Shown here one piece after another: positions 1-64,000 of a stretch of 64,000 bases of DNA (its first letter is position 1; every line of letters begins with the position of its first letter). Both the position numbers and the translations under genes were made by a program. Source of the DNA: a virus. The notes beneath the pieces are model-generated. The model did no database searches, was not told the origin of the DNA, and saw nothing but the letters and a program-made list of their open reading frames with translations. The stretch lies in the IMG/VR virus record IMGVR_UViG_3300044568_004476, positions 1 through 64,000 of that record; one strand, given 5' to 3'.

Positions 1-1
1 G

Positions 2-301
2 TACCTTTCCTCTAAAAACACAATAAGAGATATAGAAGGATTTTATACTATCGAGGATGATCCTGCATACAGTTTCTTTAGCGATGAAAATAACATCGAC
101 TCTGTTTATGAGTCAGTTTTAGATGAAATAAGATCGTTACCTGATACCTATAGAGATATTATGATTGATAGAGAGATTAACGGTATGAAATACAAAGACA
201 TCGCAGAAAAGTATGGAATTAAAAAAAGATCTATCGCTACTCGAATAAGAAGAGCAAGGTGTAGGATTAAAAAAAAGATGGAAAGAAACATTAATGGGTA
301 A
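2..301 (+). CDS. Sigma-70 family region 4-like protein, C-terminal part (5' end outside window)
   Basis: The reading frame is open from the first bases to a TAA at 299-301, giving about 99 residues of a C-terminus. Near its end it reads DREINGMKYKDIAEKYGI followed by an Arg/Lys-rich recognition helix, a typical sigma region 4 / LuxR-like helix-turn-helix that would contact a -35 promoter element. The acidic stretch before it fits a sigma region 3-4 linker. The gene overlaps the next one by 8 bases (ATGGGTAA), so the two are translated together. The N-terminus, including any region 2, is not visible, so it could be an ECF-type sigma factor or another helix-turn-helix regulator. A separate region 2-like late factor is encoded at 7306. 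Confidence 0.7.
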   Translation, partial: YLSSKNTIRDIEGFYTIEDDPAYSFFSDENNIDSVYESVLDEIRSLPDTYRDIMIDREINGMKYKDIAEKYGIKKRSIATRIRRARCRIKKKMERNING

Positions 302-785
302 TCCCCATATAAAACATAAAGAAAAAAATATGTGGCTAGCTATATTAAAATTTTTTAAAGTTTATAACGATATCAAAGTATATCGGGATTATCTTAAGAT
401 CACAAAAAAAGAGTTGGATAATTCTCCTATATGGACTAGGAAAGGGATGAGAATAGATTGGTTCGGTCGAATTTATACTGTGGTAAATCTACCACCAGAG
501 GTTCTGTTTTCTGCAGATCTGCCAAAAGAAGCAAGGCCTTCTTTTGTTATGAACGAGATAAAGCCCATAAACGAATACTTTAAGTCTATCAACATAGAGG
601 AACTAATAACACTATGGATAGAACCGATTAAGGGAACTAACGATGAGTCTTATCTGGTAGTTTATCAATACGTTTTTAGAGAATTGAGCTGGATGTGGAT
701 ATTTAGATTTGTCCTAGAAATTTTTTTATTTGCATTTATTATAGCAAATGCAAATTACATAATTAATTATTTTTATGGATTCTAG
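294..785 (+). CDS. Unknown protein with C-terminal membrane segment
   Basis: 163 residues, no recognised family. The last about 30 residues form a hydrophobic stretch rich in Phe, Ile and Ala, consistent with one tail-anchor-like transmembrane helix; the rest is basic and soluble in character. The start at 294 overlaps the preceding sigma-like gene by 8 bases, an arrangement used repeatedly in this window. A second Met at residue 13 is an alternative start. The 3' end overlaps the downstream nuclease by 11 bases, so the three genes form one translationally coupled group. Function cannot be assigned. Confidence 0.7.
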   Translation: MGNPHIKHKEKNMWLAILKFFKVYNDIKVYRDYLKITKKELDNSPIWTRKGMRIDWFGRIYTVVNLPPEVLFSADLPKEARPSFVMNEIKPINEYFKSINIEELITLWIEPIKGTNDESYLVVYQYVFRELSWMWIFRFVLEIFLFAFIIANANYIINYFYGF

Positions 786-1581
786 ACTGATAAGTGCTAA
801 AAAAGAAATAGAAAAAAAGCTAGAAATATTTGATAATGAAGGGTTTACATTCGAGGAACCTTCTCACGTATATCGATATAACTCTTTAAAATTTGATTCA
901 GTAACAACATTTATTAAAACATTTAAAGTTCCTTTCGACAGAGAATATTGGTCTAAGAGAAAGGCAGACGAAAGAGGTGTTGATGTTTCAGTAGTCCTTA
1001 ATGAATGGCAGGGTAAGGCTGATGTAGCTAATAGCTTGGGTACTAGAGTCCATAAATGGATAGAGGACTTCTGGAGTGGTAAAGCACCAATTATTCCTGA
1101 TGATGAAATATTAAAAGAAAGGATTGAAAAATTCACTGAAATCCACGATAAAAGACTAAGCGTTTTACTACCACTCAAATCTGAGTTAAAAATATTTTCT
1201 AGAAGATGGAGATTAGCAGGAACTATAGATCAACCATTTCTTTTTTGGTCAGAAGAGCACAATAAGCCATTTTTACTAATTGGTGATTGGAAGACAAATG
1301 GTGATTTTAAACATGATGAACATCCAAAAGGTAGGTATAAAAAATTGCTCAGACCTTTCTCGCATCTGTATGAAAATAATCATAATGAATACTCCATTCA
1401 GATCAGCCTTTATAGATTGATATTAGAGGAGGAAGCAAATATAGAGACTCATGATGGATTTCTTTGTCACATTGGTCCAGAAGGGCCTGCAAAAATATAT
1501 AGAACAAAAGATTTAAGGGAGCCGCTTAGAGCATATCTTAATAATAATAGGGTAGATTTTGATATTTTTTCTATTGATTAG
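775..1581 (+). CDS. PD-(D/E)XK nuclease, RecB/Cas4-like
   Basis: 268 residues with the ordered motifs of the RecB/Cas4/lambda-exonuclease-like branch of PD-(D/E)XK nucleases: GTRVHKW (about 89-95, the GxxxH motif), a Glu near 137, LAGTIDQPF with Asp152, LIGDWKT with the D-x-K pair at 171-173, and the C-terminal QxxxY motif (Q209, Y213). These residues bind metal and cut DNA in the family. It probably acts in recombination, DNA degradation or end processing during replication. It overlaps the upstream gene by 11 bases. No helicase domain is attached, and the length fits a stand-alone exonuclease. Confidence 0.8.
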   Translation: MDSRLISAKKEIEKKLEIFDNEGFTFEEPSHVYRYNSLKFDSVTTFIKTFKVPFDREYWSKRKADERGVDVSVVLNEWQGKADVANSLGTRVHKWIEDFWSGKAPIIPDDEILKERIEKFTEIHDKRLSVLLPLKSELKIFSRRWRLAGTIDQPFLFWSEEHNKPFLLIGDWKTNGDFKHDEHPKGRYKKLLRPFSHLYENNHNEYSIQISLYRLILEEEANIETHDGFLCHIGPEGPAKIYRTKDLREPLRAYLNNNRVDFDIFSID

Positions 1582-1609
1582 GAAACAATCACACAAAAAC
1601 AACTAAAAT

Positions 1610-1617
1610 ATAAATAA
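1610..1617 (+). promoter_or_regulatory. Candidate late promoter, TATAAATA variant
   Basis: TATAAATA, identical to the T4 late promoter core, lies 20 bases before the ATG at 1630 in an A-rich leader. It differs from the GATATATA form used elsewhere in the window, so the call is tentative. Confidence 0.4.
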
Positions 1618-1629
1618 ATAAAAAAGAAT

Positions 1630-2160
1630 ATGGAAAAGCAAAAATTAGAAGAAACTACATTAGAACTTCAAAATGGGCCTGGAGCATCTGCTTCGATTGA
1701 CTTCGATACTTTAAATCAAGAAAGCGGTCTTTCTATTGATAAGGATCTTGTTGAGTCTTTAGAATCCCAAATCAGATCTAGAAAGGAAGAAATTAAAACT
1801 AAAGTTTACGCAATAACATTTAGCCAAGAACTTTTATCTAAATACGAGGATTTCATGACCAATGATGCTGAGTGGAATTCTACTGAAGCTTTAGGTGTTA
1901 AGGAAGTAAGTAGGCAAATCCAAAAAATTAAAAAAGAGGGAGTAAAGAACCAGGTTATTTATATGTCTGCTTTACCCCTAGAAGCAAGCCACTACTTTAT
2001 ATCTAAAGGTAGAGGCAAAGGACTTAAAAGCGCTGAAACATTTATTGAATTATACAAACCATTCGATCAGGCTTTAAGCGATGCTAAAAAAGACGTATCG
2101 GAAATAAAAGACCTAGAAAAACAACTAGGTGCTGCTATGCAAGGGGTTTCTTTAGGATAA
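1630..2160 (+). CDS. Unknown small phage protein
   Basis: 176 residues, no family recognised. The first about 40 residues are acidic and low in complexity. The middle and end are rich in Glu, Lys and Leu with helical character, and the C-terminus ends in a short coiled-coil-like stretch (about 155-170). It is a single-gene unit: a TATAAATA element lies just upstream and a hairpin terminator follows at 2186. That isolation under a late-type promoter suggests a late, perhaps virion-associated product, but this is inference only. Confidence 0.65.
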   Translation: MEKQKLEETTLELQNGPGASASIDFDTLNQESGLSIDKDLVESLESQIRSRKEEIKTKVYAITFSQELLSKYEDFMTNDAEWNSTEALGVKEVSRQIQKIKKEGVKNQVIYMSALPLEASHYFISKGRGKGLKSAETFIELYKPFDQALSDAKKDVSEIKDLEKQLGAAMQGVSLG

Positions 2161-2185
2161 TTAATTAGCATATCAAATACTCTAT

Positions 2186-2216
2186 AAAACCGGTTCTTTT
2201 TAAGGATCGGTTTTTT
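2186..2216 (+). terminator. Intrinsic terminator after the gene ending at 2160
   Basis: AAAACCGGTTC and GGATCGGTTTT form an 11-pair stem with two G-T pairs around a short loop, followed by a T run. Confidence 0.8.
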
Positions 2217-2232
2217 GTTGCATTTTAGTATA

Positions 2233-2240
2233 GATATATA
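2233..2240 (+). promoter_or_regulatory. Late-type promoter element GATATATA
   Basis: GATATATA starts 30 bases before the ATG at 2263, directly after a terminator. Same element and spacing as before other structural operons here. Confidence 0.6.
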
Positions 2241-2262
2241 TAAAGAAATAAAAAACAGCTAT

Positions 2263-2562
2263 ATGAAAACGATAGAAAAAATTAAAAGTTATTCTTGGGC
2301 TATCATCCTATTCTTAACCCTTATCATCCTATTGAGACAATGTGGAGTTAATAGAGACCTAGATAGACTAGAAAAAAATTCTAAAATCCAAAGCTCTTAT
2401 ATGGATTCATTTTGCACTAAAAACGAGCTAAATAAGATCATTGAGATTGAAGGCCTAAAATCAGAAAAAAGAATGATCCAATCCACAGACAGAAAGATCA
2501 TGGATGTTAATCGCCAATCTGAAATTGATCTTGAAATTAAAAAACTTGAAACATCTAAATAA
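2263..2562 (+). CDS. Small membrane protein
   Basis: 99 residues when started at ATG 2263. An upstream in-frame start at 2215 would lie inside the terminator and before the promoter element, so it is rejected. Residues about 10-27 (WAIILFLTLIILLRQC) form one transmembrane helix near the N-terminus, and the remainder is charged and helical. Its stop overlaps the next gene's start by one base (TAATG), and that gene is also a membrane protein, so the two probably form a membrane complex. A spanin-like or membrane-anchoring role cannot be told apart from sequence. Confidence 0.7.
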   Translation: MKTIEKIKSYSWAIILFLTLIILLRQCGVNRDLDRLEKNSKIQSSYMDSFCTKNELNKIIEIEGLKSEKRMIQSTDRKIMDVNRQSEIDLEIKKLETSK

Positions 2563-3266
2563 TGGGAAGGAAAACAACGAGCTATTTCATAATAAGTACA
2601 TTTGTTACCCTGTACTTACTTGTTTCAGTAATCTCGGCAATACACGTAATAGACTTCTTTAAGCTATCCAATCCAGATTGGTTAGCTATAAGTTTAGCAA
2701 TGGCTTTCGAGATTGGTGCTGCAGCTTCACTTGCTTCCCTGGTTACCCTAGAAAAGATGAATAAGGGTATAGTTTGGGGTCTTTTTATATTATTAACTCT
2801 TATGCAGGCTATGGGTAACACCTATTACGCATACACGCATCTGGTTAATTTTCAGGGTTGGATAGAATTATTCGGGCTAACTGAAGAGGACCTAATATAT
2901 CAAAAAAGAGTCCTTTCAATAGTTAGCGGGGCAATTCTACCTATTGTTGCTCTAGGATTTATAAAATCACTAGTTGATTATATAAAACCCTCTGATGATA
3001 TCGTAGATTCTAACCCTGAGGAGATAATAGAAGAAAGAATAGGTGAACTAGAAGAAAAGATAGATGAACTAGAAGAAAAGGTTGAAGATGTTGTTGATGG
3101 CGGGGATTCAAATGAGATTGAATCTGGAGAATCAGATTTGTTTACGCCAACTGATAATATTGAAATTATACAGAACCCTAATGTTATTAATGGCGAATCT
3201 ATAGAACCATTAAATATCGGAAGATATAACACAACAGTTGAGGTGGATCCAACAAAAATAAATTAA
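2562..3266 (+). CDS. Multi-pass membrane protein with acidic coiled coil
   Basis: 234 residues. The N-terminal half has about four hydrophobic segments (around 8-30, 40-63, 70-90 and 115-140). It is followed by an acidic Glu-rich coiled coil with a duplicated block GELEEKIDELEEKVED at about 161-176, and a polar tail. It is coupled to the upstream single-pass protein by a 1-base overlap. This topology suggests a membrane-anchored scaffold exposing a coiled coil on one side, but no family was recognised. It could modify the host envelope; that is inference. Confidence 0.7.
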   Translation: MGRKTTSYFIISTFVTLYLLVSVISAIHVIDFFKLSNPDWLAISLAMAFEIGAAASLASLVTLEKMNKGIVWGLFILLTLMQAMGNTYYAYTHLVNFQGWIELFGLTEEDLIYQKRVLSIVSGAILPIVALGFIKSLVDYIKPSDDIVDSNPEEIIEERIGELEEKIDELEEKVEDVVDGGDSNEIESGESDLFTPTDNIEIIQNPNVINGESIEPLNIGRYNTTVEVDPTKIN

Positions 3267-3273
3267 TTTAAAG

Positions 3274-3948
3274 GTGGCAGATCAAGACATATCATCATAT
3301 AACTTTGACGGAGGATCGGCTCTTTCCGACGGGGGAGATCAAATAGCTGGTGGATCTGCAGGATACCCATTAAACCCGATGTCGGGAACAACCGGTGGAT
3401 TTGATACTGTCTACACTAATATAGCTATTAATAGGGATTCTTTATCTAGGATAGAAGCTACATTTAGAGAATTTAACGAAAAACCAGAGCTTAGATTTAT
3501 AAAAGAATCATTGGTGGTTACGCAAAAGGCTGATACCCTGGATTATCTTGACGTTGCATATTTTTTCCATCCACTTCAAGATTTTTCAGATTTTCAAAAA
3601 CAAACTTTTACAATAGGACCTTTAAACTCTGTTAACATAGATCCAGGTTCTTTTGAAGGAACTTTAGGTGAAGCATCAATGATAGTAGCTAGAGCATATT
3701 ATCTACCAGAATCCAAAGTAGATGAAAGAATTCTATTTTGGGATTATAAGGGAAACCCTAGAAATATAATGGGTAAATTTATGGTTCTAACTGGAGCCAT
3801 AAAAAAAGATCTTCATTGGAAAGGCTGGGATTTAGATCCATTTTCTACATACGGACACACAGGACCAGCCAATATTGGAAATGGTGGGCTATCTTTTACT
3901 AACCCAACGTCAAAGACGGTTAAATTGACTATAATAACAGCTAACTAA
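3274..3948 (+). CDS. Unknown protein, paralogue of the next gene
   Basis: 224 residues, GTG start (GTGGCAGATCAAG) 7 bases after the previous stop. The first 50 residues are rich in Gly, Ser and Asp. The C-terminal about 150 residues align by eye with the following protein: the region with WDYKGNPRNIMGKFMVLTG here matches WTYLGDTYYMGELMVLSG there, and both end in a short beta-rich segment with a Gly/Asn-rich loop. They look like beta-sandwich structural proteins arising by duplication. Position between membrane proteins and head genes suggests a virion surface or decoration role, but no known family was identified. Confidence 0.6.
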   Translation: MADQDISSYNFDGGSALSDGGDQIAGGSAGYPLNPMSGTTGGFDTVYTNIAINRDSLSRIEATFREFNEKPELRFIKESLVVTQKADTLDYLDVAYFFHPLQDFSDFQKQTFTIGPLNSVNIDPGSFEGTLGEASMIVARAYYLPESKVDERILFWDYKGNPRNIMGKFMVLTGAIKKDLHWKGWDLDPFSTYGHTGPANIGNGGLSFTNPTSKTVKLTIITAN

Positions 3949-3952
3949 TAAA

Positions 3953-4438
3953 ATGGCAACTAAACCAATAATATGCCCATATGACGAAGGAACTGGATTC
4001 AGATTCTACAGAGGCAGCCTTGTATTAGACGAGGGAAATAGCACGAAGCTACCAATTTATCTAGATATGAAGGATCTCTTAGAAGAAACCGTATCTTTTA
4101 GTAAAAGCAGGGTTACCTTAAAAGCAGGAAAATGTTTCCTTCTTCAGCAAACAGATATAGGAGACGATCTTGGATACGTTTCTTTCTTAGGGGTAAAAGC
4201 TATATTTCCATCAACTACAGTAGAGTCAAGGAAATATCTCGAATGGACTTATTTAGGAGATACATATTATATGGGTGAATTAATGGTGCTTTCAGGTAAA
4301 AGAATATCTGCTACAGATTCGATATACGAAGGGTGGCTTTTATCTAAGCCTGGAGTATACTCAAATCTAGGAGGCATAGTTTTCTGTAATACCCATTCGG
4401 ACATAGATATTAAATTAGAAATCTTAGTCTGTAAGTGA
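3953..4438 (+). CDS. Unknown protein, shorter paralogue of the preceding gene
   Basis: 161 residues, starting 4 bases after the preceding stop. It aligns with the C-terminal portion of its neighbour over most of its length, with the shared core around GELMVLSG (about 103-110) and a similar C-terminal strand pattern, but it lacks the Gly/Ser-rich N-terminal extension. The predicted content is mostly beta strand. The two genes are clearly a tandem duplication that diverged. The 85-base gap downstream holds a late-type promoter for the next gene. Function unknown. Confidence 0.6.
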   Translation: MATKPIICPYDEGTGFRFYRGSLVLDEGNSTKLPIYLDMKDLLEETVSFSKSRVTLKAGKCFLLQQTDIGDDLGYVSFLGVKAIFPSTTVESRKYLEWTYLGDTYYMGELMVLSGKRISATDSIYEGWLLSKPGVYSNLGGIVFCNTHSDIDIKLEILVCK

Positions 4439-4490
4439 TAAAATGCTACATAGTTTAAATATATAGTAAAAAGTTTCTGTCCATAACGTG

Positions 4491-4498
4491 GATATATA
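4491..4498 (+). promoter_or_regulatory. Late-type promoter element GATATATA
   Basis: GATATATA starts 32 bases before the ATG at 4523. A weaker AATATATAG lies upstream near 4457. Confidence 0.6.
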
Positions 4499-4522
4499 AA
4501 AAGATTAAAAAAACAAAAGACC

Positions 4523-7039
4523 ATGGATTTTATAAACCAAGTTAAAAAACTGAAAGAACTAACAAAATCGCCAGAGGTTAGACAGATATGCGAAAGCTAT
4601 CTTAATGGATCATCTGAAATGAGTGAAAACCAAGTTCTTGCTGCTCTTAACGAGCAAGCTTCAAATGTAGAAGCAACCCCAGAATTAAAAAATCACTGGG
4701 AATCAATAAAAAGCGAACAGATGGAGGCTTCTAAAAAAGCAGCATCATCTCTGATGGAATCATGGGGAGGACTAAAAGCTAACCCGTCTTTAAATAATTC
4801 CGGTTCCTATTTAGATAACGAAAAGAAAGAAGATACTAGCAATTCATTATTAGAGAGCTTAAATAATTTAGCTTCTAATGACGATAGTGCTAAATCTTTT
4901 GTTGATGCTCAGGGATTAAAGAATCTAGGAGTTTTAGAATCGATTAACAAGCTAAAAGGACTTTCCATCTACGAATACCCTAAAGTTAAAATTGTTTGCG
5001 AGCAATATGAAAATATTATTGTAAATAAGAGCGTACCTGAATTTGCAGTAATCGATAACTTTATTGCTGAATTGGAATCATTCAAATGGGACGTTACAGT
5101 TTTACCTTTGATCGAGGGATTAAAAGAGAAATCATCTAAATTCTCTAGAGAAATAGAGGTTTCTAAAGTTTTAGAATCAATCAAACAAAGTGGCAATAAT
5201 AGCTTCTATTCAGAGCTTAGCGAATCATTAAACAACTGGTTAATTTCTGAAGGTAAATCTTCTGGATTATTATCTAAAGAAATTACTAAATGGTCTTTCA
5301 ATCCGGTTGTTAGAAATTTAATCAATTACTTAAATGTTAATGAATCAGCTAATTCTAGAAAATTGGAAATCCCTGTTAATGCTCAAGGGGAATCAAAAGT
5401 AGGCAGAATTTACTCACCAATCTTAATTGAAGGCGACAAGACTATCTTTGCAATAGGTAACAGCTTATTTGAAGCTCAGGGAGAATTTTTTAGAAAATTA
5501 AGTACAAAAGAAATCGGTTCAGTTCCATCTGATTATATCGGATTGGTAAACGCATCAGTTAGATCTTATGTTAGGATTAACGAAAATGGTATTCTAATCC
5601 AATTAGGTAAAAAATACGTTAGCTTAGTAGAAGAAAACGAAAGTGTATCTGTTTACTTAGGTAAATCAAAATTAAACTTTAGAAGCGTTGGTGAATTAGG
5701 TAAAGTATTAGGATTAGAATCAGCATCTCACTTTGCTGTTAATGAATCCCAGGTAGTTAACGACATACTTAATCTTTATGTAAACTTCTCTAATATCGTT
5801 GAATTAGATTTTGCTAAAAATATAACTTCCAACATTTACGAAGGCGTAGCAATTAATCTTATTAAATGGAACAATGAAATTTACCTTCAAAGAATTAATG
5901 AGGGAATGAGAGAGAATTCAATCTATAAAGTAAATGGATCTCAAGCTGTTAAAATGGTTAAGGATTACCTAAGATATGATATCTCTGAGGGATTAACCGA
6001 ATTCTTAGACGGAGAACAAAAACTTAAGTCTATCATGATCAATGACAGAACTAAAGTATTAGAAAACATTTCTAGAGTAGAAGAGCAAATCAATAAAGTT
6101 GAGAGCTTAATGGAAAACAATCCATTATATGCAGCTTCGAAAGAAATGAAATCTGCACATTCTTTACTTAATAACGAACTTTCAGTATTGAGAGAAAAAT
6201 GGAATCAAATCAATATCGAATTAGACAAAGTTGAAAGCACTCCTGAGGTTGAAACTCTATCCGAAGATGAAAAATTTAACATTGGAGATTATATTAAAGT
6301 TAAAGAATCAGGAGAAACAGGAAAGATCATATCCGTAGACGGTTCATCTGGTAGATTCACTATTCTTTTAGACACTGGTAAAACATCAGATTTCTTAGTT
6401 AATGAAATTTCTGATCTAGAAGAAGCATTAAGTCAAGCAGCTGAAAAAAATAACGATGCTAAAGGTGAAGAAGAAGGCGGAGACGTTAAAGAATCTAATG
6501 AGATTTCAAGAAATCTAAATAAATCTGCACTAAGCGAAGAAGAGCAAAAAGCTTTATTGAAAACATTTGCAGATGGACACGGATTTACTAAGGCACCTAA
6601 AGGTGAAGGTGTCGAGATCGAAATGGAATTAGATCACATGCACGGTTACAATATAACTGTAAATGAGGCTAAAGCTAAAGCAGATGCAATGGCAAAAGCA
6701 CCAGGTAACAATAAGAAAGAAAAAGCTAAAGTTGAAGGTGAAGATCTTTTAGATGACAAAGCACCAGAAACTAAAGATAAAACTGATTTTAAAGGTGAAG
6801 ATGCAGACGGTAAGAATAAAGAAATAGGATACAACATTAGAGAAGGTGCAGAAGCAGAAGGCGATATGGCAGAAGCTCCAGAATCAGGTAAGAATGCTAA
6901 AGAGACAAAGCACGTAACATCTTTAGATAAATTCATGAATTTGGCAGAAGCTCCTGGAAAAGAAGGCGATATTGATTTCGAGGTAAATGACGAAATTGGA
7001 TATAACCTAGACGAATCTGACGATTTAAAAAAAAACTAA
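4523..7039 (+). CDS. Large Glu/Lys-rich head-associated protein, zero-frame product
   Basis: 838 residues in the zero frame, no known family. Residues 1-120 are helical, with a prohead-protease-like site LNE|Q at 42-44. About 200-560 is a globular mixed region, 545-600 a coiled coil, and 605-645 has a KOW/SH3-like pattern (GDYIKVKESGETGKIISVDG). The last 200 residues are acidic and disordered, with repeated KAPG/EAPG and IGYN elements. The zero frame stops directly after an A-rich slippery site, and the -1 frame continues for 52 residues in the same style, so the full product probably ends at 7194. It stands alone between a late-type promoter and a strong terminator, which fits an abundant virion protein. 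Confidence 0.75.
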   Translation: MDFINQVKKLKELTKSPEVRQICESYLNGSSEMSENQVLAALNEQASNVEATPELKNHWESIKSEQMEASKKAASSLMESWGGLKANPSLNNSGSYLDNEKKEDTSNSLLESLNNLASNDDSAKSFVDAQGLKNLGVLESINKLKGLSIYEYPKVKIVCEQYENIIVNKSVPEFAVIDNFIAELESFKWDVTVLPLIEGLKEKSSKFSREIEVSKVLESIKQSGNNSFYSELSESLNNWLISEGKSSGLLSKEITKWSFNPVVRNLINYLNVNESANSRKLEIPVNAQGESKVGRIYSPILIEGDKTIFAIGNSLFEAQGEFFRKLSTKEIGSVPSDYIGLVNASVRSYVRINENGILIQLGKKYVSLVEENESVSVYLGKSKLNFRSVGELGKVLGLESASHFAVNESQVVNDILNLYVNFSNIVELDFAKNITSNIYEGVAINLIKWNNEIYLQRINEGMRENSIYKVNGSQAVKMVKDYLRYDISEGLTEFLDGEQKLKSIMINDRTKVLENISRVEEQINKVESLMENNPLYAASKEMKSAHSLLNNELSVLREKWNQINIELDKVESTPEVETLSEDEKFNIGDYIKVKESGETGKIISVDGSSGRFTILLDTGKTSDFLVNEISDLEEALSQAAEKNNDAKGEEEGGDVKESNEISRNLNKSALSEEEQKALLKTFADGHGFTKAPKGEGVEIEMELDHMHGYNITVNEAKAKADAMAKAPGNNKKEKAKVEGEDLLDDKAPETKDKTDFKGEDADGKNKEIGYNIREGAEAEGDMAEAPESGKNAKETKHVTSLDKFMNLAEAPGKEGDIDFEVNDEIGYNLDESDDLKKN

Positions 7040-7194
7040 GCCGTAACTTCTATTTCGCTCCTAAAGCAGAAAATCAAAATGCTCCAGGGAAAGAATTCGT
7101 AGATTCCTCAGTAGGTAAGCTAAGTAAAGCACCAACTGGTAAAGAACAGGAGGAACAAGAAGAGGAAGAGGATACTAAGGAAGATTCTAAATAA
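7030..7194 (+). other. Probable -1 frameshift site and frame extension
   Basis: The zero frame ends TTA AAA AAA AAC TAA; the heptamer A AAA AAC at 7030-7036 is a classical -1 slippery sequence inside a run of nine A. After a -1 slip, reading continues from CTA at 7036 for 52 residues to TAA at 7192-7194. The extension contains AENQNAPGKEF and KLSKAPTGKEQ, the same KAP/APGKE style as the zero-frame tail, and the terminator lies just after it. One extra A in the run would join the frames too, so a sequencing indel or transcriptional slippage is an alternative. Confidence 0.6.
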
Positions 7195-7209
7195 TATTAA
7201 AAACCAATG

Positions 7210-7242
7210 GAGAACGTAGATAACCTACGTTCTCTTTTTTTT
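7210..7242 (+). terminator. Strong intrinsic terminator
   Basis: A perfect 10-base-pair stem GAGAACGTAG / CTACGTTCTC with loop ATAAC is followed by eight T. Confidence 0.92.
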
Positions 7243-7305
7243 GAAATAATTTATCTTTTTTCTACTAGAAAGAAGTACACAAACCTTAAAAAAATATAAG
7301 AACTA

Positions 7306-7665
7306 ATGACAAAAGAATATGTTAAAAATAGTGAACTTATTGTCGCTGTTATAGAATCAAAAAAATTAGGTAAGCTAACACCTGAAACTATAAGGATGTT
7401 TAACATGATGATAAATGGTATATCCAAAAAAATGGCTTATAAAGATCCTGAGGATAAAGAAGATTGCATGGCATTTGCTATGGAAGATCTTTGTAAATAT
7501 TGGGACAGATTTAATCCAGAAAAATCTAATAACCCATTTGCTTACTTTACCCAAATAGCTAAGAATGGATTTGCAAAAGGTTGGAAAAAGTTACATCCAC
7601 CAAAGAGTCCTAAGATGATACCATTCAGTTATATAACTGGCGACGATAACTCATATAACGTTTAA
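7306..7665 (+). CDS. 55: gp55-like late sigma factor
   Basis: 119 residues. The block at about 53-95, with a small helical stretch, then WDRFNPEKSNNPFAYFTQIAKNGF, is a sigma region 2 signature; the NPFAYFTQI core and following basic helix match the T4 gp55 late sigma family, which directs host RNA polymerase to short -10-like late promoters. T4 gp55 is longer (about 185 residues), so this is a compact version without a visible region 4. It sits just upstream of head genes and is the natural candidate to read the repeated GATATATA elements in this window. The leader (7243-7305) has no good late element, as expected for an earlier-expressed regulator. Confidence 0.75.
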   Translation: MTKEYVKNSELIVAVIESKKLGKLTPETIRMFNMMINGISKKMAYKDPEDKEDCMAFAMEDLCKYWDRFNPEKSNNPFAYFTQIAKNGFAKGWKKLHPPKSPKMIPFSYITGDDNSYNV

Positions 7666-7676
7666 TCCAAATCTTC

Positions 7677-8162
7677 ATGACTGATATAAAGAAGGTAAAA
7701 CCTAATGGCGATTATAGATCTGGAAAATTTCAACCATCTAAGCCAGAAAAGTATATTGGAGATATCCACAATATAATATACAGATCTTCCTGGGAATCCC
7801 GTTTTTGTGTCTATTGTGATACTAACGATTCTATATTAAAATGGAGTTCTGAACCAATTGCAATTAAGTATTTTAATCCTATGGATAAAAAAGATCATGA
7901 TTATAATGTAGATTTCTATATAAAGGTGCTTAAAGAATCTGGGGAGGAACAGGAATGGATTATTGAAATAAAGCCAGAAAGACAAACTCAAAAACCCATA
8001 TACGAAGGAAGTATGACCCTTGCTAAGTTAAAGTCATATAACCATAGCATGCAGGTATGGATAACCAATCAGGCAAAATTCAAAGCAGCAAAGGAGTGGG
8101 CAGAAAAAAGAGGATTTAGATTCGGCGTGGTTGATGAAAAATTCTTATTCAAAAGTAAATGA
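7677..8162 (+). CDS. 4: gp4-like head completion nuclease
   Basis: 161 residues. It starts with a YRSGKFQPSKPEKYIGD block (about 13-29), followed by IIYRSSWESRF (33-43), a Tyr-Asn-Val-Asp at 77-79, and IIEIKPE (95-101). This is the pattern of the T4 gp4 family: a TnsA-like PD-(D/E)XK fold in which D79 and E97-x-K99 would be catalytic. In T4 the protein completes the filled head before tail joining. The length is close to T4 gp4 (150 residues). It overlaps the next gene by 4 bases (ATGA) and precedes the portal genes, as expected for a head module. Confidence 0.72.
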   Translation: MTDIKKVKPNGDYRSGKFQPSKPEKYIGDIHNIIYRSSWESRFCVYCDTNDSILKWSSEPIAIKYFNPMDKKDHDYNVDFYIKVLKESGEEQEWIIEIKPERQTQKPIYEGSMTLAKLKSYNHSMQVWITNQAKFKAAKEWAEKRGFRFGVVDEKFLFKSK

Positions 8163-8764
8163 CCTATTCAGAATTAGTATTAGAATATAAAAAAAAATTC
8201 AGTAGTGTTACAGATCTTGTAAAAAATACTGACTATATATTTACCAAGAAGTATTTCAAAGATGGTGACTCTGAAAAGAAATTCTCGCCACCATTCATTC
8301 CTGGTGAAATATATTCTTTCCCCTATCCAACTGATAGTAAAATCACGGACAAAAGAAAGTTTATTGATAGGAATCCCATAGTGTTATGCACAGATTCTTA
8401 TAAGACAAAAGAAAATGGTGTTATACTTTCAGGTATAGATCTAATAGTAACCCCACCTGAATATAGAATAAAAATCTTAGACAATATCTATAATAACTTC
8501 ACTAGTATAATAGAAAAAAATCAGAATCATTACACAAAAGGTGGAGCAATAACCCCATTACCTTTAACAAAGGAGAACCTTAAAAAAATGCTTCTTGGTA
8601 CAGGTTATGAGTCTGCAGTTTTTGGATTTAAGACATCATTCATCAGGGATCTTCACATTTTGGACCTTGACGATTGGTATAAATTGCCATATCTTAGAAA
8701 GTCCCAAGTAGATGGCTTAGATATAGCGGGGATATATAATGAATATCAATCGAAATTAATTTAA
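8159..8764 (+). CDS. T4-like head/neck-associated protein, possibly DNA end-protector type
   Basis: 201 residues, 4-base overlap with the gp4-like gene. The segment PGEIYSFPYPTD (48-59), then FIDRNPIVLC and GIDLIVTPPEYRIKIL, follows a pattern (PG-x-Y-x-F-x-Y, D-x-x-PLV, GINLHYLPP-x-x-R) that I associate with a protein common in T4-like phages, sometimes labelled DNA end protector. The family name is recalled from pattern only. Its place between gp4-like and portal genes supports a role in the packaged DNA end or neck. Position next to gp4 resembles T4 gene 53, but the sequence does not look like gp53. Confidence 0.4.
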   Translation: MTYSELVLEYKKKFSSVTDLVKNTDYIFTKKYFKDGDSEKKFSPPFIPGEIYSFPYPTDSKITDKRKFIDRNPIVLCTDSYKTKENGVILSGIDLIVTPPEYRIKILDNIYNNFTSIIEKNQNHYTKGGAITPLPLTKENLKKMLLGTGYESAVFGFKTSFIRDLHILDLDDWYKLPYLRKSQVDGLDIAGIYNEYQSKLI

Positions 8765-8796
8765 GTTTCGTAACTAGAATAACTAAAATATACTAA

Positions 8797-10407
8797 ATGG
8801 CCGGTTTTGTAGATAATAATGATCCATCCCAATCCCCTGTTATACAGAGGATTAGAGAATCTGTGAGAAAGCTAAGTACTTTTGGTATGAAGTATGATGA
8901 CATGGTCATTAGAAATTCCCAAGCAGTTGGTGTAACCGAAGCTGCGTTCTTAAATAAGAATAAGGCTAATATAGAAGACGAAAGCATGCTTTGGACGTTA
9001 GCAAAGCAAGATATCACTACAAGACAATTCATTTCTTACTTTGACAAGGACTATAAGGGAAAAAGAGATTATCTGAGAAAGTTTTCACTTAACCCAGAAA
9101 TAGAATGGGTCCTTGATACGATATGTGACGAGGCTATATCTTATGATCCTGCTAACTTTTTTGCATACCCAGACTTTATTGATATAACAAACATCAACGA
9201 GAAGCTTAAAGATGACTTATATGAGAATTACAAAAAGCTTTATGATATATGGGGATTCAGTGACGATATAACTGGCTGGCAATATTTCAGACAGTTTTTA
9301 GTTGATGGGTTTTTATGCTTTGAGATAATTTATGATAATGACGGTAAATATATTGTAGGATTTAAAGAATTGGATTCGGTTACTCTTGTTCCGTCTGTGG
9401 AGAAACAAATAGATGGCACCTTTATTAATACTTGGACACAATTTCCGCAGGATCCTAAAAGAAGAAGAGTACTTTACGATCCGCAGATAATTTATATCTC
9501 ATATGCTAAAGGAAATTCAATATCTAGAGTAAGCTACATCGAGAGATTGATCAGACCTTATAATATTCTAAGAATTATTGAATACACTAGAATTATATGG
9601 TCAGTAATGAATTCGTCATTCAGATTAAAAATGACAGTTCCTATTGGTACTAAATCACCTCAAAAAGGTATGCAAACATTAGGAGAACTAATGAGCATCT
9701 ATAAGGAGGACATTCAGCTAAATGATGATAGTGGAGAATTATTAGTAGACGGTAAACCTAAGATACAGTTCTATAAGAACTATCTAATGCCTTCCGGAGT
9801 TAATGGGACACCTACTATTGAACCTGTCAATACTGAAGGTCCTAACCTGAATGACCCTGCTCCTCTATCGTATTTCTTTGATAAATTTGTACAAGAATCT
9901 AAAGTTCCGCCTTCGAGATTTCATACCCCAGATGGAGGTAACACTTCCCCGTATTCTAACGGTGCAGAAGGATTAGACAAAGAGGAAATAAAATTTTCTA
10001 AATTTGTTGAAAGATTAAGATCAATATTCCAGGAGATATTAACTAAGCCACTTTGGATTCAAATGGCTAAGAAATATACTCATTTGGAAAAAGACTTCAT
10101 GTTTAAAAGTCAATTAGGGCTTGACTATTTTTCTGATAATCCATTTAAGATCAATCAAGAAATGGACGTGATAAACAAAAGAAAAGAATCTGTTACTGCT
10201 ATGTCTGGATTAGTTGGGGACGAAGAAAAACCATATTTCTCTACTGCATTTCTTATTGAAACATTCCTTGGTATGTCTAGACAAGATATCATTGCAAACA
10301 AGGAAGCCATGGAGAGAAAAGAGAAGGAAAAGAAAAAGGCGGAGAAGAAAGAAGGCGGAGAGAAGGGTGAAGAAGGGGAAGAAAAAGCACCAGAGGTAAC
10401 ATTATAA
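8797..10407 (+). CDS. 20: Portal protein, gp20-like, copy A
   Basis: 536 residues, close to T4 gp20 (524). Conserved gp20-type blocks include NPEIEWVLDTICDEAI (101-116), GWQYFRQFLVDGFLCFEIIYD, IIYISYAKGN and LRSIFQEILTKPLW. Portal proteins form the twelve-subunit ring at one capsid vertex through which DNA enters and to which the neck attaches. The C-terminus is a low-complexity Glu/Lys/Gly tail ending KAPEVTL. A second homologue of nearly the same length follows after 9 bases and has the same last seven residues; about half of the aligned positions are identical by eye. Phages normally encode a single portal protein. Confidence 0.85.
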   Translation: MAGFVDNNDPSQSPVIQRIRESVRKLSTFGMKYDDMVIRNSQAVGVTEAAFLNKNKANIEDESMLWTLAKQDITTRQFISYFDKDYKGKRDYLRKFSLNPEIEWVLDTICDEAISYDPANFFAYPDFIDITNINEKLKDDLYENYKKLYDIWGFSDDITGWQYFRQFLVDGFLCFEIIYDNDGKYIVGFKELDSVTLVPSVEKQIDGTFINTWTQFPQDPKRRRVLYDPQIIYISYAKGNSISRVSYIERLIRPYNILRIIEYTRIIWSVMNSSFRLKMTVPIGTKSPQKGMQTLGELMSIYKEDIQLNDDSGELLVDGKPKIQFYKNYLMPSGVNGTPTIEPVNTEGPNLNDPAPLSYFFDKFVQESKVPPSRFHTPDGGNTSPYSNGAEGLDKEEIKFSKFVERLRSIFQEILTKPLWIQMAKKYTHLEKDFMFKSQLGLDYFSDNPFKINQEMDVINKRKESVTAMSGLVGDEEKPYFSTAFLIETFLGMSRQDIIANKEAMERKEKEKKKAEKKEGGEKGEEGEEKAPEVTL

Positions 10408-10416
10408 AAATAAGAA

Positions 10417-12030
10417 ATGGCAGGATTTTTAGATTTTTTAAGACCTAACGAGTCAGCTCTAGGCAACATAATAAGGAACCTCGGGAAGGTTTCCAAGTTT
10501 GGTATGCAGTATGACGATATGGTCGTTAGAAACTCTCAGGCTATAGGTAAAACTGAAGGAGCTTTCTCTCAGCAAGGAACTGGGTTTACTCAGGATGATG
10601 CTTTCTATTGGACAGCTTCCTATCAGGATACTAAGGTAAGAAAATATATTGCTTATTTTGATAAGGATTATATAGAAAAAAGAAACTTCTTAAGAAAATT
10701 TTCACTAAATGGAGAAATTGAATTTATACTTGATACTATTACAGACGAATCTATCACATACGACGATAGAAATTATTTTGCTAATCCTTCTTTCGTTAAT
10801 CTAGATATTAAGGAAAAGGTAAAGGATAAGATAGCTGATCATTATAACAGGATTTATAATGTTTTTGGCTTTCAGAATTCCATACTAGGATGGCAGTATT
10901 TTAAACAATTCCTAATCGATGGATTTCTTGCTTTTGAGATTATCTACGATAACAAGGGTAAGGAGATAATAGGGTTCAAAGAATTGGATGCTTCTTCACT
11001 TCAGCCAGCGGTTGAAAAAATTGGGGAAAACGAATATCAGCAATTCTGGATTCAATACCCTAAGAATCCGCAGATGACTAGAAAGCTTACAAATGAGCAG
11101 ATCGTCTATATTTCTTATGCTAAAGGAAACAGCGTATCTAGGGTTAGCTATATCGAGAGATTAGTTAGATCGTATAACATACTTAGAATCATGGAAAATT
11201 CCAGGATAATCTGGAATGTTATGAATGCTTCATATAGACTTAAATTTATCATACCCACGGGAAGTCAATCTCCACAAAAGGCTATGCAAACTTTAGGACA
11301 GCTAATGTCAAACTATAAGGAAGATATTGCAATTAATGACGCATCAGGGGAATTAACAGTTAATGGGAGGCCTAAGGTTCAGTTTTATAAAAACTACCTA
11401 TTTCCTGAACAGAATGGGCAATCCCCTCAAATCGAGTCTCTTAATCCAAGCGGACCTGATTTCAACGTTATGGATAATGTTCTTTATTTCTATAACAAGC
11501 TTAAAATGGATTCAAAGATACCTTATGCTAGGTTTGCTTCTAGAGCTTCTGGACCTGTTAATTATCAGACAGGCATAGATCAATTGGAAAGAGATGAAAT
11601 AAGATTTGAGAAATTCCTAAGAAGATTAAGGTCAATATTCCAGGAGATACTGGTAAAACCTTTATACATTCAGATGTGTTTAGATTTTCCTGAACTATCT
11701 AGAGATAGAAGCTTTAAAACAAATCTTGGCTTAGATTTTCATAGGGAGAGCGAATTCGAAGAGATGGTTCAACTAACCAATTTTTCTAAAAGAAGTGAAT
11801 TCATTAAAGGCCTAGGAGAGCTTAAGGTTAAAGCTGGTGAAGAGGAAAAAGCATATTTTGATAATGATTACCTTATACAAAGATATCTTGGATTAACTCC
11901 AGACCAATTAGCAGCTAACGAATCTTACAAGAAAAAAGAGGCAAAAGAAGCTCCTAAAGCTGAAGGTGCTGAAGGTGAAGCTGCTCCAGCTGAAGGTGAG
12001 GAAGGGAAAGCACCAGAGGTAACTTTATAA
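10417..12030 (+). CDS. 20: Portal protein, gp20-like, copy B
   Basis: 537 residues, a full-length homologue of the upstream portal gene. It keeps the same blocks (GEIEFILDTITDESIT, GWQYFKQFLIDGFLAFEIIYD, IVYISYAKGNSVSRVSYIERL, LRSIFQEILVKPLYIQM) with no frame damage. The copies differ most at the N-terminus, in the region after YKNYL that should correspond to the wing or crown, and in the low-complexity tail before the shared KAPEVTL end. Both copies keep the core, so both are likely functional. They may build a mixed ring or be used at different stages. No terminator follows; a 221-base intergenic region does. Confidence 0.85.
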   Translation: MAGFLDFLRPNESALGNIIRNLGKVSKFGMQYDDMVVRNSQAIGKTEGAFSQQGTGFTQDDAFYWTASYQDTKVRKYIAYFDKDYIEKRNFLRKFSLNGEIEFILDTITDESITYDDRNYFANPSFVNLDIKEKVKDKIADHYNRIYNVFGFQNSILGWQYFKQFLIDGFLAFEIIYDNKGKEIIGFKELDASSLQPAVEKIGENEYQQFWIQYPKNPQMTRKLTNEQIVYISYAKGNSVSRVSYIERLVRSYNILRIMENSRIIWNVMNASYRLKFIIPTGSQSPQKAMQTLGQLMSNYKEDIAINDASGELTVNGRPKVQFYKNYLFPEQNGQSPQIESLNPSGPDFNVMDNVLYFYNKLKMDSKIPYARFASRASGPVNYQTGIDQLERDEIRFEKFLRRLRSIFQEILVKPLYIQMCLDFPELSRDRSFKTNLGLDFHRESEFEEMVQLTNFSKRSEFIKGLGELKVKAGEEEKAYFDNDYLIQRYLGLTPDQLAANESYKKKEAKEAPKAEGAEGEAAPAEGEEGKAPEVTL

Positions 12031-12251
12031 GTATTACATTAATACAGCTTATAGTCGCTTATAAGCGATCCTACCCACTATATCAGCATAACACCTTCAA
12101 TATATTGTATGGATCAATACAGTATGGTTAAAATGCGAAATATGGGATATTAAATATCCAGTGGCATTATAATAATTTCTTTTCCGAAAATACCTTGAAT
12201 AATTTTTTTTAACCGTTATCATTTCATATATTTGTAAAAAATATACAATAT
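12031..12251 (+). other. Longest intergenic region, with palindromes
   Basis: 221 bases without a plausible gene. It holds a perfect 14-base palindrome TCGCTTATAAGCGA (12055-12068), an inverted repeat TATTG/CAATA near 12110, and GGATAT-TAA-ATATCC (12145-12159), then a T-rich stretch and a TAnnTTTG promoter at the right end. It separates the portal genes from the DNA metabolism block. Operators or a replication origin are possible; no T-tract terminator or tRNA is visible. Confidence 0.5.
12227..12234 (+). promoter_or_regulatory. Bacteroidota-type promoter element TAnnTTTG
   Basis: TATATTTG followed by TAAAAA, ending 17 bases before the ligase ATG. It matches the -7 element (TAnnTTTG) of the main Bacteroidota sigma factor; a clear -33 TTTG is not visible. 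Confidence 0.55.
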
Positions 12252-13598
12252 ATGAAATTTGACGAAACGGTAAACAACATTAAGATTCTAAAATTACTAG
12301 AATCACTAACAGGCGATGGCTCACAAAAAGCAAAACAGTTATTAATTAGGGAGTCTATAAATCCCAAGATGGAATATATCCTGGATACGTGCTTCAATCC
12401 TTTTGTTACCACTAAGCTTCATAAGTTAAATTTTCTAGCCCAGAGTAAAGAGCATAATCCTAATTTATGGGAGGAGTTTAAAGATTTGGTTGAGGATTTA
12501 AAGAAAGCACCCGCTGCAAACGATTCGCTAAGATCTAGAGCGGAAACATTATTATCTTCTAAATTATCAGAGGTTGAAAGCGAAGACGAAGAACTCCGCA
12601 AGACTCTTATGAAGATATTAACCAAGAGAATGAACATAGGGATTGGAGCAAAGCTAATTAATAAGGCACTTTCTAGAGAACTAATTCCGGATCCTTCCTT
12701 AATGCTAGCTACTGATGATCACTCAACAATCGATAAATGGGACAAAATTTATTGTGAGGAAAAATATGATGGAGTACGTGTTATCGCAGTATATAAAAAT
12801 GGCGAGATAACATATTTTACCAGAGCATTCAATGAGCTTAATGCCTCTTGCTTTCCTAAGATAACTTTCGATTTAAAACTTTGTATGATAAACTCAGGCT
12901 TATCGGGTAATTGGTTTTTCGATGGCGAATTAACGGACTTAAATAGAAAGTCAGTTAGTGGTAAGGTTACACAAATACTAAAGGGAACAGCCAGTGTTAA
13001 TATAGAGAGCGGATTCCTATTTAATGTTTTTGATTTCGACGAACTTGTAACCCTAGATAAAGGATCGGGTGTTTTAGAGTACATTGATAGAAGACACACT
13101 TTAGAAAAAATTACTAGTGGATTATCGGATGACTCTCCAGTTAAGCTGGCTCAGATGTGGGAGCTTTCTGATCCTGGTGAAGTACCTGCAATTTATAAAA
13201 AGATCGTAGATCTTGGCGGTGAGGGTGTCATCTGTAAAGACAACGGTGCTTATGAATGCAAAAGATCCAAATCTTGGGTCAAGTTCAAAGAGGTTAATGA
13301 ATGTGACCTTGAAATTACTGGATGGTATCCAGGAGAAGGTAAAAGGGAAGGTTACATTGGAGGATTTATTATGACTGATGCTTCAAAGACACTTAATGTT
13401 AAGGTTGGATCTGGATTCACTGATCTTGATTTACAATCTTTAAGTAAAGATCCAGATTCACACATTGGAAAAATCGCAGCAGTTTTATATAACGTCACTA
13501 TTACAGATAAGCACGAGAATAGATCTCTTTTCTTACCACGTTTTGTAGACATTAGACATGATAAAGATTCTGCAGATGATCTTTCTTCGAAATTTTAA
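12252..13598 (+). CDS. 30: ATP-dependent DNA ligase, gp30-like
   Basis: 448 residues (T4 gp30 is 487). Motif I is EEKYDGVRVI with the lysine that becomes adenylated at about 171. Motif III is FDGEL (223-227), motif IV lies in GGEGVICKD, and motif V is KSWVKFK, followed by an OB-fold domain with GWYPGEGKREGYIGG. The N-terminal about 150 residues are the helical DNA-binding domain. It seals nicks during replication and repair. It is the first gene of a DNA metabolism block and has its own host-type promoter, consistent with early expression. Confidence 0.92.
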   Translation: MKFDETVNNIKILKLLESLTGDGSQKAKQLLIRESINPKMEYILDTCFNPFVTTKLHKLNFLAQSKEHNPNLWEEFKDLVEDLKKAPAANDSLRSRAETLLSSKLSEVESEDEELRKTLMKILTKRMNIGIGAKLINKALSRELIPDPSLMLATDDHSTIDKWDKIYCEEKYDGVRVIAVYKNGEITYFTRAFNELNASCFPKITFDLKLCMINSGLSGNWFFDGELTDLNRKSVSGKVTQILKGTASVNIESGFLFNVFDFDELVTLDKGSGVLEYIDRRHTLEKITSGLSDDSPVKLAQMWELSDPGEVPAIYKKIVDLGGEGVICKDNGAYECKRSKSWVKFKEVNECDLEITGWYPGEGKREGYIGGFIMTDASKTLNVKVGSGFTDLDLQSLSKDPDSHIGKIAAVLYNVTITDKHENRSLFLPRFVDIRHDKDSADDLSSKF

Positions 13599-13631
13599 GA
13601 AACAACTTCATTTTTTAACTATAGAAACAAT

Positions 13632-14576
13632 ATGATACAAGAACTTTTAACAGAAAAGCTTAGACCAAAGGAGCTTAAACATATGATACTTCCGCATAGG
13701 ATATCAAATCTTTTTACAAACGGTCTGGGCCATAATGTACTTTTAAGCGGACCTCCTGGATGTGGCAAAACAACTCTTGCCAAAATCTTAGCTAACGGCT
13801 ATCCTAGTATATTTATAAATGTCTCCGACGAGAGCTCGGTAGAAACTATTAGAGTAAAAATAAATGACTTCTGTTCTACTATTTCAGTAATGGACGGAAA
13901 ATCATCTAAGAAAATAGTTATTTTAGACGAGTTTGACGGAGCTTCCGACCAATTCTATAAAGCACTAAGGGGAACGGTAGAAAAGTTCGCTGGCAATGCT
14001 AGATTCATTGCTACGTGCAACTATATTAATAAGGTTCCTGATGCTATTCAAAGCCGTTTCGAAATTATTGATTTCAACCCGGTAAATAGTAATGAGGAGG
14101 ATGAATTAAAAGCAGAATGGAATAAGAGAATAGGATTGATCCTTGGAAAAATCGGGATTGAAATAGATGCAGAATCTCTTGTTGAGTTTCAGAAGAATTA
14201 TTACCCTGATTTTAGATCAGCTCTTAATAAGGTTCAAACCTGGATGATTGAAGGTATAAAGAAAGTAGATTCTGCAAAAATAAACGAGCTTGGCTGGTCA
14301 TACGAGGATTTATATACCCTCATAACAACATCAAAAGATCCGGTTAAGAATTATCAAAATATAGTAGGTGAATACCAGGGTAAGGTCGATGAAGTAATGT
14401 CTGCACTCGGTGAAGAGTTTATAAATTGGATAATTAACAATAAGCCTGAATTAAAGAAGATAATTCCTGCTGTCATCGTATTAGTTGCAGATCATCAAGC
14501 TCAAAGAACTCAAGTTATAGACCCTATGGTTTCCTTATTATCACTCGTGTTTCAAATACAGAAACTGACAGATTGA
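13632..14576 (+). CDS. 44: Sliding clamp loader large subunit, gp44-like AAA+ ATPase
   Basis: 314 residues, very near T4 gp44 (319). Walker A is LLSGPPGCGKTT (GPPGCGKT at 40-47), Walker B is IVILDEFD (95-102), sensor 1 is FIATCNY (125-131), and the QSRFEIIDF segment (140-148) holds the arginine finger. The C-terminal helical domain follows. In T4, four copies of gp44 with one gp62 load the gp45 clamp on DNA. Start ATG 13632 follows an A-rich leader with no SD. It is followed after one base by the guanylate kinase gene and, three genes later, by a gp62-like gene. Confidence 0.9.
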   Translation: MIQELLTEKLRPKELKHMILPHRISNLFTNGLGHNVLLSGPPGCGKTTLAKILANGYPSIFINVSDESSVETIRVKINDFCSTISVMDGKSSKKIVILDEFDGASDQFYKALRGTVEKFAGNARFIATCNYINKVPDAIQSRFEIIDFNPVNSNEEDELKAEWNKRIGLILGKIGIEIDAESLVEFQKNYYPDFRSALNKVQTWMIEGIKKVDSAKINELGWSYEDLYTLITTSKDPVKNYQNIVGEYQGKVDEVMSALGEEFINWIINNKPELKKIIPAVIVLVADHQAQRTQVIDPMVSLLSLVFQIQKLTD

Positions 14577-14577
14577 T

Positions 14578-15105
14578 ATGAAAGATAGCTGGAGAAGAAT
14601 AATAATTGCAGGAAAGGGAGGATCAGGAAAGGATTATCTGGTTAGGTTACTTAAAGAGAAAGATCTAACCTATTCTGTTTCGCATACATCTAGACCACCA
14701 AGAGAAGGTGAATTCAATGGGGTAGATTATTACTTTATCACTTATGATGAGGCTATGAAAATGACTCAGAAGGGTGAATTTTACGAATGGGTTGAATTTA
14801 ATAGCTGGTTCTACGGAACGTCTCTTGACGAATTCTATAGAGCTAATCTTTTTATAATGACACCTTCTGGAATAGCAAAGCTCAAACCCGAAGATAGGAA
14901 AGAGTCGCTTATAATGTTCATCGATATTGACGAGCATATACTAAGGGAAAGACTAGCAGAAAGAAACGACGCAGATGAAGCAGAGAGAAGAATTGATGCA
15001 GACAGAGAAGATTTTAAAAACTTTTTTGATTTTGACTGTATAATAACAAACCCAAACTTCACGATAGATGAGGTATTAGAAAAAATAGGAAGAGGAAATG
15101 ATTAA
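14578..15105 (+). CDS. gmk: Guanylate kinase-like nucleotide kinase
   Basis: 175 residues. The P-loop is AGKGGSGKDY (11-20), followed by the GMP-binding signature HTSRPPREGEFNGVDYYF (36-53), GEFYEWVEFN and YGTSLDEF, then a lid-like region with RLAERNDADEAERRIDAD. This order is that of guanylate kinase, which converts GMP/dGMP to the diphosphate with ATP and feeds DNA synthesis. It is slightly shorter than bacterial Gmk (about 205 residues). The unusual P-loop (GGSGKD rather than GPSGSGK[ST]) replaces the usual Ser/Thr after the Lys with Asp, which may alter metal binding. It overlaps the next gene by 8 bases. Confidence 0.85.
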   Translation: MKDSWRRIIIAGKGGSGKDYLVRLLKEKDLTYSVSHTSRPPREGEFNGVDYYFITYDEAMKMTQKGEFYEWVEFNSWFYGTSLDEFYRANLFIMTPSGIAKLKPEDRKESLIMFIDIDEHILRERLAERNDADEAERRIDADREDFKNFFDFDCIITNPNFTIDEVLEKIGRGND

Positions 15106-16246
15106 TATACTTATAGACGGTAACTACATATTCCATAAAACATTTGGAGTATTTGCAGGATATGGATCTAATATAGATCCAGGAAAAGTTCTGAAAAGCA
15201 AATCAGATCAATCTATGTTTATTAGAAAAATTGCTACTGATTTATGCTCATCACTGAAGATGCTACCTATAGGGGGAAGATTAGTTTTTGCATCAGATAG
15301 TAGAAGTTGGAGAAAGGACGTAGAAATCGAAGACGGCGGATATAAATCGGGAAGGGTAAAGGATGAAAATGTAGACTGGTCAATTTTCTTTGATCTCATG
15401 CACTCATTCGGAACTCATCTAGAAAAAATGGGATTTGTTTTTTCCAAGGTAGAGGGAGCAGAAGGAGACGATCTTCTTTTATACTGGTCAGAAAAATTCA
15501 ATGATATAGGAGAAAGCTGTATTATAATAAGCGGCGATAAGGATCTACATCAGCTTGCTAGAATGAAAGGCCCAGACATATGGACAGCTACTTGGAATAG
15601 TAATTCAAAAAAGAATGTTCTCTCAGTACCTAAAGGATGGAAAGAGAATTGGCTAAATGAAACTAAAAGCGAGGTCAGCATATTTAATATGGGCTCTACC
15701 ATTTCACCAGAGAAAGAAAGATTAAAAGATTTCTTGAAGAAAGTTGATATAGAAGAGATAGACAGCTTTCCCTTCATATTTCATAAGATATTAATAGGAG
15801 ACAAGGGCGATTCTGTACCTAGCGTATGGGAATTCGAAACCGCAGGAAAGATCTCTAGGTTTACACCAAAGAGTGCAGAGAAAATTTACGATCTTCTAAT
15901 AGAATCAGAATGGAAAAATTTATCGATAAAATCACTAGTTGGTGACGATGATTTTTTAAATTGGGTATCCCCATTAATTCTAAAAATATGCAAAGGAGTT
16001 GATAGCACAGAAAATAGAATAAAGGTAAAGAATAATTTCTTAAGAAATATCAAACTTATGTGGTTAGATAACACGGTAATACCTGAGAATGTTTCTTTCC
16101 TATGTAAAACAGAAACTACAAGAGGGATCAAGCTAGAAAAGAAATCAGTAACACTGGACAGAATAAAAATACTAGACGGAACCGAATGGATAGTTACCCC
16201 GGCTCAACCTAAGGGATTTGATCCTTTTGAAAATTTCTTAAAATAA
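15098..16246 (+). CDS. rnh: 5' nuclease / RNase H (FEN family, T4 Rnh-like)
   Basis: 382 residues. Acidic residues of the 5'-3' exonuclease/flap nuclease family are seen in order: ILIDGNYIFH (Asp7), FASDSRSWRK (Asp67), EGAEGDDLL (119-127, with Glu122, Asp124, Asp125) and IISGDKDLHQL (Asp147, Asp149), then a helix-hairpin-helix region around DKGDSVPSV. In T4 this enzyme removes RNA primers ahead of ligation. It is longer than T4 Rnh (305) because of an insertion of about 60 residues before the HhH region. The neighbours are ligase, clamp loader and kinase, so it belongs to the replication block. Confidence 0.85.
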   Translation: MINILIDGNYIFHKTFGVFAGYGSNIDPGKVLKSKSDQSMFIRKIATDLCSSLKMLPIGGRLVFASDSRSWRKDVEIEDGGYKSGRVKDENVDWSIFFDLMHSFGTHLEKMGFVFSKVEGAEGDDLLLYWSEKFNDIGESCIIISGDKDLHQLARMKGPDIWTATWNSNSKKNVLSVPKGWKENWLNETKSEVSIFNMGSTISPEKERLKDFLKKVDIEEIDSFPFIFHKILIGDKGDSVPSVWEFETAGKISRFTPKSAEKIYDLLIESEWKNLSIKSLVGDDDFLNWVSPLILKICKGVDSTENRIKVKNNFLRNIKLMWLDNTVIPENVSFLCKTETTRGIKLEKKSVTLDRIKILDGTEWIVTPAQPKGFDPFENFLK

Positions 16247-16252
16247 TACACT

Positions 16253-16666
16253 ATGCAATTATTTGATATAATAAAACTTATTTTTAATAACAAACCGAAT
16301 GAATGGAAAGCGGTTGGTAAAATAGACAAGTCTAGAAACTTTTTTATGATCAACAGAATAATGGCTATACAATTTCCAGTTCAAGCAAATCAGTTTAATA
16401 AGCTGAAAGTCGTACCTGCTCCGGTGGTAGATTGGTGGCACGGAACTCTCTCAGCCAGATTTTCTAAACCACCAGTTTGGTTATATACAAAGACTAAGAA
16501 ATCGGAAGGAATTAAAACAGAGGAGGTTAAAGCATCGGAATTAATAGAATCTTTCATAAGAGATAAATATAGGGTATCCAAAAGGGACATAGAAACTATT
16601 AAGAATTTTTATCCAGCTAAATACGCTTCTTGGGTATCTGACATATCGGACCAGGCAGGGTTTTAA
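16253..16666 (+). CDS. 62: Probable clamp loader small subunit, gp62-like
   Basis: 137 residues. The pattern FFMINRIMAIQFPVQANQFN (30-49), followed by a Trp/His-containing segment, PPVWLYTKTKK (73-83) and a C-terminal helix pair IRDKYRVSKRDIETIKNFY, resembles the short gp62 of T4-like cyanophages, where a phi-x-NRALSYH-x-D-x-x-x-x-AN-x-MN core is followed by a KWxK element. It is shorter than T4 gp62 (187). Genomic position three genes after gp44 supports the call. The family match is from memory of the pattern, so it should be treated as probable only. Confidence 0.5.
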   Translation: MQLFDIIKLIFNNKPNEWKAVGKIDKSRNFFMINRIMAIQFPVQANQFNKLKVVPAPVVDWWHGTLSARFSKPPVWLYTKTKKSEGIKTEEVKASELIESFIRDKYRVSKRDIETIKNFYPAKYASWVSDISDQAGF

Positions 16667-16685
16667 AAATAGAAATATATAAGAA

Positions 16686-17240
16686 ATGAAGAAACCGAAT
16701 AACAAACTAATCGACAAGGTTATTTCCAGCTTAGATTGGGACTCTATTATTGAAGTTAATAAATGCTTTAAGATAGGGATAGGAGAGGGAACATCAGTAA
16801 TACCTGGTATTAAAAGAAGGGTATTTTCAGATACCCTAAATAAAAATGACATTAAATCTGAGCTTAAGATATTACTTAACTATGCTATTGATAATGATTT
16901 AGATGAGATTTTTTATGGACCATGGATGATATTCTGGGTTAACGGTGAATGGCTAGAAGTAATGGGGGATGACTATGAAGAGGATAATGAACCTATTAGT
17001 GGTGACATAAAAGCTGGATTAAATATAAGATTCGATTCTAGCTTGGAGGTTATTTATTCACCACAGAGAATTCATGTGATAGGTAATACCGGGAAAAAAG
17101 ATTCAGAAAAGGATGAATCAGATATTAATAAACTGGAATCGATGCTTAAGAAAGCAATCGACACCGAGAATTTTGAATTGGCTACAAAAATAAAAGATCT
17201 TCTAGCGCTTCAAAATGGCGATGCCTCCGAAGATAAATAG
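16686..17240 (+). CDS. Unknown protein with C-terminal UVR-like motif
   Basis: 184 residues. The main body is acidic and not recognised. Residues about 148-173 (KLESMLKKAIDTENFELATK) match the UVR helical hairpin found at the UvrB C-terminus and in UvrC, where it mediates protein-protein contact. A UVDE-like gene lies two genes downstream, so a link with DNA repair is conceivable. The motif is also used in other adaptor proteins (for example McsA-type), so the role is open. It is followed 4 bases later by the next gene. Confidence 0.65.
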   Translation: MKKPNNKLIDKVISSLDWDSIIEVNKCFKIGIGEGTSVIPGIKRRVFSDTLNKNDIKSELKILLNYAIDNDLDEIFYGPWMIFWVNGEWLEVMGDDYEEDNEPISGDIKAGLNIRFDSSLEVIYSPQRIHVIGNTGKKDSEKDESDINKLESMLKKAIDTENFELATKIKDLLALQNGDASEDK

Positions 17241-17244
17241 CATA

Positions 17245-17733
17245 ATGAAGTATATTAAATCGATAAACGAAGACTTTGGTGGAGAAAGCGGAGCTTTTGG
17301 TGATACCTATGGTTATGGGGGAGCTAATGGCATTCTGAAAATAAACTATAAACCATTTAACGATTTATCGGTTTCGGTTGGTACGGATCCCAATATGCCA
17401 ACCAATATAAAAGGCGATGAATATAAGATAGGTGATGTGGTAATAGCAGAGCCTTTAGATTCAAAGAATAAAGTAACTGGGGTTATAGTTAGAGCATTCA
17501 GAAATCCTAATAATATAGGATATAGATATTTCATTCAAGTTTATAATAAGGGTAAAAAGACCGAAAGAGTTATAGAGATTAAGGGCAATTCCGTTAAATT
17601 TGCGCAAGGAGGTGAACATGGTAACATTTCCACTAAAACCAAATACAAAAACAGCGAAATCGTTGATAAGGGATACAATTCTAAAACTGTTTATAATTCG
17701 TCCGAATTAGGACTGGAAACAACAGGCGGCTAA
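17245..17733 (+). CDS. Small protein with protease-type N-terminus and SH3-like fold
   Basis: 162 residues from ATG 17245, 4 bases after the preceding stop. A start at 17215 would overlap the UVR-motif gene by 26 bases and is less likely. The N-terminus MKYIKSINE|DFGGESG carries the (I/L)NE motif that recurs in head proteins of this phage. The middle (about 55-115: YKIGDVVIAEPLD, VTGVIVRAF, GYRYFIQVYNKGKK) has an SH3/KOW-like small beta-barrel pattern. It may be a packaged protein encoded inside the replication block. Function unknown. Confidence 0.55.
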   Translation: MKYIKSINEDFGGESGAFGDTYGYGGANGILKINYKPFNDLSVSVGTDPNMPTNIKGDEYKIGDVVIAEPLDSKNKVTGVIVRAFRNPNNIGYRYFIQVYNKGKKTERVIEIKGNSVKFAQGGEHGNISTKTKYKNSEIVDKGYNSKTVYNSSELGLETTGG

Positions 17734-17783
17734 TTTACCGGAAACTAAAAATTCTTTTATCAGTACAATCTTAAAAAGATCAA

Positions 17784-18683
17784 ATGATATTAGGCCAAAA
17801 TCCACTAAAATTATCTTATATAGGTCCTCATTCCGAATCAGTGAATCTAAGCCCACAGATAAATTCATACGAGGAATTTCTTTGTGTAATCAGAGACAAC
17901 ATAAAATTAAATCTTGAGATCGATATAAAAATCACCTGCATAGACGTGTGTGATTTTAAATTTTCCTCAAATTTCTTCAAGGAAGTAATAGAGGAGGAAT
18001 CCGGTGTATCCCATATAATAGACGAAATAAATTCTGCAATCACTAAAAATGATTTACGAATATTTCTATACATAAACAGAGAGTATTTTTTAGGTACCCA
18101 ATTAGATAACATTAAGAGCTCTACAATATCGTTACTATCCAGGTTATCTAGCATTCTGGATTTAATAGGTGTTAATTACCCATCTATAATGGTTAGAGTT
18201 GGATCGGCTTATGGAAACAGAAGAAATACCATGGATCTCTTTTGTGAGAGATTGTTGGGAATGGATAATAGCGTCGTTTCTAAACTTTGTGTCGTTAATG
18301 ACGACAAACCCAGTCTTTTTTCAGTTACCGATCTTCTATCTGGCATTTACTACAGATCTAATATTCCAATATGTTTTAGATTACTCCCACATCAGTTTAA
18401 TGATGGTGGGCTTAGCATAAGGGAAGCCCTTTTTCTTTCCTGTTCAACCTGGAAGTCTGGGCATAAACCTGTATTCATACACTCAGAATCACAAGAATGT
18501 GATGATTACGGAATACCGTCTACACCAAAGCAAACAGAATACCTTAAAAGAAGGATACCTACATTCGGATTGGATATAGACGTAATCATAGAATCCCCTG
18601 CCAGAGAGGATGCCTGCTTAAAATACAGAATGGATCATAAGTCACTTCCCCCTATAGTGATAAATAAAAATTCTAAGAAATAA
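17784..18683 (+). CDS. UV damage endonuclease-like (UVDE) TIM-barrel protein, possibly degenerate
   Basis: 299 residues. The C-terminal two thirds follow the UVDE layout: a VRVGSAYGNRRNTM strand, LCVVNDDKPSLFSVTDLL where UVDE has ENDD and a following helix, IPICFRLLPHQFN at the usual FD-x-x-HH site, KPVFIHSES, and DVIIESPAREDACL near the end. UVDE nicks DNA 5' of UV photoproducts. Several metal ligands look changed: Val replaces the Glu of ENDD, the Asp of the FD motif is missing, and no N-terminal HP motif is seen. It may therefore be a diverged or inactive relative. It lies in the repair/replication block. Confidence 0.5.
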   Translation: MILGQNPLKLSYIGPHSESVNLSPQINSYEEFLCVIRDNIKLNLEIDIKITCIDVCDFKFSSNFFKEVIEEESGVSHIIDEINSAITKNDLRIFLYINREYFLGTQLDNIKSSTISLLSRLSSILDLIGVNYPSIMVRVGSAYGNRRNTMDLFCERLLGMDNSVVSKLCVVNDDKPSLFSVTDLLSGIYYRSNIPICFRLLPHQFNDGGLSIREALFLSCSTWKSGHKPVFIHSESQECDDYGIPSTPKQTEYLKRRIPTFGLDIDVIIESPAREDACLKYRMDHKSLPPIVINKNSKK

Positions 18684-18706
18684 TTTTTATTTCCGCGATA
18701 TTACAT

Positions 18707-18714
18707 TATCTTTG
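18707..18714 (+). promoter_or_regulatory. Bacteroidota-type promoter element TAnnTTTG
   Basis: TATCTTTG followed by TAAAAA ends 14 bases before the exonuclease ATG at 18729, with an arrangement very like that before the ligase gene. No clear -33 TTTG. Confidence 0.6.
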
Positions 18715-18728
18715 TAAAAACCCAAATT

Positions 18729-19436
18729 ATGTTTAAGAAAGAAGACATTTATAAATACCTCTATTTTGATGTTGAGACAGCAGCTCTTTATAATGATCTG
18801 GAAACGTTACATGATACTAATCCTCGTTTATGGGAGCTGTGGAAAAAGCGGGAAGCATATTATATAGGAGCGTATCCTGCATTATCTTCAGAAGACCCAA
18901 ATACGATATACAAACAAAAGGCAGGATTAGAGCCGGAGTTTTCTCGAGTTGTGTGTGTTTCTTTTGGATCATTTACTGATACGGGAGAGGTGAGATTTGC
19001 ATCTTTTTACGGTGAGGACGAACATGATATTTTAACAAAGACTGCGAAGGTTCTTAACAATGCAGCTTCTAAAAATTGGAAGTTGTGTGGTCATAATATA
19101 AAAGGTTTTGATGTTCCGTGCTTAGGAAAAAGAATGATTTATAACGGCATTAATCCTCCTGCAAATATTAGAATCTGGGACAAGAAGCCATGGGAGATTC
19201 CGTATGTTGATACCTCGGACGTGTTTGCTTTTGGTAGCTGGACGCATCAAAAATATTTAAGTTTGGATCTTCTTTCTTGTTCTCTTGGTATAGAATCGCC
19301 TAAGGGAATAATGGACGGATCCAAAGTAAATGATTCATTCTGGATTGATAAAGACTATGAAAACATCAAAACATACTGTGAACTTGATGTTAGCACGGTA
19401 ATGGAAGTTATGCTAAAAGTATGCTTCCCTAGCTAA
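18729..19436 (+). CDS. DnaQ/PolB-type 3'-5' exonuclease
   Basis: 235 residues. Exo motif I is YLYFDVETAA (Asp14, Glu16), Exo II is CGHNIKGFDVPCL (Asn123, Asp128), and Exo III is YCELDVST (Tyr216, Asp220), the DEDDy arrangement. No polymerase domain is attached, so this is a stand-alone proofreading or processing exonuclease like those encoded near polymerases in many phages and plasmids. It is a single-gene transcription unit: host-type promoter upstream, strong hairpin terminator at 19460. That isolation and promoter type suggest early expression. Confidence 0.85.
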   Translation: MFKKEDIYKYLYFDVETAALYNDLETLHDTNPRLWELWKKREAYYIGAYPALSSEDPNTIYKQKAGLEPEFSRVVCVSFGSFTDTGEVRFASFYGEDEHDILTKTAKVLNNAASKNWKLCGHNIKGFDVPCLGKRMIYNGINPPANIRIWDKKPWEIPYVDTSDVFAFGSWTHQKYLSLDLLSCSLGIESPKGIMDGSKVNDSFWIDKDYENIKTYCELDVSTVMEVMLKVCFPS

Positions 19437-19459
19437 ATATTCGGTTTACAATAACATCT

Positions 19460-19497
19460 AAAGCTTTTCTTTGATATATACAAGAAAAGCTTTTTTT
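19460..19497 (+). terminator. Terminator hairpin carrying a promoter in its loop
   Basis: A perfect 12-base-pair stem AAAGCTTTTCTT / AAGAAAAGCTTT is followed by T. The 10-base loop is TGATATATAC, containing the late-type element GATATATA. Confidence 0.85.
19473..19480 (+). promoter_or_regulatory. Late-type promoter element GATATATA in a terminator loop
   Basis: GATATATA starts 25 bases before the GTG at 19498, a spacing seen at the other sites, and lies inside the loop of the terminator of the upstream gene. Confidence 0.5.
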
Positions 19498-20307
19498 GTG
19501 GGTTCAGTATTATCTTATAAAAATTACACTAACTTATCTTCTCCTATACTAGAGAGACAGATAAATCCATTCTATCACGATGAGCTAAGCCCTATTTTCT
19601 GGACTAAAAAAACCAAGGGCGATGATATTGAATGGACACTAGATCAGAGAGTTAGAAAAAAACTTCTTAGAATAGCAAGCGAATTTTTTGAAAAGTTTGA
19701 TGATATTCTCAAGGAGAAGGATATAGTTGATATCCAATTAACTGGATCTCTAGCTAATTTCAATTACACAAAATTATCGGATCTTGACGTTCATGTCATA
19801 GTTAATCTTGAGGGTGTCGATGACGACAATCCCCAAATACTTAAATCAGCTTTAGATGGGATTAGATTCATATGGAATCTAAGACATAATATCTCAATTA
19901 GAGGATATGATGTTGAGCTATATGTACAGGACTCAAAAGAACCACACATAGCATCCGGCCTATTTTCTCTTTTGAATAACGAATGGATAAAGAACCCAGT
20001 ATTTGATCCGCCTGAGATAGATGAGAAAGATGTGAATAAAAAATTTCAGAGTATTGCATACGAGATTGAGCAGCTTCACACTAGATTAGTGTCTGCGACA
20101 GTACTACCTCACAACGCTAAAGAACTATATAAAAGAAGTACTAAGCTGAAAGAGAAAATTATGAAGATGAGAAAAGAAGGGTTAAGCAAAGATGGCGAGT
20201 TCTCTATTGGTAATTTAACATTTAAGAAGCTTAGAAATGAGGGATATATAGAAAAGTTAATAGATGTAAATTCAGAGTCTTACGACAAAATATACACAGA
20301 AAAATAG
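19498..20307 (+). CDS. Nucleotidyltransferase-fold protein
   Basis: 269 residues from GTG 19498. A TTG at 19471 lies inside the terminator hairpin and is rejected; the GTG also has the usual distance to the late element. The segment QLTGSLANFNYTKLSDLDVH (about 80-99) is the polymerase-beta-type nucleotidyltransferase signature (GS, then D-x-D), and the third carboxylate is in GYDVELYVQD. The rest is helical. Such proteins transfer NMP to RNA, protein or small molecules; the substrate is unknown here. It is followed 7 bases later by a large virion-like protein, so it may be a late gene. Confidence 0.72.
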   Translation: MGSVLSYKNYTNLSSPILERQINPFYHDELSPIFWTKKTKGDDIEWTLDQRVRKKLLRIASEFFEKFDDILKEKDIVDIQLTGSLANFNYTKLSDLDVHVIVNLEGVDDDNPQILKSALDGIRFIWNLRHNISIRGYDVELYVQDSKEPHIASGLFSLLNNEWIKNPVFDPPEIDEKDVNKKFQSIAYEIEQLHTRLVSATVLPHNAKELYKRSTKLKEKIMKMRKEGLSKDGEFSIGNLTFKKLRNEGYIEKLIDVNSESYDKIYTEK

Positions 20308-20314
20308 AAATATA

Positions 20315-22963
20315 ATGATAATATTATTAGCAACAGACGGTAAATATTCTAGAGGGAACGACTTTCCTATGTTTACTATACCTCTTAAAATGGAGGGAGC
20401 AACAAGCCAATCTCTTGAAGACTTTCAGTGGTGGGCATACTCATCAGACTTTAAAAAATGGTTAGATAAAAATCCTAGCGAATGGGTTGCTGATTCAGAG
20501 GAGATGCCAAAGTATGGGGATATTTCCGAGATAATTAGGGAATCCTTAGGAGGCAGCGGTTACTCTATGCAAAAAGCATTAAGAGAAGCTAACGAATATC
20601 CAGTAGAGGGAAGGGTATCTAAATTTGGTGATTTTATTTCTGATGCTGTATTTGAGGATGCTTCCAATATTAAGGCAGAAGAAGAAAAGACTGTAAAATT
20701 CCATTTTGCTTATAATAAATTAGATGCTGATGGAAAATTAGATAATGAATTTCTTGTTAAGAGTCAGACTGCAGGAAACTCAAAAGCTGTTTTCCTTTGT
20801 CTTGAAGATCAGGAGTCTGGAGCTAATCTGATCGAAACCCTCGATGCCTATAAGATGATGCCGCTCGAGATAGAGAACAAAAACTCTAAGTTTAGATTAT
20901 TTGAAATTAGCGACAGAAAGCTAATGGGAAAGGTAGATGAGGATTCTACTGGACCTGGTTTAGCAAAGGATGCACTTAATAACGGAATTAAAGTAGCTAC
21001 TTATGCTGTAGCAGGAACAGCAATATTTGCTGGTGCTAAAGCCTTAGGCGGAGCATTTGTTTTTAGAAGAGGATGGAAGGCAATAAAGTTTTTAAGAACT
21101 GGTAACCAAGGACCTAAAAGCACTAAGGGGCTAAGAATGCTAGTTAACGCTAAGAATGGTATAAAGGGAATTTGGGGAGCAATAAATCCGATGAAAGCAG
21201 TTTCATTTTGGGGTAAGGTTGGTAAAGCTGGTGTTGAGGGAGCTAGACTTCAGAAAGCTTTAGGTAATATGCAGAATGCAGGCATAGTAGCAAAATCATT
21301 AGGAATGGTTAAAGGATTTGTTACTGGGGCTAAAGCAGTAGGAGGTGCTGCTAAAGCAGCAGAATTAACAAATCCTGTAGGATGGGCACTTTTAGCTATT
21401 AATGCTGTCGGATCAACTTGGAATTGGTATAGTGGAAATCAAGCTCCTAGATTCGGAAACGTCGATGATTTTGCTAAAGGATCATTTGATCCTAAAGAAA
21501 TAAAAATCGGTGTGCCTATCACCATATGCTGGTCACAACCTGCTGGAGGATGGGGAATGGCCGTCGACTTCTTATTTAATAACGAGACAAGAACAACAAT
21601 GGAGTTGGTAAAGATATCCGATAATGGGGGAAAATCTATATTCATATTAACTCAGATTAACTCGAAAGAGGTACAAAAGCAAATAGCACAATATGATTTA
21701 ACACTGGTTTCTTTTGATAATAGCGATGTGATAGAAAGGGGATTCCTTGATAACGAAGATCTAGATTTCCAAATTCTATCTGTTGAGAAAGATCTTAATG
21801 CATTGTTTAATTATCAAGGATCATGCGACTGGGAATTGTTCGAGTCTGAGTTTGATGCTTCATCTGGGACCTTATTAGTATCTGATCCGAATGCACCGGA
21901 AGAGTATGAATTTCATTTCAGTGACTCTGAGGATAATATAATAAATGTTGTTGGTAAAAAGGTAACCACAGAGGAACTATCTAAATATTCTTCAGATGAT
22001 CTTAATAGAATCTTTGGAGTTACTATGTCAAAAGAGACCGAGAGTAAAATAAAAACAGGAGAACAAAAATCAGTTGAGGATAAAGTAGAAGCTGAAAAGG
22101 CCGAAGTTAATGATAGCTTAAATACATCTCATTTTTCCGATTTATTGGAATCCCAAGTGATAACTAAATTTTCTGACTTTAAGAAACAAGCATATTCTGT
22201 ATTAGAAGAAGAGAATGCTCAGACCAAAACAATAAGTGGGAATTCGGATGAGGGATCAGAGGATATTGATTCTAAAGGATCCCAGATGATAGATCTAACA
22301 TCTAAACAAAAAAGTGGACCTGCAGAAATAGCAGTCTATATTGTTACGGAGAGAGATTATGCGGACCCTAGCCTTAGAGGAAAATATGAGACAGGTGACT
22401 TTACTAACTTCTTAATCGATCCTACTGACTGGGAGGTTAAAAACGGAGCTTCAATTGAGATTGATCCTAATACTGATGAGATTCTAGAAGAATCTAAAAG
22501 AGGACTTTATACTTACGTAGAAAAAAAGGAAGAGGTTAAACCTTCTGTAAAAGACGATGTTCAAGATGCTGATCCTTCAAAAGTAAAAGACGGGGAAAAA
22601 GAGAAAGAACCAGGAATCAAGAAGGATGATTATTATATAAACGCTAATAGTAATGATATTAATATAAAGAGTAAAAAGAATTCTACCGTGGTAAGAGACG
22701 CCCAATTAGCAGGGGGTGTTAATCTATTCGATACCATATTAACCACAAGAGATAAAGAGGCACTTAAGATAGAAAACTGGAAAACAATAACTTTTGCAAA
22801 AGAAATTTTTGATAACAGAGGTGATGCAATAGAGGTTAAGTTTAAAAACAAATATGCTCCTTTTGGCGACAAATCAAGAAAATACAGAGCAACAGACGGT
22901 GAAGCGTTCGAACTTGCCAAAAGATTTGTTGAACAGACTAAGGATAGAATAAAATTCGAATAA
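20315..22963 (+). CDS. Large Ala/Gly-rich putative internal virion protein
   Basis: 882 residues. N-terminal 200 residues are acidic and soluble. About 225-380 is rich in Ala, Gly and Lys with hydrophobic helices (around 228-245 and 353-367), like membrane-active segments of ejected phage proteins. About 390-560 is a globular beta-rich region, followed by a long charged linker (560-770) and a conserved-looking C-terminal domain with FKNKYAPFGDKSRKY. No family was recognised. The gene sits directly before the protease-scaffold and capsid genes, which suggests a head-internal or ejected protein. A single IRESLGG near residue 71 is a weak protease-like site. Confidence 0.6.
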   Translation: MIILLATDGKYSRGNDFPMFTIPLKMEGATSQSLEDFQWWAYSSDFKKWLDKNPSEWVADSEEMPKYGDISEIIRESLGGSGYSMQKALREANEYPVEGRVSKFGDFISDAVFEDASNIKAEEEKTVKFHFAYNKLDADGKLDNEFLVKSQTAGNSKAVFLCLEDQESGANLIETLDAYKMMPLEIENKNSKFRLFEISDRKLMGKVDEDSTGPGLAKDALNNGIKVATYAVAGTAIFAGAKALGGAFVFRRGWKAIKFLRTGNQGPKSTKGLRMLVNAKNGIKGIWGAINPMKAVSFWGKVGKAGVEGARLQKALGNMQNAGIVAKSLGMVKGFVTGAKAVGGAAKAAELTNPVGWALLAINAVGSTWNWYSGNQAPRFGNVDDFAKGSFDPKEIKIGVPITICWSQPAGGWGMAVDFLFNNETRTTMELVKISDNGGKSIFILTQINSKEVQKQIAQYDLTLVSFDNSDVIERGFLDNEDLDFQILSVEKDLNALFNYQGSCDWELFESEFDASSGTLLVSDPNAPEEYEFHFSDSEDNIINVVGKKVTTEELSKYSSDDLNRIFGVTMSKETESKIKTGEQKSVEDKVEAEKAEVNDSLNTSHFSDLLESQVITKFSDFKKQAYSVLEEENAQTKTISGNSDEGSEDIDSKGSQMIDLTSKQKSGPAEIAVYIVTERDYADPSLRGKYETGDFTNFLIDPTDWEVKNGASIEIDPNTDEILEESKRGLYTYVEKKEEVKPSVKDDVQDADPSKVKDGEKEKEPGIKKDDYYINANSNDINIKSKKNSTVVRDAQLAGGVNLFDTILTTRDKEALKIENWKTITFAKEIFDNRGDAIEVKFKNKYAPFGDKSRKYRATDGEAFELAKRFVEQTKDRIKFE

Positions 22964-22986
22964 TCAAAAAAAATAATTTTTCCGTT

Positions 22987-22994
22987 GATATATA
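22987..22994 (+). promoter_or_regulatory. Late-type promoter element GATATATA
   Basis: GATATATA starts 35 bases before the ATG at 23022. Likely drives the protease-scaffold and capsid protein genes. Confidence 0.65.
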
Positions 22995-23021
22995 AGAAAC
23001 ATAAAAAAGTAGTATAAAAGC

Positions 23022-24986
23022 ATGCCACAACTACAATCAATAAACGAAAACATGGTATTCATCCTTGAAAGACAGAATTCCGTTCTAGAAGCTAAAAAGT
23101 CTGATACAGATGATTATGTTCTAGAAGGTATTGCTGCTGTTTTTGGTAAAGAAAACAACAACAATAGAATTTATGAAGAGAGTGAATATCTACCTCACCT
23201 AGATTATCTAAAAGATAAGATAGCTCAGAATAGATTAGTTGGTGAATTAGATCATCCCGAGAAATTCGACGTATCACTTAAGAACATCTCTCACATGATC
23301 ACAGATCTTAATTATGATAAAGGTAGGAGGGATCTTAAAATAAAAGTTAAGCTTCTTGATACCCCAGCGGGTAGAATAGCTAAGAACCTAGTAGATGCTG
23401 GAGTTCCTTTATCTATCTCTTCAAGAGCGGCGGGATCTGTCGGTAACGATAAAAAGGTGGCAATCAAAAAAATCTTTACTTATGATTTAGTAGCAGACCC
23501 TGGATTTAAAGATGCTCAACTTGAGAGAGTTTATGAAAGTGAAGGCTTTTCATCCCAACAATTTCATGATATAAAAAATAATAGCATAATAAATACATTA
23601 GAATGCTTAAATGAATCTTTAGGTATCGAAAAAGAATCTTCATTGAAGATATATAAAGTTGAAAATAACGAAGAATTTAATAAAATCGTGAATAAATCAG
23701 ATAATAAAAATAAATCAGTCCTTATGGAAAACCATGAATTTGTTACTGCGGAGGAGCTTAATCAGTATTCAGTCTTTTTGAAAAAAGAAATGGATTCAAT
23801 GAGAGTCGCTATCGCAGAGGCTAAAACCCAAAAAACATCGCTAACCGAATCTGAAGATTTAAGTAAGGCTAATGAGGCTCTTGAAGAAAGAGTTGCTAAG
23901 CTTGAAAAATATGCAGAGTATTTAGCAGAGAACTTAGAGAATTCTATTAAGTATGGTGAGTATCTTGCAGAAAACTTAGATAGCACTATCAACTACAGTA
24001 AATACTTAGCTGAAAATCTAGATAAAAACATTTCTTATGCTAAATACTTAGCTGAGAACGTTGACAAATCTATTTCTTATTCAGAGTATGTAGCTGAGAG
24101 TGTGGATAAGAATATCGAGTATTCTAAATACCTAGCAGAAAAATTGGATCAAAATATTCAATACTCTGAGTACCTAGCAGAAAATGTAGATAAAGGTATT
24201 GCTTATTCAGAATACTTAGGTGAAAACTTAGATAAAGGTATTGCTTACACTGAGTACGTTGCAGAAAAATTAAACAACGGAATTGAATACACTGAGTACA
24301 TTGCAGAAAACCTAAACAAAAATATCGAATATTCTGATTACTTAGCAGAGAATGTTAATAAAGGATTAGACTATTCAGAATACCTTGCAGAGAAATTAAA
24401 CAAAGGTATTGCTTACAGTGAGTATATTGCAGAATCAATTGCTAACAAATTGCCTTCTGAAAATACCACATCATTAGTAGAAAATGTAAATCTATCTGCA
24501 GAAGCAGGTCTTAATGAATCTGGCTTTGCTGGAAACTACGAGAACTTAACTTCACAGATTGATTCATTAATAGAATCGGTTAAAACACAAAAAACCGCTT
24601 CAAATATCAACGAAGCTGCTAAAGCAGTAACAACACCAGCCGAAACACAAAAGGCTAACGAAACACCTCTTAATGAGTCAGACGACATCGCTAAAACAGG
24701 TCTTAAGTTTATTGACGAAATGCCAGCAGAATATGCTCAGGTATGGGAATCTTTATCAGAAGGACATCAGCAATCAATTGTTGCTCAGTCAAACTTCTAT
24801 AATTTAGATACACCTTACCAGATCAAAAATTTCTGGTCAACACGTCAGCTTGGAGCTAAACTAGTTGGAGTACAAAAACTTGACGAGAGTGAAAATGTAG
24901 CCGAGACCGCAAAACCACAAGCGTATTCTTCAGATTATATGAATTATATCGCTACTGCACTTGAGCAAAAATTTCCAAAAAGATAA
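23022..24986 (+). CDS. 21: Prohead protease fused to a scaffold-like repeat domain (gp21-gp22 type)
   Basis: 654 residues. Residues 11-175 are a gp21-type prohead protease: GELDHPE with catalytic His78, SISSRAAG with Ser133/134, and VADPGF. After a linker the protein is helical; residues 299-478 are thirteen tandem 14-residue units of the type EYLAENLDKGIAYS, which should form a long coiled coil. The C-terminal 170 residues contain several (L/I)NE|(S/A) sites (about 197-199, 497-499, 529-531, 550-552), the form expected for self-degradation by the protease. T4 makes protease and scaffold as separate proteins; here they are one frame. An internal ATG at 23724 could give the scaffold alone. The capsid gene follows after 24 bases. 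Confidence 0.85.
   Translation: MPQLQSINENMVFILERQNSVLEAKKSDTDDYVLEGIAAVFGKENNNNRIYEESEYLPHLDYLKDKIAQNRLVGELDHPEKFDVSLKNISHMITDLNYDKGRRDLKIKVKLLDTPAGRIAKNLVDAGVPLSISSRAAGSVGNDKKVAIKKIFTYDLVADPGFKDAQLERVYESEGFSSQQFHDIKNNSIINTLECLNESLGIEKESSLKIYKVENNEEFNKIVNKSDNKNKSVLMENHEFVTAEELNQYSVFLKKEMDSMRVAIAEAKTQKTSLTESEDLSKANEALEERVAKLEKYAEYLAENLENSIKYGEYLAENLDSTINYSKYLAENLDKNISYAKYLAENVDKSISYSEYVAESVDKNIEYSKYLAEKLDQNIQYSEYLAENVDKGIAYSEYLGENLDKGIAYTEYVAEKLNNGIEYTEYIAENLNKNIEYSDYLAENVNKGLDYSEYLAEKLNKGIAYSEYIAESIANKLPSENTTSLVENVNLSAEAGLNESGFAGNYENLTSQIDSLIESVKTQKTASNINEAAKAVTTPAETQKANETPLNESDDIAKTGLKFIDEMPAEYAQVWESLSEGHQQSIVAQSNFYNLDTPYQIKNFWSTRQLGAKLVGVQKLDESENVAETAKPQAYSSDYMNYIATALEQKFPKR
23916..24437 (+). 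repeat. Tandem 42-base (14-residue) coding repeat, about 13 units
   Basis: Each unit encodes [EK]Y[LVI]AE[NK][LV][DN]-x-x-I-x-Y-[ST]. Fourteen residues equal four helical turns, so Tyr and Leu fall on a constant stripe of a coiled coil. The DNA units have diverged in codon use while keeping the protein, showing selection on protein sequence. Confidence 0.92.
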
Positions 24987-25010
24987 AAAACAAAAAAAAC
25001 AACTAAAATC

Positions 25011-26729
25011 ATGAAATTGATAAACGAACAAGAAATCTATGACACATGGTCGCCTCTTATTGAGAGCAAGGCTGGTATCACAGATGAAAACAAAAAAGGA
25101 TGGTTGACTAAATATTGTCATTACCATTCATTAAACGAATCTGCTGGTGCATACAATTCACTAGGCGTAGTAAACGGTATGGGTACTGTTGCTCCTCCAG
25201 CATTCCCAGGTGCTTCATATCCCGGTGGTGCTTATTCATCTGGCGCTAACGCTGGTTTTTATAACAACACTTGGCAAGGTTCAGGCGATAAATTCCCTTC
25301 ATTACTTCCATTAGCTATTCAAGTAGCTGCGAAGACTGTAGGTTTTGATATCGTTCCTGTTATCCCTATGTCAGGTCCAACTGGTATCTTGTCTTACTTA
25401 GACTACGTATACGCAGGTGGTAAGGTAGGTGCTGCTGCAGCTTCTTCAGCTGCTGATCAGTTAGCTTCTGCTCCTTCAATGATTAAATTCCCAGTTTACC
25501 AAACTGCTTCAGGTACTCCTGGCGCTACTGGTGCTACTGCTGGAACTTTTACAGTAGGTGCTACTGCTTCTGTAAGCAACACTTTACTTTTAACTTTCGT
25601 AGGTCTATCAAGAATTGATGGTTTCCCTATCTTCCAAATCACTGCTTTAGCATCAGGTTCTAACGTTGCTTCTTACTTCAACGGTACTCCTGCACAAGTA
25701 GTTACTGGAGCTGGTGGATCAGGATTTTACACTCAAAACTCATCTGGAACTGCACAATTAGTTAAAGCTTTAGAAGATCACATCCAAGGTTACTCTGGTG
25801 CTGGTTTCAACAACGATCAAGCTTTTCAAGGTCCTTACGTTGATGGTACTAAAACTTACAACCCAATGTTAAGAGGTGTTGCTGAGTCTACTTACTACAA
25901 CTCAATGGGTCTTTCGACTTTCACTAAGTTCGTAGAAGCTGAAACTTTCCAAGTTGCTGCTTCAGTTACAACTGAGCAAATTCAGGATCTTAACAAACAA
26001 TTCGGTATCGATGTTATTTCAATGATCGAAAACGCATTGGTTAATGAGGTTTCTCAAGCAATTAACAAACACATCCTTTCAAGAGCATTTGCTTTAGGCT
26101 GGTCTAACCACGTACAATTCTTAAGCGTAGAAAACCAAAACCTTAACTTAAACTTAGTTATTAGTGGTGGTGTTGGAACTACTGCTGCTTACGTTAAGAA
26201 AGACGACACTACTGCTTCTATGGCAATCCCTGCAGGTCCTGCATCAGGAGGTTATGAGAACTTATCTACTTTACAAAGAAGATTATTCTCTAGAATCCTT
26301 GCAGCTGCTAACGTTGTAGCTAACAGAGGTAGAAGAGGTCCTGCTAACTTCATCGTTACAAACGCTGCAGTTGCAAGTGCACTTCAAGATATCTCTCAGT
26401 TCACTTTCGCTCCATTCTCTAATACTTTAACTCAAAACAACGGTACTTTATACCCTGTAGGTTCACTTGCTGGTATGACTGTATATGTTGATCAAAACAT
26501 GAGCTACGGTGATACAAGAGTTTGTATCGGTAGAAAAGGTGGTGATGACGAACCGGGTATAAAATTCATGCCTTATATGATGGCGGAGTCTATCCAAACT
26601 ATCAGTGAGGGTACTATGTCACCTAAAATAGCAGTTAAAAGTAGGTATGCACTTGTCGAAGCCGGCTTCCTACCTGAGACAATGTATCTAACATTTTATG
26701 TAAACGTACCTGCTGGTGGTTTAGCATAA
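25011..26729 (+). CDS. 23: Major capsid protein, gp23-like
   Basis: 572 residues (T4 gp23: 521). The N-terminus EQEIYDTWSPLIES (6-19) parallels the LLNKWKPLLE segment of T4 gp23, and a prohead-protease site LNE|SAGAYN at 41-44 matches the position type of the T4 cleavage after Glu65. Further gp23-like features are the region around IVPVIPMSGPTGILSYLDYV, EMxTEQIQDL-like VTTEQIQDLNKQFGIDV, RRLFSRILAAANVVANRGRRG, and the C-terminus GIKFMPYMMAESI. It forms the capsid hexamers. Codons are strongly biased (many GCT, GGT, TAC, AAC), consistent with very high expression. No separate gp24-like vertex gene was seen. Confidence 0.93.
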   Translation: MKLINEQEIYDTWSPLIESKAGITDENKKGWLTKYCHYHSLNESAGAYNSLGVVNGMGTVAPPAFPGASYPGGAYSSGANAGFYNNTWQGSGDKFPSLLPLAIQVAAKTVGFDIVPVIPMSGPTGILSYLDYVYAGGKVGAAAASSAADQLASAPSMIKFPVYQTASGTPGATGATAGTFTVGATASVSNTLLLTFVGLSRIDGFPIFQITALASGSNVASYFNGTPAQVVTGAGGSGFYTQNSSGTAQLVKALEDHIQGYSGAGFNNDQAFQGPYVDGTKTYNPMLRGVAESTYYNSMGLSTFTKFVEAETFQVAASVTTEQIQDLNKQFGIDVISMIENALVNEVSQAINKHILSRAFALGWSNHVQFLSVENQNLNLNLVISGGVGTTAAYVKKDDTTASMAIPAGPASGGYENLSTLQRRLFSRILAAANVVANRGRRGPANFIVTNAAVASALQDISQFTFAPFSNTLTQNNGTLYPVGSLAGMTVYVDQNMSYGDTRVCIGRKGGDDEPGIKFMPYMMAESIQTISEGTMSPKIAVKSRYALVEAGFLPETMYLTFYVNVPAGGLA

Positions 26730-26771
26730 TAACAATTCAACTGTAAATTTTAATTAATTTACTGTAAAGAT

Positions 26772-26801
26772 AAAGCTCCGGTGAAACCCGGAGCTTTTTT
26801 T
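26772..26801 (+). terminator. Terminator after the capsid gene
   Basis: A perfect 10-base-pair stem AAAGCTCCGG / CCGGAGCTTT with a six-base loop, followed by T. Confidence 0.92.
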
Positions 26802-26836
26802 AATGTATAATATATAGTTTAAATTGATACAGACCT

Positions 26837-28330
26837 ATGAAGAATAAAAAAATTGTCCAATATGCATTAGACGGAGAATTGATAAGGATACATGATTCCA
26901 TTGTCGATGCTATGAATAGCGTTGGATTAAAGAGTCATTCCGGTATAATTGGATGTTGTAAATTTAAGCCTGGTGCTAATAGTACTGCTGGATATCAATG
27001 GAGATATTATGATGTGAACAATGTATTCGGTAATATAGGATCCGCAACCAAACGTGGCGATACATATAAACAAAAATATGGTAGCGGAACGGAAGGTGCT
27101 ACTGTTATTAACGACAAGAAGGTAAACACAATGATGTCAAAATTCGGGGTTTCCCACCCTATGCTAGATACTGATACTAAAAAAAAGTACGAAAATTCTT
27201 GTATGATAAAATATGGAGAAATAAATCCTGCCAAGAGTGATATCGTGAGAATGAAAATATCAAAAACTGAAAGAGCTAAAAAAACTAACAGTTATATAAA
27301 ATTGCTTGACAGTAGTATGAAATTTTGCGGGATTTCCGATGATGATATTCTTACGCTAATGGATAATAAATGCTTACATACTTTTGATATAAATCGTCAA
27401 TTACTTACTGTTAGAGGAAGAAACTCTCATATTATTTGCACATTATGCAATCCTGTTGATTCCAACCAAAAATCAGAAATAGAAAGGTTTTTATTTGATT
27501 TGCTTTCCGAAAATATCAGTGAAATATATCCTAATGTCAAAGGTCTAGTACCTGGCAGATATGAAGTTGATATATTTTTAAAATCATTTAATATCGGGAT
27601 CGAAGTGAATGGTATTAAATTCCATAGTGAGGAATATGGAAAATTTAAAAACCATCATCTTTCTAAGACTGAAATATTTGGTAATAATGGAATTTTTTTA
27701 TACCATTTTTTTGATGATGAGGTATCCGAAAAATCCGGTATAATCAGATCTATGATATTTAATAGAATTGGATTAAGTAAAAAGATATATGCAAGAAATT
27801 GCAGGATCTCTAGAATAAGTAATATTGAATCAATTGAATTTCTATCCAATAATCATATGCAAGGTCCAGTTAATTCAGAGTATTGCTATGGTTTGTATCA
27901 CAAGGATATTCTGGTTTCTGTTATGACTTTTTGCAAACCAAGAAAATATACCAACTCAAAATCATATGTTGGACATTTTGAATTACTTAGATTCTGCAAT
28001 ATTATAAACGTTTCTGTGGTTGGCGGTGCATCGAGACTACTTAAAATGTTCATCAAAGAAATGAAACCAATTAAAATAGTATCGTATGCAAATAGAAGAT
28101 GGAGCGATGGGAATTTATACCGAAAGCTTGGCTTCAGTTTTGATGGATTTACTGAACCCGGTTACTATTTTTTTTACAAAAATAAAAGAATCAATCGAAC
28201 AAAATTAAGAAGAAAAGAATTAATAAAACTTGGGTGTGACGATAAACTATCAACCGCTGATATGTTAATTTATATAGGAGCATATAAAATATGGGACTGC
28301 GGAAATTATAAATTTTCACTAAGACCATGA
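26837..28330 (+). CDS. Free-standing homing endonuclease (NUMOD1 + Vsr-like nuclease + GNAT-like C-terminus)
   Basis: 497 residues. Residues 5-58 look like a NUMOD1 DNA-binding module (IVQYALDGELIRIHDSIVDA and a final GYQWRYY). 90-140 hold two short DNA-binding repeats with SKFGVSHPM and IKYGEINPAKS. A Cys/His cluster (C179, H181, C201, C204) may bind zinc. The nuclease core is SEIERFLFDLL, then YEVDIFLKSFNIGIEVNG and FHSE (Asp245, Glu256, His263), the Vsr/EDxHD-like form found in phage homing enzymes. The C-terminal 170 residues resemble the acetyltransferase-like domain often attached to these enzymes. It sits alone between the capsid terminator and the next late promoter, with more A/T-rich codons than its neighbours, as expected for an inserted selfish gene. 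Confidence 0.85.
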   Translation: MKNKKIVQYALDGELIRIHDSIVDAMNSVGLKSHSGIIGCCKFKPGANSTAGYQWRYYDVNNVFGNIGSATKRGDTYKQKYGSGTEGATVINDKKVNTMMSKFGVSHPMLDTDTKKKYENSCMIKYGEINPAKSDIVRMKISKTERAKKTNSYIKLLDSSMKFCGISDDDILTLMDNKCLHTFDINRQLLTVRGRNSHIICTLCNPVDSNQKSEIERFLFDLLSENISEIYPNVKGLVPGRYEVDIFLKSFNIGIEVNGIKFHSEEYGKFKNHHLSKTEIFGNNGIFLYHFFDDEVSEKSGIIRSMIFNRIGLSKKIYARNCRISRISNIESIEFLSNNHMQGPVNSEYCYGLYHKDILVSVMTFCKPRKYTNSKSYVGHFELLRFCNIINVSVVGGASRLLKMFIKEMKPIKIVSYANRRWSDGNLYRKLGFSFDGFTEPGYYFFYKNKRINRTKLRRKELIKLGCDDKLSTADMLIYIGAYKIWDCGNYKFSLRP

Positions 28331-28352
28331 TGTAAAAAGAATCTTTGGTAGG

Positions 28353-28360
28353 GATATATA
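28353..28360 (+). promoter_or_regulatory. Late-type promoter element GATATATA
   Basis: GATATATA starts 32 bases before the ATG at 28385, at the head of the operon of targeted head proteins. Confidence 0.65.
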
Positions 28361-28384
28361 GATTAAAATTATCAATATTTTCGA

Positions 28385-29533
28385 ATGAAGAATTTACCAT
28401 CTTTTAATGATTTTAAAAAATACGAGTCTCTGATAGAAACTGTAGACCGTGAACTTAGTGAGGAGTTTGCTTCTTTAGAATCAGCGAATCCAAATCACAC
28501 GATAAACGAAGGAATCTTCGGCGACTATCTTAAGAATTCACTTTCTAAATTTTTCTTAGGTTCTTTATCTAGAGTAGGCATGATTGATAAGGCTAGAAAA
28601 CTTCTAGTAGACTTAGAAATCGATATTATAGAAAAAAGAGATGCCTTCGAAGAAACGATAGAAAAATTAGATTCTGAGATTGATGGATTAAGCTCTATAA
28701 ATGACAAAGAAAAAATAAATGCTGTTATAAAAGACAGAGACAGTAAAATAAAGGAGCTCGAATCATTTCTTAAATCCCATGCTCTTAAGATAAAGAAAGC
28801 AAAGGACTACATAAACAAGGTTATTGAAGGTAATCCTAGAAGAAGAGAATATTTTGAAGCAGCAAGAGCAGATGATGAAATTGCATTAGCTGAACTTGAA
28901 TATAAATTAGCTAAGGATAGAGCTGATGACTCGGACATCAAGAAATTTGAAGAGAAGATTAAAGAGAAGAAGAAAGAGGCAGAAGAAAAAGCTCAAGATC
29001 TAAAAGATCAAATGGATAAAAAATCTAAATCTGAAAAAGCCCCAGAGTCTGATAATTCTGATGATCTTTCATTAGATCCAGAAAAAGAAAAGAAAAAGGT
29101 AGCTAGAAGAAAGGGCAAGGATATCATCGAGAGAAAAAAAGAACTCGAAAAAGATATTGCTGATCTAAGATCAGACATCGAAAGAAAGCTAATAACTTTA
29201 GAAAAAAGAATAAAAGCTAACCCTAATAAAGTTAGCAAATCATATGTAGAAAAAGTTAAGGTTGAATTGCTTGAACTTAGCTCAGTCTTAGATTCTAAGA
29301 AAAACCTATTAGTATTATATAGGAATCTAGGTAAAACCGAATCTGATATAGATAAAAAATTAAGCAAAGAACAAGAATTCACCAAGCTAACCAACATGAT
29401 AAATCAGGAAATAGTTGATGGTGAAGATGCAAACTCTGGAACTAAAAAAATAATTTCTGATGTGTTTGTTACCTCTTCAGGTAACATTGACGTTAGTAAA
29501 TTAAGATCTGCAAAAGATAAACTAAACAACTAA
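28385..29533 (+). CDS. Coiled-coil internal head protein with capsid-targeting peptide
   Basis: 382 residues. The N-terminus MKNLPSFNDFKKYESLIE resembles T4 capsid-targeting peptides, and a prohead-protease site INE|GIFGDYL lies at 40-43. After it comes a hydrophobic amphipathic stretch (LKNSLSKFFLGSLSRVG), then long Lys/Glu-rich coiled coils (about 75-350) interrupted by an acidic linker containing KAPESDNSDD. It is probably packed in the prohead core and cleaved on maturation. It is first in an operon of four similar proteins and is followed 2 bases later by a shorter relative. No enzymatic motif is seen. Confidence 0.65.
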   Translation: MKNLPSFNDFKKYESLIETVDRELSEEFASLESANPNHTINEGIFGDYLKNSLSKFFLGSLSRVGMIDKARKLLVDLEIDIIEKRDAFEETIEKLDSEIDGLSSINDKEKINAVIKDRDSKIKELESFLKSHALKIKKAKDYINKVIEGNPRRREYFEAARADDEIALAELEYKLAKDRADDSDIKKFEEKIKEKKKEAEEKAQDLKDQMDKKSKSEKAPESDNSDDLSLDPEKEKKKVARRKGKDIIERKKELEKDIADLRSDIERKLITLEKRIKANPNKVSKSYVEKVKVELLELSSVLDSKKNLLVLYRNLGKTESDIDKKLSKEQEFTKLTNMINQEIVDGEDANSGTKKIISDVFVTSSGNIDVSKLRSAKDKLNN

Positions 29534-29535
29534 GT

Positions 29536-30471
29536 ATGACTTTAAAATTTAACGAATGGAGCAGCTTAAACGAAGCTGGTATATTTGACAAGATAAAAAA
29601 CTGGTTAAGCAGCACTTTCGGCGGAAGTATAGATTCGTTAGATAAATTAGCTAATGAGTATAGATCTGCAGAGATTGAATATGTTGAGAAGTGGGAAGAT
29701 ATTAATGTTGAGATTGATAAGTTAGATCTAGAAAGATCTCAAACTAAGAGCGATCCCGCAGAGATAAAAAGAATTGATCGTTTAATTCAAAGAAATAATG
29801 AGCTAATGGAAGCTCAGTCTAGATCACACGAGAAAAGAACCGAAAGTATATTTACTAAGGTTAGAGATGTCATAAGCGAGAATAAAAAAGTTAGAATATA
29901 TTGGGAAAAACTTAAAACAAAAGTTGATGCCGATATAGCTGAGGAGATGTATAGGAAAGCTAAAAACCTAGCAGATTCTTCTCTTTCCGGATCATTGTAC
30001 GCTAAATATAAAGCAGCAGTATTAAAAGCTAAACAGAAAGATACCGACTTCAGAAATAGATACGGTAACTTGATGACCAAGGATATTGAATCAGGCGAAA
30101 GATTTAAAGATAAATCTAGATCATCTAGATTTACTAGCGATTCTGATAAGTCTGAAAAATCAGGAAACGAAAGCGATGCCTCATTTGAATTCCTAGCTAA
30201 ATTACCTTTGATTGAATTTACAAATGCTATAAAGGGATACATTCCAGCCCAAGCAAAGAAACTTGTTTCATTTCTTTTAAAGGAAAGAAACGACAGATAC
30301 GTTGCTATGGATATGGAAAGAGATATCTTAAATAAGGAAGTCGAGAATTCATCTAGTCCTGATGAAGCAAGACAATTTGCTTCTAAAAGAATAAAGGAGA
30401 TTAGAGAGAAATATATGGATGAAATAAGAGACCTAAGATCTAAAATAACAATTGCTAGAAAGTATGCTTAA
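29536..30471 (+). CDS. Coiled-coil internal head protein with capsid-targeting peptide
   Basis: 311 residues. MTLKFNEWSSLNE|AGIFDKIKNW carries a targeting-type N-terminus with the cleavage motif LNE at 11-13, followed by a GIF element and an amphipathic helix, as in the upstream protein. The remainder is coiled coil with charged linkers, ending in a helical hairpin. It overlaps the next gene by 8 bases (ATGCTTAA). The architecture suggests a core protein packed next to the DNA and processed by the prohead protease. Sequence similarity to the upstream protein is confined to architecture and the cleavage region. Confidence 0.65.
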   Translation: MTLKFNEWSSLNEAGIFDKIKNWLSSTFGGSIDSLDKLANEYRSAEIEYVEKWEDINVEIDKLDLERSQTKSDPAEIKRIDRLIQRNNELMEAQSRSHEKRTESIFTKVRDVISENKKVRIYWEKLKTKVDADIAEEMYRKAKNLADSSLSGSLYAKYKAAVLKAKQKDTDFRNRYGNLMTKDIESGERFKDKSRSSRFTSDSDKSEKSGNESDASFEFLAKLPLIEFTNAIKGYIPAQAKKLVSFLLKERNDRYVAMDMERDILNKEVENSSSPDEARQFASKRIKEIREKYMDEIRDLRSKITIARKYA

Positions 30472-30736
30472 ATATAAAGAATTCCTTGTTAATGAGGAAG
30501 ACAGCGAAGAGACCAAAATTCAGAGAATAAAAACAACTCTTTCCCAAAAGTTTGATGCAATTAAAAAAGCTAAGGAATCTAAAAAACCTGGGGACACTGC
30601 TTCGGAGATAGCAAGCATAAATCAACAAGCTGGAATGTATCAAGAGATATCTCTTTTGATGAAAACACTTTCATCAGAAATACAAAAGGGCAATACTGGT
30701 AAGAATGCTGCTGGACCTAAAGAAAATATATACTAA
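30464..30736 (+). CDS. Small internal head protein with T4-like capsid-targeting peptide
   Basis: 90 residues from ATG 30464; a TTG at 30452 would add four residues but give a deeper overlap. The start MLKYKEFLVNE|EDSE is strikingly similar to the T4 internal-protein targeting peptide MKTYQEFIAE, including a Tyr-x-Glu-Phe core and a Glu at the cut site. The rest is charged and helical, with no domain recognised. T4 internal proteins of this size are packaged and injected to counter host defences; the same role is possible here but not shown. Confidence 0.62.
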   Translation: MLKYKEFLVNEEDSEETKIQRIKTTLSQKFDAIKKAKESKKPGDTASEIASINQQAGMYQEISLLMKTLSSEIQKGNTGKNAAGPKENIY

Positions 30737-30747
30737 AACATTAAATT

Positions 30748-33225
30748 ATGAACAATAATCCATACATCCACAATCAGGTAGCTAAACAGCTATTAGAAGG
30801 ATATTATACTAAGCTATTAGAAAATGAACAAGTAGATTCTTTGCTTGTTAAGGTTTGTGACAATGCTTTAAATGCTTTTAAAATATTAACTTTTGATCTA
30901 GCTCCAAAAAGAGATAGAAACCCTGATGTAATTAGGCTTAAGCTTTCTGATATTTCAAACTCAAAAACTGTAAAATCATTAACTGCTAAATTGATTGACT
31001 ATGCAGACGATAATGATCTAGCAGATTCTAGATATGCAGAAGCTAAAAGATTATACTTAGAAAGTCTACATAAATTTGCAGAGTCACTTGATAGAGCTTC
31101 CGAGATATCAAAATCGAAAGATGAGGTTGTATTTAAACAGTTTAAAATGGCTACAACCAAACTACAGAATTCTATAGATAATATAGCTAAACAAGCCGAG
31201 GAAGAAGCTAAGAAGTTGGATGACAGCGAAGGCTTCGAATTAGATGATATCTTAAATGAATCTATCTTTACTGGTTATAGAAGAAGAGTAGATAATCTAA
31301 AAAAACTTCTTACTAATTTAATAAGCTCTGCGGAAGGTAAAGATCAAAAATCAGGATACGGAAGAGACTGGAAAAGAACATTCCTAGATGTTGACGAAAA
31401 AAGAAAAGCTTTAGATAACACGGAGGGCGGGGATAAGAATAGAAAAATGCTTGATGAATTAGAAAAGCAAGTTGATAAATTCCAGGAAGAATTCAACACC
31501 ACTATGATTCAAACAGCAAATAGATCTTTACAAAAGTTAGAGGATGACGAGGAGGTTTATACAACGTATTCTGATGTTACTAATTTAGTTAGCCAAGCGC
31601 TAGATCTAATGACTAGAGCAAAAACACAGTACGGAATAGCTGTTAATGTTATCAAGGATGAAAATGAAGTTAAAGAAGTAGAAACTGCTAAAGCAATTTT
31701 CCCTTTAAAAAGAGGGGATGCAGATTCTGATAAGAAGATAAAAGGAAGCGGATTAATCTTTGCTATTCAAACTGCACTTTGTGACGGTATAACTTCTGCA
31801 GGTAAATTAATAAAATCTAAAGGAGGTCCTAATGGAAAATATGGTCCAGCTACAACCGCTGTTATCTCAACTATCCAAAAATTATCAGGTAATAAAAATG
31901 CAAGCGGTCAGATAGACCAGGCATTGTTAACTGATATAATTGCTTCCGATTGGGTTTCAGATAAGAATAGAAAAGCTATTAATACAGCTTTGCATATGAT
32001 AGGAACTAAAATGAATGATAGTTTATCCACCTCTGGATATGTCAAAAGCATATCAGAGCTATTTTCTTATATCAATGAGGGTAAAATTGTTATAAATAAC
32101 TCTGATTTCGAAAAGGAGTTAGGTGCACAATATAAAGTTCATGGAGCAGTAACGTCCCCAGAAAAATCTGCTGAATCTTCGGATGCAAAATCAGCATCTG
32201 GAGTAAAGGGTCTAGCTAAAAAACTTAGATCTGAATATAATATAAAAGTTGAGTCTGATGATTTTGTTAAACAAGACGGATCGCTTAAAGCATCATATAG
32301 CACAGAGTTTATAAAAGATTGGAATCTAGCTTTAGATGAAGCTAAACCAACTGAAGAATTCTCATACTTCTTTGCTAAAGGAGCAGTTTATAATATCAAC
32401 ATTGGATCATCATCATTAAAAACTCCATGCAACTGGAATAAATGGGCAGAGGCTAGACAAATCAAAACACTGGGTAACGAAGACGCAACTGAATTCCTTA
32501 GAAATTATCTTAAAGGTTGGACAACATTCGGTATGATCAGACCTCAAATGAGATATGATGGTATAAAAGAATTGCTTAAGAAGAATTTAAATAATGATGA
32601 TTTAGATCTTTCTGGACCTTTTGAAATGATGGAATCTTCTATTAAGAATAAAGAAATCCCTTTTATAGATTACGATAACCTTAAAAGTGATATCTCTAAA
32701 GCTTTTAATGTTGCTTTACAAAAAAGCGACAAAAGTCCAGACTTAGGTAAAGAAGAATTCGTTGCGATCAACAACTTCCTTATAATGGTAGCTAACTGCG
32801 TTACGTTTGATGGTAGTAAATTCATAAGCTGCATAAAATGGATCAATGATAATGTTTTAGGAGCTTCTACAGCTAAAAGAATATCTAATGATAGTATATT
32901 CGGTTTAACTGAAGAAGATTCTGATAGCGGACCAATGCTAACTTACGAAGGATCTAAGATCATAGTAGGCGAGTATGACGATATCAAGAAAAGAAAAACA
33001 ACCTCCAAAAGGCAGATGTCATCTGCACTTGATGGGATAGGAATACTAGGCAATCTGAAAGGATCTGATAGTGGAATAAAAAACATCCTGGGTAATAACT
33101 GCTACTATATAGCTGCTGACATTTACCCTAGTATAGCAACACACGTAAAAAGGATGAACGCTACTTCATTTGATGAGATACCACAACAATCTCCTTTCAA
33201 ATGTGTTAATGCTGATAAAAAATAA
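30748..33225 (+). CDS. Large internal head protein with peptidoglycan-binding-like domain
   Basis: 825 residues. 1-165 is helical, 169-172 is LNE|S followed by IFTGYRRRVDNLKKLL, the same cleavage-plus-IF arrangement as in the two coiled-coil head proteins upstream. 180-300 is coiled coil. About 317-400 (FPLKRGD, then IQTALC, GKYGPATTAVISTIQKLSG, IDQALLTDI) has the repeat pattern of a type 1 peptidoglycan-binding domain. The C-terminal 400 residues are globular and not recognised. A peptidoglycan-binding module in a head-packed protein would suit an ejected protein acting at the cell wall. Last gene of the operon; a terminator follows. Confidence 0.62.
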   Translation: MNNNPYIHNQVAKQLLEGYYTKLLENEQVDSLLVKVCDNALNAFKILTFDLAPKRDRNPDVIRLKLSDISNSKTVKSLTAKLIDYADDNDLADSRYAEAKRLYLESLHKFAESLDRASEISKSKDEVVFKQFKMATTKLQNSIDNIAKQAEEEAKKLDDSEGFELDDILNESIFTGYRRRVDNLKKLLTNLISSAEGKDQKSGYGRDWKRTFLDVDEKRKALDNTEGGDKNRKMLDELEKQVDKFQEEFNTTMIQTANRSLQKLEDDEEVYTTYSDVTNLVSQALDLMTRAKTQYGIAVNVIKDENEVKEVETAKAIFPLKRGDADSDKKIKGSGLIFAIQTALCDGITSAGKLIKSKGGPNGKYGPATTAVISTIQKLSGNKNASGQIDQALLTDIIASDWVSDKNRKAINTALHMIGTKMNDSLSTSGYVKSISELFSYINEGKIVINNSDFEKELGAQYKVHGAVTSPEKSAESSDAKSASGVKGLAKKLRSEYNIKVESDDFVKQDGSLKASYSTEFIKDWNLALDEAKPTEEFSYFFAKGAVYNINIGSSSLKTPCNWNKWAEARQIKTLGNEDATEFLRNYLKGWTTFGMIRPQMRYDGIKELLKKNLNNDDLDLSGPFEMMESSIKNKEIPFIDYDNLKSDISKAFNVALQKSDKSPDLGKEEFVAINNFLIMVANCVTFDGSKFISCIKWINDNVLGASTAKRISNDSIFGLTEEDSDSGPMLTYEGSKIIVGEYDDIKKRKTTSKRQMSSALDGIGILGNLKGSDSGIKNILGNNCYYIAADIYPSIATHVKRMNATSFDEIPQQSPFKCVNADKK

Positions 33226-33226
33226 A

Positions 33227-33260
33227 AAAAACCCTCGATTCTAAAAAGATCGGGGTTTTT
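33227..33260 (+). terminator. Intrinsic terminator
   Basis: AAAACCCTCGAT pairs with ATCGGGGTTTT (one bulged T), followed by T. Confidence 0.85.
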
Positions 33261-33284
33261 CGTGGTCTCTCCGTACTAATTTAT

Positions 33285-33292
33285 TATATTTG
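33285..33292 (+). promoter_or_regulatory. Bacteroidota-type promoter element TAnnTTTG
   Basis: TATATTTG lies 43 bases before ATG 33335, immediately after a terminator. It is not a GATATATA element, unlike those of the flanking operons. Confidence 0.5.
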
Positions 33293-33334
33293 CTAAGTGG
33301 AACATGTATTGTGTTCTGCTATAGAAAGAAATAT

Positions 33335-33895
33335 ATGATATACGTATTTGAAGGTCCAAGAAATTCTGGTAAAACATTTTTATCTGAGCATATCTCAGAA
33401 TATTTTCATATTCCAAGATTTCAGTTTAAGTTTGCTAATTTCTTTAGTGATCTAAATCTAAAAAGTGAGGATAGCAAAGAAGCCCATGCATTTTCATTAG
33501 GTAAAGAGTTTATGCTTATGCAGTTAGCAAAGGACATACCACAGGGATCATTCATACACGACAGAGGGATATTAACTGTCTTAGTGTGGGGATTGCTCGA
33601 GGGTAGAATAACTGAGGAAGAAGCTAGAAATCAAATAGAAATATTAAAGAAATATTCTCTTCTCCACGAGATCACTATCATTTATATAAATGGAGAAAAT
33701 CCAGACAAGTCAGATAGAAGTAAAGATCAGTGGGATCATATAGATGGCGAAACTAGAGAAAGAGACACTTATGAGAAAGTAATAATAATGTTTCAAGAAG
33801 CTGGACTACATAAGATATGGGCATTTACAAATAAATTCGACGACCAATCAGTGAGCAATATAGACTCAATGTTTGAAGATATACTTTTTAATTAA
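33335..33895 (+). CDS. P-loop nucleotide kinase (thymidylate kinase-like)
   Basis: 186 residues from ATG 33335; a TTG 45 bases upstream lies inside the promoter and is rejected. The P-loop is FEGPRNSGKTFLSEH (5-19). A HDRG motif near 78-81 is like the DRY/DRS motif of dNMP kinases, and an Arg/Asp-rich lid follows near SDRSKDQWDHIDGETRERD. The thymidylate kinase-like branch is the best fit, but the lid and base-binding residues differ, so the substrate is uncertain. It is followed after 4 bases by asparagine synthetase; the two share one host-type promoter. Confidence 0.68.
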   Translation: MIYVFEGPRNSGKTFLSEHISEYFHIPRFQFKFANFFSDLNLKSEDSKEAHAFSLGKEFMLMQLAKDIPQGSFIHDRGILTVLVWGLLEGRITEEEARNQIEILKKYSLLHEITIIYINGENPDKSDRSKDQWDHIDGETRERDTYEKVIIMFQEAGLHKIWAFTNKFDDQSVSNIDSMFEDILFN

Positions 33896-33899
33896 AAAC

Positions 33900-35306
33900 A
33901 TGTGCGGAATACTATTAACAACTAGAGCGGATAAACATCCAGAAATTTTAAATACGATAAAACACAGAGGGATAGAAAGATCCGTAGAGGAACTTGATAA
34001 GGTTACCTTATGTCATCATAGATTACCAATTCAGACCTCCGATGGAGATGAATGGAATCAGCCAAGAGAAGTTTCTCCTGGTGTGTATTTGATGTTCAAT
34101 GGAGAAATATTTAATTATAATAGAACCCTGTTCTCCTCTGATATTGAATACCTATGCAGCTTATTCAGTGGGTATAAAGGTGGTAATTTAGAATTCTTTG
34201 CTGCAACATATTCCCCCCATATACAAACCTGGGATGGATTTTGGGCAGTTGTAATATACGACTCAAATAAAGGAAGTGTGATAGCATTCACAGATCCTCT
34301 AGGAAAAAAATGCCTTTATAAAAACGACCTGGGAGAGATTTGTTCGGAGATTAAGGGTCTTACCACAGTACTGGATGAGTTAGACGAAACCTATATAAGT
34401 GCTGTTAGAAAATGGGGTTATAATAGGGACAACAGAACACCGATTAAATCGATTAAAAGAATCCTTCCTAACACCTTTTATTTTTATAATATAGCATCAC
34501 CCCTATTTGAACAAACGTATGGCCCTTACTATAGAACTTGGGAATCCCCGATATCCGAACTAGAAGGTGCGGATTACGAAACCCATATGAGTTGGCTATG
34601 GGATAAGATGTTCGAGAGCGTAAGAAATAGACTTGTTTCAAAGAACTACCCAATATCGCTTTTGGTATCAGGAGGTCTTGATTCTTCAATTATAGCAGGA
34701 GTATTAAAAGAAATGAATGCCAAGGTTACTTGGTTCACTATAGAGAATGGTGAAACCCCTTTTGTAAACGATTTAAGCGCCCATTTAAGCACTCCTGTCA
34801 ATTTTCTAGACTATAGTATGGATTCAAGTAAGAACGCTCTTATATACACGCTATGGAATGAAACGCCGGTAGATTTAGGCTCAGTGATCCCGCAGTATCA
34901 TTTATTCGAGGCAGTTAAGAAAGAATCTGGTTATAGGATAGTTTTAAGTGGCGACGGATCTGATGAGCTATTTGGAGGGTATTCAAGAATACATGAATAT
35001 GACTCACAGCAGTCTGATGTATTTGAAGAACTCCCTTATTATCACTTACCCCGATTGGATAAGATGTCAATGGCACACACTTTGGAATTAAGAAGCCCAT
35101 TCCTAAATCTAGATATAGTTAGATTCGCCTTACACCTACCCATCGAATGGAGAACTGACAAAAAGATACTAAAGGACACGTTTGGTCCTATGATTCCTGA
35201 TTCTATCGTAAACAGAAAAAAAGAAGCTTTAAAGAATCCTGAAATTAAGGAGGATAAGCTTAAATATAGACAAAAAGCGGTGGATCTTTTCTTGGATGAA
35301 ATATAA
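33900..35306 (+). CDS. asnB: Glutamine-hydrolysing asparagine synthetase
   Basis: 468 residues from ATG 33900, chosen because the catalytic Cys must follow the initiator Met (MCGILL). The N-terminal Ntn glutaminase domain has HRGIE (22-26), HHRLPI (39-44) and MFNGEIFNY (65-73). The synthetase domain has the pyrophosphate loop VSGGLDSS (256-263), LSGDGSDELFGGY (349-361) and RLDKMSMAHTLELRSPFL (385-402). All catalytic parts look intact. It is shorter than bacterial AsnB (about 550), by C-terminal trimming. The product makes Asn, or may amidate another carboxylate. It lies in a host-type promoter cassette within the late head genes. Confidence 0.92.
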   Translation: MCGILLTTRADKHPEILNTIKHRGIERSVEELDKVTLCHHRLPIQTSDGDEWNQPREVSPGVYLMFNGEIFNYNRTLFSSDIEYLCSLFSGYKGGNLEFFAATYSPHIQTWDGFWAVVIYDSNKGSVIAFTDPLGKKCLYKNDLGEICSEIKGLTTVLDELDETYISAVRKWGYNRDNRTPIKSIKRILPNTFYFYNIASPLFEQTYGPYYRTWESPISELEGADYETHMSWLWDKMFESVRNRLVSKNYPISLLVSGGLDSSIIAGVLKEMNAKVTWFTIENGETPFVNDLSAHLSTPVNFLDYSMDSSKNALIYTLWNETPVDLGSVIPQYHLFEAVKKESGYRIVLSGDGSDELFGGYSRIHEYDSQQSDVFEELPYYHLPRLDKMSMAHTLELRSPFLNLDIVRFALHLPIEWRTDKKILKDTFGPMIPDSIVNRKKEALKNPEIKEDKLKYRQKAVDLFLDEI

Positions 35307-35336
35307 GTTACTTCTTAGATTAATAATTCTTCTGTG

Positions 35337-35344
35337 GATATATA
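35337..35344 (+). promoter_or_regulatory. Late-type promoter element GATATATA
   Basis: GATATATA starts 28 bases before ATG 35365. Confidence 0.65.
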
Positions 35345-35364
35345 GTTAAAATAAAAGAACACAG

Positions 35365-36024
35365 ATGTATAGGATTATTAAAGATTTTGATTCATTTTCT
35401 GGCGAGGAAACAAACGAAGCATTCCAGTTTAGCGATCTAGGTGGATTTTTTAATGGCTTACTTGGATTTGCTGGTGAGGGTCTCAGAAAAACTATAAAAC
35501 AAAAGGTTGCTGCTAAAATAATGGAGCAGATAGGGGTTGAAGAAAACTCTAATATGTCTGTTATCGTACAGGAAGTTATAGACCAGATTCCTATGGAAGA
35601 TTACCCTAAATTATTAACAGGTGAAAAAGCTAACGTTGAGTACCTTGCACCAATGATGGCAAAAGCTTTACATGAGTTTATACAAAGAAAAGGTTTAGAT
35701 ACTCTAGCTACACAAATGGGTATAAAACCTACAGGATGGCTTTACTCAACATTAAGAGAAGGTTTACAATCAGATAAAGGAAAAATGATAATAGAAAATG
35801 CACTAATAGAAGCATTCGGAGGCCCCGGAGCAAAGGGATCTGTTGGAAGAGACGCTTTAGCATCTCTAAATCCTAGCGATAAATCTCAGCTTTCTAGTAT
35901 TGCAAAAAATAAGGCTTCACAATTATATGGAAAATCTAATAGCGCATCACAATCAGGTAATAAAGGAGCAATGGATTACCTTTCAACTTTCTGGAATTCG
36001 TTATCTGGCAAAAAAGAATCTTAA
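35365..36024 (+). CDS. Putative internal head protein with targeting-type N-terminus
   Basis: 219 residues. The N-terminus MYRIIKDFDSFSGEETNE|AFQF ends in TNE, a variant of the cleavage motif, and is followed by Phe/Gly-rich FSDLGGFFNGLLGFAGEGL, comparable with the GIF-type segments in other head proteins. The central part is helical (LDTLATQMGIKPTGWLYSTL), and the tail is polar and low in complexity. No family recognised. Late-type promoter upstream; a small protein follows. Probably a packaged head protein. Confidence 0.58.
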   Translation: MYRIIKDFDSFSGEETNEAFQFSDLGGFFNGLLGFAGEGLRKTIKQKVAAKIMEQIGVEENSNMSVIVQEVIDQIPMEDYPKLLTGEKANVEYLAPMMAKALHEFIQRKGLDTLATQMGIKPTGWLYSTLREGLQSDKGKMIIENALIEAFGGPGAKGSVGRDALASLNPSDKSQLSSIAKNKASQLYGKSNSASQSGNKGAMDYLSTFWNSLSGKKES

Positions 36025-36044
36025 TATTAAAAAAAAATAAAACA

Positions 36045-36392
36045 ATGAATATACAAAACGTATCGCAAAGAGAAATCTTAGATTTTGAGAAATTTCTTTC
36101 AAAAGTGCACGATAACACATATAAGCCTCTTTCTGGCGAAAACCAGTCAGGTGAGATATCTTCAAAATCAGGCCAATCGGAAATAAAAAGAGAACCAGCC
36201 TACGACTATGCAGGATATGCAGATTCTGTTTTTGGACATAAATCTAAAATTGATGCTCCTGGATATAGAATAAATACGAAAGAAGATAAAACAGGTATGG
36301 TTGATGCACCGGGTGTAGGTGGCATTTTTAATATGGATGCCAGCGAATCATTAGATATTGATTCGAATATAAAAAGACTAAAAGATTTTTAA
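36045..36392 (+). CDS. Small unknown protein
   Basis: 115 residues. The start MNIQNVSQREILDFEKFLSK is amphipathic and roughly like the targeting peptides of neighbouring proteins but without an NE site. The rest is polar, rich in Gly, Asp and Lys, with two similar DAPG elements (IDAPGYR, VDAPGVG). It is likely a disordered head-associated protein. It follows the previous gene by 20 bases and ends just before a bidirectional terminator. Confidence 0.55.
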   Translation: MNIQNVSQREILDFEKFLSKVHDNTYKPLSGENQSGEISSKSGQSEIKREPAYDYAGYADSVFGHKSKIDAPGYRINTKEDKTGMVDAPGVGGIFNMDASESLDIDSNIKRLKDF

Positions 36393-36410
36393 TTAAATCT
36401 CAATATAATA

Positions 36411-36437
36411 AAAAAGAGCCTTTTGGCTCTTTTTTTA
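36411..36437. terminator. Bidirectional terminator between convergent genes
   Basis: AAAAAGAGCC-TTTT-GGCTCTTTTT forms a perfect stem with a four-base loop, flanked by A and T runs so it works on both strands. It lies between the + gene ending at 36392 and the only minus-strand gene. Confidence 0.92.
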
Positions 36438-36442
36438 TTGTT

Positions 36443-37171
36443 TTATATTCCTATGTGCTCTATGAATTTCTCTTTAGCAAGTTTGTATATTTCTGAGCTT
36501 TCTTCGAAGTTCTCATATATCTCTACAACATAAAATTTAGGAGAATACTTGCTATCTGTGTTGATCTCTTTTAGAATCTCGTGGTAGATGTATTCATAGT
36601 TTAATGAGAAGAACGAGTTTTTTAAATGTATCTTCTTTAGGATAGAAACCTCTTTGTTACCGTCTGGTGTTTCCATTTTAACATTCGATTTAAAGAAATA
36701 ATTAAGCAGCTTATCAGTTACCATATTTCTAATAATAACTATTCCAGAATTTACCTGCTTATCCCCATTATCAAATTTAGATTGAATTTTAAATATTTTT
36801 ATTTTCGATTCTTCCTCCTTTAGAATGCCCAGACATATCTTTGAATATTCGTATAATGTCTCTAGAGAGTCTTCTATTATAAGATCTAATGTTTCAGATT
36901 GTTTTGTACCTAAGTTTTCTAGTAAGAATGAATCGACATATTCACTGTCCTCTTTTTTGAGAGATTTTTTAACCAATTCGCTTATTCCTTTATCCCTTCT
37001 GAATTCATTCAGAATTTTAACAATCTTGGATATTTCCTTCATTATGGAGTAACAATTTTCCTTGTTTAACTCCTTACTCATTTCTTTTAAGTAATTTAAT
37101 AGCACATACTCTTTGTGCTCCGGATCTATGGGTTCTCTAAGGAACCATATAGGACTTATGCTTTTTGACAT
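36443..37171 (-). CDS. Unknown protein, only minus-strand gene of the window
   Basis: 242 residues, no recognised family. The N-terminus SPIWFLREPIDPEHKEYVLL is distinctive, and the rest is helical and charged with a few beta-rich parts; no membrane segments. It is expressed against its neighbours from its own AATATATA-type element near 37201 and ends at the shared bidirectional terminator. Its isolation suggests separate regulation or a later insertion, although base composition resembles its neighbours. Confidence 0.75.
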   Translation of the reverse strand: MSKSISPIWFLREPIDPEHKEYVLLNYLKEMSKELNKENCYSIMKEISKIVKILNEFRRDKGISELVKKSLKKEDSEYVDSFLLENLGTKQSETLDLIIEDSLETLYEYSKICLGILKEEESKIKIFKIQSKFDNGDKQVNSGIVIIRNMVTDKLLNYFFKSNVKMETPDGNKEVSILKKIHLKNSFFSLNYEYIYHEILKEINTDSKYSPKFYVVEIYENFEESSEIYKLAKEKFIEHIGI

Positions 37172-37200
37172 ACCCTTATTATTTAGTTAATACACTTAAT

Positions 37201-37208
37201 TATATATT
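37201..37208 (-). promoter_or_regulatory. Late-like promoter element on the minus strand
   Basis: On the minus strand the sequence reads GGAATATATAATTAAG, about 30-37 bases before the ATG at 37171, a variant of the GATATATA element. Confidence 0.35.
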
Positions 37209-37232
37209 CCAGTTATTAAAAATAGCAAATCG

Positions 37233-37240
37233 GATATATA
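37233..37240 (+). promoter_or_regulatory. Late-type promoter element GATATATA
   Basis: GATATATA starts 27 bases before GTG 37260. With the minus-strand element near 37201 it makes a divergent promoter region. Confidence 0.65.
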
Positions 37241-37259
37241 GAAGAAAAATTTAATAAAA

Positions 37260-37700
37260 GTGGGAAGAATTTACGACTATTCTGCATTTAGCTCTTCTAA
37301 GAAGGGTGGTTCTAGAGGTGATTACTCATTCGGAATGGAACTAAAATATATTGAGATTGATCTTTTTAACAGACCGGAAGAATATAGCGAAATTAATGAT
37401 TCTAAAGCTTTTATTGAGTATAGTATCGACCTAATAATTAAAAAAGCAGGCATTGACGATTTTATATTTAATATTGATCTGATAGAACTCGAGTTTAGCG
37501 TGGATGATTATCCAAACGAGCCTAAACAATTTGATATAGATTTAATCCCAGGTAAAACTATAGACTATAGCCAACTTAATGTCGAAAAGCTTGCTAGTTT
37601 AATACCAACTTATCCAAATAATTTATTAATTGATATGAATAAGTCAACAGATCCAAAGAATTTTAAAATCACGGTTTCTTTTGGAAACGATAATGTATAA
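37260..37700 (+). CDS. Unknown small protein
   Basis: 146 residues, GTG start at the usual distance from a late element. Acidic, with alternating beta and loop character; the N-terminus is Gly/Ser-rich (SSSKKGGSRGDYSFG) and the C-terminus ends in beta strands. No family recognised. Overlaps the next gene by 8 bases if that starts at 37693. Position in a late operon suggests a structural role. Confidence 0.6.
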   Translation: MGRIYDYSAFSSSKKGGSRGDYSFGMELKYIEIDLFNRPEEYSEINDSKAFIEYSIDLIIKKAGIDDFIFNIDLIELEFSVDDYPNEPKQFDIDLIPGKTIDYSQLNVEKLASLIPTYPNNLLIDMNKSTDPKNFKITVSFGNDNV

Positions 37701-38622
37701 TAATATGATATTAGGATTCAACGATTTCCAGAAAAATAAAATTAACGAAGGGCAGTCTTATCAGATCCCAGGAATTAAAGATTCATGGGATGGTAGTTAC
37801 ATCATATCCCCCGTTGATCTAACTATAGGGGAAAAAGATGCACCTTCAGATAAGGTGGTAATTCCTAAAAAAAATGAGACATCTATAGCTATATGTTACA
37901 TAGATTCTGATGGAAATCAATCCGAACATGTTTGGATACCTAATGATGCGATATCATTTAAAAAAGACAAAGAAGGTTGCATAACAGAATTGGATATTAA
38001 TCCGGATAAAAAATGGATATCCAAAGAGGGCAACAGAGCAAGAATAGATGACTTTATTGAAGAATTTGCAAACCATTTAGAATATTCAAAAACAACAGGA
38101 CAAGATAGGTTAAAACAAAATGCACAAGACGATGTAGAATTGCTTATGGATCTGATAGGTATACCTGGTTCCATAGAATCCTTCGAATCCTGCGGCGATT
38201 ATCTTTGGGATGCTAAATTAGATAACGGTATGCTTATTGAGATATCAAAGAGAGGCAAAGATGATCTTTTATCTAAATTTAAGATATATCTAAATTCTAG
38301 CGATCATCACCCTTGTGTTTATATAAACAATGATACTTTAAATAAGAAAACATCATTTAAGATTCCCAATATGGAGGTAATTACCGTCCCTAAAGGTTTT
38401 AGTGATATTAAAAATCCAGATCCTTATATTAAATACCTAACTAAAAGATCGATGAATATACAGGATAACTCTGACGAGGAGTCATTGCTTAATCACTATA
38501 AAAAATCTGTAGATCTAGGATCACAAGACAGAGAAATGATAAATAATATTTCTCACCTACTTTCAGAATTCATGGACAAAAGGAAGGTAGAAGAAATTTC
38601 TTCAAAACTACCACAAGAATAA
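37693..38622 (+). CDS. Putative packaged protein with capsid-targeting-type N-terminus
   Basis: 309 residues from ATG 37693 (8-base overlap ATGTATAA); a TTG at 37681 is rejected and ATG 37705 is an alternative. The N-terminus MILGFNDFQKNKINE|GQSY has the FNDF core and an INE site of the targeting peptides in this phage. The rest is mixed alpha/beta, with a predicted small beta domain near VVIPKKNETSIAICYIDSDG and acidic helices at the end. No family recognised. It may be delivered with the DNA. Confidence 0.58.
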   Translation: MYNNMILGFNDFQKNKINEGQSYQIPGIKDSWDGSYIISPVDLTIGEKDAPSDKVVIPKKNETSIAICYIDSDGNQSEHVWIPNDAISFKKDKEGCITELDINPDKKWISKEGNRARIDDFIEEFANHLEYSKTTGQDRLKQNAQDDVELLMDLIGIPGSIESFESCGDYLWDAKLDNGMLIEISKRGKDDLLSKFKIYLNSSDHHPCVYINNDTLNKKTSFKIPNMEVITVPKGFSDIKNPDPYIKYLTKRSMNIQDNSDEESLLNHYKKSVDLGSQDREMINNISHLLSEFMDKRKVEEISSKLPQE

Positions 38623-38667
38623 ATTTTAAAGTCGAAACAAAGACCCATCTAATTTCTACAATTAGAT

Positions 38668-38937
38668 ATGGAGATAAATGAGGATTTTGTTTTACCTTAC
38701 GGAGAAAGGCTTACTTTAAGTAAGAGCTCCGGATATTCCGTAGTGGAGTATTCTAGACATCTAGATAAGGATCTAGATAATATAATAGAGGTCTGGAAAT
38801 ATGATAAAAGAAAGAGTAAAAAAGGTGAATGCTTCTGGATAACTACTGAGGATCTCTATAGCAATATAAGATCTTTAGATGATTCATATAATCAAAGAGC
38901 TCTAGAAACAATCCCTAAAAAATCTGATAAAAAGTAA
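38668..38937 (+). CDS. Small unknown protein with MEINE start
   Basis: 89 residues. The start MEINE|DFVLPYGE includes the INE motif immediately after Met, as does the following gene's internal start (MEINEQTLNE). The rest is charged with a short beta-rich core (YSVVEYSRHLD, NIIEVWKYDKR). No family recognised. Lies 4 bases before the next gene. Confidence 0.55.
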   Translation: MEINEDFVLPYGERLTLSKSSGYSVVEYSRHLDKDLDNIIEVWKYDKRKSKKGECFWITTEDLYSNIRSLDDSYNQRALETIPKKSDKK

Positions 38938-38941
38938 AGCT

Positions 38942-39610
38942 ATGAGGATATTGTCTTCATTATTTAATAAGAAGAATAAAAAAAAGAAAAAAATGGAAAT
39001 AAACGAACAAACATTAAATGAGGCTCGTTCATTTTATGGTGCATTTGACTTTCAGTGGATCAAAGGTGACGACATAGGGATGGATGAAAAATACAAGAAC
39101 GTCGTATTAAATGGCGATTTTTCATTTATAGAATTTCAAAGTGGAAAAAGAATAAACTCTGAGCTTCTTGATGAGTATATTATAATGATTCCTGGCCAGC
39201 CAACAAAGGATGCACCCACTAATCCCATTCCCATTCCCATTCAGTCTAGATCTAACGAGCCAACTACAGTTACCTCGATCATATATGACGACAACAAAAT
39301 CATTCAAAATGATTCTCCGATATATAAGTTACTGAAGAAACAGAAAAAAAACATGGTTGATGTTTCAATTAAGATAAAATTGAATCTTCCTCCAAAGGAT
39401 CTTTACACTGTTTTGTCGGGTTCTTTTGATGATGCGGAAAGAGAAATTATAGACTTTGTTTTGGATGGAGTAGACATAGAGGATATTAAAGCATCCCTTG
39501 CTGATTCAATTAAAAAGTCTTATTACGAAAAGGTAGAAAAAGCTAAAGCGCCTTCATTAATAGGAGAAAAAAGAGCAACCACAGTAAAACAAGAAAGCGA
39601 TGACGAATAA
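38942..39610 (+). CDS. Unknown protein with protease-type N-terminal site
   Basis: 222 residues. The Lys-rich lead (MRILSSLFNKKNKKKKK) precedes MEINEQTLNE|ARSFYG, where LNE|A fits the cleavage motif; ATG 38993 is a good alternative start and would give 205 residues beginning MEINE like its neighbour. A Pro-Ile repeat (PIPIPIQ) from a CCCATT triplication is found in the middle. The end is helical and charged. Overlaps the NUDIX gene by 11 bases. Probably head-associated; function unknown. Confidence 0.58.
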   Translation: MRILSSLFNKKNKKKKKMEINEQTLNEARSFYGAFDFQWIKGDDIGMDEKYKNVVLNGDFSFIEFQSGKRINSELLDEYIIMIPGQPTKDAPTNPIPIPIQSRSNEPTTVTSIIYDDNKIIQNDSPIYKLLKKQKKNMVDVSIKIKLNLPPKDLYTVLSGSFDDAEREIIDFVLDGVDIEDIKASLADSIKKSYYEKVEKAKAPSLIGEKRATTVKQESDDE

Positions 39611-40187
39611 TTCAGAAAAAATACTTTCATCTACACCAGGATTTGATGTGGTAGAAAGAGATGGCAAAGTAGGTATAAGATCAACAGTAGAATCTGTTGT
39701 GATATTACCTTTTGTTACTGATGACCAGGGATTACCATTAATGTTAGGAGTTCTTAAAGAAAGGAACCCATTTAGAGAAGGCGGATATTCAATCAGCCTA
39801 ATCTCAGGCACATCAGAAGAAGAAGATCCAGACTTCCTTGAAACAGCTAAAAGGGAGCTAAAAGAAGAGTCAGGATTTGATATCGATGATAACACTAAGT
39901 GGCACTTTTTAGGCACAGTAACGGCCTCTAAAATGGTGGATGCGGAGCATCCTTGCTTTGGCGTGGATGTCACTGGAATAGAAAGGGGTACTGCTACAAC
40001 AGACGGGTCCGAATCTGAGAGATTGTCGGAGTTTATTTTTATACCTGCTAACGATGTTGTTAAAGCAAAAGATGTATTTGTCCCTGCTATATTTTTAAAA
40101 CTTTTTAAGTTTGTTGTTGGTATGGATCTTTATAACAGAGACGATTCAACTTTTGGAAAATCAAAAGGATTTAGTGTAGACATCTAA
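39600..40187 (+). CDS. NUDIX hydrolase
   Basis: 195 residues. The NUDIX helix TAKRELKEESGFDID (82-96) supplies the R-E-L-x-E-E-x-G core that binds metal, with the usual preceding Gly at 70; two extra residues lie between the first Gly/Glu part and the core. The substrate side (GGYSISLISG) suggests a nucleoside diphosphate derivative, such as NAD, ADP-ribose or an mRNA cap-like group, but it cannot be decided. Overlaps the gene before it by 11 bases and lies between head and tail genes. Similar enzymes in T4-like phages (NudE.1) act on nucleotide sugars and dinucleoside polyphosphates. Confidence 0.82.
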   Translation: MTNNSEKILSSTPGFDVVERDGKVGIRSTVESVVILPFVTDDQGLPLMLGVLKERNPFREGGYSISLISGTSEEEDPDFLETAKRELKEESGFDIDDNTKWHFLGTVTASKMVDAEHPCFGVDVTGIERGTATTDGSESERLSEFIFIPANDVVKAKDVFVPAIFLKLFKFVVGMDLYNRDDSTFGKSKGFSVDI

Positions 40188-40198
40188 AGGGATTCAAA

Positions 40199-40486
40199 AT
40201 GCAAAATAGAAGAGAAAGAAGAAAACTACTTAAACAATTTGGCTTACTTAAGCCATATAAACCATTTTCTAAAGATTCGACAATGTCTAATATAGAAAAC
40301 GGGAAAGAACTACATAGGCAGAATCTTCAGGATATGAAAAATAATGAGATAGCTAACATAAAATTAAAAAACCCGGGTAGCGTTCAAAATAATGAAATAT
40401 TTACCTACCGAAACGAATCTAATGAATATGGTAGCTTTCAATCAATGCTATTAAGCAAAGATTGGGACCAAATAGAAAATAGTTAA
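40199..40486 (+). CDS. Small unknown basic protein
   Basis: 95 residues. The N-terminus MQNRRERRKLLKQFGL is highly basic, followed by a Lys/Asn-rich part. No family recognised. The basic start could bind nucleic acid. Flanked by NUDIX and tail genes with short gaps. Confidence 0.55.
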   Translation: MQNRRERRKLLKQFGLLKPYKPFSKDSTMSNIENGKELHRQNLQDMKNNEIANIKLKNPGSVQNNEIFTYRNESNEYGSFQSMLLSKDWDQIENS

Positions 40487-40506
40487 TAATCCCTAAAAGG
40501 ACTAAT

Positions 40507-40818
40507 GTGAATTTTTATATTTCCAAGCACTCACCTAAAGAGGCAAGAAAAAGATCAAATTTTTCTTGTGATTTCTATGTTATAGACATAACCAAAATAA
40601 TAAGAGATCTGGGATATGAGACCATTAACCTGAATCCTGAATCTGAATTTATACTAAATCATTCAATTCGTAATAAAATAACTCAAGGAATATATAGTAC
40701 TAAGTGTGATAGTATACTTGTTTGCTATAGAAACATGCCTCCTGACTTTAAGTCAAATTTAGAGGAGTTTCTTGAGGAATTCCCAGAAACAATAGATTAT
40801 GCTATCCACAATTTGTAA
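40507..40818 (+). CDS. Small unknown protein
   Basis: 103 residues, GTG start. Mixed alpha/beta with two Cys, no membrane segment or family recognised. The compact globular character and spacing (20 bases to each neighbour) support a real gene. Probably tail assembly or regulation. Confidence 0.55.
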   Translation: MNFYISKHSPKEARKRSNFSCDFYVIDITKIIRDLGYETINLNPESEFILNHSIRNKITQGIYSTKCDSILVCYRNMPPDFKSNLEEFLEEFPETIDYAIHNL

Positions 40819-40838
40819 AAAAATGAGGATAGATAATA

Positions 40839-42707
40839 ATGAACGCATTTGAAAAGCAAAAGCTTTCCCTACTCTATGAAGCAACGCTTCAGGGTAATGC
40901 ACAGAGCGTAATATCAGAAGCAAGCAACCTAGGTTCTAATAATCCATTTAAAGGTCCAACTGCAAGAAGCTTGTTTTATGAAGCTGCTAAAAGGACACCT
41001 GGAAAATATGGCCAATACCTTTTTTATTCTCTAGGAAATGGCGGAAACGATTTCATCGATTCCTATTATAGATCAGAATCTTCGGACTACAACACTAGAG
41101 TATCCTCAATACAGTCCAAAAATCCAACAGCTGGATTTCTTGTTAGAGAAACATCAACATTCGAGGCAGTAGCTAGTACCACCGGAATACTAAGTGGTCT
41201 TCTTGGTAAGATCGAGGGATCAATAATAGGTGGAATATCAGCTCCATATTACTGGAAGGATTTCTTGTATTGTAAACACTACGGGACTATACCTAATAAC
41301 TACATGATAACCCTAAGAAGATTTCCGACTCCAGTTTTGGATAATCTTTCTGTGCCCGGAGCGAAAAATGATATTAAAAGTAGTGAATCGTATCATGCGG
41401 GCGGAGCGGGAAGACCTGTTGCTCAAGCTGTTACATGGTTTGGTGGTAATACTGGAAACGTTCTAAGTGATATTATAAAATTCACTTCAGGCATAACGTG
41501 GACCACAGCCGATCAGGGCGATACAAAAACTCAAGAAGCTTTTTCTAAGGGATTCTTTCAAGATGGTCCAGTTAAACAGATTGGTGGGATTTTAGGAAAG
41601 CTTTCCGACTTACTTGGAAATACCTTTGATGCGACTGCAGCTATTGCTGAGGGAGTCGTCGTTGCAACTGATAAGGATGAAACTATATCGAAGGGTATAA
41701 GAGCTAAAGGGCTAAGAGATCTTTCCAAGGAAAGAGCAGGAATAATGGGTGAATATATTTGGACGCCTGTTGATGTCGTTACTAATGGATATACCAGAGG
41801 TACGGGTCTTGGTTTTACGTGGGACGGATTAAATCTAATATTTGAATATGAATTAAGCTCTGTTGGTGAAGTTAACAGTAAGGCTGCTTTTTTAGATTTA
41901 ATGGGTAACCTTTTATCGATTGGCACAAATTACGGTAATTTTTTAACGCCAGATATAAGATACGACGGTAACTTTCCTGCCATCGGATTTCCTGGAGGTG
42001 ATGAGGGGCTTCAACTATACTATAAAGATCCTTTGGCATGGTTGCTTACATATGGCACACAAATATCTGATCTAGTCGGAAGCGGGAAAAAAAACGGGGC
42101 TTCAGAAACTATAGGTTCGGGTGGGGAAAGCGATCAGGGAAATATGGAGAAGATAAAAGAGATCATGACAAGATTAAGTAAAAATGCTGGAAATAATCTA
42201 CCTGATACTATAAGAGAATTAGAGAAGGCTTTAGGGGACGATCTTTCTAGATTCTTAAAAACCTCTATGACCGGGGAATTTATAGAAAAGTACCAAGCAC
42301 CAGTAAGTTTTTTAACTGGAGCACCAATAGGTGAATGGCACGTAGTTATAGGTAATCCTTGCAACCCTATCGCAATGATTGGGAATTTACTATGTGATGA
42401 TGTTAGTATTGAATTTGGTGACACACTAGGTCCGGATGATTTTCCCACAACAATGAAAGCAACATTCTCACTTAAACACGCAAGGGACAGAGAAAGAGGC
42501 GAGATAGAAAGCATATTCAATAGAGGAGACGGAAGACTTTATCAGAGTTCGCAAAAAACATCATCTAATCTACAAAGCTTTGGAGCCTTTGGTGATGTTG
42601 AGGGAAACGTACTTAGCCAAGACACTCCGAATCAAGGATTATCGACTGGATTATGGAATAGTCAACTTGACACTTTACCTGACACTTTAGGCCCGGGAGG
42701 AAATTAA
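40839..42707 (+). CDS. Baseplate/tail structural protein
   Basis: 622 residues. About 130-170 contain GGISAPYYWKDFLYCKHYG and ITLRRFPTPV, and near 495-560 lies GAPIGEWHVVIGNPCNPIAMI with FGDTLGPDDFP, a pattern I associate with tail tube or hub-type beta-barrel domains in contractile tails. The C-terminus is polar and low in complexity. It is first in a run of hub and spike genes, so a tube-initiator or hub-associated role (gp48/gp54-like) is likely; the exact family was not identified. Confidence 0.6.
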   Translation: MNAFEKQKLSLLYEATLQGNAQSVISEASNLGSNNPFKGPTARSLFYEAAKRTPGKYGQYLFYSLGNGGNDFIDSYYRSESSDYNTRVSSIQSKNPTAGFLVRETSTFEAVASTTGILSGLLGKIEGSIIGGISAPYYWKDFLYCKHYGTIPNNYMITLRRFPTPVLDNLSVPGAKNDIKSSESYHAGGAGRPVAQAVTWFGGNTGNVLSDIIKFTSGITWTTADQGDTKTQEAFSKGFFQDGPVKQIGGILGKLSDLLGNTFDATAAIAEGVVVATDKDETISKGIRAKGLRDLSKERAGIMGEYIWTPVDVVTNGYTRGTGLGFTWDGLNLIFEYELSSVGEVNSKAAFLDLMGNLLSIGTNYGNFLTPDIRYDGNFPAIGFPGGDEGLQLYYKDPLAWLLTYGTQISDLVGSGKKNGASETIGSGGESDQGNMEKIKEIMTRLSKNAGNNLPDTIRELEKALGDDLSRFLKTSMTGEFIEKYQAPVSFLTGAPIGEWHVVIGNPCNPIAMIGNLLCDDVSIEFGDTLGPDDFPTTMKATFSLKHARDRERGEIESIFNRGDGRLYQSSQKTSSNLQSFGAFGDVEGNVLSQDTPNQGLSTGLWNSQLDTLPDTLGPGGN

Positions 42708-42717
42708 TTAATATAAA

Positions 42718-43308
42718 ATGGCATTAATAATAGACACTATCACCCAGAATAAATCGGTATTCAATCCGCAAACTGATTTGAATGCAACGGGAACCTATGG
42801 TATATGGGATTTAACTAAAGCTTCTATAACATATAACAACTTACCAGTGTCAATAGCTTCTTTTTTTATCGTTACCGAGTACTACCAAATGAGGCCGGAT
42901 TTGATAGCAGCTATTAAACTAGGCGACCCTGGTATGGTTGGTTCGTTATTAAAGTTTAATGCAATAGGTAATCCCTTTGCTTTAAAGGAAGGTATGGCTT
43001 TAGCAATCCCGGATTCCGATACAGTAAGTGAAACCTTTAGAGTTAAGAAAATGCAGAATCAGGAGGTTAATTCTAATACAAACACAAATCCGAATAACGT
43101 GTTTAAGAAAAACCAAGAGCAGAAAAAATTCAAAGTAAGTGACGGTAGGAAGAAATTTTTACAGGATAAAATAAAGAATAAGCCAGAGCTTAATATTCCG
43201 CCTAATGTATTACAGCCAGGGGAAAAGACAATAATAAAGAAAGATGGATTCTTTGTATTCGCTCCTGATGCAGGCGGGGGAGGATTTAACACACCACAGA
43301 CAAACTAA
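42718..43308 (+). CDS. LysM-like / gp53-like baseplate protein
   Basis: 196 residues. The segment YYQMRPDLIAAIKLGDPGMV (56-75) followed by LLKFNAIGNPFALKEGMALAIP matches the small LysM-like domain of phage tail and baseplate wedge proteins, where the NPF-x-L-x-x-G-x-x-L-x-IP end is typical. The C-terminal third is polar and Lys/Asn-rich. Between the tail gene at 40839 and the hub gene; probably links the hub to the wedge. Confidence 0.62.
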   Translation: MALIIDTITQNKSVFNPQTDLNATGTYGIWDLTKASITYNNLPVSIASFFIVTEYYQMRPDLIAAIKLGDPGMVGSLLKFNAIGNPFALKEGMALAIPDSDTVSETFRVKKMQNQEVNSNTNTNPNNVFKKNQEQKKFKVSDGRKKFLQDKIKNKPELNIPPNVLQPGEKTIIKKDGFFVFAPDAGGGGFNTPQTN

Positions 43309-43314
43309 GAATAA

Positions 43315-44874
43315 ATGGAAAGAGATTCTATAATTATATCTAGCGTAGCACTAAACAATATGAAGCTGGACGAGCTGGTTCAGACCGACCTTTCTAACGG
43401 AGCTAGTGATATCGATTCATTAAGAGGTTCAGGGGAAACCGCTGAAAAATCTACCGGATTAAACGTGCCTTTTATTTCGATTAATGGATATAACATTTCC
43501 CTATATCTTACTAAATTCGACATGGATCTTGGCGGATTTATGCCAGTTATTAGATTCTCTTTTGTCGCAGCTGAAAGTATATTTATTTCTGTTAATTATC
43601 CTAAAGACGGGGACATGGTTTCTCTTTATATGAGAGCACCAGGAGACTATTACAAACCCATAAGAATGGATTTTAATATACTCAATGTTGCTAGTGATGT
43701 ATCGAGTAAATATTCTGAATCGGGAAGTGACCCTGAAGGAAGGGGTATTAATTTAAGATTTAGCATAGTTGCTGAATGTAGAATACCTGGGCTTTATACA
43801 AACAGAATAAAGTCATTCAGCGGTCTAAATTCACATGATACTCTTCTTGAGGTTTCACAAGATCTGAATTTAGGGTTTTCATCTAATGATAAATCACTAG
43901 CTGATAAAATGACTTGGATATGTCCAAACTATTCTTATTATGATTTCATCCAGGAGGTTTCTGTTAGAGCTTATAAAGATGACGATACTAGCTTTTATGA
44001 TTGCTGGATAGACCCTTATTATAATCTTAATTTTGTTAATCTAGGAACACAATTTGCATTTGATAAAGACCCTAAATCAGAGGCTAGAATTTTACCTGGA
44101 TATACTGCAGCTGGTACCAAGATAGATTCTGGTCTACCCGAGGGAACTGCACCAACTGCTCAAACCGTACCCCTGGTTATAACTAATAGAATGGGCTTTG
44201 GTTTAATCCCTTATTTTATAAATGGGTATACATTAACTTCTAGAGCTGGTAATAACGTAAATAAGAGTGGCTATATTACTGATATAGGATTCTATAACGA
44301 GAACACTGAAAGTAATGACCCTTCAGAAAAATATGTAAGCTATCCGATAGAATCCATTACAGCTGAGCATGTTGGAACGGGTTCTATTCTACAAAAAGGT
44401 AGGGCTAGGGGAAACGAATACAAAGAAGAAAAAAGAAGAGAATGGCTTGGTGTATTGAATGCACAGGTTTCTGCTAATGATGGTGTACATAAGAATTACC
44501 TCCATGCTAAATATCAGAATCTTATAAATATAAACGATTGCACAAAACTAACTCTAGAAGTAGAGCTTACTGATTTCTTTCCTGGCATTTATAGGGGTCA
44601 GGTTATACCAGTAGGTATTTATGTTTCAAGCGGAGGCATAAGACAACAGAACACTGGAGAGATTCCTAATATGGAAAATAATACCTCTATGACTCCAACT
44701 AAGGATGAGTTTTTATCTGGTAATTATGTCGTTGTCTCCATGTCTATATATTGGAGCAGGGGAAGTGCAGGCATGAAGCAGCATTTAATATTAGCTAAAA
44801 GAACATGGAAAGCTAACTCCTCTGGAGCTGCTCCCAAGGCATTCCCTATTTCTATTCTTAAAAGCATGTTTTAA
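43315..44874 (+). CDS. Baseplate hub protein, gp27/gpD-like
   Basis: 519 residues. The pattern of central residues, SHDTLLEVSQDLNLGFSSND then MTWICPNYSYYDFIQE and DCWIDPYYNLNFVNL, follows the layout of hub proteins of the gp27/gpD (late control D) family, which form a trimeric ring holding the spike. N-terminal beta domains (FISINGYNISLYLTKFDMDL) and C-terminal domain (FFPGIYRGQVIPVGIYV) fit the tube-like part. Longer than T4 gp27 (391). The spike gene lies two genes downstream. Confidence 0.65.
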   Translation: MERDSIIISSVALNNMKLDELVQTDLSNGASDIDSLRGSGETAEKSTGLNVPFISINGYNISLYLTKFDMDLGGFMPVIRFSFVAAESIFISVNYPKDGDMVSLYMRAPGDYYKPIRMDFNILNVASDVSSKYSESGSDPEGRGINLRFSIVAECRIPGLYTNRIKSFSGLNSHDTLLEVSQDLNLGFSSNDKSLADKMTWICPNYSYYDFIQEVSVRAYKDDDTSFYDCWIDPYYNLNFVNLGTQFAFDKDPKSEARILPGYTAAGTKIDSGLPEGTAPTAQTVPLVITNRMGFGLIPYFINGYTLTSRAGNNVNKSGYITDIGFYNENTESNDPSEKYVSYPIESITAEHVGTGSILQKGRARGNEYKEEKRREWLGVLNAQVSANDGVHKNYLHAKYQNLININDCTKLTLEVELTDFFPGIYRGQVIPVGIYVSSGGIRQQNTGEIPNMENNTSMTPTKDEFLSGNYVVVSMSIYWSRGSAGMKQHLILAKRTWKANSSGAAPKAFPISILKSMF

Positions 44875-44908
44875 AAAAGAATGATAAATATAAAAATTAA
44901 ATCTATTA

Positions 44909-47242
44909 ATGTCATTAGGAGCAACAGATAAGTTAAGAAGTCTATTTTTAAAAGGCTTTAAGCTATCCAAACAAGGAAAGTACGAGGATCCAACATATCT
45001 TGGATTTAAAATAGTGATAGATTTTGGTACTCTCCCAGTAAGAGATGACGACGGTCTTCCCCCTAGTCCTCTTTTTAAAGAAGAGTCATATATTCCTAGT
45101 GGATTTAGTTCATCTAATCCCTTTGGACAACCCCAGTATTCATTCAGAAGCACACCAAACGGAGCAATCAATTTCTATTCAGCAACATCATATTTGAGAG
45201 AAAGAGAATCCGGATTTCCCAGAGGTGGAAAAAGATCTGATATGCTTATTCAGTTTAAAAACAATCTGACTGATTTGCTTAATAATTACCCCTGGTTTTT
45301 TCAAACAATATCTGGATTAGACCAATTACCACTTGTAGCAAGAAAGGGATTTGCTGTTGAAACCGATGGTGAATTCAGTTCACAGAGAACTGCAGGTAAG
45401 GCTTTAGAATTTACCACATTGGAGTCATTAAATTTGAGAATGACTGCTCTTGCAGATTTATACAACCAGGCAACTTTTGATTATGATAACATGAGAGAAT
45501 TAGTACCGAGAAATCTTAGAAAATTTACTATGTATATTTTCGTTTCTGAGATACGTAATTTTTTCAAGACATCTAGACTCATCGGATCTTCTGCTGCTTT
45601 AACAGCGATAGACAATTTAACATCCATGCTTGGATCTGGTAACAACCCAGGTACAAACCTAGGAAATGTTGCAGGAGAACAAAATAGCGAATATAACGGA
45701 GGATCTTCTAATACAAATCCTGCTAGTGCTTTTAATTCATTTGTCGGTAATGTTTTAGATAGAGGCGGAGTAGATAATGATTTATCACTTCTTAGAAACC
45801 AGCAGGATCAGTCAGGCATAAAGCCGGTTATTGTTTTTGAATGTAGAAACTGCGAATTTGATTTTAGCGAAAGTACTGCAATACCAAATGAGATTAGTGC
45901 AGGTTCAGATACTGCAACTCCAGTAGCTCAGAGTTTTAGAATCTTAGTAGGTCGGGTTAGGATGAGAACACAATACCCTAACATCAGGCAAGACGGCAAG
46001 CCACTAATTCTTGGAGATAGCTGGGACGGAGCTAGATCATCAGTTCAGAAAACCCCTAATAATCTAGGCAGTGATCTTCTTTCTCTAGGTGGGGAGCTAT
46101 TAACTAACTTTTTAAGCAATTCACTAAATGATCTTATTAATGAAGGTGTTGCAAACTTTATAAAACCTAATGTTGCAGGATTAGACTCATTAGCTCTTGG
46201 AAATATCTATAGTTTAAATCCTTCCCAAATTTTGGGTAATCTATCATTTAATACAGGTCAGCAATTTCTTGATCAGTTAGGTAACGTTAATGCTGGATTT
46301 AAGAAAACAGAGCTTCCGAATCCACAAACAGCAGGTTTAGGTGGTCCGCCACAAAGGGTCTATAAAAAAACATCGGGAGACGTATACACTAAAGTACCTG
46401 GGCAAGATTTAGGGGTTAGTAGCGTTTCTGGAATTCAAGGTAGAGTTTATCCAGCTCCTGGTGGAGACTCTTACCCGGGTGTACCTGGTAAAGATTTAGG
46501 TGTGCCTGGAAGGGTTTACGTTGAACCTTCAGGCGATGTTTACAATGAAGTACCAGGAAAAGATCTAGGCGTGCCAGGAAGGGTTTATCCAGTTCCCGTT
46601 GGCGACGTTTATGCCACAGTACCTGGACCAGATTTAGGAGCACCTGATAGGGTATATCCAGTTCCCGTTGGCGACGTTTATGCCACAGTACCTGGACCAG
46701 ATTTAGGAGCACCTGATAGAGTATATCCTGACCCAGGTGGTGACGTTTATACCAACGTTCCCGGAACAGATTTAGGAGCACCCGATAGGGTATATACTGC
46801 CCCGGGCGGTGACGTTTATACCAACGTTCCTGGATCGGATTTAGGAGTCCCGGGAAGAGTATACCCTCAAATATCTGAAGACGTATATCCTTCTAATCAA
46901 AATTCTATACCTCTTCCTGAGCAAAAGGTTTACCCCGATTTAGTAAAACGCGCGGATCAAACAAGCATAGAAGCAGGACCTGTTTATACGCCAACACAGA
47001 AGATTTCTTCTAATGGTGAACTTAGGGATCAAGTAAACTCATTCACAACAAAACCTAATCCAGTTTACCAAAGATCTGAAATGGAAAGTATAAAATCAAG
47101 AGGCGATATAGGAAGGGTTTATCCAAATACAAGTGGGGATTTTATAATTGAAAAACCTTTGGATTTAGGAAATTTAAAACCAAAAGATAAGTATAATATT
47201 AGTACAGGCGGGATGAATCCAAGTCCTGAAAAATTTGAATAA
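44909..47242 (+). CDS. Baseplate protein with 23-residue tandem repeats
   Basis: 777 residues. The first 370 are a globular tail-type protein with FVSEIRNFFKTSRL and VIVFECRNCEFDFSEST. A helical region of Ser/Asn/Leu follows. Residues about 482-650 are seven or more tandem units of the type GRVYPxPxGDVYxxVPGxDLGxP. The C-terminal part has variants of the same GRVYP phrase. Two units are identical at DNA level over 64 bases, showing recent unit duplication. The extended Pro/Gly units probably form a flexible or beta-solenoid arm. Hub protein and spike genes flank it, so it is a baseplate component. Confidence 0.68.
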   Translation: MSLGATDKLRSLFLKGFKLSKQGKYEDPTYLGFKIVIDFGTLPVRDDDGLPPSPLFKEESYIPSGFSSSNPFGQPQYSFRSTPNGAINFYSATSYLRERESGFPRGGKRSDMLIQFKNNLTDLLNNYPWFFQTISGLDQLPLVARKGFAVETDGEFSSQRTAGKALEFTTLESLNLRMTALADLYNQATFDYDNMRELVPRNLRKFTMYIFVSEIRNFFKTSRLIGSSAALTAIDNLTSMLGSGNNPGTNLGNVAGEQNSEYNGGSSNTNPASAFNSFVGNVLDRGGVDNDLSLLRNQQDQSGIKPVIVFECRNCEFDFSESTAIPNEISAGSDTATPVAQSFRILVGRVRMRTQYPNIRQDGKPLILGDSWDGARSSVQKTPNNLGSDLLSLGGELLTNFLSNSLNDLINEGVANFIKPNVAGLDSLALGNIYSLNPSQILGNLSFNTGQQFLDQLGNVNAGFKKTELPNPQTAGLGGPPQRVYKKTSGDVYTKVPGQDLGVSSVSGIQGRVYPAPGGDSYPGVPGKDLGVPGRVYVEPSGDVYNEVPGKDLGVPGRVYPVPVGDVYATVPGPDLGAPDRVYPVPVGDVYATVPGPDLGAPDRVYPDPGGDVYTNVPGTDLGAPDRVYTAPGGDVYTNVPGSDLGVPGRVYPQISEDVYPSNQNSIPLPEQKVYPDLVKRADQTSIEAGPVYTPTQKISSNGELRDQVNSFTTKPNPVYQRSEMESIKSRGDIGRVYPNTSGDFIIEKPLDLGNLKPKDKYNISTGGMNPSPEKFE
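46352..46870 (+). repeat. Tandem 69-base coding repeat
   Basis: Seven to eight units of 69 bases encode the 23-residue phrase. Units starting near 46587 and 46656 are identical over 64 bases; others differ at up to a third of positions. Confidence 0.92.
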
Positions 47243-47244
47243 TT

Positions 47245-47946
47245 ATGCCGAGTGAAAAAACATACCTTGGTAAGGTAGTTGATATTAAAGATCCGCTTTA
47301 CCAGGGAAGAGCTAAAATAGAAGTCTTCGGAGTATTTGACGGTCTTCCTTCAGAGGATTTACCGTGGGCTGAGCAGATTGCAGGTTTATCCTTTGGCGGA
47401 AATTTCGGCGGGGGTAACATAACTATACCTAGACTAGGCTCTGTCGTAGCAGTTCATTTTGAAGATAATAATTATTACAAAATGAATTATCACTATATTA
47501 AGGAAATCTCTAAGGATCTTATGACAGAACTCAAGGAAGATAATTCATACGAGGGTACACAAGCTTTAATATATGATTCGGAAGCTCAGCCAGGGACCCT
47601 TAAGATGATTTATACAAAAAAGAAAGGTTTGGTATTTCAACTTGGTGATGCAACTATTCAGCTTGATACACAGAACGCAGGAACGAATAAGGAGAAACTA
47701 CGTATAGTTTTAAAAATGAATGATGACGAGATTAGAATGGAAAAACAAGGAATAAAGCAAAAGGTTATAGTAAATTCAAAAAATATAGAGCTTGGCGAAG
47801 ACGCTATGGAAAAACTAGTTTTGGGAAATAAATTTCTGCTATTATTTAATTCGCATACACATCCAACAGGGGTAGGTCCTTCTGGAGTACCTGATGTTCC
47901 AATGTCAGATCCTCTTCATTTAAGTCAAGTATCTAAAACTAAATAG
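47245..47946 (+). CDS. 5: Central spike / gp5-gpV-like baseplate protein
   Basis: 233 residues. The N-terminal OB-fold (YLGKVVDIKDPLYQGRAKIE at 6-25, GNITIPRLGSVVAVHFEDN) is typical of the spike oligomerisation domain of gp5 and gpV. It is followed by beta-rich repeats (TIQLDT, EIRMEKQ, VIVNSKNIELG) that should make the beta-helical needle, and by LLLFNSHTHPTGVGPSGVP, a C-terminal phrase common in phage spikes. Unlike T4 gp5 there is no lysozyme domain. It would cap the tail and pierce the outer membrane. Confidence 0.78.
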   Translation: MPSEKTYLGKVVDIKDPLYQGRAKIEVFGVFDGLPSEDLPWAEQIAGLSFGGNFGGGNITIPRLGSVVAVHFEDNNYYKMNYHYIKEISKDLMTELKEDNSYEGTQALIYDSEAQPGTLKMIYTKKKGLVFQLGDATIQLDTQNAGTNKEKLRIVLKMNDDEIRMEKQGIKQKVIVNSKNIELGEDAMEKLVLGNKFLLLFNSHTHPTGVGPSGVPDVPMSDPLHLSQVSKTK

Positions 47947-47948
47947 CA

Positions 47949-49418
47949 ATGCCAGCAAATTGGTCTACATTTATAGAAAGGGTTAGTAATAAGCTATCTG
48001 GACAATCCATTCAGGGTGCATATGATCAAGGGGGAAAGAATGTTGATGATTTTGCAACTTTTTTAGCTGACGAATATGTTTCTGCAATATCAAATAAGGC
48101 TCAGACCCCATTCGGTAACTTACATCAGAAAGGGAATATAGAATTATTAAAGATTGCTTTTTCGAAAGCTTTTAAACTTCTAGAAGAAGAAAGATTACCT
48201 ACATTAGACCAGAAATTAAAAGATCCTAAATACGGGGATTTAAAAGATCCGATTCCCTCTGTTAATACTGACGCATACCTTGATAAGTTTGATCTTGAGT
48301 TTTTAGATTGGGCAGAGTCAAGAGGAGCAACTATACCTGACTTTACCTATTCGTTATTTTTCCCGCAATTTCCAAATTTTCCGACTACTAGAAGCCAACA
48401 GGTTTTAGAGATAGCAAGAAGAATAGCCCAAAAATATGACGGGACATCAGATTATATTCAATGGCTATATTTAATAGGATTCGATCCGACATATCCAGAC
48501 TGGACAAAAGATGTTATTGATAAATCTGTAGAGATTATAAAAAGCATAGGAACTAGCAGTAATAAAAAGCTGGAGGATTTTAAGAATTCTCGTAATATTA
48601 AAATTTCCAAGGAATTATTTCAGGAGGAGCACATTAATGATCCGGAGAGAATACCGGATTATATGAAAAAGGATTTCATAACTAAGTTCACATACGATAA
48701 AAATTATAATAGTAAATACTTTAAAAGATTAACTCAAATTTTTGTTTATGATCCCGATATAAATGCTGCTATAGACAACGCATTTAAAGTAAGTAATATA
48801 TTAACTAATAATAATCTAGATAAGCTTTTTAGAGGTAATATCGACTCTTTTAATATACCCCAGTTAAATTATCTGGCAAAAGGTTCATCTACTTATAGCG
48901 TATATAAAAAAGATATAGAGAATTTTTTGTCAGATATAAGTAGGGAAAAGGCTGTAGCATATGACGGGGAGTCAAGAAGATTCGCAGAACTAAAAAAAAT
49001 ATATATCCAAGAATTAGCGGACGCAGAAAAGAAAGCTTCAGAGAAAGACGATGTTAACGATCCTTATATTGTTATGGCTACTGGGGTTTTAGCTTATTGG
49101 GTTTCTACACTACAACAGCCATTTTCTTCAACCCCGCCAGTTCCGCCCTGTATAATTACTGCTCCTTTAGGTGGTTTCTATATACCGATTTATTACGGAA
49201 GTAGAAAAAGACTTGCTGATTATCTTAGAAGAGCATTTAATACAGGAAAACTTTTTAAAACAATACCAGAAAGAAAAATTAGTGCCACCGCAGTTGCTAG
49301 TGCTCTAGCTTTCTCTTTTGCAGCCAATATGCTTGAATTTAAGCTAATTTACAATGGGGGTATACCAACTACCAATGGACCAGTTCCTATGATAGGTTTT
49401 GTGCCTATAGTTTTTTAA
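47949..49418 (+). CDS. Unknown tail/baseplate structural protein
   Basis: 489 residues. Mostly helical and charged, with a hydrophobic C-terminal part (ISATAVASALAFSFAANMLE, then a Pro/Gly-rich end, IGFVPIVF). Starts 2 bases after the spike gene and is last in the hub operon. The C-terminal hydrophobic region could insert in a membrane or pack in the baseplate core. No family recognised; a tape-measure role is unlikely given its length. Confidence 0.6.
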   Translation: MPANWSTFIERVSNKLSGQSIQGAYDQGGKNVDDFATFLADEYVSAISNKAQTPFGNLHQKGNIELLKIAFSKAFKLLEEERLPTLDQKLKDPKYGDLKDPIPSVNTDAYLDKFDLEFLDWAESRGATIPDFTYSLFFPQFPNFPTTRSQQVLEIARRIAQKYDGTSDYIQWLYLIGFDPTYPDWTKDVIDKSVEIIKSIGTSSNKKLEDFKNSRNIKISKELFQEEHINDPERIPDYMKKDFITKFTYDKNYNSKYFKRLTQIFVYDPDINAAIDNAFKVSNILTNNNLDKLFRGNIDSFNIPQLNYLAKGSSTYSVYKKDIENFLSDISREKAVAYDGESRRFAELKKIYIQELADAEKKASEKDDVNDPYIVMATGVLAYWVSTLQQPFSSTPPVPPCIITAPLGGFYIPIYYGSRKRLADYLRRAFNTGKLFKTIPERKISATAVASALAFSFAANMLEFKLIYNGGIPTTNGPVPMIGFVPIVF

Positions 49419-49442
49419 AAAATTACGGTATTTTAAAGGAAC

Positions 49443-49469
49443 TTAATCTTAGATATATACTAAGATTAA
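49443..49469 (+). promoter_or_regulatory. Late-type promoter in a perfect inverted repeat
   Basis: TTAATCTTAG - ATATATA - CTAAGATTAA is a perfect 10-base-pair inverted repeat. The element GATATATA (49452-49459) spans its loop and starts 38 bases before ATG 49490. Confidence 0.6.
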
Positions 49470-49489
49470 TAACTGCTTAAACAAAAAAT

Positions 49490-50680
49490 ATGATTAATTT
49501 ATCCTTAACTAAAACCCATAACCCAGAAGATTTTAACTGGGAAATAAAGAATGGCAGAAAGCCAAACACTAAACTAGAAAGGATTCCTAGAGGATCAAAA
49601 ATTTATTGTCATGAGCCTTACGCTCAGGAACTTTTAGACGCATATAATAATTATTTTAGTGACATCCCTAAAACTGCAAGTTTATCTAAAGATCTTCAAG
49701 AGGGTAACGTTTACCCATGTAAGATCGTAAGTGTTACTGAGAAAGAGGCACTAGCACAGACAAGCACAGGACAAACAATTTATATAGATCTTAGAAAGGA
49801 AAGAAAAGATGCTGATAAATTAAAAATAACAGGAGTATATTTCAATACAGGAGATTTATTACAGGCTAAGATTAGAAAAAGCGGAGAAGTATATATAGGA
49901 TCTGTTGTTGAATACTATATACACAGTCTTAGAATCGAATTATTTGAACAAATTAAAAAAGAATCCAGCGCATACAGGGTTAAAATTGAAAGCATTAATA
50001 AAGGTGGTTACATTGTAGATCTATCTGGGATTAAATGTTTCTTACCTGGATCTTTAGCGGCTGCCAACAGAATTACCGATTTTGAATCCTATATAGGAAA
50101 GGAATTACATGTGATGATTGAGGGGTACATTGAACATAAAGACATATTTATTGTTTCTTACAAAAAATACCTTAATAAAATTATGGAAAGCAAAATTCAA
50201 GAATTGGATCTTACTAAGAAATATAAAGGGTATGTTACAGGAACAAGCGATTTTGGAGTGTTTGTTGAATGGGAAGAGGTTTACACAGGGCTTATTCATA
50301 AAACCGAATTCAGCGAAGATAATTCAATTACAGGGGTAAATCCAGGTGATGAGATTGAATTCTACGTTAAAGAAATTAAAGACAACAACAGATTAACTTT
50401 AACTCTAGAGAAACCTTTAGAGAGAAATGTTATAATACATGATCTTGATAAACAGATCAAGGACGGAACATGTGATCCGATCGAGGCAAGAATTAAACAC
50501 AAGAGAAAGAACGGAATACTTATTGATCTTGTAGAATTCGGTCTTATGGCTCTTATCCCTCAGGAAAGAATTGGTAAAAACACCAAAAATCTTAAACCTG
50601 GAGATGACCTACTAGTTACGGTTTACGAAGTTGAACCATCTAGCGGAAAAATTTTCGCAGAACCGGTAAATGACCGATAA
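49490..50680 (+). CDS. Ribosomal protein S1-like multi-domain RNA-binding protein
   Basis: 396 residues with about four S1/OB repeats: about 70-140 (EGNVYPCKIVSVTEKEALAQ), 160-228 (RVKIESINKGGYIVDLSGIK and FLPGS), 243-310 (YKGYVTGTSDFGVFVEWEEV and GLIHKTE, then VKEIKDNNRLTLTL), and 325-396 (IEARIKHKRKNGILIDLVEF and ALIPQERIG). The third is the most typical S1 domain. Host S1 has six domains and brings mRNA to the ribosome; Bacteroidota rely little on Shine-Dalgarno pairing. The protein could favour phage mRNA, protect RNA or alter ribosomes. It overlaps the next gene by 11 bases in an operon with its own late-type promoter. Confidence 0.85.
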   Translation: MINLSLTKTHNPEDFNWEIKNGRKPNTKLERIPRGSKIYCHEPYAQELLDAYNNYFSDIPKTASLSKDLQEGNVYPCKIVSVTEKEALAQTSTGQTIYIDLRKERKDADKLKITGVYFNTGDLLQAKIRKSGEVYIGSVVEYYIHSLRIELFEQIKKESSAYRVKIESINKGGYIVDLSGIKCFLPGSLAAANRITDFESYIGKELHVMIEGYIEHKDIFIVSYKKYLNKIMESKIQELDLTKKYKGYVTGTSDFGVFVEWEEVYTGLIHKTEFSEDNSITGVNPGDEIEFYVKEIKDNNRLTLTLEKPLERNVIIHDLDKQIKDGTCDPIEARIKHKRKNGILIDLVEFGLMALIPQERIGKNTKNLKPGDDLLVTVYEVEPSSGKIFAEPVNDR

Positions 50681-52076
50681 TAGAACACATTTTGATAAGC
50701 TTAATGCTCTTAGCTCATCTGTAATAGGATTCGAGTTTGAATTTTATACTAATATGCTAAAGGGCAGGGCAGCTGAATCCCTTTCTAAGCTAATCAACAA
50801 AAAAGTAGTGGTATCCGAAAGATACCACTCTAATATTATTGTGGATGCCAGCACATGTAAGCTAGAACCTGATTATTCAGGCGGGAGTAAAATGATGGAG
50901 TTCATCACTGGACCATTACCTTATAACGAAGCTATTACCATATTAATTAAAGTCCTTAATTGGATAGATGAAAATGGGTGGACTACAGATAGATGCGCAT
51001 TTCAATTTTCTGTTAGCTACGACAAGTTCAGAAAAGACGTTAAGGATAAAATAGAAAATTTAGACAAACTTAAATTTATATTAGGCCTTGATGAGAATTT
51101 TATTTATTCAAAATTTGGTGATAGATCTAAAAACGTTTACGCTAAATCTATAAAAAGAGTAGTTCCTAGAAATAGATTTTCTATGGTTGAGAATTTAACT
51201 ACTATTGACCCTAGAATGTTTAAAGTTCCTGAGGACAAATACTATGGCGTAAACTTCACGAAAATACCAAAGGGATATTTGGAATTTAGATATCTAGGAA
51301 ACAGAGATTATCAAAAGAAAACCAAGGATATAAGAGATATTATAGATTATGTGATTCTTTATCTTTATGACTTGCTTAGTCATAGAATATCAGGTTATTC
51401 AAAAGAGGATCTTGCTAAGCTTCAGAGTATGATGAATCAATATAGCAAGGTTGTTAGATCTTTTAGTGATCCTGATTTCTTCTTTAGAAATTACCCAGAT
51501 TTTCATATCTTCGTAGATCTTAAAGGATGGGACGAAAATATAAAGACTTACTGGTCAGTTATAAGAGATAAAATATTTGATATAATTGTTGAAGGTAATG
51601 TTTCCTCCGGATATTTTAATTATGATAGCACCACAGGTAGATGTCAATTAAAAGACGCTAGAAGTAGAGAAGCTTTAGAACTTAAAGATATAGATCTTAT
51701 ACTTTGTGACATAAAGAATGGTGTAATTAAAAACTGTAATATCTATAGTTCTAAGATAAAAAAATCCTCAATAGAGGAATGCTATATAGTTAATGATACC
51801 ACAGTTATATCTTCAAAAATTAAAGATTGCGTTGTTGATTTCGGTAACGAACTTGAGGATTGCTTTATTGATTGTGAAGGTAAAAGTATTAACTGCAAGA
51901 TAAAAGATGGGGTTTTAAGAGCTGGAGAAATTGGAGAAAATGCTGAGGTAAGTAAGGAGACCTTAAAAGTTAAAGGCTGGGAGGATTTCAGAAAAGAAAG
52001 ATTTGTTACCGACAAGAGATTAAAGGATCTAAATGATAGATACAATAATCCAAGATTTGGAAACATGAACTTTTAA
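50670..52076 (+). CDS. Amidoligase-like protein fused to a beta-helix
   Basis: 468 residues. The N-terminal half has the glutamine-synthetase-like amidoligase pattern: IGFEFEFY (19-26), KLEPDYSGGSKMMEFITGPL (64-83), CAFQFSVS (109-116), and YLEFRYLGNRDY (203-214), supplying the acidic residues that bind metal and ATP. Such enzymes ligate amines or amino acids to carboxylates of peptides. Residues about 340-430 are hexapeptide-like turns (IKNGVIKNCNIYSSKIKKSS) that should make a small beta-helix, a fold common in phage structural proteins. Co-transcribed with the S1-like gene and a virion gene. The target is unknown. Confidence 0.68.
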   Translation: MTDNRTHFDKLNALSSSVIGFEFEFYTNMLKGRAAESLSKLINKKVVVSERYHSNIIVDASTCKLEPDYSGGSKMMEFITGPLPYNEAITILIKVLNWIDENGWTTDRCAFQFSVSYDKFRKDVKDKIENLDKLKFILGLDENFIYSKFGDRSKNVYAKSIKRVVPRNRFSMVENLTTIDPRMFKVPEDKYYGVNFTKIPKGYLEFRYLGNRDYQKKTKDIRDIIDYVILYLYDLLSHRISGYSKEDLAKLQSMMNQYSKVVRSFSDPDFFFRNYPDFHIFVDLKGWDENIKTYWSVIRDKIFDIIVEGNVSSGYFNYDSTTGRCQLKDARSREALELKDIDLILCDIKNGVIKNCNIYSSKIKKSSIEECYIVNDTTVISSKIKDCVVDFGNELEDCFIDCEGKSINCKIKDGVLRAGEIGENAEVSKETLKVKGWEDFRKERFVTDKRLKDLNDRYNNPRFGNMNF

Positions 52077-52093
52077 AAAATAACCGCTAAAAG

Positions 52094-52870
52094 ATGACCG
52101 AAGAAGAATTAATACAAGAAATAGAAGACGCACTTTCTTTTAGCTGTGCCCTTCCGTATAATCTAAATCAGCAGGAAACAAAAAGAATAATCAAAAGAGC
52201 CAAAGCATGGTTTTTTGATAATTATCAATATGCTGTTGAGGATAGAGTTTTTATTTTACAAAATGAAATATTTAGACATCCTGAATTTAGAGCAACCCGA
52301 CAAATAAAATTACCAGAATCTATTATTAGCGTATATGACGTTAGAGAAGTTGGTGGCTCTGGTATATCAGGTAATCCAGATAGGGATTTTAGTGATTCTA
52401 AATTACTTGGATCCGAATTATTACTTTCTCCTTTTGTTGGGGATAACTTAGTTTACCGTACTGTTATGTACTCATATTTCGATTTAGCTAAAGCATATCT
52501 ATTAGAGACTTTTGCTTTTAAATGGAATAAAAATAGCAAAAAATTAACCATTTCGGGTAGGGATCCGGGTAGATCTGGTAAGGGACAGCTTGCTCAAGGA
52601 TTTGGGTCTGGCGGTACCGATGTATCTGTTAGATGCTTTGTTGCACTAAATGATGATGATCTTTTTGCAGATGAGCTTTTTGTTAGATATTGCATCGCTA
52701 AATCTAAAATAGCATTAGCAAACATGCTTTCTGTGTTTACCTATAATTTACCAGGTGGGGTTCAAATAAATGCTTCTGATATCAGAACTACGGGGGAAAC
52801 TGAATTACAAGAAGTTATGGATATGATTAACGGTGAAAATACTCCTAGTTACTTCCTTCAATGGAATTAA
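52094..52870 (+). CDS. Virion structural protein, neck or baseplate type
   Basis: 258 residues. Begins with helices MTEEELIQEIEDALSFSCAL, followed by a WFFDNYQYAVEDRVFIL segment and beta-rich parts with an RQIKLPESIISVYDVREVG phrase. This N-terminal helix plus beta domain is common in neck and connector proteins of T4-like phages, but the family was not firmly identified. Last gene of the S1/amidoligase operon, before a strong terminator and the wedge genes. Confidence 0.5.
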   Translation: MTEEELIQEIEDALSFSCALPYNLNQQETKRIIKRAKAWFFDNYQYAVEDRVFILQNEIFRHPEFRATRQIKLPESIISVYDVREVGGSGISGNPDRDFSDSKLLGSELLLSPFVGDNLVYRTVMYSYFDLAKAYLLETFAFKWNKNSKKLTISGRDPGRSGKGQLAQGFGSGGTDVSVRCFVALNDDDLFADELFVRYCIAKSKIALANMLSVFTYNLPGGVQINASDIRTTGETELQEVMDMINGENTPSYFLQWN

Positions 52871-52889
52871 TATAGTGCTTATTATAACG

Positions 52890-52924
52890 AAACCTCTCGC
52901 TTTTTTAAAAACGAGAGGTTTTTT
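52890..52924 (+). terminator. Intrinsic terminator
   Basis: AAACCTCTCG / CGAGAGGTTT forms a perfect 10-base-pair stem with a 12-base loop, followed by T. Confidence 0.92.
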
Positions 52925-52952
52925 GTTTACGTTCAGCGTGTTTAAAACCTAC

Positions 52953-52960
52953 GATATATA
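52953..52960 (+). promoter_or_regulatory. Late-type promoter element GATATATA
   Basis: GATATATA starts 24 bases before ATG 52977, just after a terminator. Confidence 0.65.
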
Positions 52961-52976
52961 ATGCGAAAGATTTTCT

Positions 52977-53348
52977 ATGAGAGAGATTTATAACAGGGAT
53001 CCACTAGACCCAAGCTACAACCCGTTCCAGATCGAAACAACCGATCCGGTAGAAATTTGTATTGGCCAATTAAAAATGATGCTTCTTACTAATAAAGGAG
53101 AGGTACTTGGCGACACTAAATTTGGGCTTAATCTAGAGGAACTAATATTTAGTTTAAATTTATCTGAATCTAGCATAAGAAAAGAGATGGATCTATTTTT
53201 AAAAAACTATATACCTCTTTTTAGCAAACTTGGAGGATCATACGATCTTAAATTTTATGTTGGAACAGAAAGAGACATAGCAACAATAGATTTTAGAATA
53301 CCAGTAGACGGTGGATTAAGTCCTCTAGTCACACTAAGAATAACCTAA
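52977..53348 (+). CDS. 25: Baseplate wedge protein, gp25-like
   Basis: 123 residues (T4 gp25: 132). The core TNKGEVLGDTKFGLNLEELI (38-57) is the family signature, with an EPR-like place taken by LGD and FGLNLEEL; the C-terminal strand FRIPVDGGLSPLVTLRI is typical. gp25 ties the wedge to the inner tube end of the sheath. It precedes gp6-like, as in many contractile systems. Confidence 0.88.
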   Translation: MREIYNRDPLDPSYNPFQIETTDPVEICIGQLKMMLLTNKGEVLGDTKFGLNLEELIFSLNLSESSIRKEMDLFLKNYIPLFSKLGGSYDLKFYVGTERDIATIDFRIPVDGGLSPLVTLRIT

Positions 53349-53357
53349 TATATAGAA

Positions 53358-55082
53358 ATGAATATTTTTAAGAAGAATAACATCCTGATTAACGGTCTAT
53401 TAAATGACACGTTTTCTTTCCTGCAGGACACGTATAATCAAACGACAAATCTGTTTACTGTAGCATCAGCTTGGGGACAGATTCTTTTTGTTTTGCAAAA
53501 CCTTTCTCAGATGATTCTATATTTTATAGAGGATTCTATAACTGAGTTAAATATAGAGCAAGCAACTAGAGATTATTCGGTTAGAAGTTTAGCTCGAATA
53601 GCTGGATATGATCCGGGCAGAGCAAGTACTGCTCAAGGAGAGGTAACATTATCTTGGAATAGAAGACAATCAGATATAGGTGGAAGCGCAGTTATAATCA
53701 ACAACTACGCACAAATCAGATGTCAGGAAAATGGTAAATTATACTCTTTAGTTTTCGGATCATCAAGGGTAACAATTCAGCTTGGAGGTAGTCCAAGCCC
53801 TCTTAGAGTTAAAGTAGCTCAAGGTGATTTTATTAGCTCTGTTGTAACAGGAACAGGAAACGCTTTACAGAGTTTCAACCTTCCATCTTCATCAGGATCT
53901 TATTTGGATCAATTCTATGTTGATGTTTACGTCAATGAGGAAAAATGGAGAAGGTATGATTCACTCTATGATATACCTTTAAACGGAAAAGGCTTTATGG
54001 TTAGAACAGGGATTCAAGAAGGTCTGGATGTTTATTTTGGTAATTCTAATTTTGGTATGGTGCCTCAAAGAGGATCAAGAATAAGAATAGAATATCTTCA
54101 AACATCTGGAGGATCAGGTAACGCTATTTCAACTAAGGAAAAACCTTTAACGTATAAATTTGTTTCTAGCGGAACTGATTTATTTGGTTCTGAAGTAGAT
54201 CTAAACAACTATATCGATGCTCTTAATTCTATAGACCCTTCTTTTGGTACTAACCCAGAAACAACAAATTTAATAAGATTAGTTGCTCCAAAGACAAGTA
54301 GATCTTTCGTTTTTGCTAATGCACAAAATTACGAGATTTTTCTAAATAAACTTGGGATATTCTCACAAATTCAAGCATTTTCAACATTCGATGATGATTA
54401 CTTAGATGATGATAACGTTATCTATATTTTCTTGGTTCCTGATATAACATTAAACATATCTTCTAATGAGGATTATTTCGATATTCCGGTGTCTGACTTT
54501 TTACTTAGTACTAATCAGAAAACTAAGATAATAAATCTTATTGAGGATTCTGGGTCTATGATAGCAACAACTGTTGTTAGAATAGTAGAACCACAAATTA
54601 AAAGATACGTGGCAAACGTGGTGATTACTATGTTTGAAGGATATGATCCTGAGACGATAAGACAAGCTATAAGAAAGAAAGTTTCCGAGTATATGTTAAA
54701 TCTAAAAAGAAGAGATTTCATTCCTAAATCTGATATAATAGCTTTGGTTGAATCGGTAGAGGGTGTAGATTCTGTTTCATTCTATTTTGTTGGGGAAGCA
54801 AACGAAAAGAATCAAACTTTGCTTAGGAGTTTAACCAACGTTTCCGATATGCAGCTACAGCAACAGGTTGGGATTAATGAATTTGGCGATATTATAATAG
54901 GTAGAAATGACCTTGTTGTTTTGAGAGGTGGATGGACAGATAGAAATGGTACAAATTATCAGCAGGGTATAGTTCAGGGTAAACCCGGAGCTCTTAATGT
55001 AAGTATTGCTAAAGTAATACCTGTGAATTTCAACATGTCTCTAAATGCTGAAATGAAATCTCAACTTATAAACAATAACTAA
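53358..55082 (+). CDS. 6: Baseplate wedge protein, gp6/J-like
   Basis: 574 residues (T4 gp6: 660). The N-terminal helices (YFIEDSITELNIEQATRDYS, then SLARIAGYDPGRASTAQGEV) and the C-terminal LKRRDFIPKSDIIALVESVE are as in J-like/gp6 wedge proteins, which form the dimers encircling the baseplate inner ring. The order gp25, gp6 fits. Shares one base with the next gene (TAATG). Confidence 0.82.
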   Translation: MNIFKKNNILINGLLNDTFSFLQDTYNQTTNLFTVASAWGQILFVLQNLSQMILYFIEDSITELNIEQATRDYSVRSLARIAGYDPGRASTAQGEVTLSWNRRQSDIGGSAVIINNYAQIRCQENGKLYSLVFGSSRVTIQLGGSPSPLRVKVAQGDFISSVVTGTGNALQSFNLPSSSGSYLDQFYVDVYVNEEKWRRYDSLYDIPLNGKGFMVRTGIQEGLDVYFGNSNFGMVPQRGSRIRIEYLQTSGGSGNAISTKEKPLTYKFVSSGTDLFGSEVDLNNYIDALNSIDPSFGTNPETTNLIRLVAPKTSRSFVFANAQNYEIFLNKLGIFSQIQAFSTFDDDYLDDDNVIYIFLVPDITLNISSNEDYFDIPVSDFLLSTNQKTKIINLIEDSGSMIATTVVRIVEPQIKRYVANVVITMFEGYDPETIRQAIRKKVSEYMLNLKRRDFIPKSDIIALVESVEGVDSVSFYFVGEANEKNQTLLRSLTNVSDMQLQQQVGINEFGDIIIGRNDLVVLRGGWTDRNGTNYQQGIVQGKPGALNVSIAKVIPVNFNMSLNAEMKSQLINNN

Positions 55083-55612
55083 TGAACAACTATTCTCCAT
55101 TTTTCCCCGACCTTAAGAAGGGAGTAAACTATACAGTTGCTGGAATAAAACCAAGAACTGATAACACCACTTTCTACGATGCTAAGGATTTATACCCAAC
55201 ATCAGAACTTGCTTCTGATAGATCTTATAATATAGGATGCTCTGGATACAGGAGGATACTTTCTAGCGGTTTGGGTGAATACAAATATGCACCTTGCTCT
55301 GATATGTTGGAATATAAAACTATTATGAAATTAATGCCAAAAATTCCGGTAGAAAGAAGGTACTATGAATTTGATCCTACCCAGAATATTTATGATATAA
55401 GGGATAGCTTTAACGACAATCTTTATAACGGATTTGATTATAGAGATCAGTTATTAAAAAGATCTTTATCTAACGTTCTTTATAGAGACCCTATTAAAGA
55501 AGGAATACTTGGATATTTTAATAGAGTAGTTTTTGGCCTGGTCGAAACAACTAAACAGATTAAGAATTTTGTTAATTACACGGTTAAAAGAAATAATAAA
55601 AGGGTTTTTTAG
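55082..55612 (+). CDS. Unknown baseplate-associated protein
   Basis: 176 residues. Rich in Tyr, Asn and Arg, with a segment FDPTQNIYDIRDSFNDNLYN and a helical, basic end. It does not resemble T4 gp53 by eye. Located between the gp6-like and gp7-like genes with a 1-base overlap on one side and 3 bases on the other, so a wedge component is likely. Confidence 0.58.
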   Translation: MNNYSPFFPDLKKGVNYTVAGIKPRTDNTTFYDAKDLYPTSELASDRSYNIGCSGYRRILSSGLGEYKYAPCSDMLEYKTIMKLMPKIPVERRYYEFDPTQNIYDIRDSFNDNLYNGFDYRDQLLKRSLSNVLYRDPIKEGILGYFNRVVFGLVETTKQIKNFVNYTVKRNNKRVF

Positions 55613-55615
55613 AAT

Positions 55616-58600
55616 ATGTCAGAATTTTTCTATAGAAGGCTTAATTTTTATGATAAGACTGGAAGCCCGTTAAACTTTGACTACATTGGGGCAACAGGTC
55701 CTAGTGAACTTGATCAGAAGTTTATATACATAACTTCATCATCGGTTTCTTCGGACGGCCAGGTATCTGTTAGCCAGCTGGACATTAATCCAGGCTATAT
55801 TGATTTGAATATAGCTGATGTAAACGGGTTTAATATTGTAGCTTGGGGTGATTCTATAAACAGCGCTATACTTAATGGTGCAGATGTGTACATTAAAGGT
55901 AGAATAGCAAATCAGGGGGAATTTGAAGCTAAAATATCCTCTGTTGTAAATAATTCAACATACCTAAGAGTTAGCTTTGAACTTAATAGTATTAATGGTC
56001 AAAGATTAATAAGTCTAAATAATCAAATTTATTTTAGTACAACATATTCTAATAGACCTGGAGGATATTTTAAGGGTAACATATATTTTGATCCTGTTTC
56101 ATCTGGACTTTATGAGAACCAACAAATATTTATAGTTCAAACCCTTAATAACGGGGGTAATCTAGAATATGGGCTTCCACATACAGGAGCTACAGGAGCT
56201 ACAGGAGCTACGGGAGCTACCGGAGCTCCTGTGGGTAAATGGAGATCTAGATGGTATAATGATAGCTATGGTGAAACTGATGTATCAGAAATACTATTCA
56301 CATACAAGATAGAAGACCAGCTTGAGGGTGGGGATGGATACCCTCTGATAGTTAGTTATCCCAATCTAGTCTATAATGTAGATCTTAATCCTACTGATAC
56401 ACTTTCTGGTAATGGTTACGTTTCTACCTCTTCTGTAAATTCTGAGGCTTTATCCATAAATGTTGCCATTAATGCAACTGACTTAGCATCTAATATCTAT
56501 GAGAGAAAATTAATCATAGAAGATATTAGTACAGGAATCCCTGTAAAAATAATCGAGATGGATTTTTATGGCGAGATAGTTGGAGAGGATGAAAGATTTA
56601 GCGTCATGTTACAAAACATGGGTAGAGCTTTCTATCAAACAGATTCAATTATACTTAGAGACCATGATCCTTCTGAGCCTCTTCCTAATTACATAGAAAT
56701 AAATGACAAGAGGAAAGAGTTATTAATAGCGGGTGGGGAAATATTTCCATATATAGGAAGTTATAAAGGCCTGATCAATGCGATTAGATTCTTTGGATAT
56801 CAGGATTTAAGAATAAAAGAGTATTGGCTAAACCTACAATATAAGAGTGCAAAATTAGAATCACCTCTTCAGCAGAATCAAAGATTTCTAAATCAGATAA
56901 AAGGACAACAGTCTAAAGGATATAGCCAGAGCTATCAGGTAGGTGATGTTTTAGATAATTCCAATTCGGGTAAGTATAAATTAGTTCAGACTTATGGTCC
57001 AAATTCTGATGGACAATATGTTCTTGACGTTTCTTCAGATACCACAATCCTACCTAGCAGAACATATAAAAAGACCTCGTTATTTGGTCTGTATTATGAT
57101 ATAAATAAATTAACTGGATATGATTCAGATTATGGATATCCTGAGGTTGTTGACAATTTTCAATTTACTCAAGAGGAAGTTCTTATAAAAATGTTTGCTC
57201 TTAAGGAAAGACTTAAGAAAGATTATTTACCTCTTAATGCAAGAATTATTGATATAACAGGAGAAGGTATTTATTTCAATGTTTACAATACCAAAGCATG
57301 GACAGATGTCATGCAAAGACCTGATATCGAATCCGGATTTTATACTGATATTAAGGTTACACCAGATTTTGGGTTCATCGAGGATCTTAGAAATTTTTCT
57401 ATTCGACCTTTAAGCACTTCTATACAGACCCCTTCTTCTTATTATAATAAGTTTGAAGCTTATGTGAATGTATTGGGCGGGACAGGAAGTGCTCTTTATA
57501 TAACTGGACTTACTGGGGCAACTGGATTAACTGGACCTAATCCACTATTAAATATTAATGCAGGTAAGAACTATGAATTTAGTATTTCCACAGCAGGATC
57601 TGATTTTTATATCACAACAGATCCTGGACTTTCCCAGATAGATCCGCTGGGAATAATAAATAATGGGGTTACCTCAGGAGGGCCCAGCTTAGTTTGGAAC
57701 GTAAGCCCACAACAAACATCTCCTGTGTATTATTATTCATCTACTAATAAAACCCTTCTTAATGGTGTAATTGAAGTTGCACCATCTGAGCTTTCTGATC
57801 TCGGTAATATTATAGATCCTTTATCAAATCAGCAAGTATATACCGCACAACAGAATGATTCCCTATTAAATGCAATTACTAATTTCTATGACCTTAAACA
57901 GAATGGAGAATTAGTTGAACTTGGCGATGGTAAATATGATCCACCAGCTTATGCTGATCCCACAACGGGATTAACGTATAATACCCCTCTTGGTATGCCG
58001 ATAGTATTAGAGCTTATTCTGGATAGATGGACTTGGGACGAATTAAATATAAATTGGTCTTCCCTTTTGACCCCGGTATTTAAAGTTGGAAGTAGAGTTT
58101 TATATAAACCAACAAACATATTTGGTACCGTAACGGCTGTTAGTTATTCGACTGGGGTTTATACAATTTTCCTGGACAACTCAACAACAGTAAACACTGA
58201 CGAAGCATCTTTATTTTCAAGCATACAGAACTACTCTTTATTGAATTGGAAAAACGTAGATTTCTCTAATATGGTTGATATTGAGTGGATAGTAAATAAA
58301 CCAGCAACACAACAAGGAAGCCCTTATAATTTCCAATTTAGAGGATCTATATTGGACTTTTACACCTTATCCCATTTTGTACCATACACAGGAGTTTATC
58401 AGGTAACATGCAACGTCTATGATGCATTTAACGCTAAAACGGTAGCGATAAAGAATGGAGCTATAACAGTTAGCCCGAAGATTATCGATATTGATGCATG
58501 GACCAGATATAGAGAGGTGGAGGATTACACTTGGAGAAATGTATTTAAGGCATGGAAAGATTATAATTCAATATGGGAATACCCTGCGGAAGGAGAATCA

Positions 58601-59842
58601 ATAGAGATTTTAGAAAAGACTATACCTAGCGAGATACTAGATTTTGCCTCGTACGGAAACAAATCTGAAGAGGGCCAAGATGCTTATGTTAAAGTAAACA
58701 CAGATCCGATTGGAGCAACTGGTTATATTTCATTTACACAAGAAAATATAATAATAACTGAAATAACATCTTATTTAATTATAGCAGGACAATATAGCTT
58801 TGCCACAGTAATATGTGCTACGCCACATAATCTTAGCACAGGCGAAGAAGTAACCTTATTAGACACTATACCTGAATTACTAGGAAGATGGATAATAACC
58901 GTTCCTTCTGGGTCTACTGATACTTTTAAAATATCCACGATAATCAGTCCTTCCTGGAATAATATAACAGGGCCTTCCCAAATGGTAGGGCCTTCTAGAT
59001 TATCTGTAGATTCAACTATATTTACCAATCAATATGTTACTGGAGCCGGAAGTATTTCAGTTTACGTAGGCGGAAGATTGATAGGCTCCAGCAATTCTGG
59101 GGATTCCCTATACAGGACGGTAAATGGTATAGCATCTTCTGTTAATTCACTTAGGACTTATCCTGATTATTTTGCTTCTTGTACAGATCCAGGAAATGAT
59201 CCGGTTACCCTAGTTATCAGCGCTCCTGACGAATTGGGGGCAGACCAGAACGGGGTAGCTTTAACATACGCAACAACGGGATCTATTTCTGTAATTTCGA
59301 GCTCTACAGGATTAACTGGCGGGGTTAGTACTTCAGAAACATATGTCTATTGGTCAGAATCTAGCTCTGCTTTACCTAATGCAAACCTAAAATATTGGGG
59401 AACTAAAAAGCTAAATTGGGACGTGTTTACCGATAATGGATGGGATGAAGGATATGCCCACACATGGTTTGATTATGAGTTTAATAACGATTGGCTTGGC
59501 GGATATGAACTACACAACATAACTCCCGGGGATTTCTTAAAGATCAGCACAGGCAACGAATTTTATCCATATCCAACAGGAATGACTATACAGCCAGGAT
59601 CGGCTTCTTTGACTATAGGAGAATTGTCTGATCAACTAAATAATTCAGCGGATATCAATATTCAGAATTTTTATTACCGGCCTATTCCTAACGAAAGCGG
59701 TAATCTACCTTTAAATACCCCACCGATTAATGTTTCTATAAATAATTCAACGGTACCCAACTCAAATAGTGCTGCACCTCCTTCAGTTTTAGGAGGTAGC
59801 GGATTATTGATTGCTGGATTCACATATCAACTTTATCCATGA
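55616..59842 (+). CDS. 7: Large baseplate wedge protein, gp7/gpI-like, with collagen-like segment
   Basis: 1408 residues. Near 190-200 lies a collagen-like run of five GAT triplets. About 340-410 contain RDHDPSEPLPNYIEINDKR and PYIGSYKGLINAIRFFGYQD, the pattern of the gpI/gp7 wedge domain. The remainder has many beta-sandwich-like repeats, with further GATG/GLTG phrases at about 5 places (for example GLTGATGLTGPN), and near 910-960 a PKD-like segment. T4 gp7 is 1032 residues; the extra length is in the C-terminal beta domains, which may carry fibre-like or receptor-binding functions. Confidence 0.68.
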   Translation: MSEFFYRRLNFYDKTGSPLNFDYIGATGPSELDQKFIYITSSSVSSDGQVSVSQLDINPGYIDLNIADVNGFNIVAWGDSINSAILNGADVYIKGRIANQGEFEAKISSVVNNSTYLRVSFELNSINGQRLISLNNQIYFSTTYSNRPGGYFKGNIYFDPVSSGLYENQQIFIVQTLNNGGNLEYGLPHTGATGATGATGATGAPVGKWRSRWYNDSYGETDVSEILFTYKIEDQLEGGDGYPLIVSYPNLVYNVDLNPTDTLSGNGYVSTSSVNSEALSINVAINATDLASNIYERKLIIEDISTGIPVKIIEMDFYGEIVGEDERFSVMLQNMGRAFYQTDSIILRDHDPSEPLPNYIEINDKRKELLIAGGEIFPYIGSYKGLINAIRFFGYQDLRIKEYWLNLQYKSAKLESPLQQNQRFLNQIKGQQSKGYSQSYQVGDVLDNSNSGKYKLVQTYGPNSDGQYVLDVSSDTTILPSRTYKKTSLFGLYYDINKLTGYDSDYGYPEVVDNFQFTQEEVLIKMFALKERLKKDYLPLNARIIDITGEGIYFNVYNTKAWTDVMQRPDIESGFYTDIKVTPDFGFIEDLRNFSIRPLSTSIQTPSSYYNKFEAYVNVLGGTGSALYITGLTGATGLTGPNPLLNINAGKNYEFSISTAGSDFYITTDPGLSQIDPLGIINNGVTSGGPSLVWNVSPQQTSPVYYYSSTNKTLLNGVIEVAPSELSDLGNIIDPLSNQQVYTAQQNDSLLNAITNFYDLKQNGELVELGDGKYDPPAYADPTTGLTYNTPLGMPIVLELILDRWTWDELNINWSSLLTPVFKVGSRVLYKPTNIFGTVTAVSYSTGVYTIFLDNSTTVNTDEASLFSSIQNYSLLNWKNVDFSNMVDIEWIVNKPATQQGSPYNFQFRGSILDFYTLSHFVPYTGVYQVTCNVYDAFNAKTVAIKNGAITVSPKIIDIDAWTRYREVEDYTWRNVFKAWKDYNSIWEYPAEGESIEILEKTIPSEILDFASYGNKSEEGQDAYVKVNTDPIGATGYISFTQENIIITEITSYLIIAGQYSFATVICATPHNLSTGEEVTLLDTIPELLGRWIITVPSGSTDTFKISTIISPSWNNITGPSQMVGPSRLSVDSTIFTNQYVTGAGSISVYVGGRLIGSSNSGDSLYRTVNGIASSVNSLRTYPDYFASCTDPGNDPVTLVISAPDELGADQNGVALTYATTGSISVISSSTGLTGGVSTSETYVYWSESSSALPNANLKYWGTKKLNWDVFTDNGWDEGYAHTWFDYEFNNDWLGGYELHNITPGDFLKISTGNEFYPYPTGMTIQPGSASLTIGELSDQLNNSADINIQNFYYRPIPNESGNLPLNTPPINVSINNSTVPNSNSAAPPSVLGGSGLLIAGFTYQLYP
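56183..56230 (+). repeat. Tandem 9-base collagen-like repeat
   Basis: Five units of GGAGCTACn encode Gly-Ala-Thr triplets ending Gly-Ala-Pro. Confidence 0.85.
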
Positions 59843-59874
59843 TAGTTTTAATAGTGATATATAAATTAAACTAT
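59842..59874 (+). promoter_or_regulatory. Late-type promoter in an inverted repeat
   Basis: ATAGTTT / AAACTAT flanks the element GATATATA (59856-59863), which starts 30 bases before ATG 59886. The T-rich stretch after the right arm may make it a weak terminator of the preceding gene. Confidence 0.55.
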
Positions 59875-59885
59875 TTTATTCTTTA

Positions 59886-61589
59886 ATGTCGATAACAATA
59901 ACACAAGGGGATTACGTTTTATATCAGGATACCTCGGTAGGTAATCCCACAAGTAGAGCTTGGAATTTTCCAGGGGGAACACCGACTGGGGGCACAGCAG
60001 CTAACCCCGTTGTTAGGTATCTTTCTCCTTCCAATACTGGATTTAGTGCTAAATTAACTATAACAAGGGGGGTTATTAATTCAATTAAGAATGAGACAAA
60101 TATAATCATAGTAACCCCAGAGAATATTTCAGTAACATTGACTAATAACGTCCCCACGGGCACTACTATTCCAATGGGGGCAAATGTAAATTATACAGCT
60201 GCAGGATCTACCGCTAGTCTTTCTTATTATAGCTGGAATCTTGCTGGTTTAGCTGGATTCACAGGAACCAATCAGATACACCCCACAAATATTTTAAGCT
60301 GGCTTGATTTAACCGGATCAGATTTAGGAGCTACTTATTCTACTTATACTTCGACATCATCAGTAGTATTTAATAGCTTTCTTGGTAATACATCAACATC
60401 TAGCATCAACATAACTTATAGTAAAAATGGCGAATTTGAGGCATATAACTACCTAAATGATGCTTTTGTATTAGGAGCAAATTACTACTATGTTACTAAT
60501 ACTGGGGTTAAAGTATTTACAGTAGGGATGTCTGGCGTTGGTGATATATTCAAAGTTGACACTAATAATTATGGATTATTACCTATTAATAATATTAAAT
60601 TTAGAGCTCAGGATGAGTTTGTTAGTTACTGGTCTTCATCTCAAGATATTGAGATTTCACCGGGAAACTATGGATATTACCCCGGCCAATATGTTGCTTC
60701 TAATCCAGCATTTATGATATTGGCGGTCCCCCAAACTGGATGGGGGCCTTTAAGCAGATATGCAATAGGAAACTATATGATACCAGGTGATCTTGGAACC
60801 TATTTTAGTCATATATTTTACTTTGCTGATGTTCTTGGATATGGTGAATCAATTAAAGTTAATAGATATTGGAACAATAATTTGGTTAATTCCCTTATAT
60901 TTAATGAAACATCATTTGGGTATCAATCTTCTAGAGCTTTAGAGCTATCGCTTTCTCTTGGCAATGCACCTACAGCTTATATAATGGGACTTGATGGTGC
61001 TAATGGGTTAAGCGGAGGTACTGGTGGAGCTTGTCTTCCGTCGTCAGTTTTTTCCGGATCACTCCCAATAGTACTATATTTAACAGTAAAATTTAGTCAT
61101 AGTGGATCTATAGATACTATAGATCCTAGCTTAGATGTTATAATATCTGTACTGGTATCGGACATTTCAATTAACTTTGGACAAGGAAATTCTCCTGACG
61201 GGAATCTAGTATTTATGCAGGATACCCCAGGTGGAACAGGTGTTGCAACGGCTATAAATAATGCTTTAATAGCTTATGGGTATGACTCTAATATAGTTGC
61301 TTCTGCATCTCCTGATTATGCTTGGGCATCAGAATCTGGATGGTATGATGTAAATACATTTAACGGGCTTAAGATAGCTATAATAGACCGAGGTATTTTT
61401 CCACCTTATATAGCTGCTGTAGATTTAAGCGACAATGGACCATGGCCTTCAGCTCCTTATTTTGGGGTCCCTAATGTAACGGGTAGCTCAAATTGGATTT
61501 CTTTCAATACAAATAGAATAGCAAACCCATACCAGTTAAACTTTACATTCGAAATACAGCCTAAAAGAGGATGGGAGTTTGGTTATTAA
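59886..61589 (+). CDS. Tail protein with N-terminal PKD-like domain
   Basis: 567 residues. Residues about 8-75 follow the PKD/Ig-like pattern (YQDTSVGNPTSRAWNFPGG, VVRYLSPSNTGFSAKLTIT), with further beta-rich domains up to 320 and a C-terminal beta domain with a GLDGANGLSGGTGGA collagen-like stretch near 371-385. Such domains are used for surface or sugar binding in phage fibres and baseplates. It has its own late-type promoter and precedes a large partial tail gene. No T4 counterpart recognised. Confidence 0.65.
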   Translation: MSITITQGDYVLYQDTSVGNPTSRAWNFPGGTPTGGTAANPVVRYLSPSNTGFSAKLTITRGVINSIKNETNIIIVTPENISVTLTNNVPTGTTIPMGANVNYTAAGSTASLSYYSWNLAGLAGFTGTNQIHPTNILSWLDLTGSDLGATYSTYTSTSSVVFNSFLGNTSTSSINITYSKNGEFEAYNYLNDAFVLGANYYYVTNTGVKVFTVGMSGVGDIFKVDTNNYGLLPINNIKFRAQDEFVSYWSSSQDIEISPGNYGYYPGQYVASNPAFMILAVPQTGWGPLSRYAIGNYMIPGDLGTYFSHIFYFADVLGYGESIKVNRYWNNNLVNSLIFNETSFGYQSSRALELSLSLGNAPTAYIMGLDGANGLSGGTGGACLPSSVFSGSLPIVLYLTVKFSHSGSIDTIDPSLDVIISVLVSDISINFGQGNSPDGNLVFMQDTPGGTGVATAINNALIAYGYDSNIVASASPDYAWASESGWYDVNTFNGLKIAIIDRGIFPPYIAAVDLSDNGPWPSAPYFGVPNVTGSSNWISFNTNRIANPYQLNFTFEIQPKRGWEFGY

Positions 61590-61640
61590 TTCCTGATTAT
61601 AAGGATTCAAATATATAGAATATAATTTAAAAAAAAATAA

Positions 61641-64000
61641 ATGCCTAATAGCTCACTTTACATTAATCAAATAGATTTAGACCAAGAATTTTATGTTTGG
61701 GCTTCGGGTCAGGATGTTAGAAGATTTAATGGATTAAGCTGGGAATATTATGACAGCACAAACTCTGCTGTACCCCAAGTTTCCCCATATTATTTAGATA
61801 CTAGATGTATATCAATTGATCCAGAAGATAAAGCTTGGTTTGGTGTAGCACAAGGGCCAACATCAGGAAACGCTAGTATAAATCAGGTTGCTGTTTTTTG
61901 GATTAATACCAATAAGGTTGATGAGGGTGAAAGCTGGACTTTTCAAGCTTTAGGTACATTCGATCAGCCACAGGAGGTTTCATTAATTTATGCTTGTCCT
62001 TTTGGCGATGATATCTTAGCTTTTATTAATCCCCTTAATGGAGTAGGTGGTACCGGCGCATCTGCTTACACCAGAATTAAAGGGGCTACTGGGGGGAGAC
62101 TATTTTACCACCTTAAAGAAACCGACCAATGGGACGAAACCATTGAAGATTACACTTGGCCCCACATATACGACATTGAAACAAAGGGATATGAAGGTAA
62201 GAACTATTTTTACTATATGGGAACAGCAGAGGGTCTTTTTGTTGTTCCGCAGGGAAAACTACAAACACTAACACTAACTAATGGGTTTAAATACATTCAG
62301 CAGGCAAAGATCTATAATACTAGCACTAGCGGAATAATATCAGATAATGTTTATTGCTTAGACTTTGATGAGAACGGAAATCTTTGGATAGGCACTGACG
62401 TAGGACTTTCTTATTTTGATGGCGTTGAATTCTGGAATTATGGTGTTACCGGGGGTCCAATAACATCTGTAAAAGCAAGAGATAATGGGCACGTGTTTTA
62501 CTCGATAGGTGACGGAGAACTTGGACAAGGAACGGGTCTTTGGCATTTCAACGGAACAACACATACCCAATTCCAAACGTCCAACTCCAATTTAGTTTCT
62601 AATGATGTACTTAGTATAGAAATAATAGGACACAATACAACACAGGAAGGACTTGTTATACATGAAAATGATTTTTGGGTTCTCGGTTATAATAATCTTT
62701 CACTTTTTGATTATGATTTACCCCACGTTTACGCATCATCAAAATATGCTGGTGCTACCGGATGGAACTTTACATATTATACTGCTACTGGCGGCGGAGC
62801 ACCTTTACCTAAAGTAAATAAATACACATGGAATAGTCCGGAATGGATGGTTTACGATGATTCATATTTAGCTTTAAAACATCCAGGATTAGATCCGCGT
62901 AATTTGTTCTTGACTACGAAATTAATCGATATAGCTGATGGTAGAGCAGGGGAACAAGCATATTGGAATAATTGGCCAATCCCAACATTCGAACAAGACC
63001 TAATAACAGAAAGTATACAATCCCCTTTATGGGATGAATCAATATCGTATATTGCAGGAGCATCAGGCAATATTGGAATGGTTAATATAACATCCTCAAC
63101 TTCACAAACATTTCTTGGTGAGAAAAGATACTACATTTCAGGAAATGTTGAGCCTGATATTTACACAGGGGGTTACTCAGTTCAGTTTGGATATTATTCT
63201 GACAACACACCAGCAATACTGTCCGATATAGGTCCTAGTTTAAATTCAAATACAGCATCAAGTCATAATACGCAAAACAACGGGAAAACTGGATTTATCG
63301 TTTCATATTCAGAAAGCGGAAAGGTCGAATCAATACTGCCATTCAAAGGATTTAGCACAGAAATACAGAGTTTATGCTCAAGCGAGGATGGACTTTATTT
63401 ATATGCTTCTGGTACATTCGATAAATTTATAGAGGTTGGCGAGTTTGTTTGGAGCGCATATGAAAATCTGAGTGGCCCAACCGGAGCAACTGGTTCTCCG
63501 ATAGGTGTTACTAATTCTATGGTTCCTGGAGCTACCTCTGGATCTTATGCTGGTATAGGCGTTCCCTCTAATGGCACAATATTGTTTAATTCAAACTGGG
63601 ATATTTCAGTTGGAAGCACCGATGCGGTAGGCTCAGGCGGATGTGATTTTGGGTTTAGCGGAATAACTGCAGGATATGGCGGGAATTATGATGACATAAA
63701 TAAAGTTTATCTTAATTTTGTAGATTCGGGAAGTGTAAATAGATATTCTACGATATCAACCGTATTAACAGGGCAAACGATAAGAATAAGTGAGGGGATC
63801 AGCACTGCATATTATAGGATTAACCAAATTTATAGTGATACAGATTCATTTGGTATTGACATTACGTACCAAAGCGGATCTACAGGATCAGTTCCATATA
63901 CAGGCGGAACTGGTATGAACATTAGCTCTTATGACCGTTACAGTACCGTTTATCCATACACACTTTACAATGGAACTTCACAACCAAATTCTAAAGCTAT
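61641..64000 (+). CDS. Large tail/fibre protein with propeller-like repeats (3' end outside window)
   Basis: 786 complete residues visible, no stop to the end of the window. The start ATG 61641 follows an A-rich leader with a CAAATATATAG element at about 61609. Early segments such as FYVWASGQDVRRFNG, CISIDPEDKAWFGVA and NGNLWIGTDVGLSYFDGVEF follow the Reg_prop-type beta-propeller repeat. Later parts contain Gly/Thr phrases GATGGR, GPTGATGSPIG and beta-rich folds. Probably a host-recognition or baseplate periphery protein. Confidence 0.72.
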   Translation, partial: MPNSSLYINQIDLDQEFYVWASGQDVRRFNGLSWEYYDSTNSAVPQVSPYYLDTRCISIDPEDKAWFGVAQGPTSGNASINQVAVFWINTNKVDEGESWTFQALGTFDQPQEVSLIYACPFGDDILAFINPLNGVGGTGASAYTRIKGATGGRLFYHLKETDQWDETIEDYTWPHIYDIETKGYEGKNYFYYMGTAEGLFVVPQGKLQTLTLTNGFKYIQQAKIYNTSTSGIISDNVYCLDFDENGNLWIGTDVGLSYFDGVEFWNYGVTGGPITSVKARDNGHVFYSIGDGELGQGTGLWHFNGTTHTQFQTSNSNLVSNDVLSIEIIGHNTTQEGLVIHENDFWVLGYNNLSLFDYDLPHVYASSKYAGATGWNFTYYTATGGGAPLPKVNKYTWNSPEWMVYDDSYLALKHPGLDPRNLFLTTKLIDIADGRAGEQAYWNNWPIPTFEQDLITESIQSPLWDESISYIAGASGNIGMVNITSSTSQTFLGEKRYYISGNVEPDIYTGGYSVQFGYYSDNTPAILSDIGPSLNSNTASSHNTQNNGKTGFIVSYSESGKVESILPFKGFSTEIQSLCSSEDGLYLYASGTFDKFIEVGEFVWSAYENLSGPTGATGSPIGVTNSMVPGATSGSYAGIGVPSNGTILFNSNWDISVGSTDAVGSGGCDFGFSGITAGYGGNYDDINKVYLNFVDSGSVNRYSTISTVLTGQTIRISEGISTAYYRINQIYSDTDSFGIDITYQSGSTGSVPYTGGTGMNISSYDRYSTVYPYTLYNGTSQPNSKA

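Follow-up and report, generated by a model that had tools for sequence, protein, structure and literature searches.

A tandem pair of portal genes in a T4-like head operon

The window, i.e., the whole 64,000-nucleotide stretch analyzed here, belongs to a 71-kb virus fragment (IMG/VR record IMGVR_UViG_3300044568_004476) that holds exactly two Portal_T4 genes. These genes, hereafter A and B, lie side by side on the plus strand and are surrounded by the following features.

7306..7665, plus strand: late sigma factor, gp55-like (PHROG 234, E 7e-15), conserved upstream of the portal pair
7677..8162, plus strand: head closure/completion protein, gp4-like, with a TnsA-like nuclease fold (PHROG 218, E 1e-47)
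8159..8764, plus strand: DNA end protector, gp2-like (PHROG 429, E 1e-5)
8797..10407, plus strand: portal paralogue A, 536 aa, T4 gp20-type (open reading frame; Portal_T4 E 8e-58; PHROG 213; fold match to T4 gp20)
10408..10416, plus strand: spacer of 9 nt from the A stop to the B start (-1 to 22 nt in relatives)
10417..12030, plus strand: portal paralogue B, 537 aa, T4 gp20-type (open reading frame; Portal_T4 E 6e-68; PHROG 213; fold match to T4 gp20)
12252..13598, plus strand: DNA ligase, the next gene 3' of B (DNA_ligase_A_M, E 5.5e-18)
23022..24986, plus strand: prohead protease, gp21-like (PHROG 207, E 2e-37)
25011..26729, plus strand: major capsid protein, gp23-like (Gp23, E 4.5e-40), a single full-length copy in the records of relatives

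The two proteins are 51.1% identical over 540 columns of a pairwise alignment and both end in KAPEVTL. A first inspection of the sequence had described two intact, full-length portal paralogues in tandem, about half identical and with a common C-terminus, and this description is borne out, with exact reading-frame positions and end-to-end matches to the family profile. Against Portal_T4 (PF07230; cut-off 22.9 bits), A scores 196.6 bits over profile positions 7-432 of 433 and B scores 229.9 bits over positions 6-433 of 433, A being consistently the lower of the two, and both proteins match the PHROG 213 portal protein. The AlphaFold2 cores are of moderate confidence (pTM 0.57 for A and 0.60 for B), with low confidence at the N-terminus of both models and in the clip and tunnel loops of A. 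Their top PDB match is T4 gp20 (E 1e-19 for A and 4e-22 for B, TM ~0.5), and at this level of similarity the wing, stem, clip, and crown of the gp20 fold are found in both.

The gene order is T4-like (sigma factor, gp4-like, gp2-like, A, B, DNA ligase, clamp loader, guanylate kinase, 5'-3' exonuclease), and the gp21-like protease and gp23 capsid genes lie further along the window, so that A and B have the head-gene context expected for a T4-type portal. We considered the conserved adjacency of A and B as proof of their coupling and dropped it; because the neighboring genes are conserved as well, the signal is non-specific and the gene order is not counted as evidence.

The pair is fixed in a group of huge phages

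Two portal searches of IMG/VR yielded 109 distinct contigs. A is followed by B in all 93 other contigs in which the region is complete, and none of these 93 carries a single copy; the remaining 16 are cut by a contig end, 12 with one copy partial and four ending before the second copy. In whole-record searches, ten other records, including five of 319-434 kb, each contained exactly two Portal_T4 genes. The tandem pair is far beyond chance, since it recurs in 93 other contigs, and paired portal genes are widespread in a group of huge phages. The usual pattern of one T4-type portal gene per genome does not hold in the record of the window or in the ten related records, and a single gene per genome is usual for this family, not definitional. 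An assembly artefact or a recent duplication is ruled out by the old split between A and B (see below) and by the occurrence of the pair in about 100 contigs from many samples.

Outside the clade the portal is single in the records checked, e.g., in LR756500 (462 kb), in an IMG/VR record of 429 kb that shares its portal with LR756500 (100% identity), in a 260-kb sister record, and in others. In a tblastn search of GenBank phages, A matched 1459 records and B matched 2077, and there were only two more matching places than records, corresponding to the two 735-kb entries. One full portal is present in LR756501 (735 kb), together with a separate 101-aa open reading frame at 15166-15351 that matches the C-terminal part of the portal family.

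In a tree of 77 portals, the A clade (support 99/98) and the B clade (100/97) are sisters, and the joint A+B clade (99/92) shuts out all single-copy portals, including those of the near relatives L212-L214. A tree rooted on the portals of Tenacibaculum, Sphingomonas, and Chryseobacterium phages agrees with this topology, and the A and B subtrees match in their main branches and largely in their overall branching. The single-portal sister loci resemble the state before duplication: in L213, a single portal comes after the sigma factor and gp4-like genes and is followed, after 98 nt, by the clamp loader, which also lies 3' of the single portal in L212 and L236. The sister clades, the matching branches, and these loci together show that a T4 gp20-type portal gene was duplicated once, long ago, before the clade radiated. 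Both products have been kept since then as full-length, strongly constrained, adjacent genes; in clade contigs with the region complete, we observe no loss of either copy. The two comparisons that the sequence-only reading had called for, a search for the pair in relatives and a portal tree to date the duplication, recover an old pair that is retained in all 93 complete contigs.

Both copies are under strong and equal constraint

Strong purifying selection acts on both genes, with a median dN/dS of 0.016 for A and 0.021 for B over the 73 pairs with measurable synonymous distance. The two evolve equally fast: across 47 lineages, pairwise identity averages 0.731 in A and 0.729 in B, with a correlation of r 0.94. 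At 45 positions that are nearly invariant in single-copy portals, the majority residue is changed at two in A and at one in B. One of the two changes in A is Lys395, at the end of the tunnel loop, where B and all 26 single-copy portals sampled have Arg. In every domain defined from T4 gp20, the within-copy constraint is similar between A and B (e.g., clip, 0.41 vs. 0.46 bits; wing, 0.63 vs. 0.73 bits), and therefore neither copy appears to have dropped its contacts with the motor and neck or with the capsid.

A single copy in virions with the other under relaxed selection, or single-gene relatives combined with loss of core residues in one copy here, had been named beforehand as signs against two working portals. 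At the sequence level, relaxed selection is seen in neither copy; single-gene relatives do exist, but core loss is likewise absent from both copies. With dN/dS near 0.02 and the invariant portal residues retained, a pseudogenized copy is rejected. We also considered B as the ancestral form and A as its degraded derivative. This idea draws on the strictly conserved sites, where the single-copy relatives are B-like at eight, A-like at two, and unclear at ten, but all divergent sites taken together disagree, the relatives being A-like at 85 and B-like at 61, and A is therefore not the degraded copy. Taken as a whole, the pattern suggests that both are specialized subunits and that neither is a relic beside a working portal.

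Relative to constraint, the copies differ most in putative DNA-facing loops

Identity between A and B is lowest at the N-terminus (37-50%), over residues 330-390 of A (~30%), and in the crown and C-terminal region (23-33%). T4 gp20 contacts DNA via three loops, the inner clip, channel, and tunnel loops (PMC4493910), which we placed in A and B by sequence alignment to T4 gp20 at low identity, as follows.

9787..9810, plus strand: A inner clip loop, residues 331-338, consensus MPsGVNGT (T4 mapping)
9829..9858, plus strand: A channel loop, residues 345-354 (T4 mapping)
9901..9981, plus strand: A tunnel loop, residues 369-395, ending at Lys395 (T4 mapping)
11401..11424, plus strand: B inner clip loop, residues 329-336, consensus FPEkdGqS (T4 mapping)
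11443..11472, plus strand: B channel loop, residues 343-352 (T4 mapping)
11515..11592, plus strand: B tunnel loop, residues 367-392 (T4 mapping)

The Jensen-Shannon divergence (JSD) between A and B averages 0.64 in these T4-mapped loops vs. 0.31 in the rest of the folded core (p 1.4e-5), and within each copy the loops are no more variable than the rest of the core. The tunnel loop ends in a DKEE consensus in A and in ERDE in B. Strict paralogue-specific positions are enriched in the stem, clip, and tunnel loop, which hold 14 of the 20 (p 0.014). The N-terminal region, which in T4 gp20 anchors the ring to the capsid (PMC7136217), is also strongly different (JSD 0.46), and the crown differs too.

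These data refine an initial proposal that the N-terminus and the region around the YKNYL phrase differ most and represent the contacts that changed. The N-terminus is indeed divergent, but YKNYL itself is conserved in both copies and the low stretch begins just after it; the crown had been missed. That stretch corresponds to the T4-mapped DNA-facing loops and not mainly to contacts within the ring.

Matching C-terminal tips

The C-terminal tips of the two proteins covary across genomes.

10384..10404, plus strand: A C-terminal tip KAPEVTL (covaries with the B tip across genomes)
12007..12027, plus strand: B C-terminal tip KAPEVTL (covaries with the A tip across genomes)

Among the 23 lineages in which both proteins end in T-L or T-I, partners from the same genome agree at 4.9 of the last six residues vs. 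3.5 after shuffling, and none of 5000 shuffles does as well. The match also holds among 18 distinct tag pairs; against near relatives it is weaker (17 better, four worse), and it is partly phylogenetic. In 20 of the 47 lineages A ends without the T-L tip. When the cores of A-B lineages are compared, there is no within-genome excess of A-B identity, and therefore no sign of recent gene conversion. Tip codons match at 58% vs. 54% for core codons, barely above the core, and gene conversion was accordingly set aside as the source of the shared ends, with saturation of the synonymous sites able to mask older events. A protease cleavage site is inconsistent with the tips that have no Glu. As the simplest reading, which is suggestive only, both tips may meet the same partner in the head.

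Composition of the portal ring

Given these sequence patterns, the reading that we favor, and to which we assign an even chance, is that A and B are both working portal subunits of the virion and come together at the portal vertex in a single mixed dodecamer. Such a ring would present two kinds of inner clip, channel, and tunnel loop to the DNA, while the common scaffold would be kept for ring closure, motor and neck docking, and capsid seating. With the genes so closely spaced, the two subunits would be produced at the same time, and their matching C-terminal tips would face a shared partner within the head. Hetero-complexes are a frequent outcome when a homomer is duplicated (PMC1895999, PMC7480870). 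In T4, the gp20 12-mer and the gp13 12-mer meet a gp14 hexamer (PMC12270204), and a 6-fold portal is therefore geometrically sensible, as six A and six B subunits would fit the neck. Speculatively, the ring could alternate A and B and thereby acquire true 6-fold symmetry. That the whole clade has an obligate two-subunit portal of this kind, with A and B alternating six times and two kinds of loop, is a possibility that we hold only tentatively and consider clearly less probable than a mixed ring as such.

The main rival, in our view rather unlikely, invokes two homomeric rings with different jobs, both essential and never mixed: one might nucleate heads or guide packaging and then be replaced or discarded, the other serving as the virion portal, or the two might serve as alternative portals, each at its own time. 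Two separate essential homo-rings account equally well for the retention, the constraint, and the matching trees, and also for the specialized DNA-facing loops; about half of the paralogous pairs in E. coli keep their homomeric interaction (PMC7480870), and the strong divergence of the N-terminal region, capsid-anchoring in T4, also speaks for this rival. However, A and B show about the same constraint on clip and wing, neither copy looks freed from motor/neck or capsid contact, and with 51% identity, a conserved stem and clip, and side-by-side translation, mixing of the subunits is likely. We know of no tailed phage in which the portal is exchanged during assembly, which also counts against two homo-rings. 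An initiation-only copy, raised in the sequence-only reading, is weakened because the clip, which binds the motor and neck in T4, is equally constrained in A and B.

A different role for one paralogue, as an accessory ring or scaffold (e.g., a second stacked vertex ring or part of the internal core), is improbable. The lower Portal_T4 score of A and its Lys395 would suit this idea, but A retains nearly all invariant single-copy residues and, like B, matches the fold of T4 gp20, and the excess of A-like sites in the single-copy relatives points the other way. Still less probable are two head forms, in which A and B would each initiate their own kind of capsid, e.g., of another size, from the same capsid protein. 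The presence of two intact portals and the effect of the portal on head size control in T4 whisker mutants (PMC7136217) speak for this idea, which was also among the initial proposals; it is weakened because the major capsid protein and the terminase are single full-length genes in each record, and strict retention across records of 319-434 kb argues against an optional second particle. No second full-length gp23 was found in the records, which removes the variant based on a duplicated capsid gene. More generally, the portal pair comes without a duplicated head gene. A copy-number search for the neck gene with PHROG 211 yielded matches that were weak and partial. A redundant or selfish duplicate, kept by chance or dosage without a distinct function, has in its favor that tandem duplication is common in phages; given the old split, the lack of any loss or pseudogene, the dN/dS near 0.02, and the paralogue-specific conserved positions, it is largely refuted already and its probability is close to nil. 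The mixed dodecamer thus stays the favored of the initially proposed readings, and the view of A and B as full, working paralogues is well supported.

Relation to known systems

The new element is the fixed portal pair; both proteins belong to the known T4-type portal family. A and B resemble T4 gp20 (PF07230; PDB 3JA7, 6UZC, 9MKB) in a match over ~415 residues, in predicted fold, and in their head-completion operon, but T4 has one gene and a homododecamer, whereas here two genes, unlike in the DNA-facing loops, N-terminus, and crown, are present. The single-copy portals of sister huge phages (L212, L213, L214, L237, and LR756500) share the operon of sigma factor, gp4-like, gp2-like, and portal genes and are ~40-54% identical to A or B, but they occur exactly once per record and branch outside A+B. 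Duplication of a T4-type head protein is known from gp23 and gp24, which became the capsomer and vertex subunits of one shell; these are shell paralogues, however, and we found no such case for a portal ring. The mismatches of the 12-fold portal with the 5-fold capsid and the 6-fold tail are long-standing puzzles. The portal of T4 and other tailed phages is described as a ring of twelve identical subunits (PMC4493910). As in paralogous hetero-rings derived from a duplicated homomer (PMC1895999, PMC7480870), the tandem paralogues are both kept and likely act in one complex. Literature searches, limited to open-access papers, turned up neither a phage described as having two portal genes nor a heteromeric portal, and such an absence is not proof.

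If correct, the mixed ring would be the first known case of a heteromeric portal and, with A and B alternating, would match the neck and tail in their 6-fold symmetry. The clade with the split portal would serve as a natural experiment that asks where in the ring identity is required and whether 12-fold identity matters for packaging, with the L212-L214-type single-gene sister lineage permitting a before/after comparison. These huge phages can also be recognized by the portal pair, as a two-gene marker of their group.

Additional features of the window and related records

Several further observations concern the head genes. The 42-bp repeats at 23999-24434, inside the gp21-like protease reading frame, encode a long repeated YxxYLAENLxKxI tail, and the product is probably a scaffold-protease fusion. 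Downstream of the capsid gene, two adjacent coiled-coil-rich reading frames (28385-29533 and 29536-30471) are weakly similar (29%, E 2e-7), have a common NEGIF/NEAGIF start, and are candidate scaffold or core proteins. An asparagine synthase gene (33873-35306) and a UvdE-like UV endonuclease gene (17784-18683) also lie among the head genes. Four large paired-portal records carry a short (~300 aa) gp23-like reading frame far from the capsid gene (G001, 73823-74635; G002, 87367-88128; G003, 242467-242988; G004, 129580-130146), with a similar one of 315 aa in LR756500; these could be vertex or decoration proteins. Elsewhere in the window, the adjacent reading frames 3274-3948 and 3953-4438 encode distantly related paralogues (27% identical over 164 aa, E 3e-7) that have no match in Pfam or PHROG and are possibly small surface or fibre-associated proteins, and 69-bp tandem repeats at 46532-46888, within the reading frame 44909-47242, encode a repeated VPGxDLGxPxRVYP motif.

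Follow-up and report, generated by a model that had tools for sequence, protein, structure and literature searches.

The window analysed here, a stretch of 64,000 nucleotides, comes from a virus contig of 71,423 bases, and most of the genome therefore probably lies outside view. Within a tail and baseplate operon (Table 1) it holds an intact open reading frame with an ATG start, opposite which the other strand is full of stops; this is a real gene, strongly conserved, and its product joins a glutamine synthetase (GS)-like domain to a short beta-solenoid. The end of the S1-domain gene overlaps the start of the ligase gene by 11 bases and the next gene begins 17 bases past its stop, while promoter- and terminator-like sites around it were no commoner than in shuffled sequence. 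Co-transcription with the S1-like gene and a virion gene, as put forward in the original prediction, is therefore plausible. The location in a virion operon was borne out, as the tail and baseplate genes are syntenic in all close relatives. Several relatives at 33-41% identity (L041, L203, L205, L206 and L118) retain the gene order of this operon; in other distant clades a tail gene lies within 8 kb of the ligase in 46 of the 57 loci having 6 kb on both sides, against a chance level estimated to be well below half.

Table 1. The ligase gene, its domains and other genes discussed in the text (positions are those of the window unless a locus is named).
Feature	Position	Strand	Evidence or remark
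GS-like amidoligase with C-terminal pentapeptide-repeat solenoid	50670..52076	+	468 aa; whole ORF including stop
GS-like catalytic domain, residues 7-242	50688..51395	+	VIA-align to 4bax; invariant residues
Catalytic-domain motifs			E22xE24, D68..E77, Q112, E142, R152, K190YYGVN195, E205xR207
Helical linker, residues ~243-324	51396..51641	+	DSSP of AF2 model
Pentapeptide-repeat-type right-handed beta-solenoid, residues ~325-432	51642..51965	+	PDB profile matches; PF13599; AF2 model
AsnB-like asparagine synthetase, class II glutamine amidotransferase domain	33873..35306	+	PF00733 E 6e-41, PF13537, PF13522
Baseplate hub / gp5-like (Vgr/hub)	47245..47946	+	phrog_430 E 1.4e-15; upstream; 47/47 close relatives
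S1-domain protein	49490..50680	+	PF00575 E 8e-18; upstream neighbour
Head-tail adaptor-like	52094..52870	+	phrog_211 E 2.2e-7; directly downstream; 54/54 close relatives
gp25-like baseplate wedge	52977..53348	+	phrog_120 E 0.0018; 54/54 close relatives
gp6-like baseplate wedge	53358..55082	+	phrog_219 E 1.6e-33; 54/54 close relatives
RimK-type ligase	L239:4804-6267; L240:4164-5642; L241:4078-5535	+; +; -

Several other features of the structural genes were noted. The S1-domain gene sits within the tail operon of most close relatives. A tail-operon protein (44909-47242) carries tandem repeats of ~20 residues (VYPxPxGDVYxxVPGxDLGxPxR) in its C-terminal half. Two adjacent genes, at 8797-10407 and 10417-12030, are portal-like, the first matching Portal_T4 with an E value of 8e-58; they look like tandem portal paralogues, the second member being clearly alike as judged by eye. 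A probable homing-endonuclease-like gene (26837-28330), also recognized by eye, follows immediately after the gene for the Gp23-type major capsid protein.

A full-length AlphaFold2 model of the ligase, for which an alignment of 32 relatives served as input, reached a pLDDT of 85.8. Its residues 7-242 superimposed on the GS catalytic domain with a Z score of 11.9 and an rmsd of 3.5 over 185 residues (VIA-align, best match 4bax), so that the GS-like fold proposed for the N-terminal half was indeed found. The 50 VIA-align matches listed were all GS or GS-like enzymes, and Foldseek agreed, with GS matches at an E value of 2e-4; the match lists of both programs leave room for other families. Against BFVD, the top Foldseek match was a homologue without annotation (E value 5e-41), followed by annotated phage amidoligases, that of Agrobacterium phage Atu_ph07 included, with E values down to 1.7e-13. 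The aligned GS chains start at GS residue ~103-144, opposite ligase residue ~7, with nothing preceding, and hence the N-terminal beta-grasp domain of GS is missing. The ligase thus shares with GlnA the fold of the catalytic domain, the acidic metal-ligand positions and the ExR motif, but differs from it in lacking the beta-grasp domain and in having a pentapeptide-type solenoid added.

Profile searches placed the protein less readily. The window ligase scored 13.7 bits against the Pfam family Amidoligase_2 (PF12224), under the cut-off of 22 bits. Three orthologues, whose ORFs are 74-77% identical to it, passed this cut-off (G005, 26.1 bits; G006, 24.8; G002, 22.8), and PF12224 matches were obtained in 12 of 32 relatives (best 5.6e-7). 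PHROGs held no family for the window ligase, a PDB sequence search with the single protein gave no match, and Pfam gave neither a glutamine synthetase family nor a RimK match. An hhalign comparison with amidoligases of the tf/LUZ24 branch (LUZ24/phiEco32-type) was weak (probability 4.2%, E value 0.0098) and paired the later motifs correctly. Like the Amidoligase_2 proteins of phages (tf gp21, LUZ24 gp18, Salinivibrio phage CW02 and Atu_ph07), the ligase is phage-borne and has a GS-like fold with the motifs in the same order; unlike them, it has [H/Q]-x-[S/N] in place of H-x-H and SGG in place of GSLR. We therefore describe the window protein as a divergent GS-like amidoligase and not as a canonical member of Amidoligase_2, because its close clade lacks the conserved His of the HxH strand that the family mostly has. 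That it belongs to the GS-like amidoligase class of enzymes is, in our judgement, highly probable.

Relatives of the ligase are encoded by 474 IMG/VR stretches. Among 50,697 phage records only six had matches, all of them uncultured and 462-735 kb in length. The family is known from huge phages (contigs or genomes up to 735 kb) and was not found in cultured phages. All four genomes of 634-735 kb that were tested carry the gene. By size these correspond to the four largest complete phage genomes described in 2020, those of 634, 636, 642 and 735 kb, which PMC7162821 assigns to the Mahaphage clade and for which it predicts hosts among the Bacteroidetes; the word "amidoligase" does not occur in that paper. 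The 642-kb genome (W05, LR756502.1) has a weak second Amidoligase_2 match on the minus strand at 628361-628549, in a 324-aa ORF (E value 0.01). A cellular origin of the family was considered and rejected: the sole match among genome_contigs, a contig binned with a Deltaproteobacteria MAG (L118), bears the same phage tail genes and is therefore a phage contig.

The neighbourhood of the ligase differs from that of the phage amidoligases known so far. The amidoligase of phage tf belongs to an early cluster, in which it adjoins a GATase, with a COOH-NH2 ligase and an ATP-grasp enzyme close by; companions of the same kinds occur in other phages whose neighbouring genes are annotated. Passages in PMC10580990 and PMC11318856, citing Iyer 2009, hold that phiEco32-type amidoligases may modify the host wall or surface. 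The ligase could likewise be directed at the host, acting on a wall peptide, a surface molecule or a metabolite, for example against superinfection, and the glutamine-dependent AsnB-like enzyme of the close clade could supply the ammonia. All 14 close-clade records have the AsnB-like gene, which in the window lies in the structural region ~15 kb from the ligase; none of the 16 distant records has a match above cut-off. It encodes a second amide-forming enzyme and a possible partner of the ligase; as an obligatory ammonia source it was rejected, being absent from distant genomes, complete ones among them. However, amidoligases of the phiEco32/LUZ24 type sit in islands with a COOH-NH2 ligase, a GATase or an ATP-grasp enzyme and apart from structural genes, whereas this ligase is found only in huge phages and in a tail operon, and no gene of these three kinds adjoins it. 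Among 19 huge-phage records there was no match to the COOH-NH2 ligase family PF14395 (4 of 4 controls were positive), and the sole GATase_6 gene detected was the close-clade AsnB. RimK-type ATP-grasp genes are present in the close clade and in the 735-kb genome, none of them beside the ligase. A host-directed role is thus unlikely, although it is the alternative that we take most seriously.

The four motifs on which the amidoligase assignment had originally been based, GFEFEFY (residues 20-26), KLEPDYSGG (64-72), FQFSVS (111-116) and EFRYLGNRDY (205-214), are present and are conserved beyond chance. E22 and E24 are kept in 140 of 140 relatives reaching that far (of 142 distinct relatives, two have N-terminally cut ORFs), and D68, S70, E77, S116, E142, R152, K190, G193, N195, E205 and R207 are invariant in all 142. 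A loss of acidic metal residues in relatives, which would have counted against a ligase, was looked for at E22, E24, D68, E77, E205 and R207, and none had occurred. The order of the motifs (ExE, D..S..E, Hx, E, R, KYxxxN, ExR) is that of bona fide phage amidoligases. Ligase residues could be paired with those of the canonical phage amidoligases (A4) as follows: E22xE24 with E32xE34, D68..E77 with D53..E61, Q112 with H98, S114 with H100, E142 with E122, R152 with R133, Y191 with Y175, N195 with N179 and E205xR207 with E190xR192. This pairing was made by eye from two alignments, and the low-probability hhalign result agrees with it for the later motifs; the paired residues correspond to the GS metal ligands and the ATP/substrate arginine. 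The FQFSVS motif is present as claimed, but the His that is invariant in GS and known amidoligases is Gln112 here. Position 112 is His in 77 and Gln in 65 of the 142 relatives, with the window protein and every close relative in the Gln set, and the second His of the HxH pair of known amidoligases is Ser or Asn throughout the family. The close clade therefore has a different metal site, which might affect activity. In L043, a distant member, H53 and E66 have both been lost.

These substitutions bear on a second alternative, in which a GS fold without catalysis serves as a scaffold, a chaperone or a minor tail part and the solenoid does the binding. Gln112 in the close clade would be consistent with such a protein, as would the structural-operon location, and GS-like folds do bind large partners. 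However, a scaffold would need neither acidic positions and an ExR motif that stay invariant across 142 sequences down to ~29% identity, nor an enzyme half more constrained than the rest. Among close relatives, dN/dS was 0.031 for residues 17-240, 0.117 for the middle of the protein and 0.19 for the solenoid. Such constraint on the enzyme half, together with the invariant motifs, is the pattern expected of an enzyme, and we regard a pseudoenzyme, too, as unlikely.

A link to translation had been suggested from the S1-like neighbour and from the precedent of RimK, with the ligase tagging a ribosomal protein and the S1 protein as its partner. The S1-domain gene overlaps the ligase directly and adjoins it in 43 of 47 close relatives, but only in 5 of 76 distant ones; in the other 4 close and 71 distant relatives the ligase is retained with no S1 gene beside it. 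S1 as an obligatory functional partner was rejected on these counts and, with the neighbour dispensable, the case for a ribosomal target is weak. RimK (PF08443) is similar by analogy only, as an ATP-dependent ligase acting on a protein: its fold is ATP-grasp and that of the ligase GS-like, and the long genomes of the close clade encode a true RimK-family ligase as a separate gene elsewhere. This part of the original prediction was not supported, and we consider a translation modifier very improbable.

The RimK-type ATP-grasp ligase (485-495 aa) occurs in five of five long close-clade genomes tested. Its C-terminal extension looks, by eye, to be of RimB/retropepsin type. The protein begins with xFxSFLNE[AS]K, similar to the capsid-targeting and prohead-protease signal of T4; it is possibly a virion-packaged, injected ribosome-modifying enzyme. 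Many proteins at L041, L040, L043, L175 and other huge-phage loci begin like MKYILEYEEFLLE or MKKYGEFINE, with an LxE or IxE cleavage site, a motif that we take to be close to the T4 capsid-targeting sequence. In L041, 6 of 27 genes have such a start, against 0.4% of internal segments. The motif could reveal the set of proteins injected by huge phages. Capsid targeting of the GS-like ligase itself was rejected, since its N-terminus lacks the motif.

The short beta-helix reported at the C-terminus is real and is fused to the enzyme. A profile search gave PDB matches to pentapeptide proteins for this region, and the C-terminal 129 residues, modelled separately, formed a beta-solenoid with a pLDDT of 94.8, whose best VIA rows were pentapeptide-type solenoids (Z score 10.1, rmsd 2.6, 118 residues). 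Pentapeptide_4 (PF13599) was matched in 21 of 32 relatives; the Pfam cut-off of 38 bits was not reached by any relative checked (best 30.6 bits, L184), and the window protein had no match. By profile and fold matches the solenoid is right-handed and of the quadrilateral type, like AlbG, MfpA and Qnr (PF13599/PF00805), but it is ~110 residues long, is fused to an enzyme and has a near-neutral charge (15 basic and 20 acidic residues). Qnr-like DNA mimicry is unsupported given this charge, and a likeness to SV2 in the Foldseek rows, consisting of solenoid look-alikes with low TM-scores, was taken as a fold coincidence. Free amino acids are the substrates of GS, the closest solved fold, and of many amidoligases, but the solenoid fusion and the fixed baseplate synteny suggest a protein partner. 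That the ligase produces a soluble metabolite used in the infected cell and has nothing to do with the virion, its tail-operon place reflecting late expression only, is the least probable of the alternatives.

The fold, motif conservation, purifying selection, domain architecture and operon context of the ligase are computed results. Among the targets originally named, a virion protein best fits the genomic context and is the putative substrate; a host-wall target is without partner genes and a translational one without a fixed S1. As the gene is kept in the tail/baseplate operon and would be made late, the substrate is most likely to be among the proteins of the tail, the baseplate or tail assembly; nearness to tail genes is, however, no proof of a tail substrate. 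Our preferred reading is that of an active, late-made GS-like ligase modifying a tail, baseplate or assembly protein docked on the solenoid, and we hold it tentatively, at a little under even chances. Given activity, a virion or assembly substrate has about an even chance. Mg-ATP bound by the N-terminal domain would be used to phosphorylate a carboxylate, and the resulting acyl-phosphate would react with an amine (an amino acid, a polyamine, ammonia or a lysine side chain) to give an amide or isopeptide bond. The solenoid, as a rigid docking arm, would bring a large partner to the active site, and the outcome may be amidation of a side chain, attachment of an amino acid or peptide as a tag, or covalent cross-linking during assembly. 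Catalysis, nucleotide use, substrate and timing are in this account what we infer. A fuller version is doubtful as a whole. In it, huge phages would have a GS-type ligase dedicated to their own tail or baseplate proteins and encoded within the tail operon; steered by its pentapeptide arm, the enzyme would modify or cross-link these proteins covalently, an ATP-driven step in tail assembly of a kind undescribed in phages.

In summary, a ligase kept across hundreds of huge-phage contigs combines a GS-like enzyme with a solenoid, a fusion that would offer a clear substrate-recognition module. Genomic context divides phage amidoligases in two, those of early host-directed islands and the tail-operon form. 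Huge phages that carry the ligase probably modify a protein, most likely their own, by means as yet undescribed. If the preferred reading is true, the making of amide bonds by enzymes while virions are assembled would add a step that is new to phage biology.
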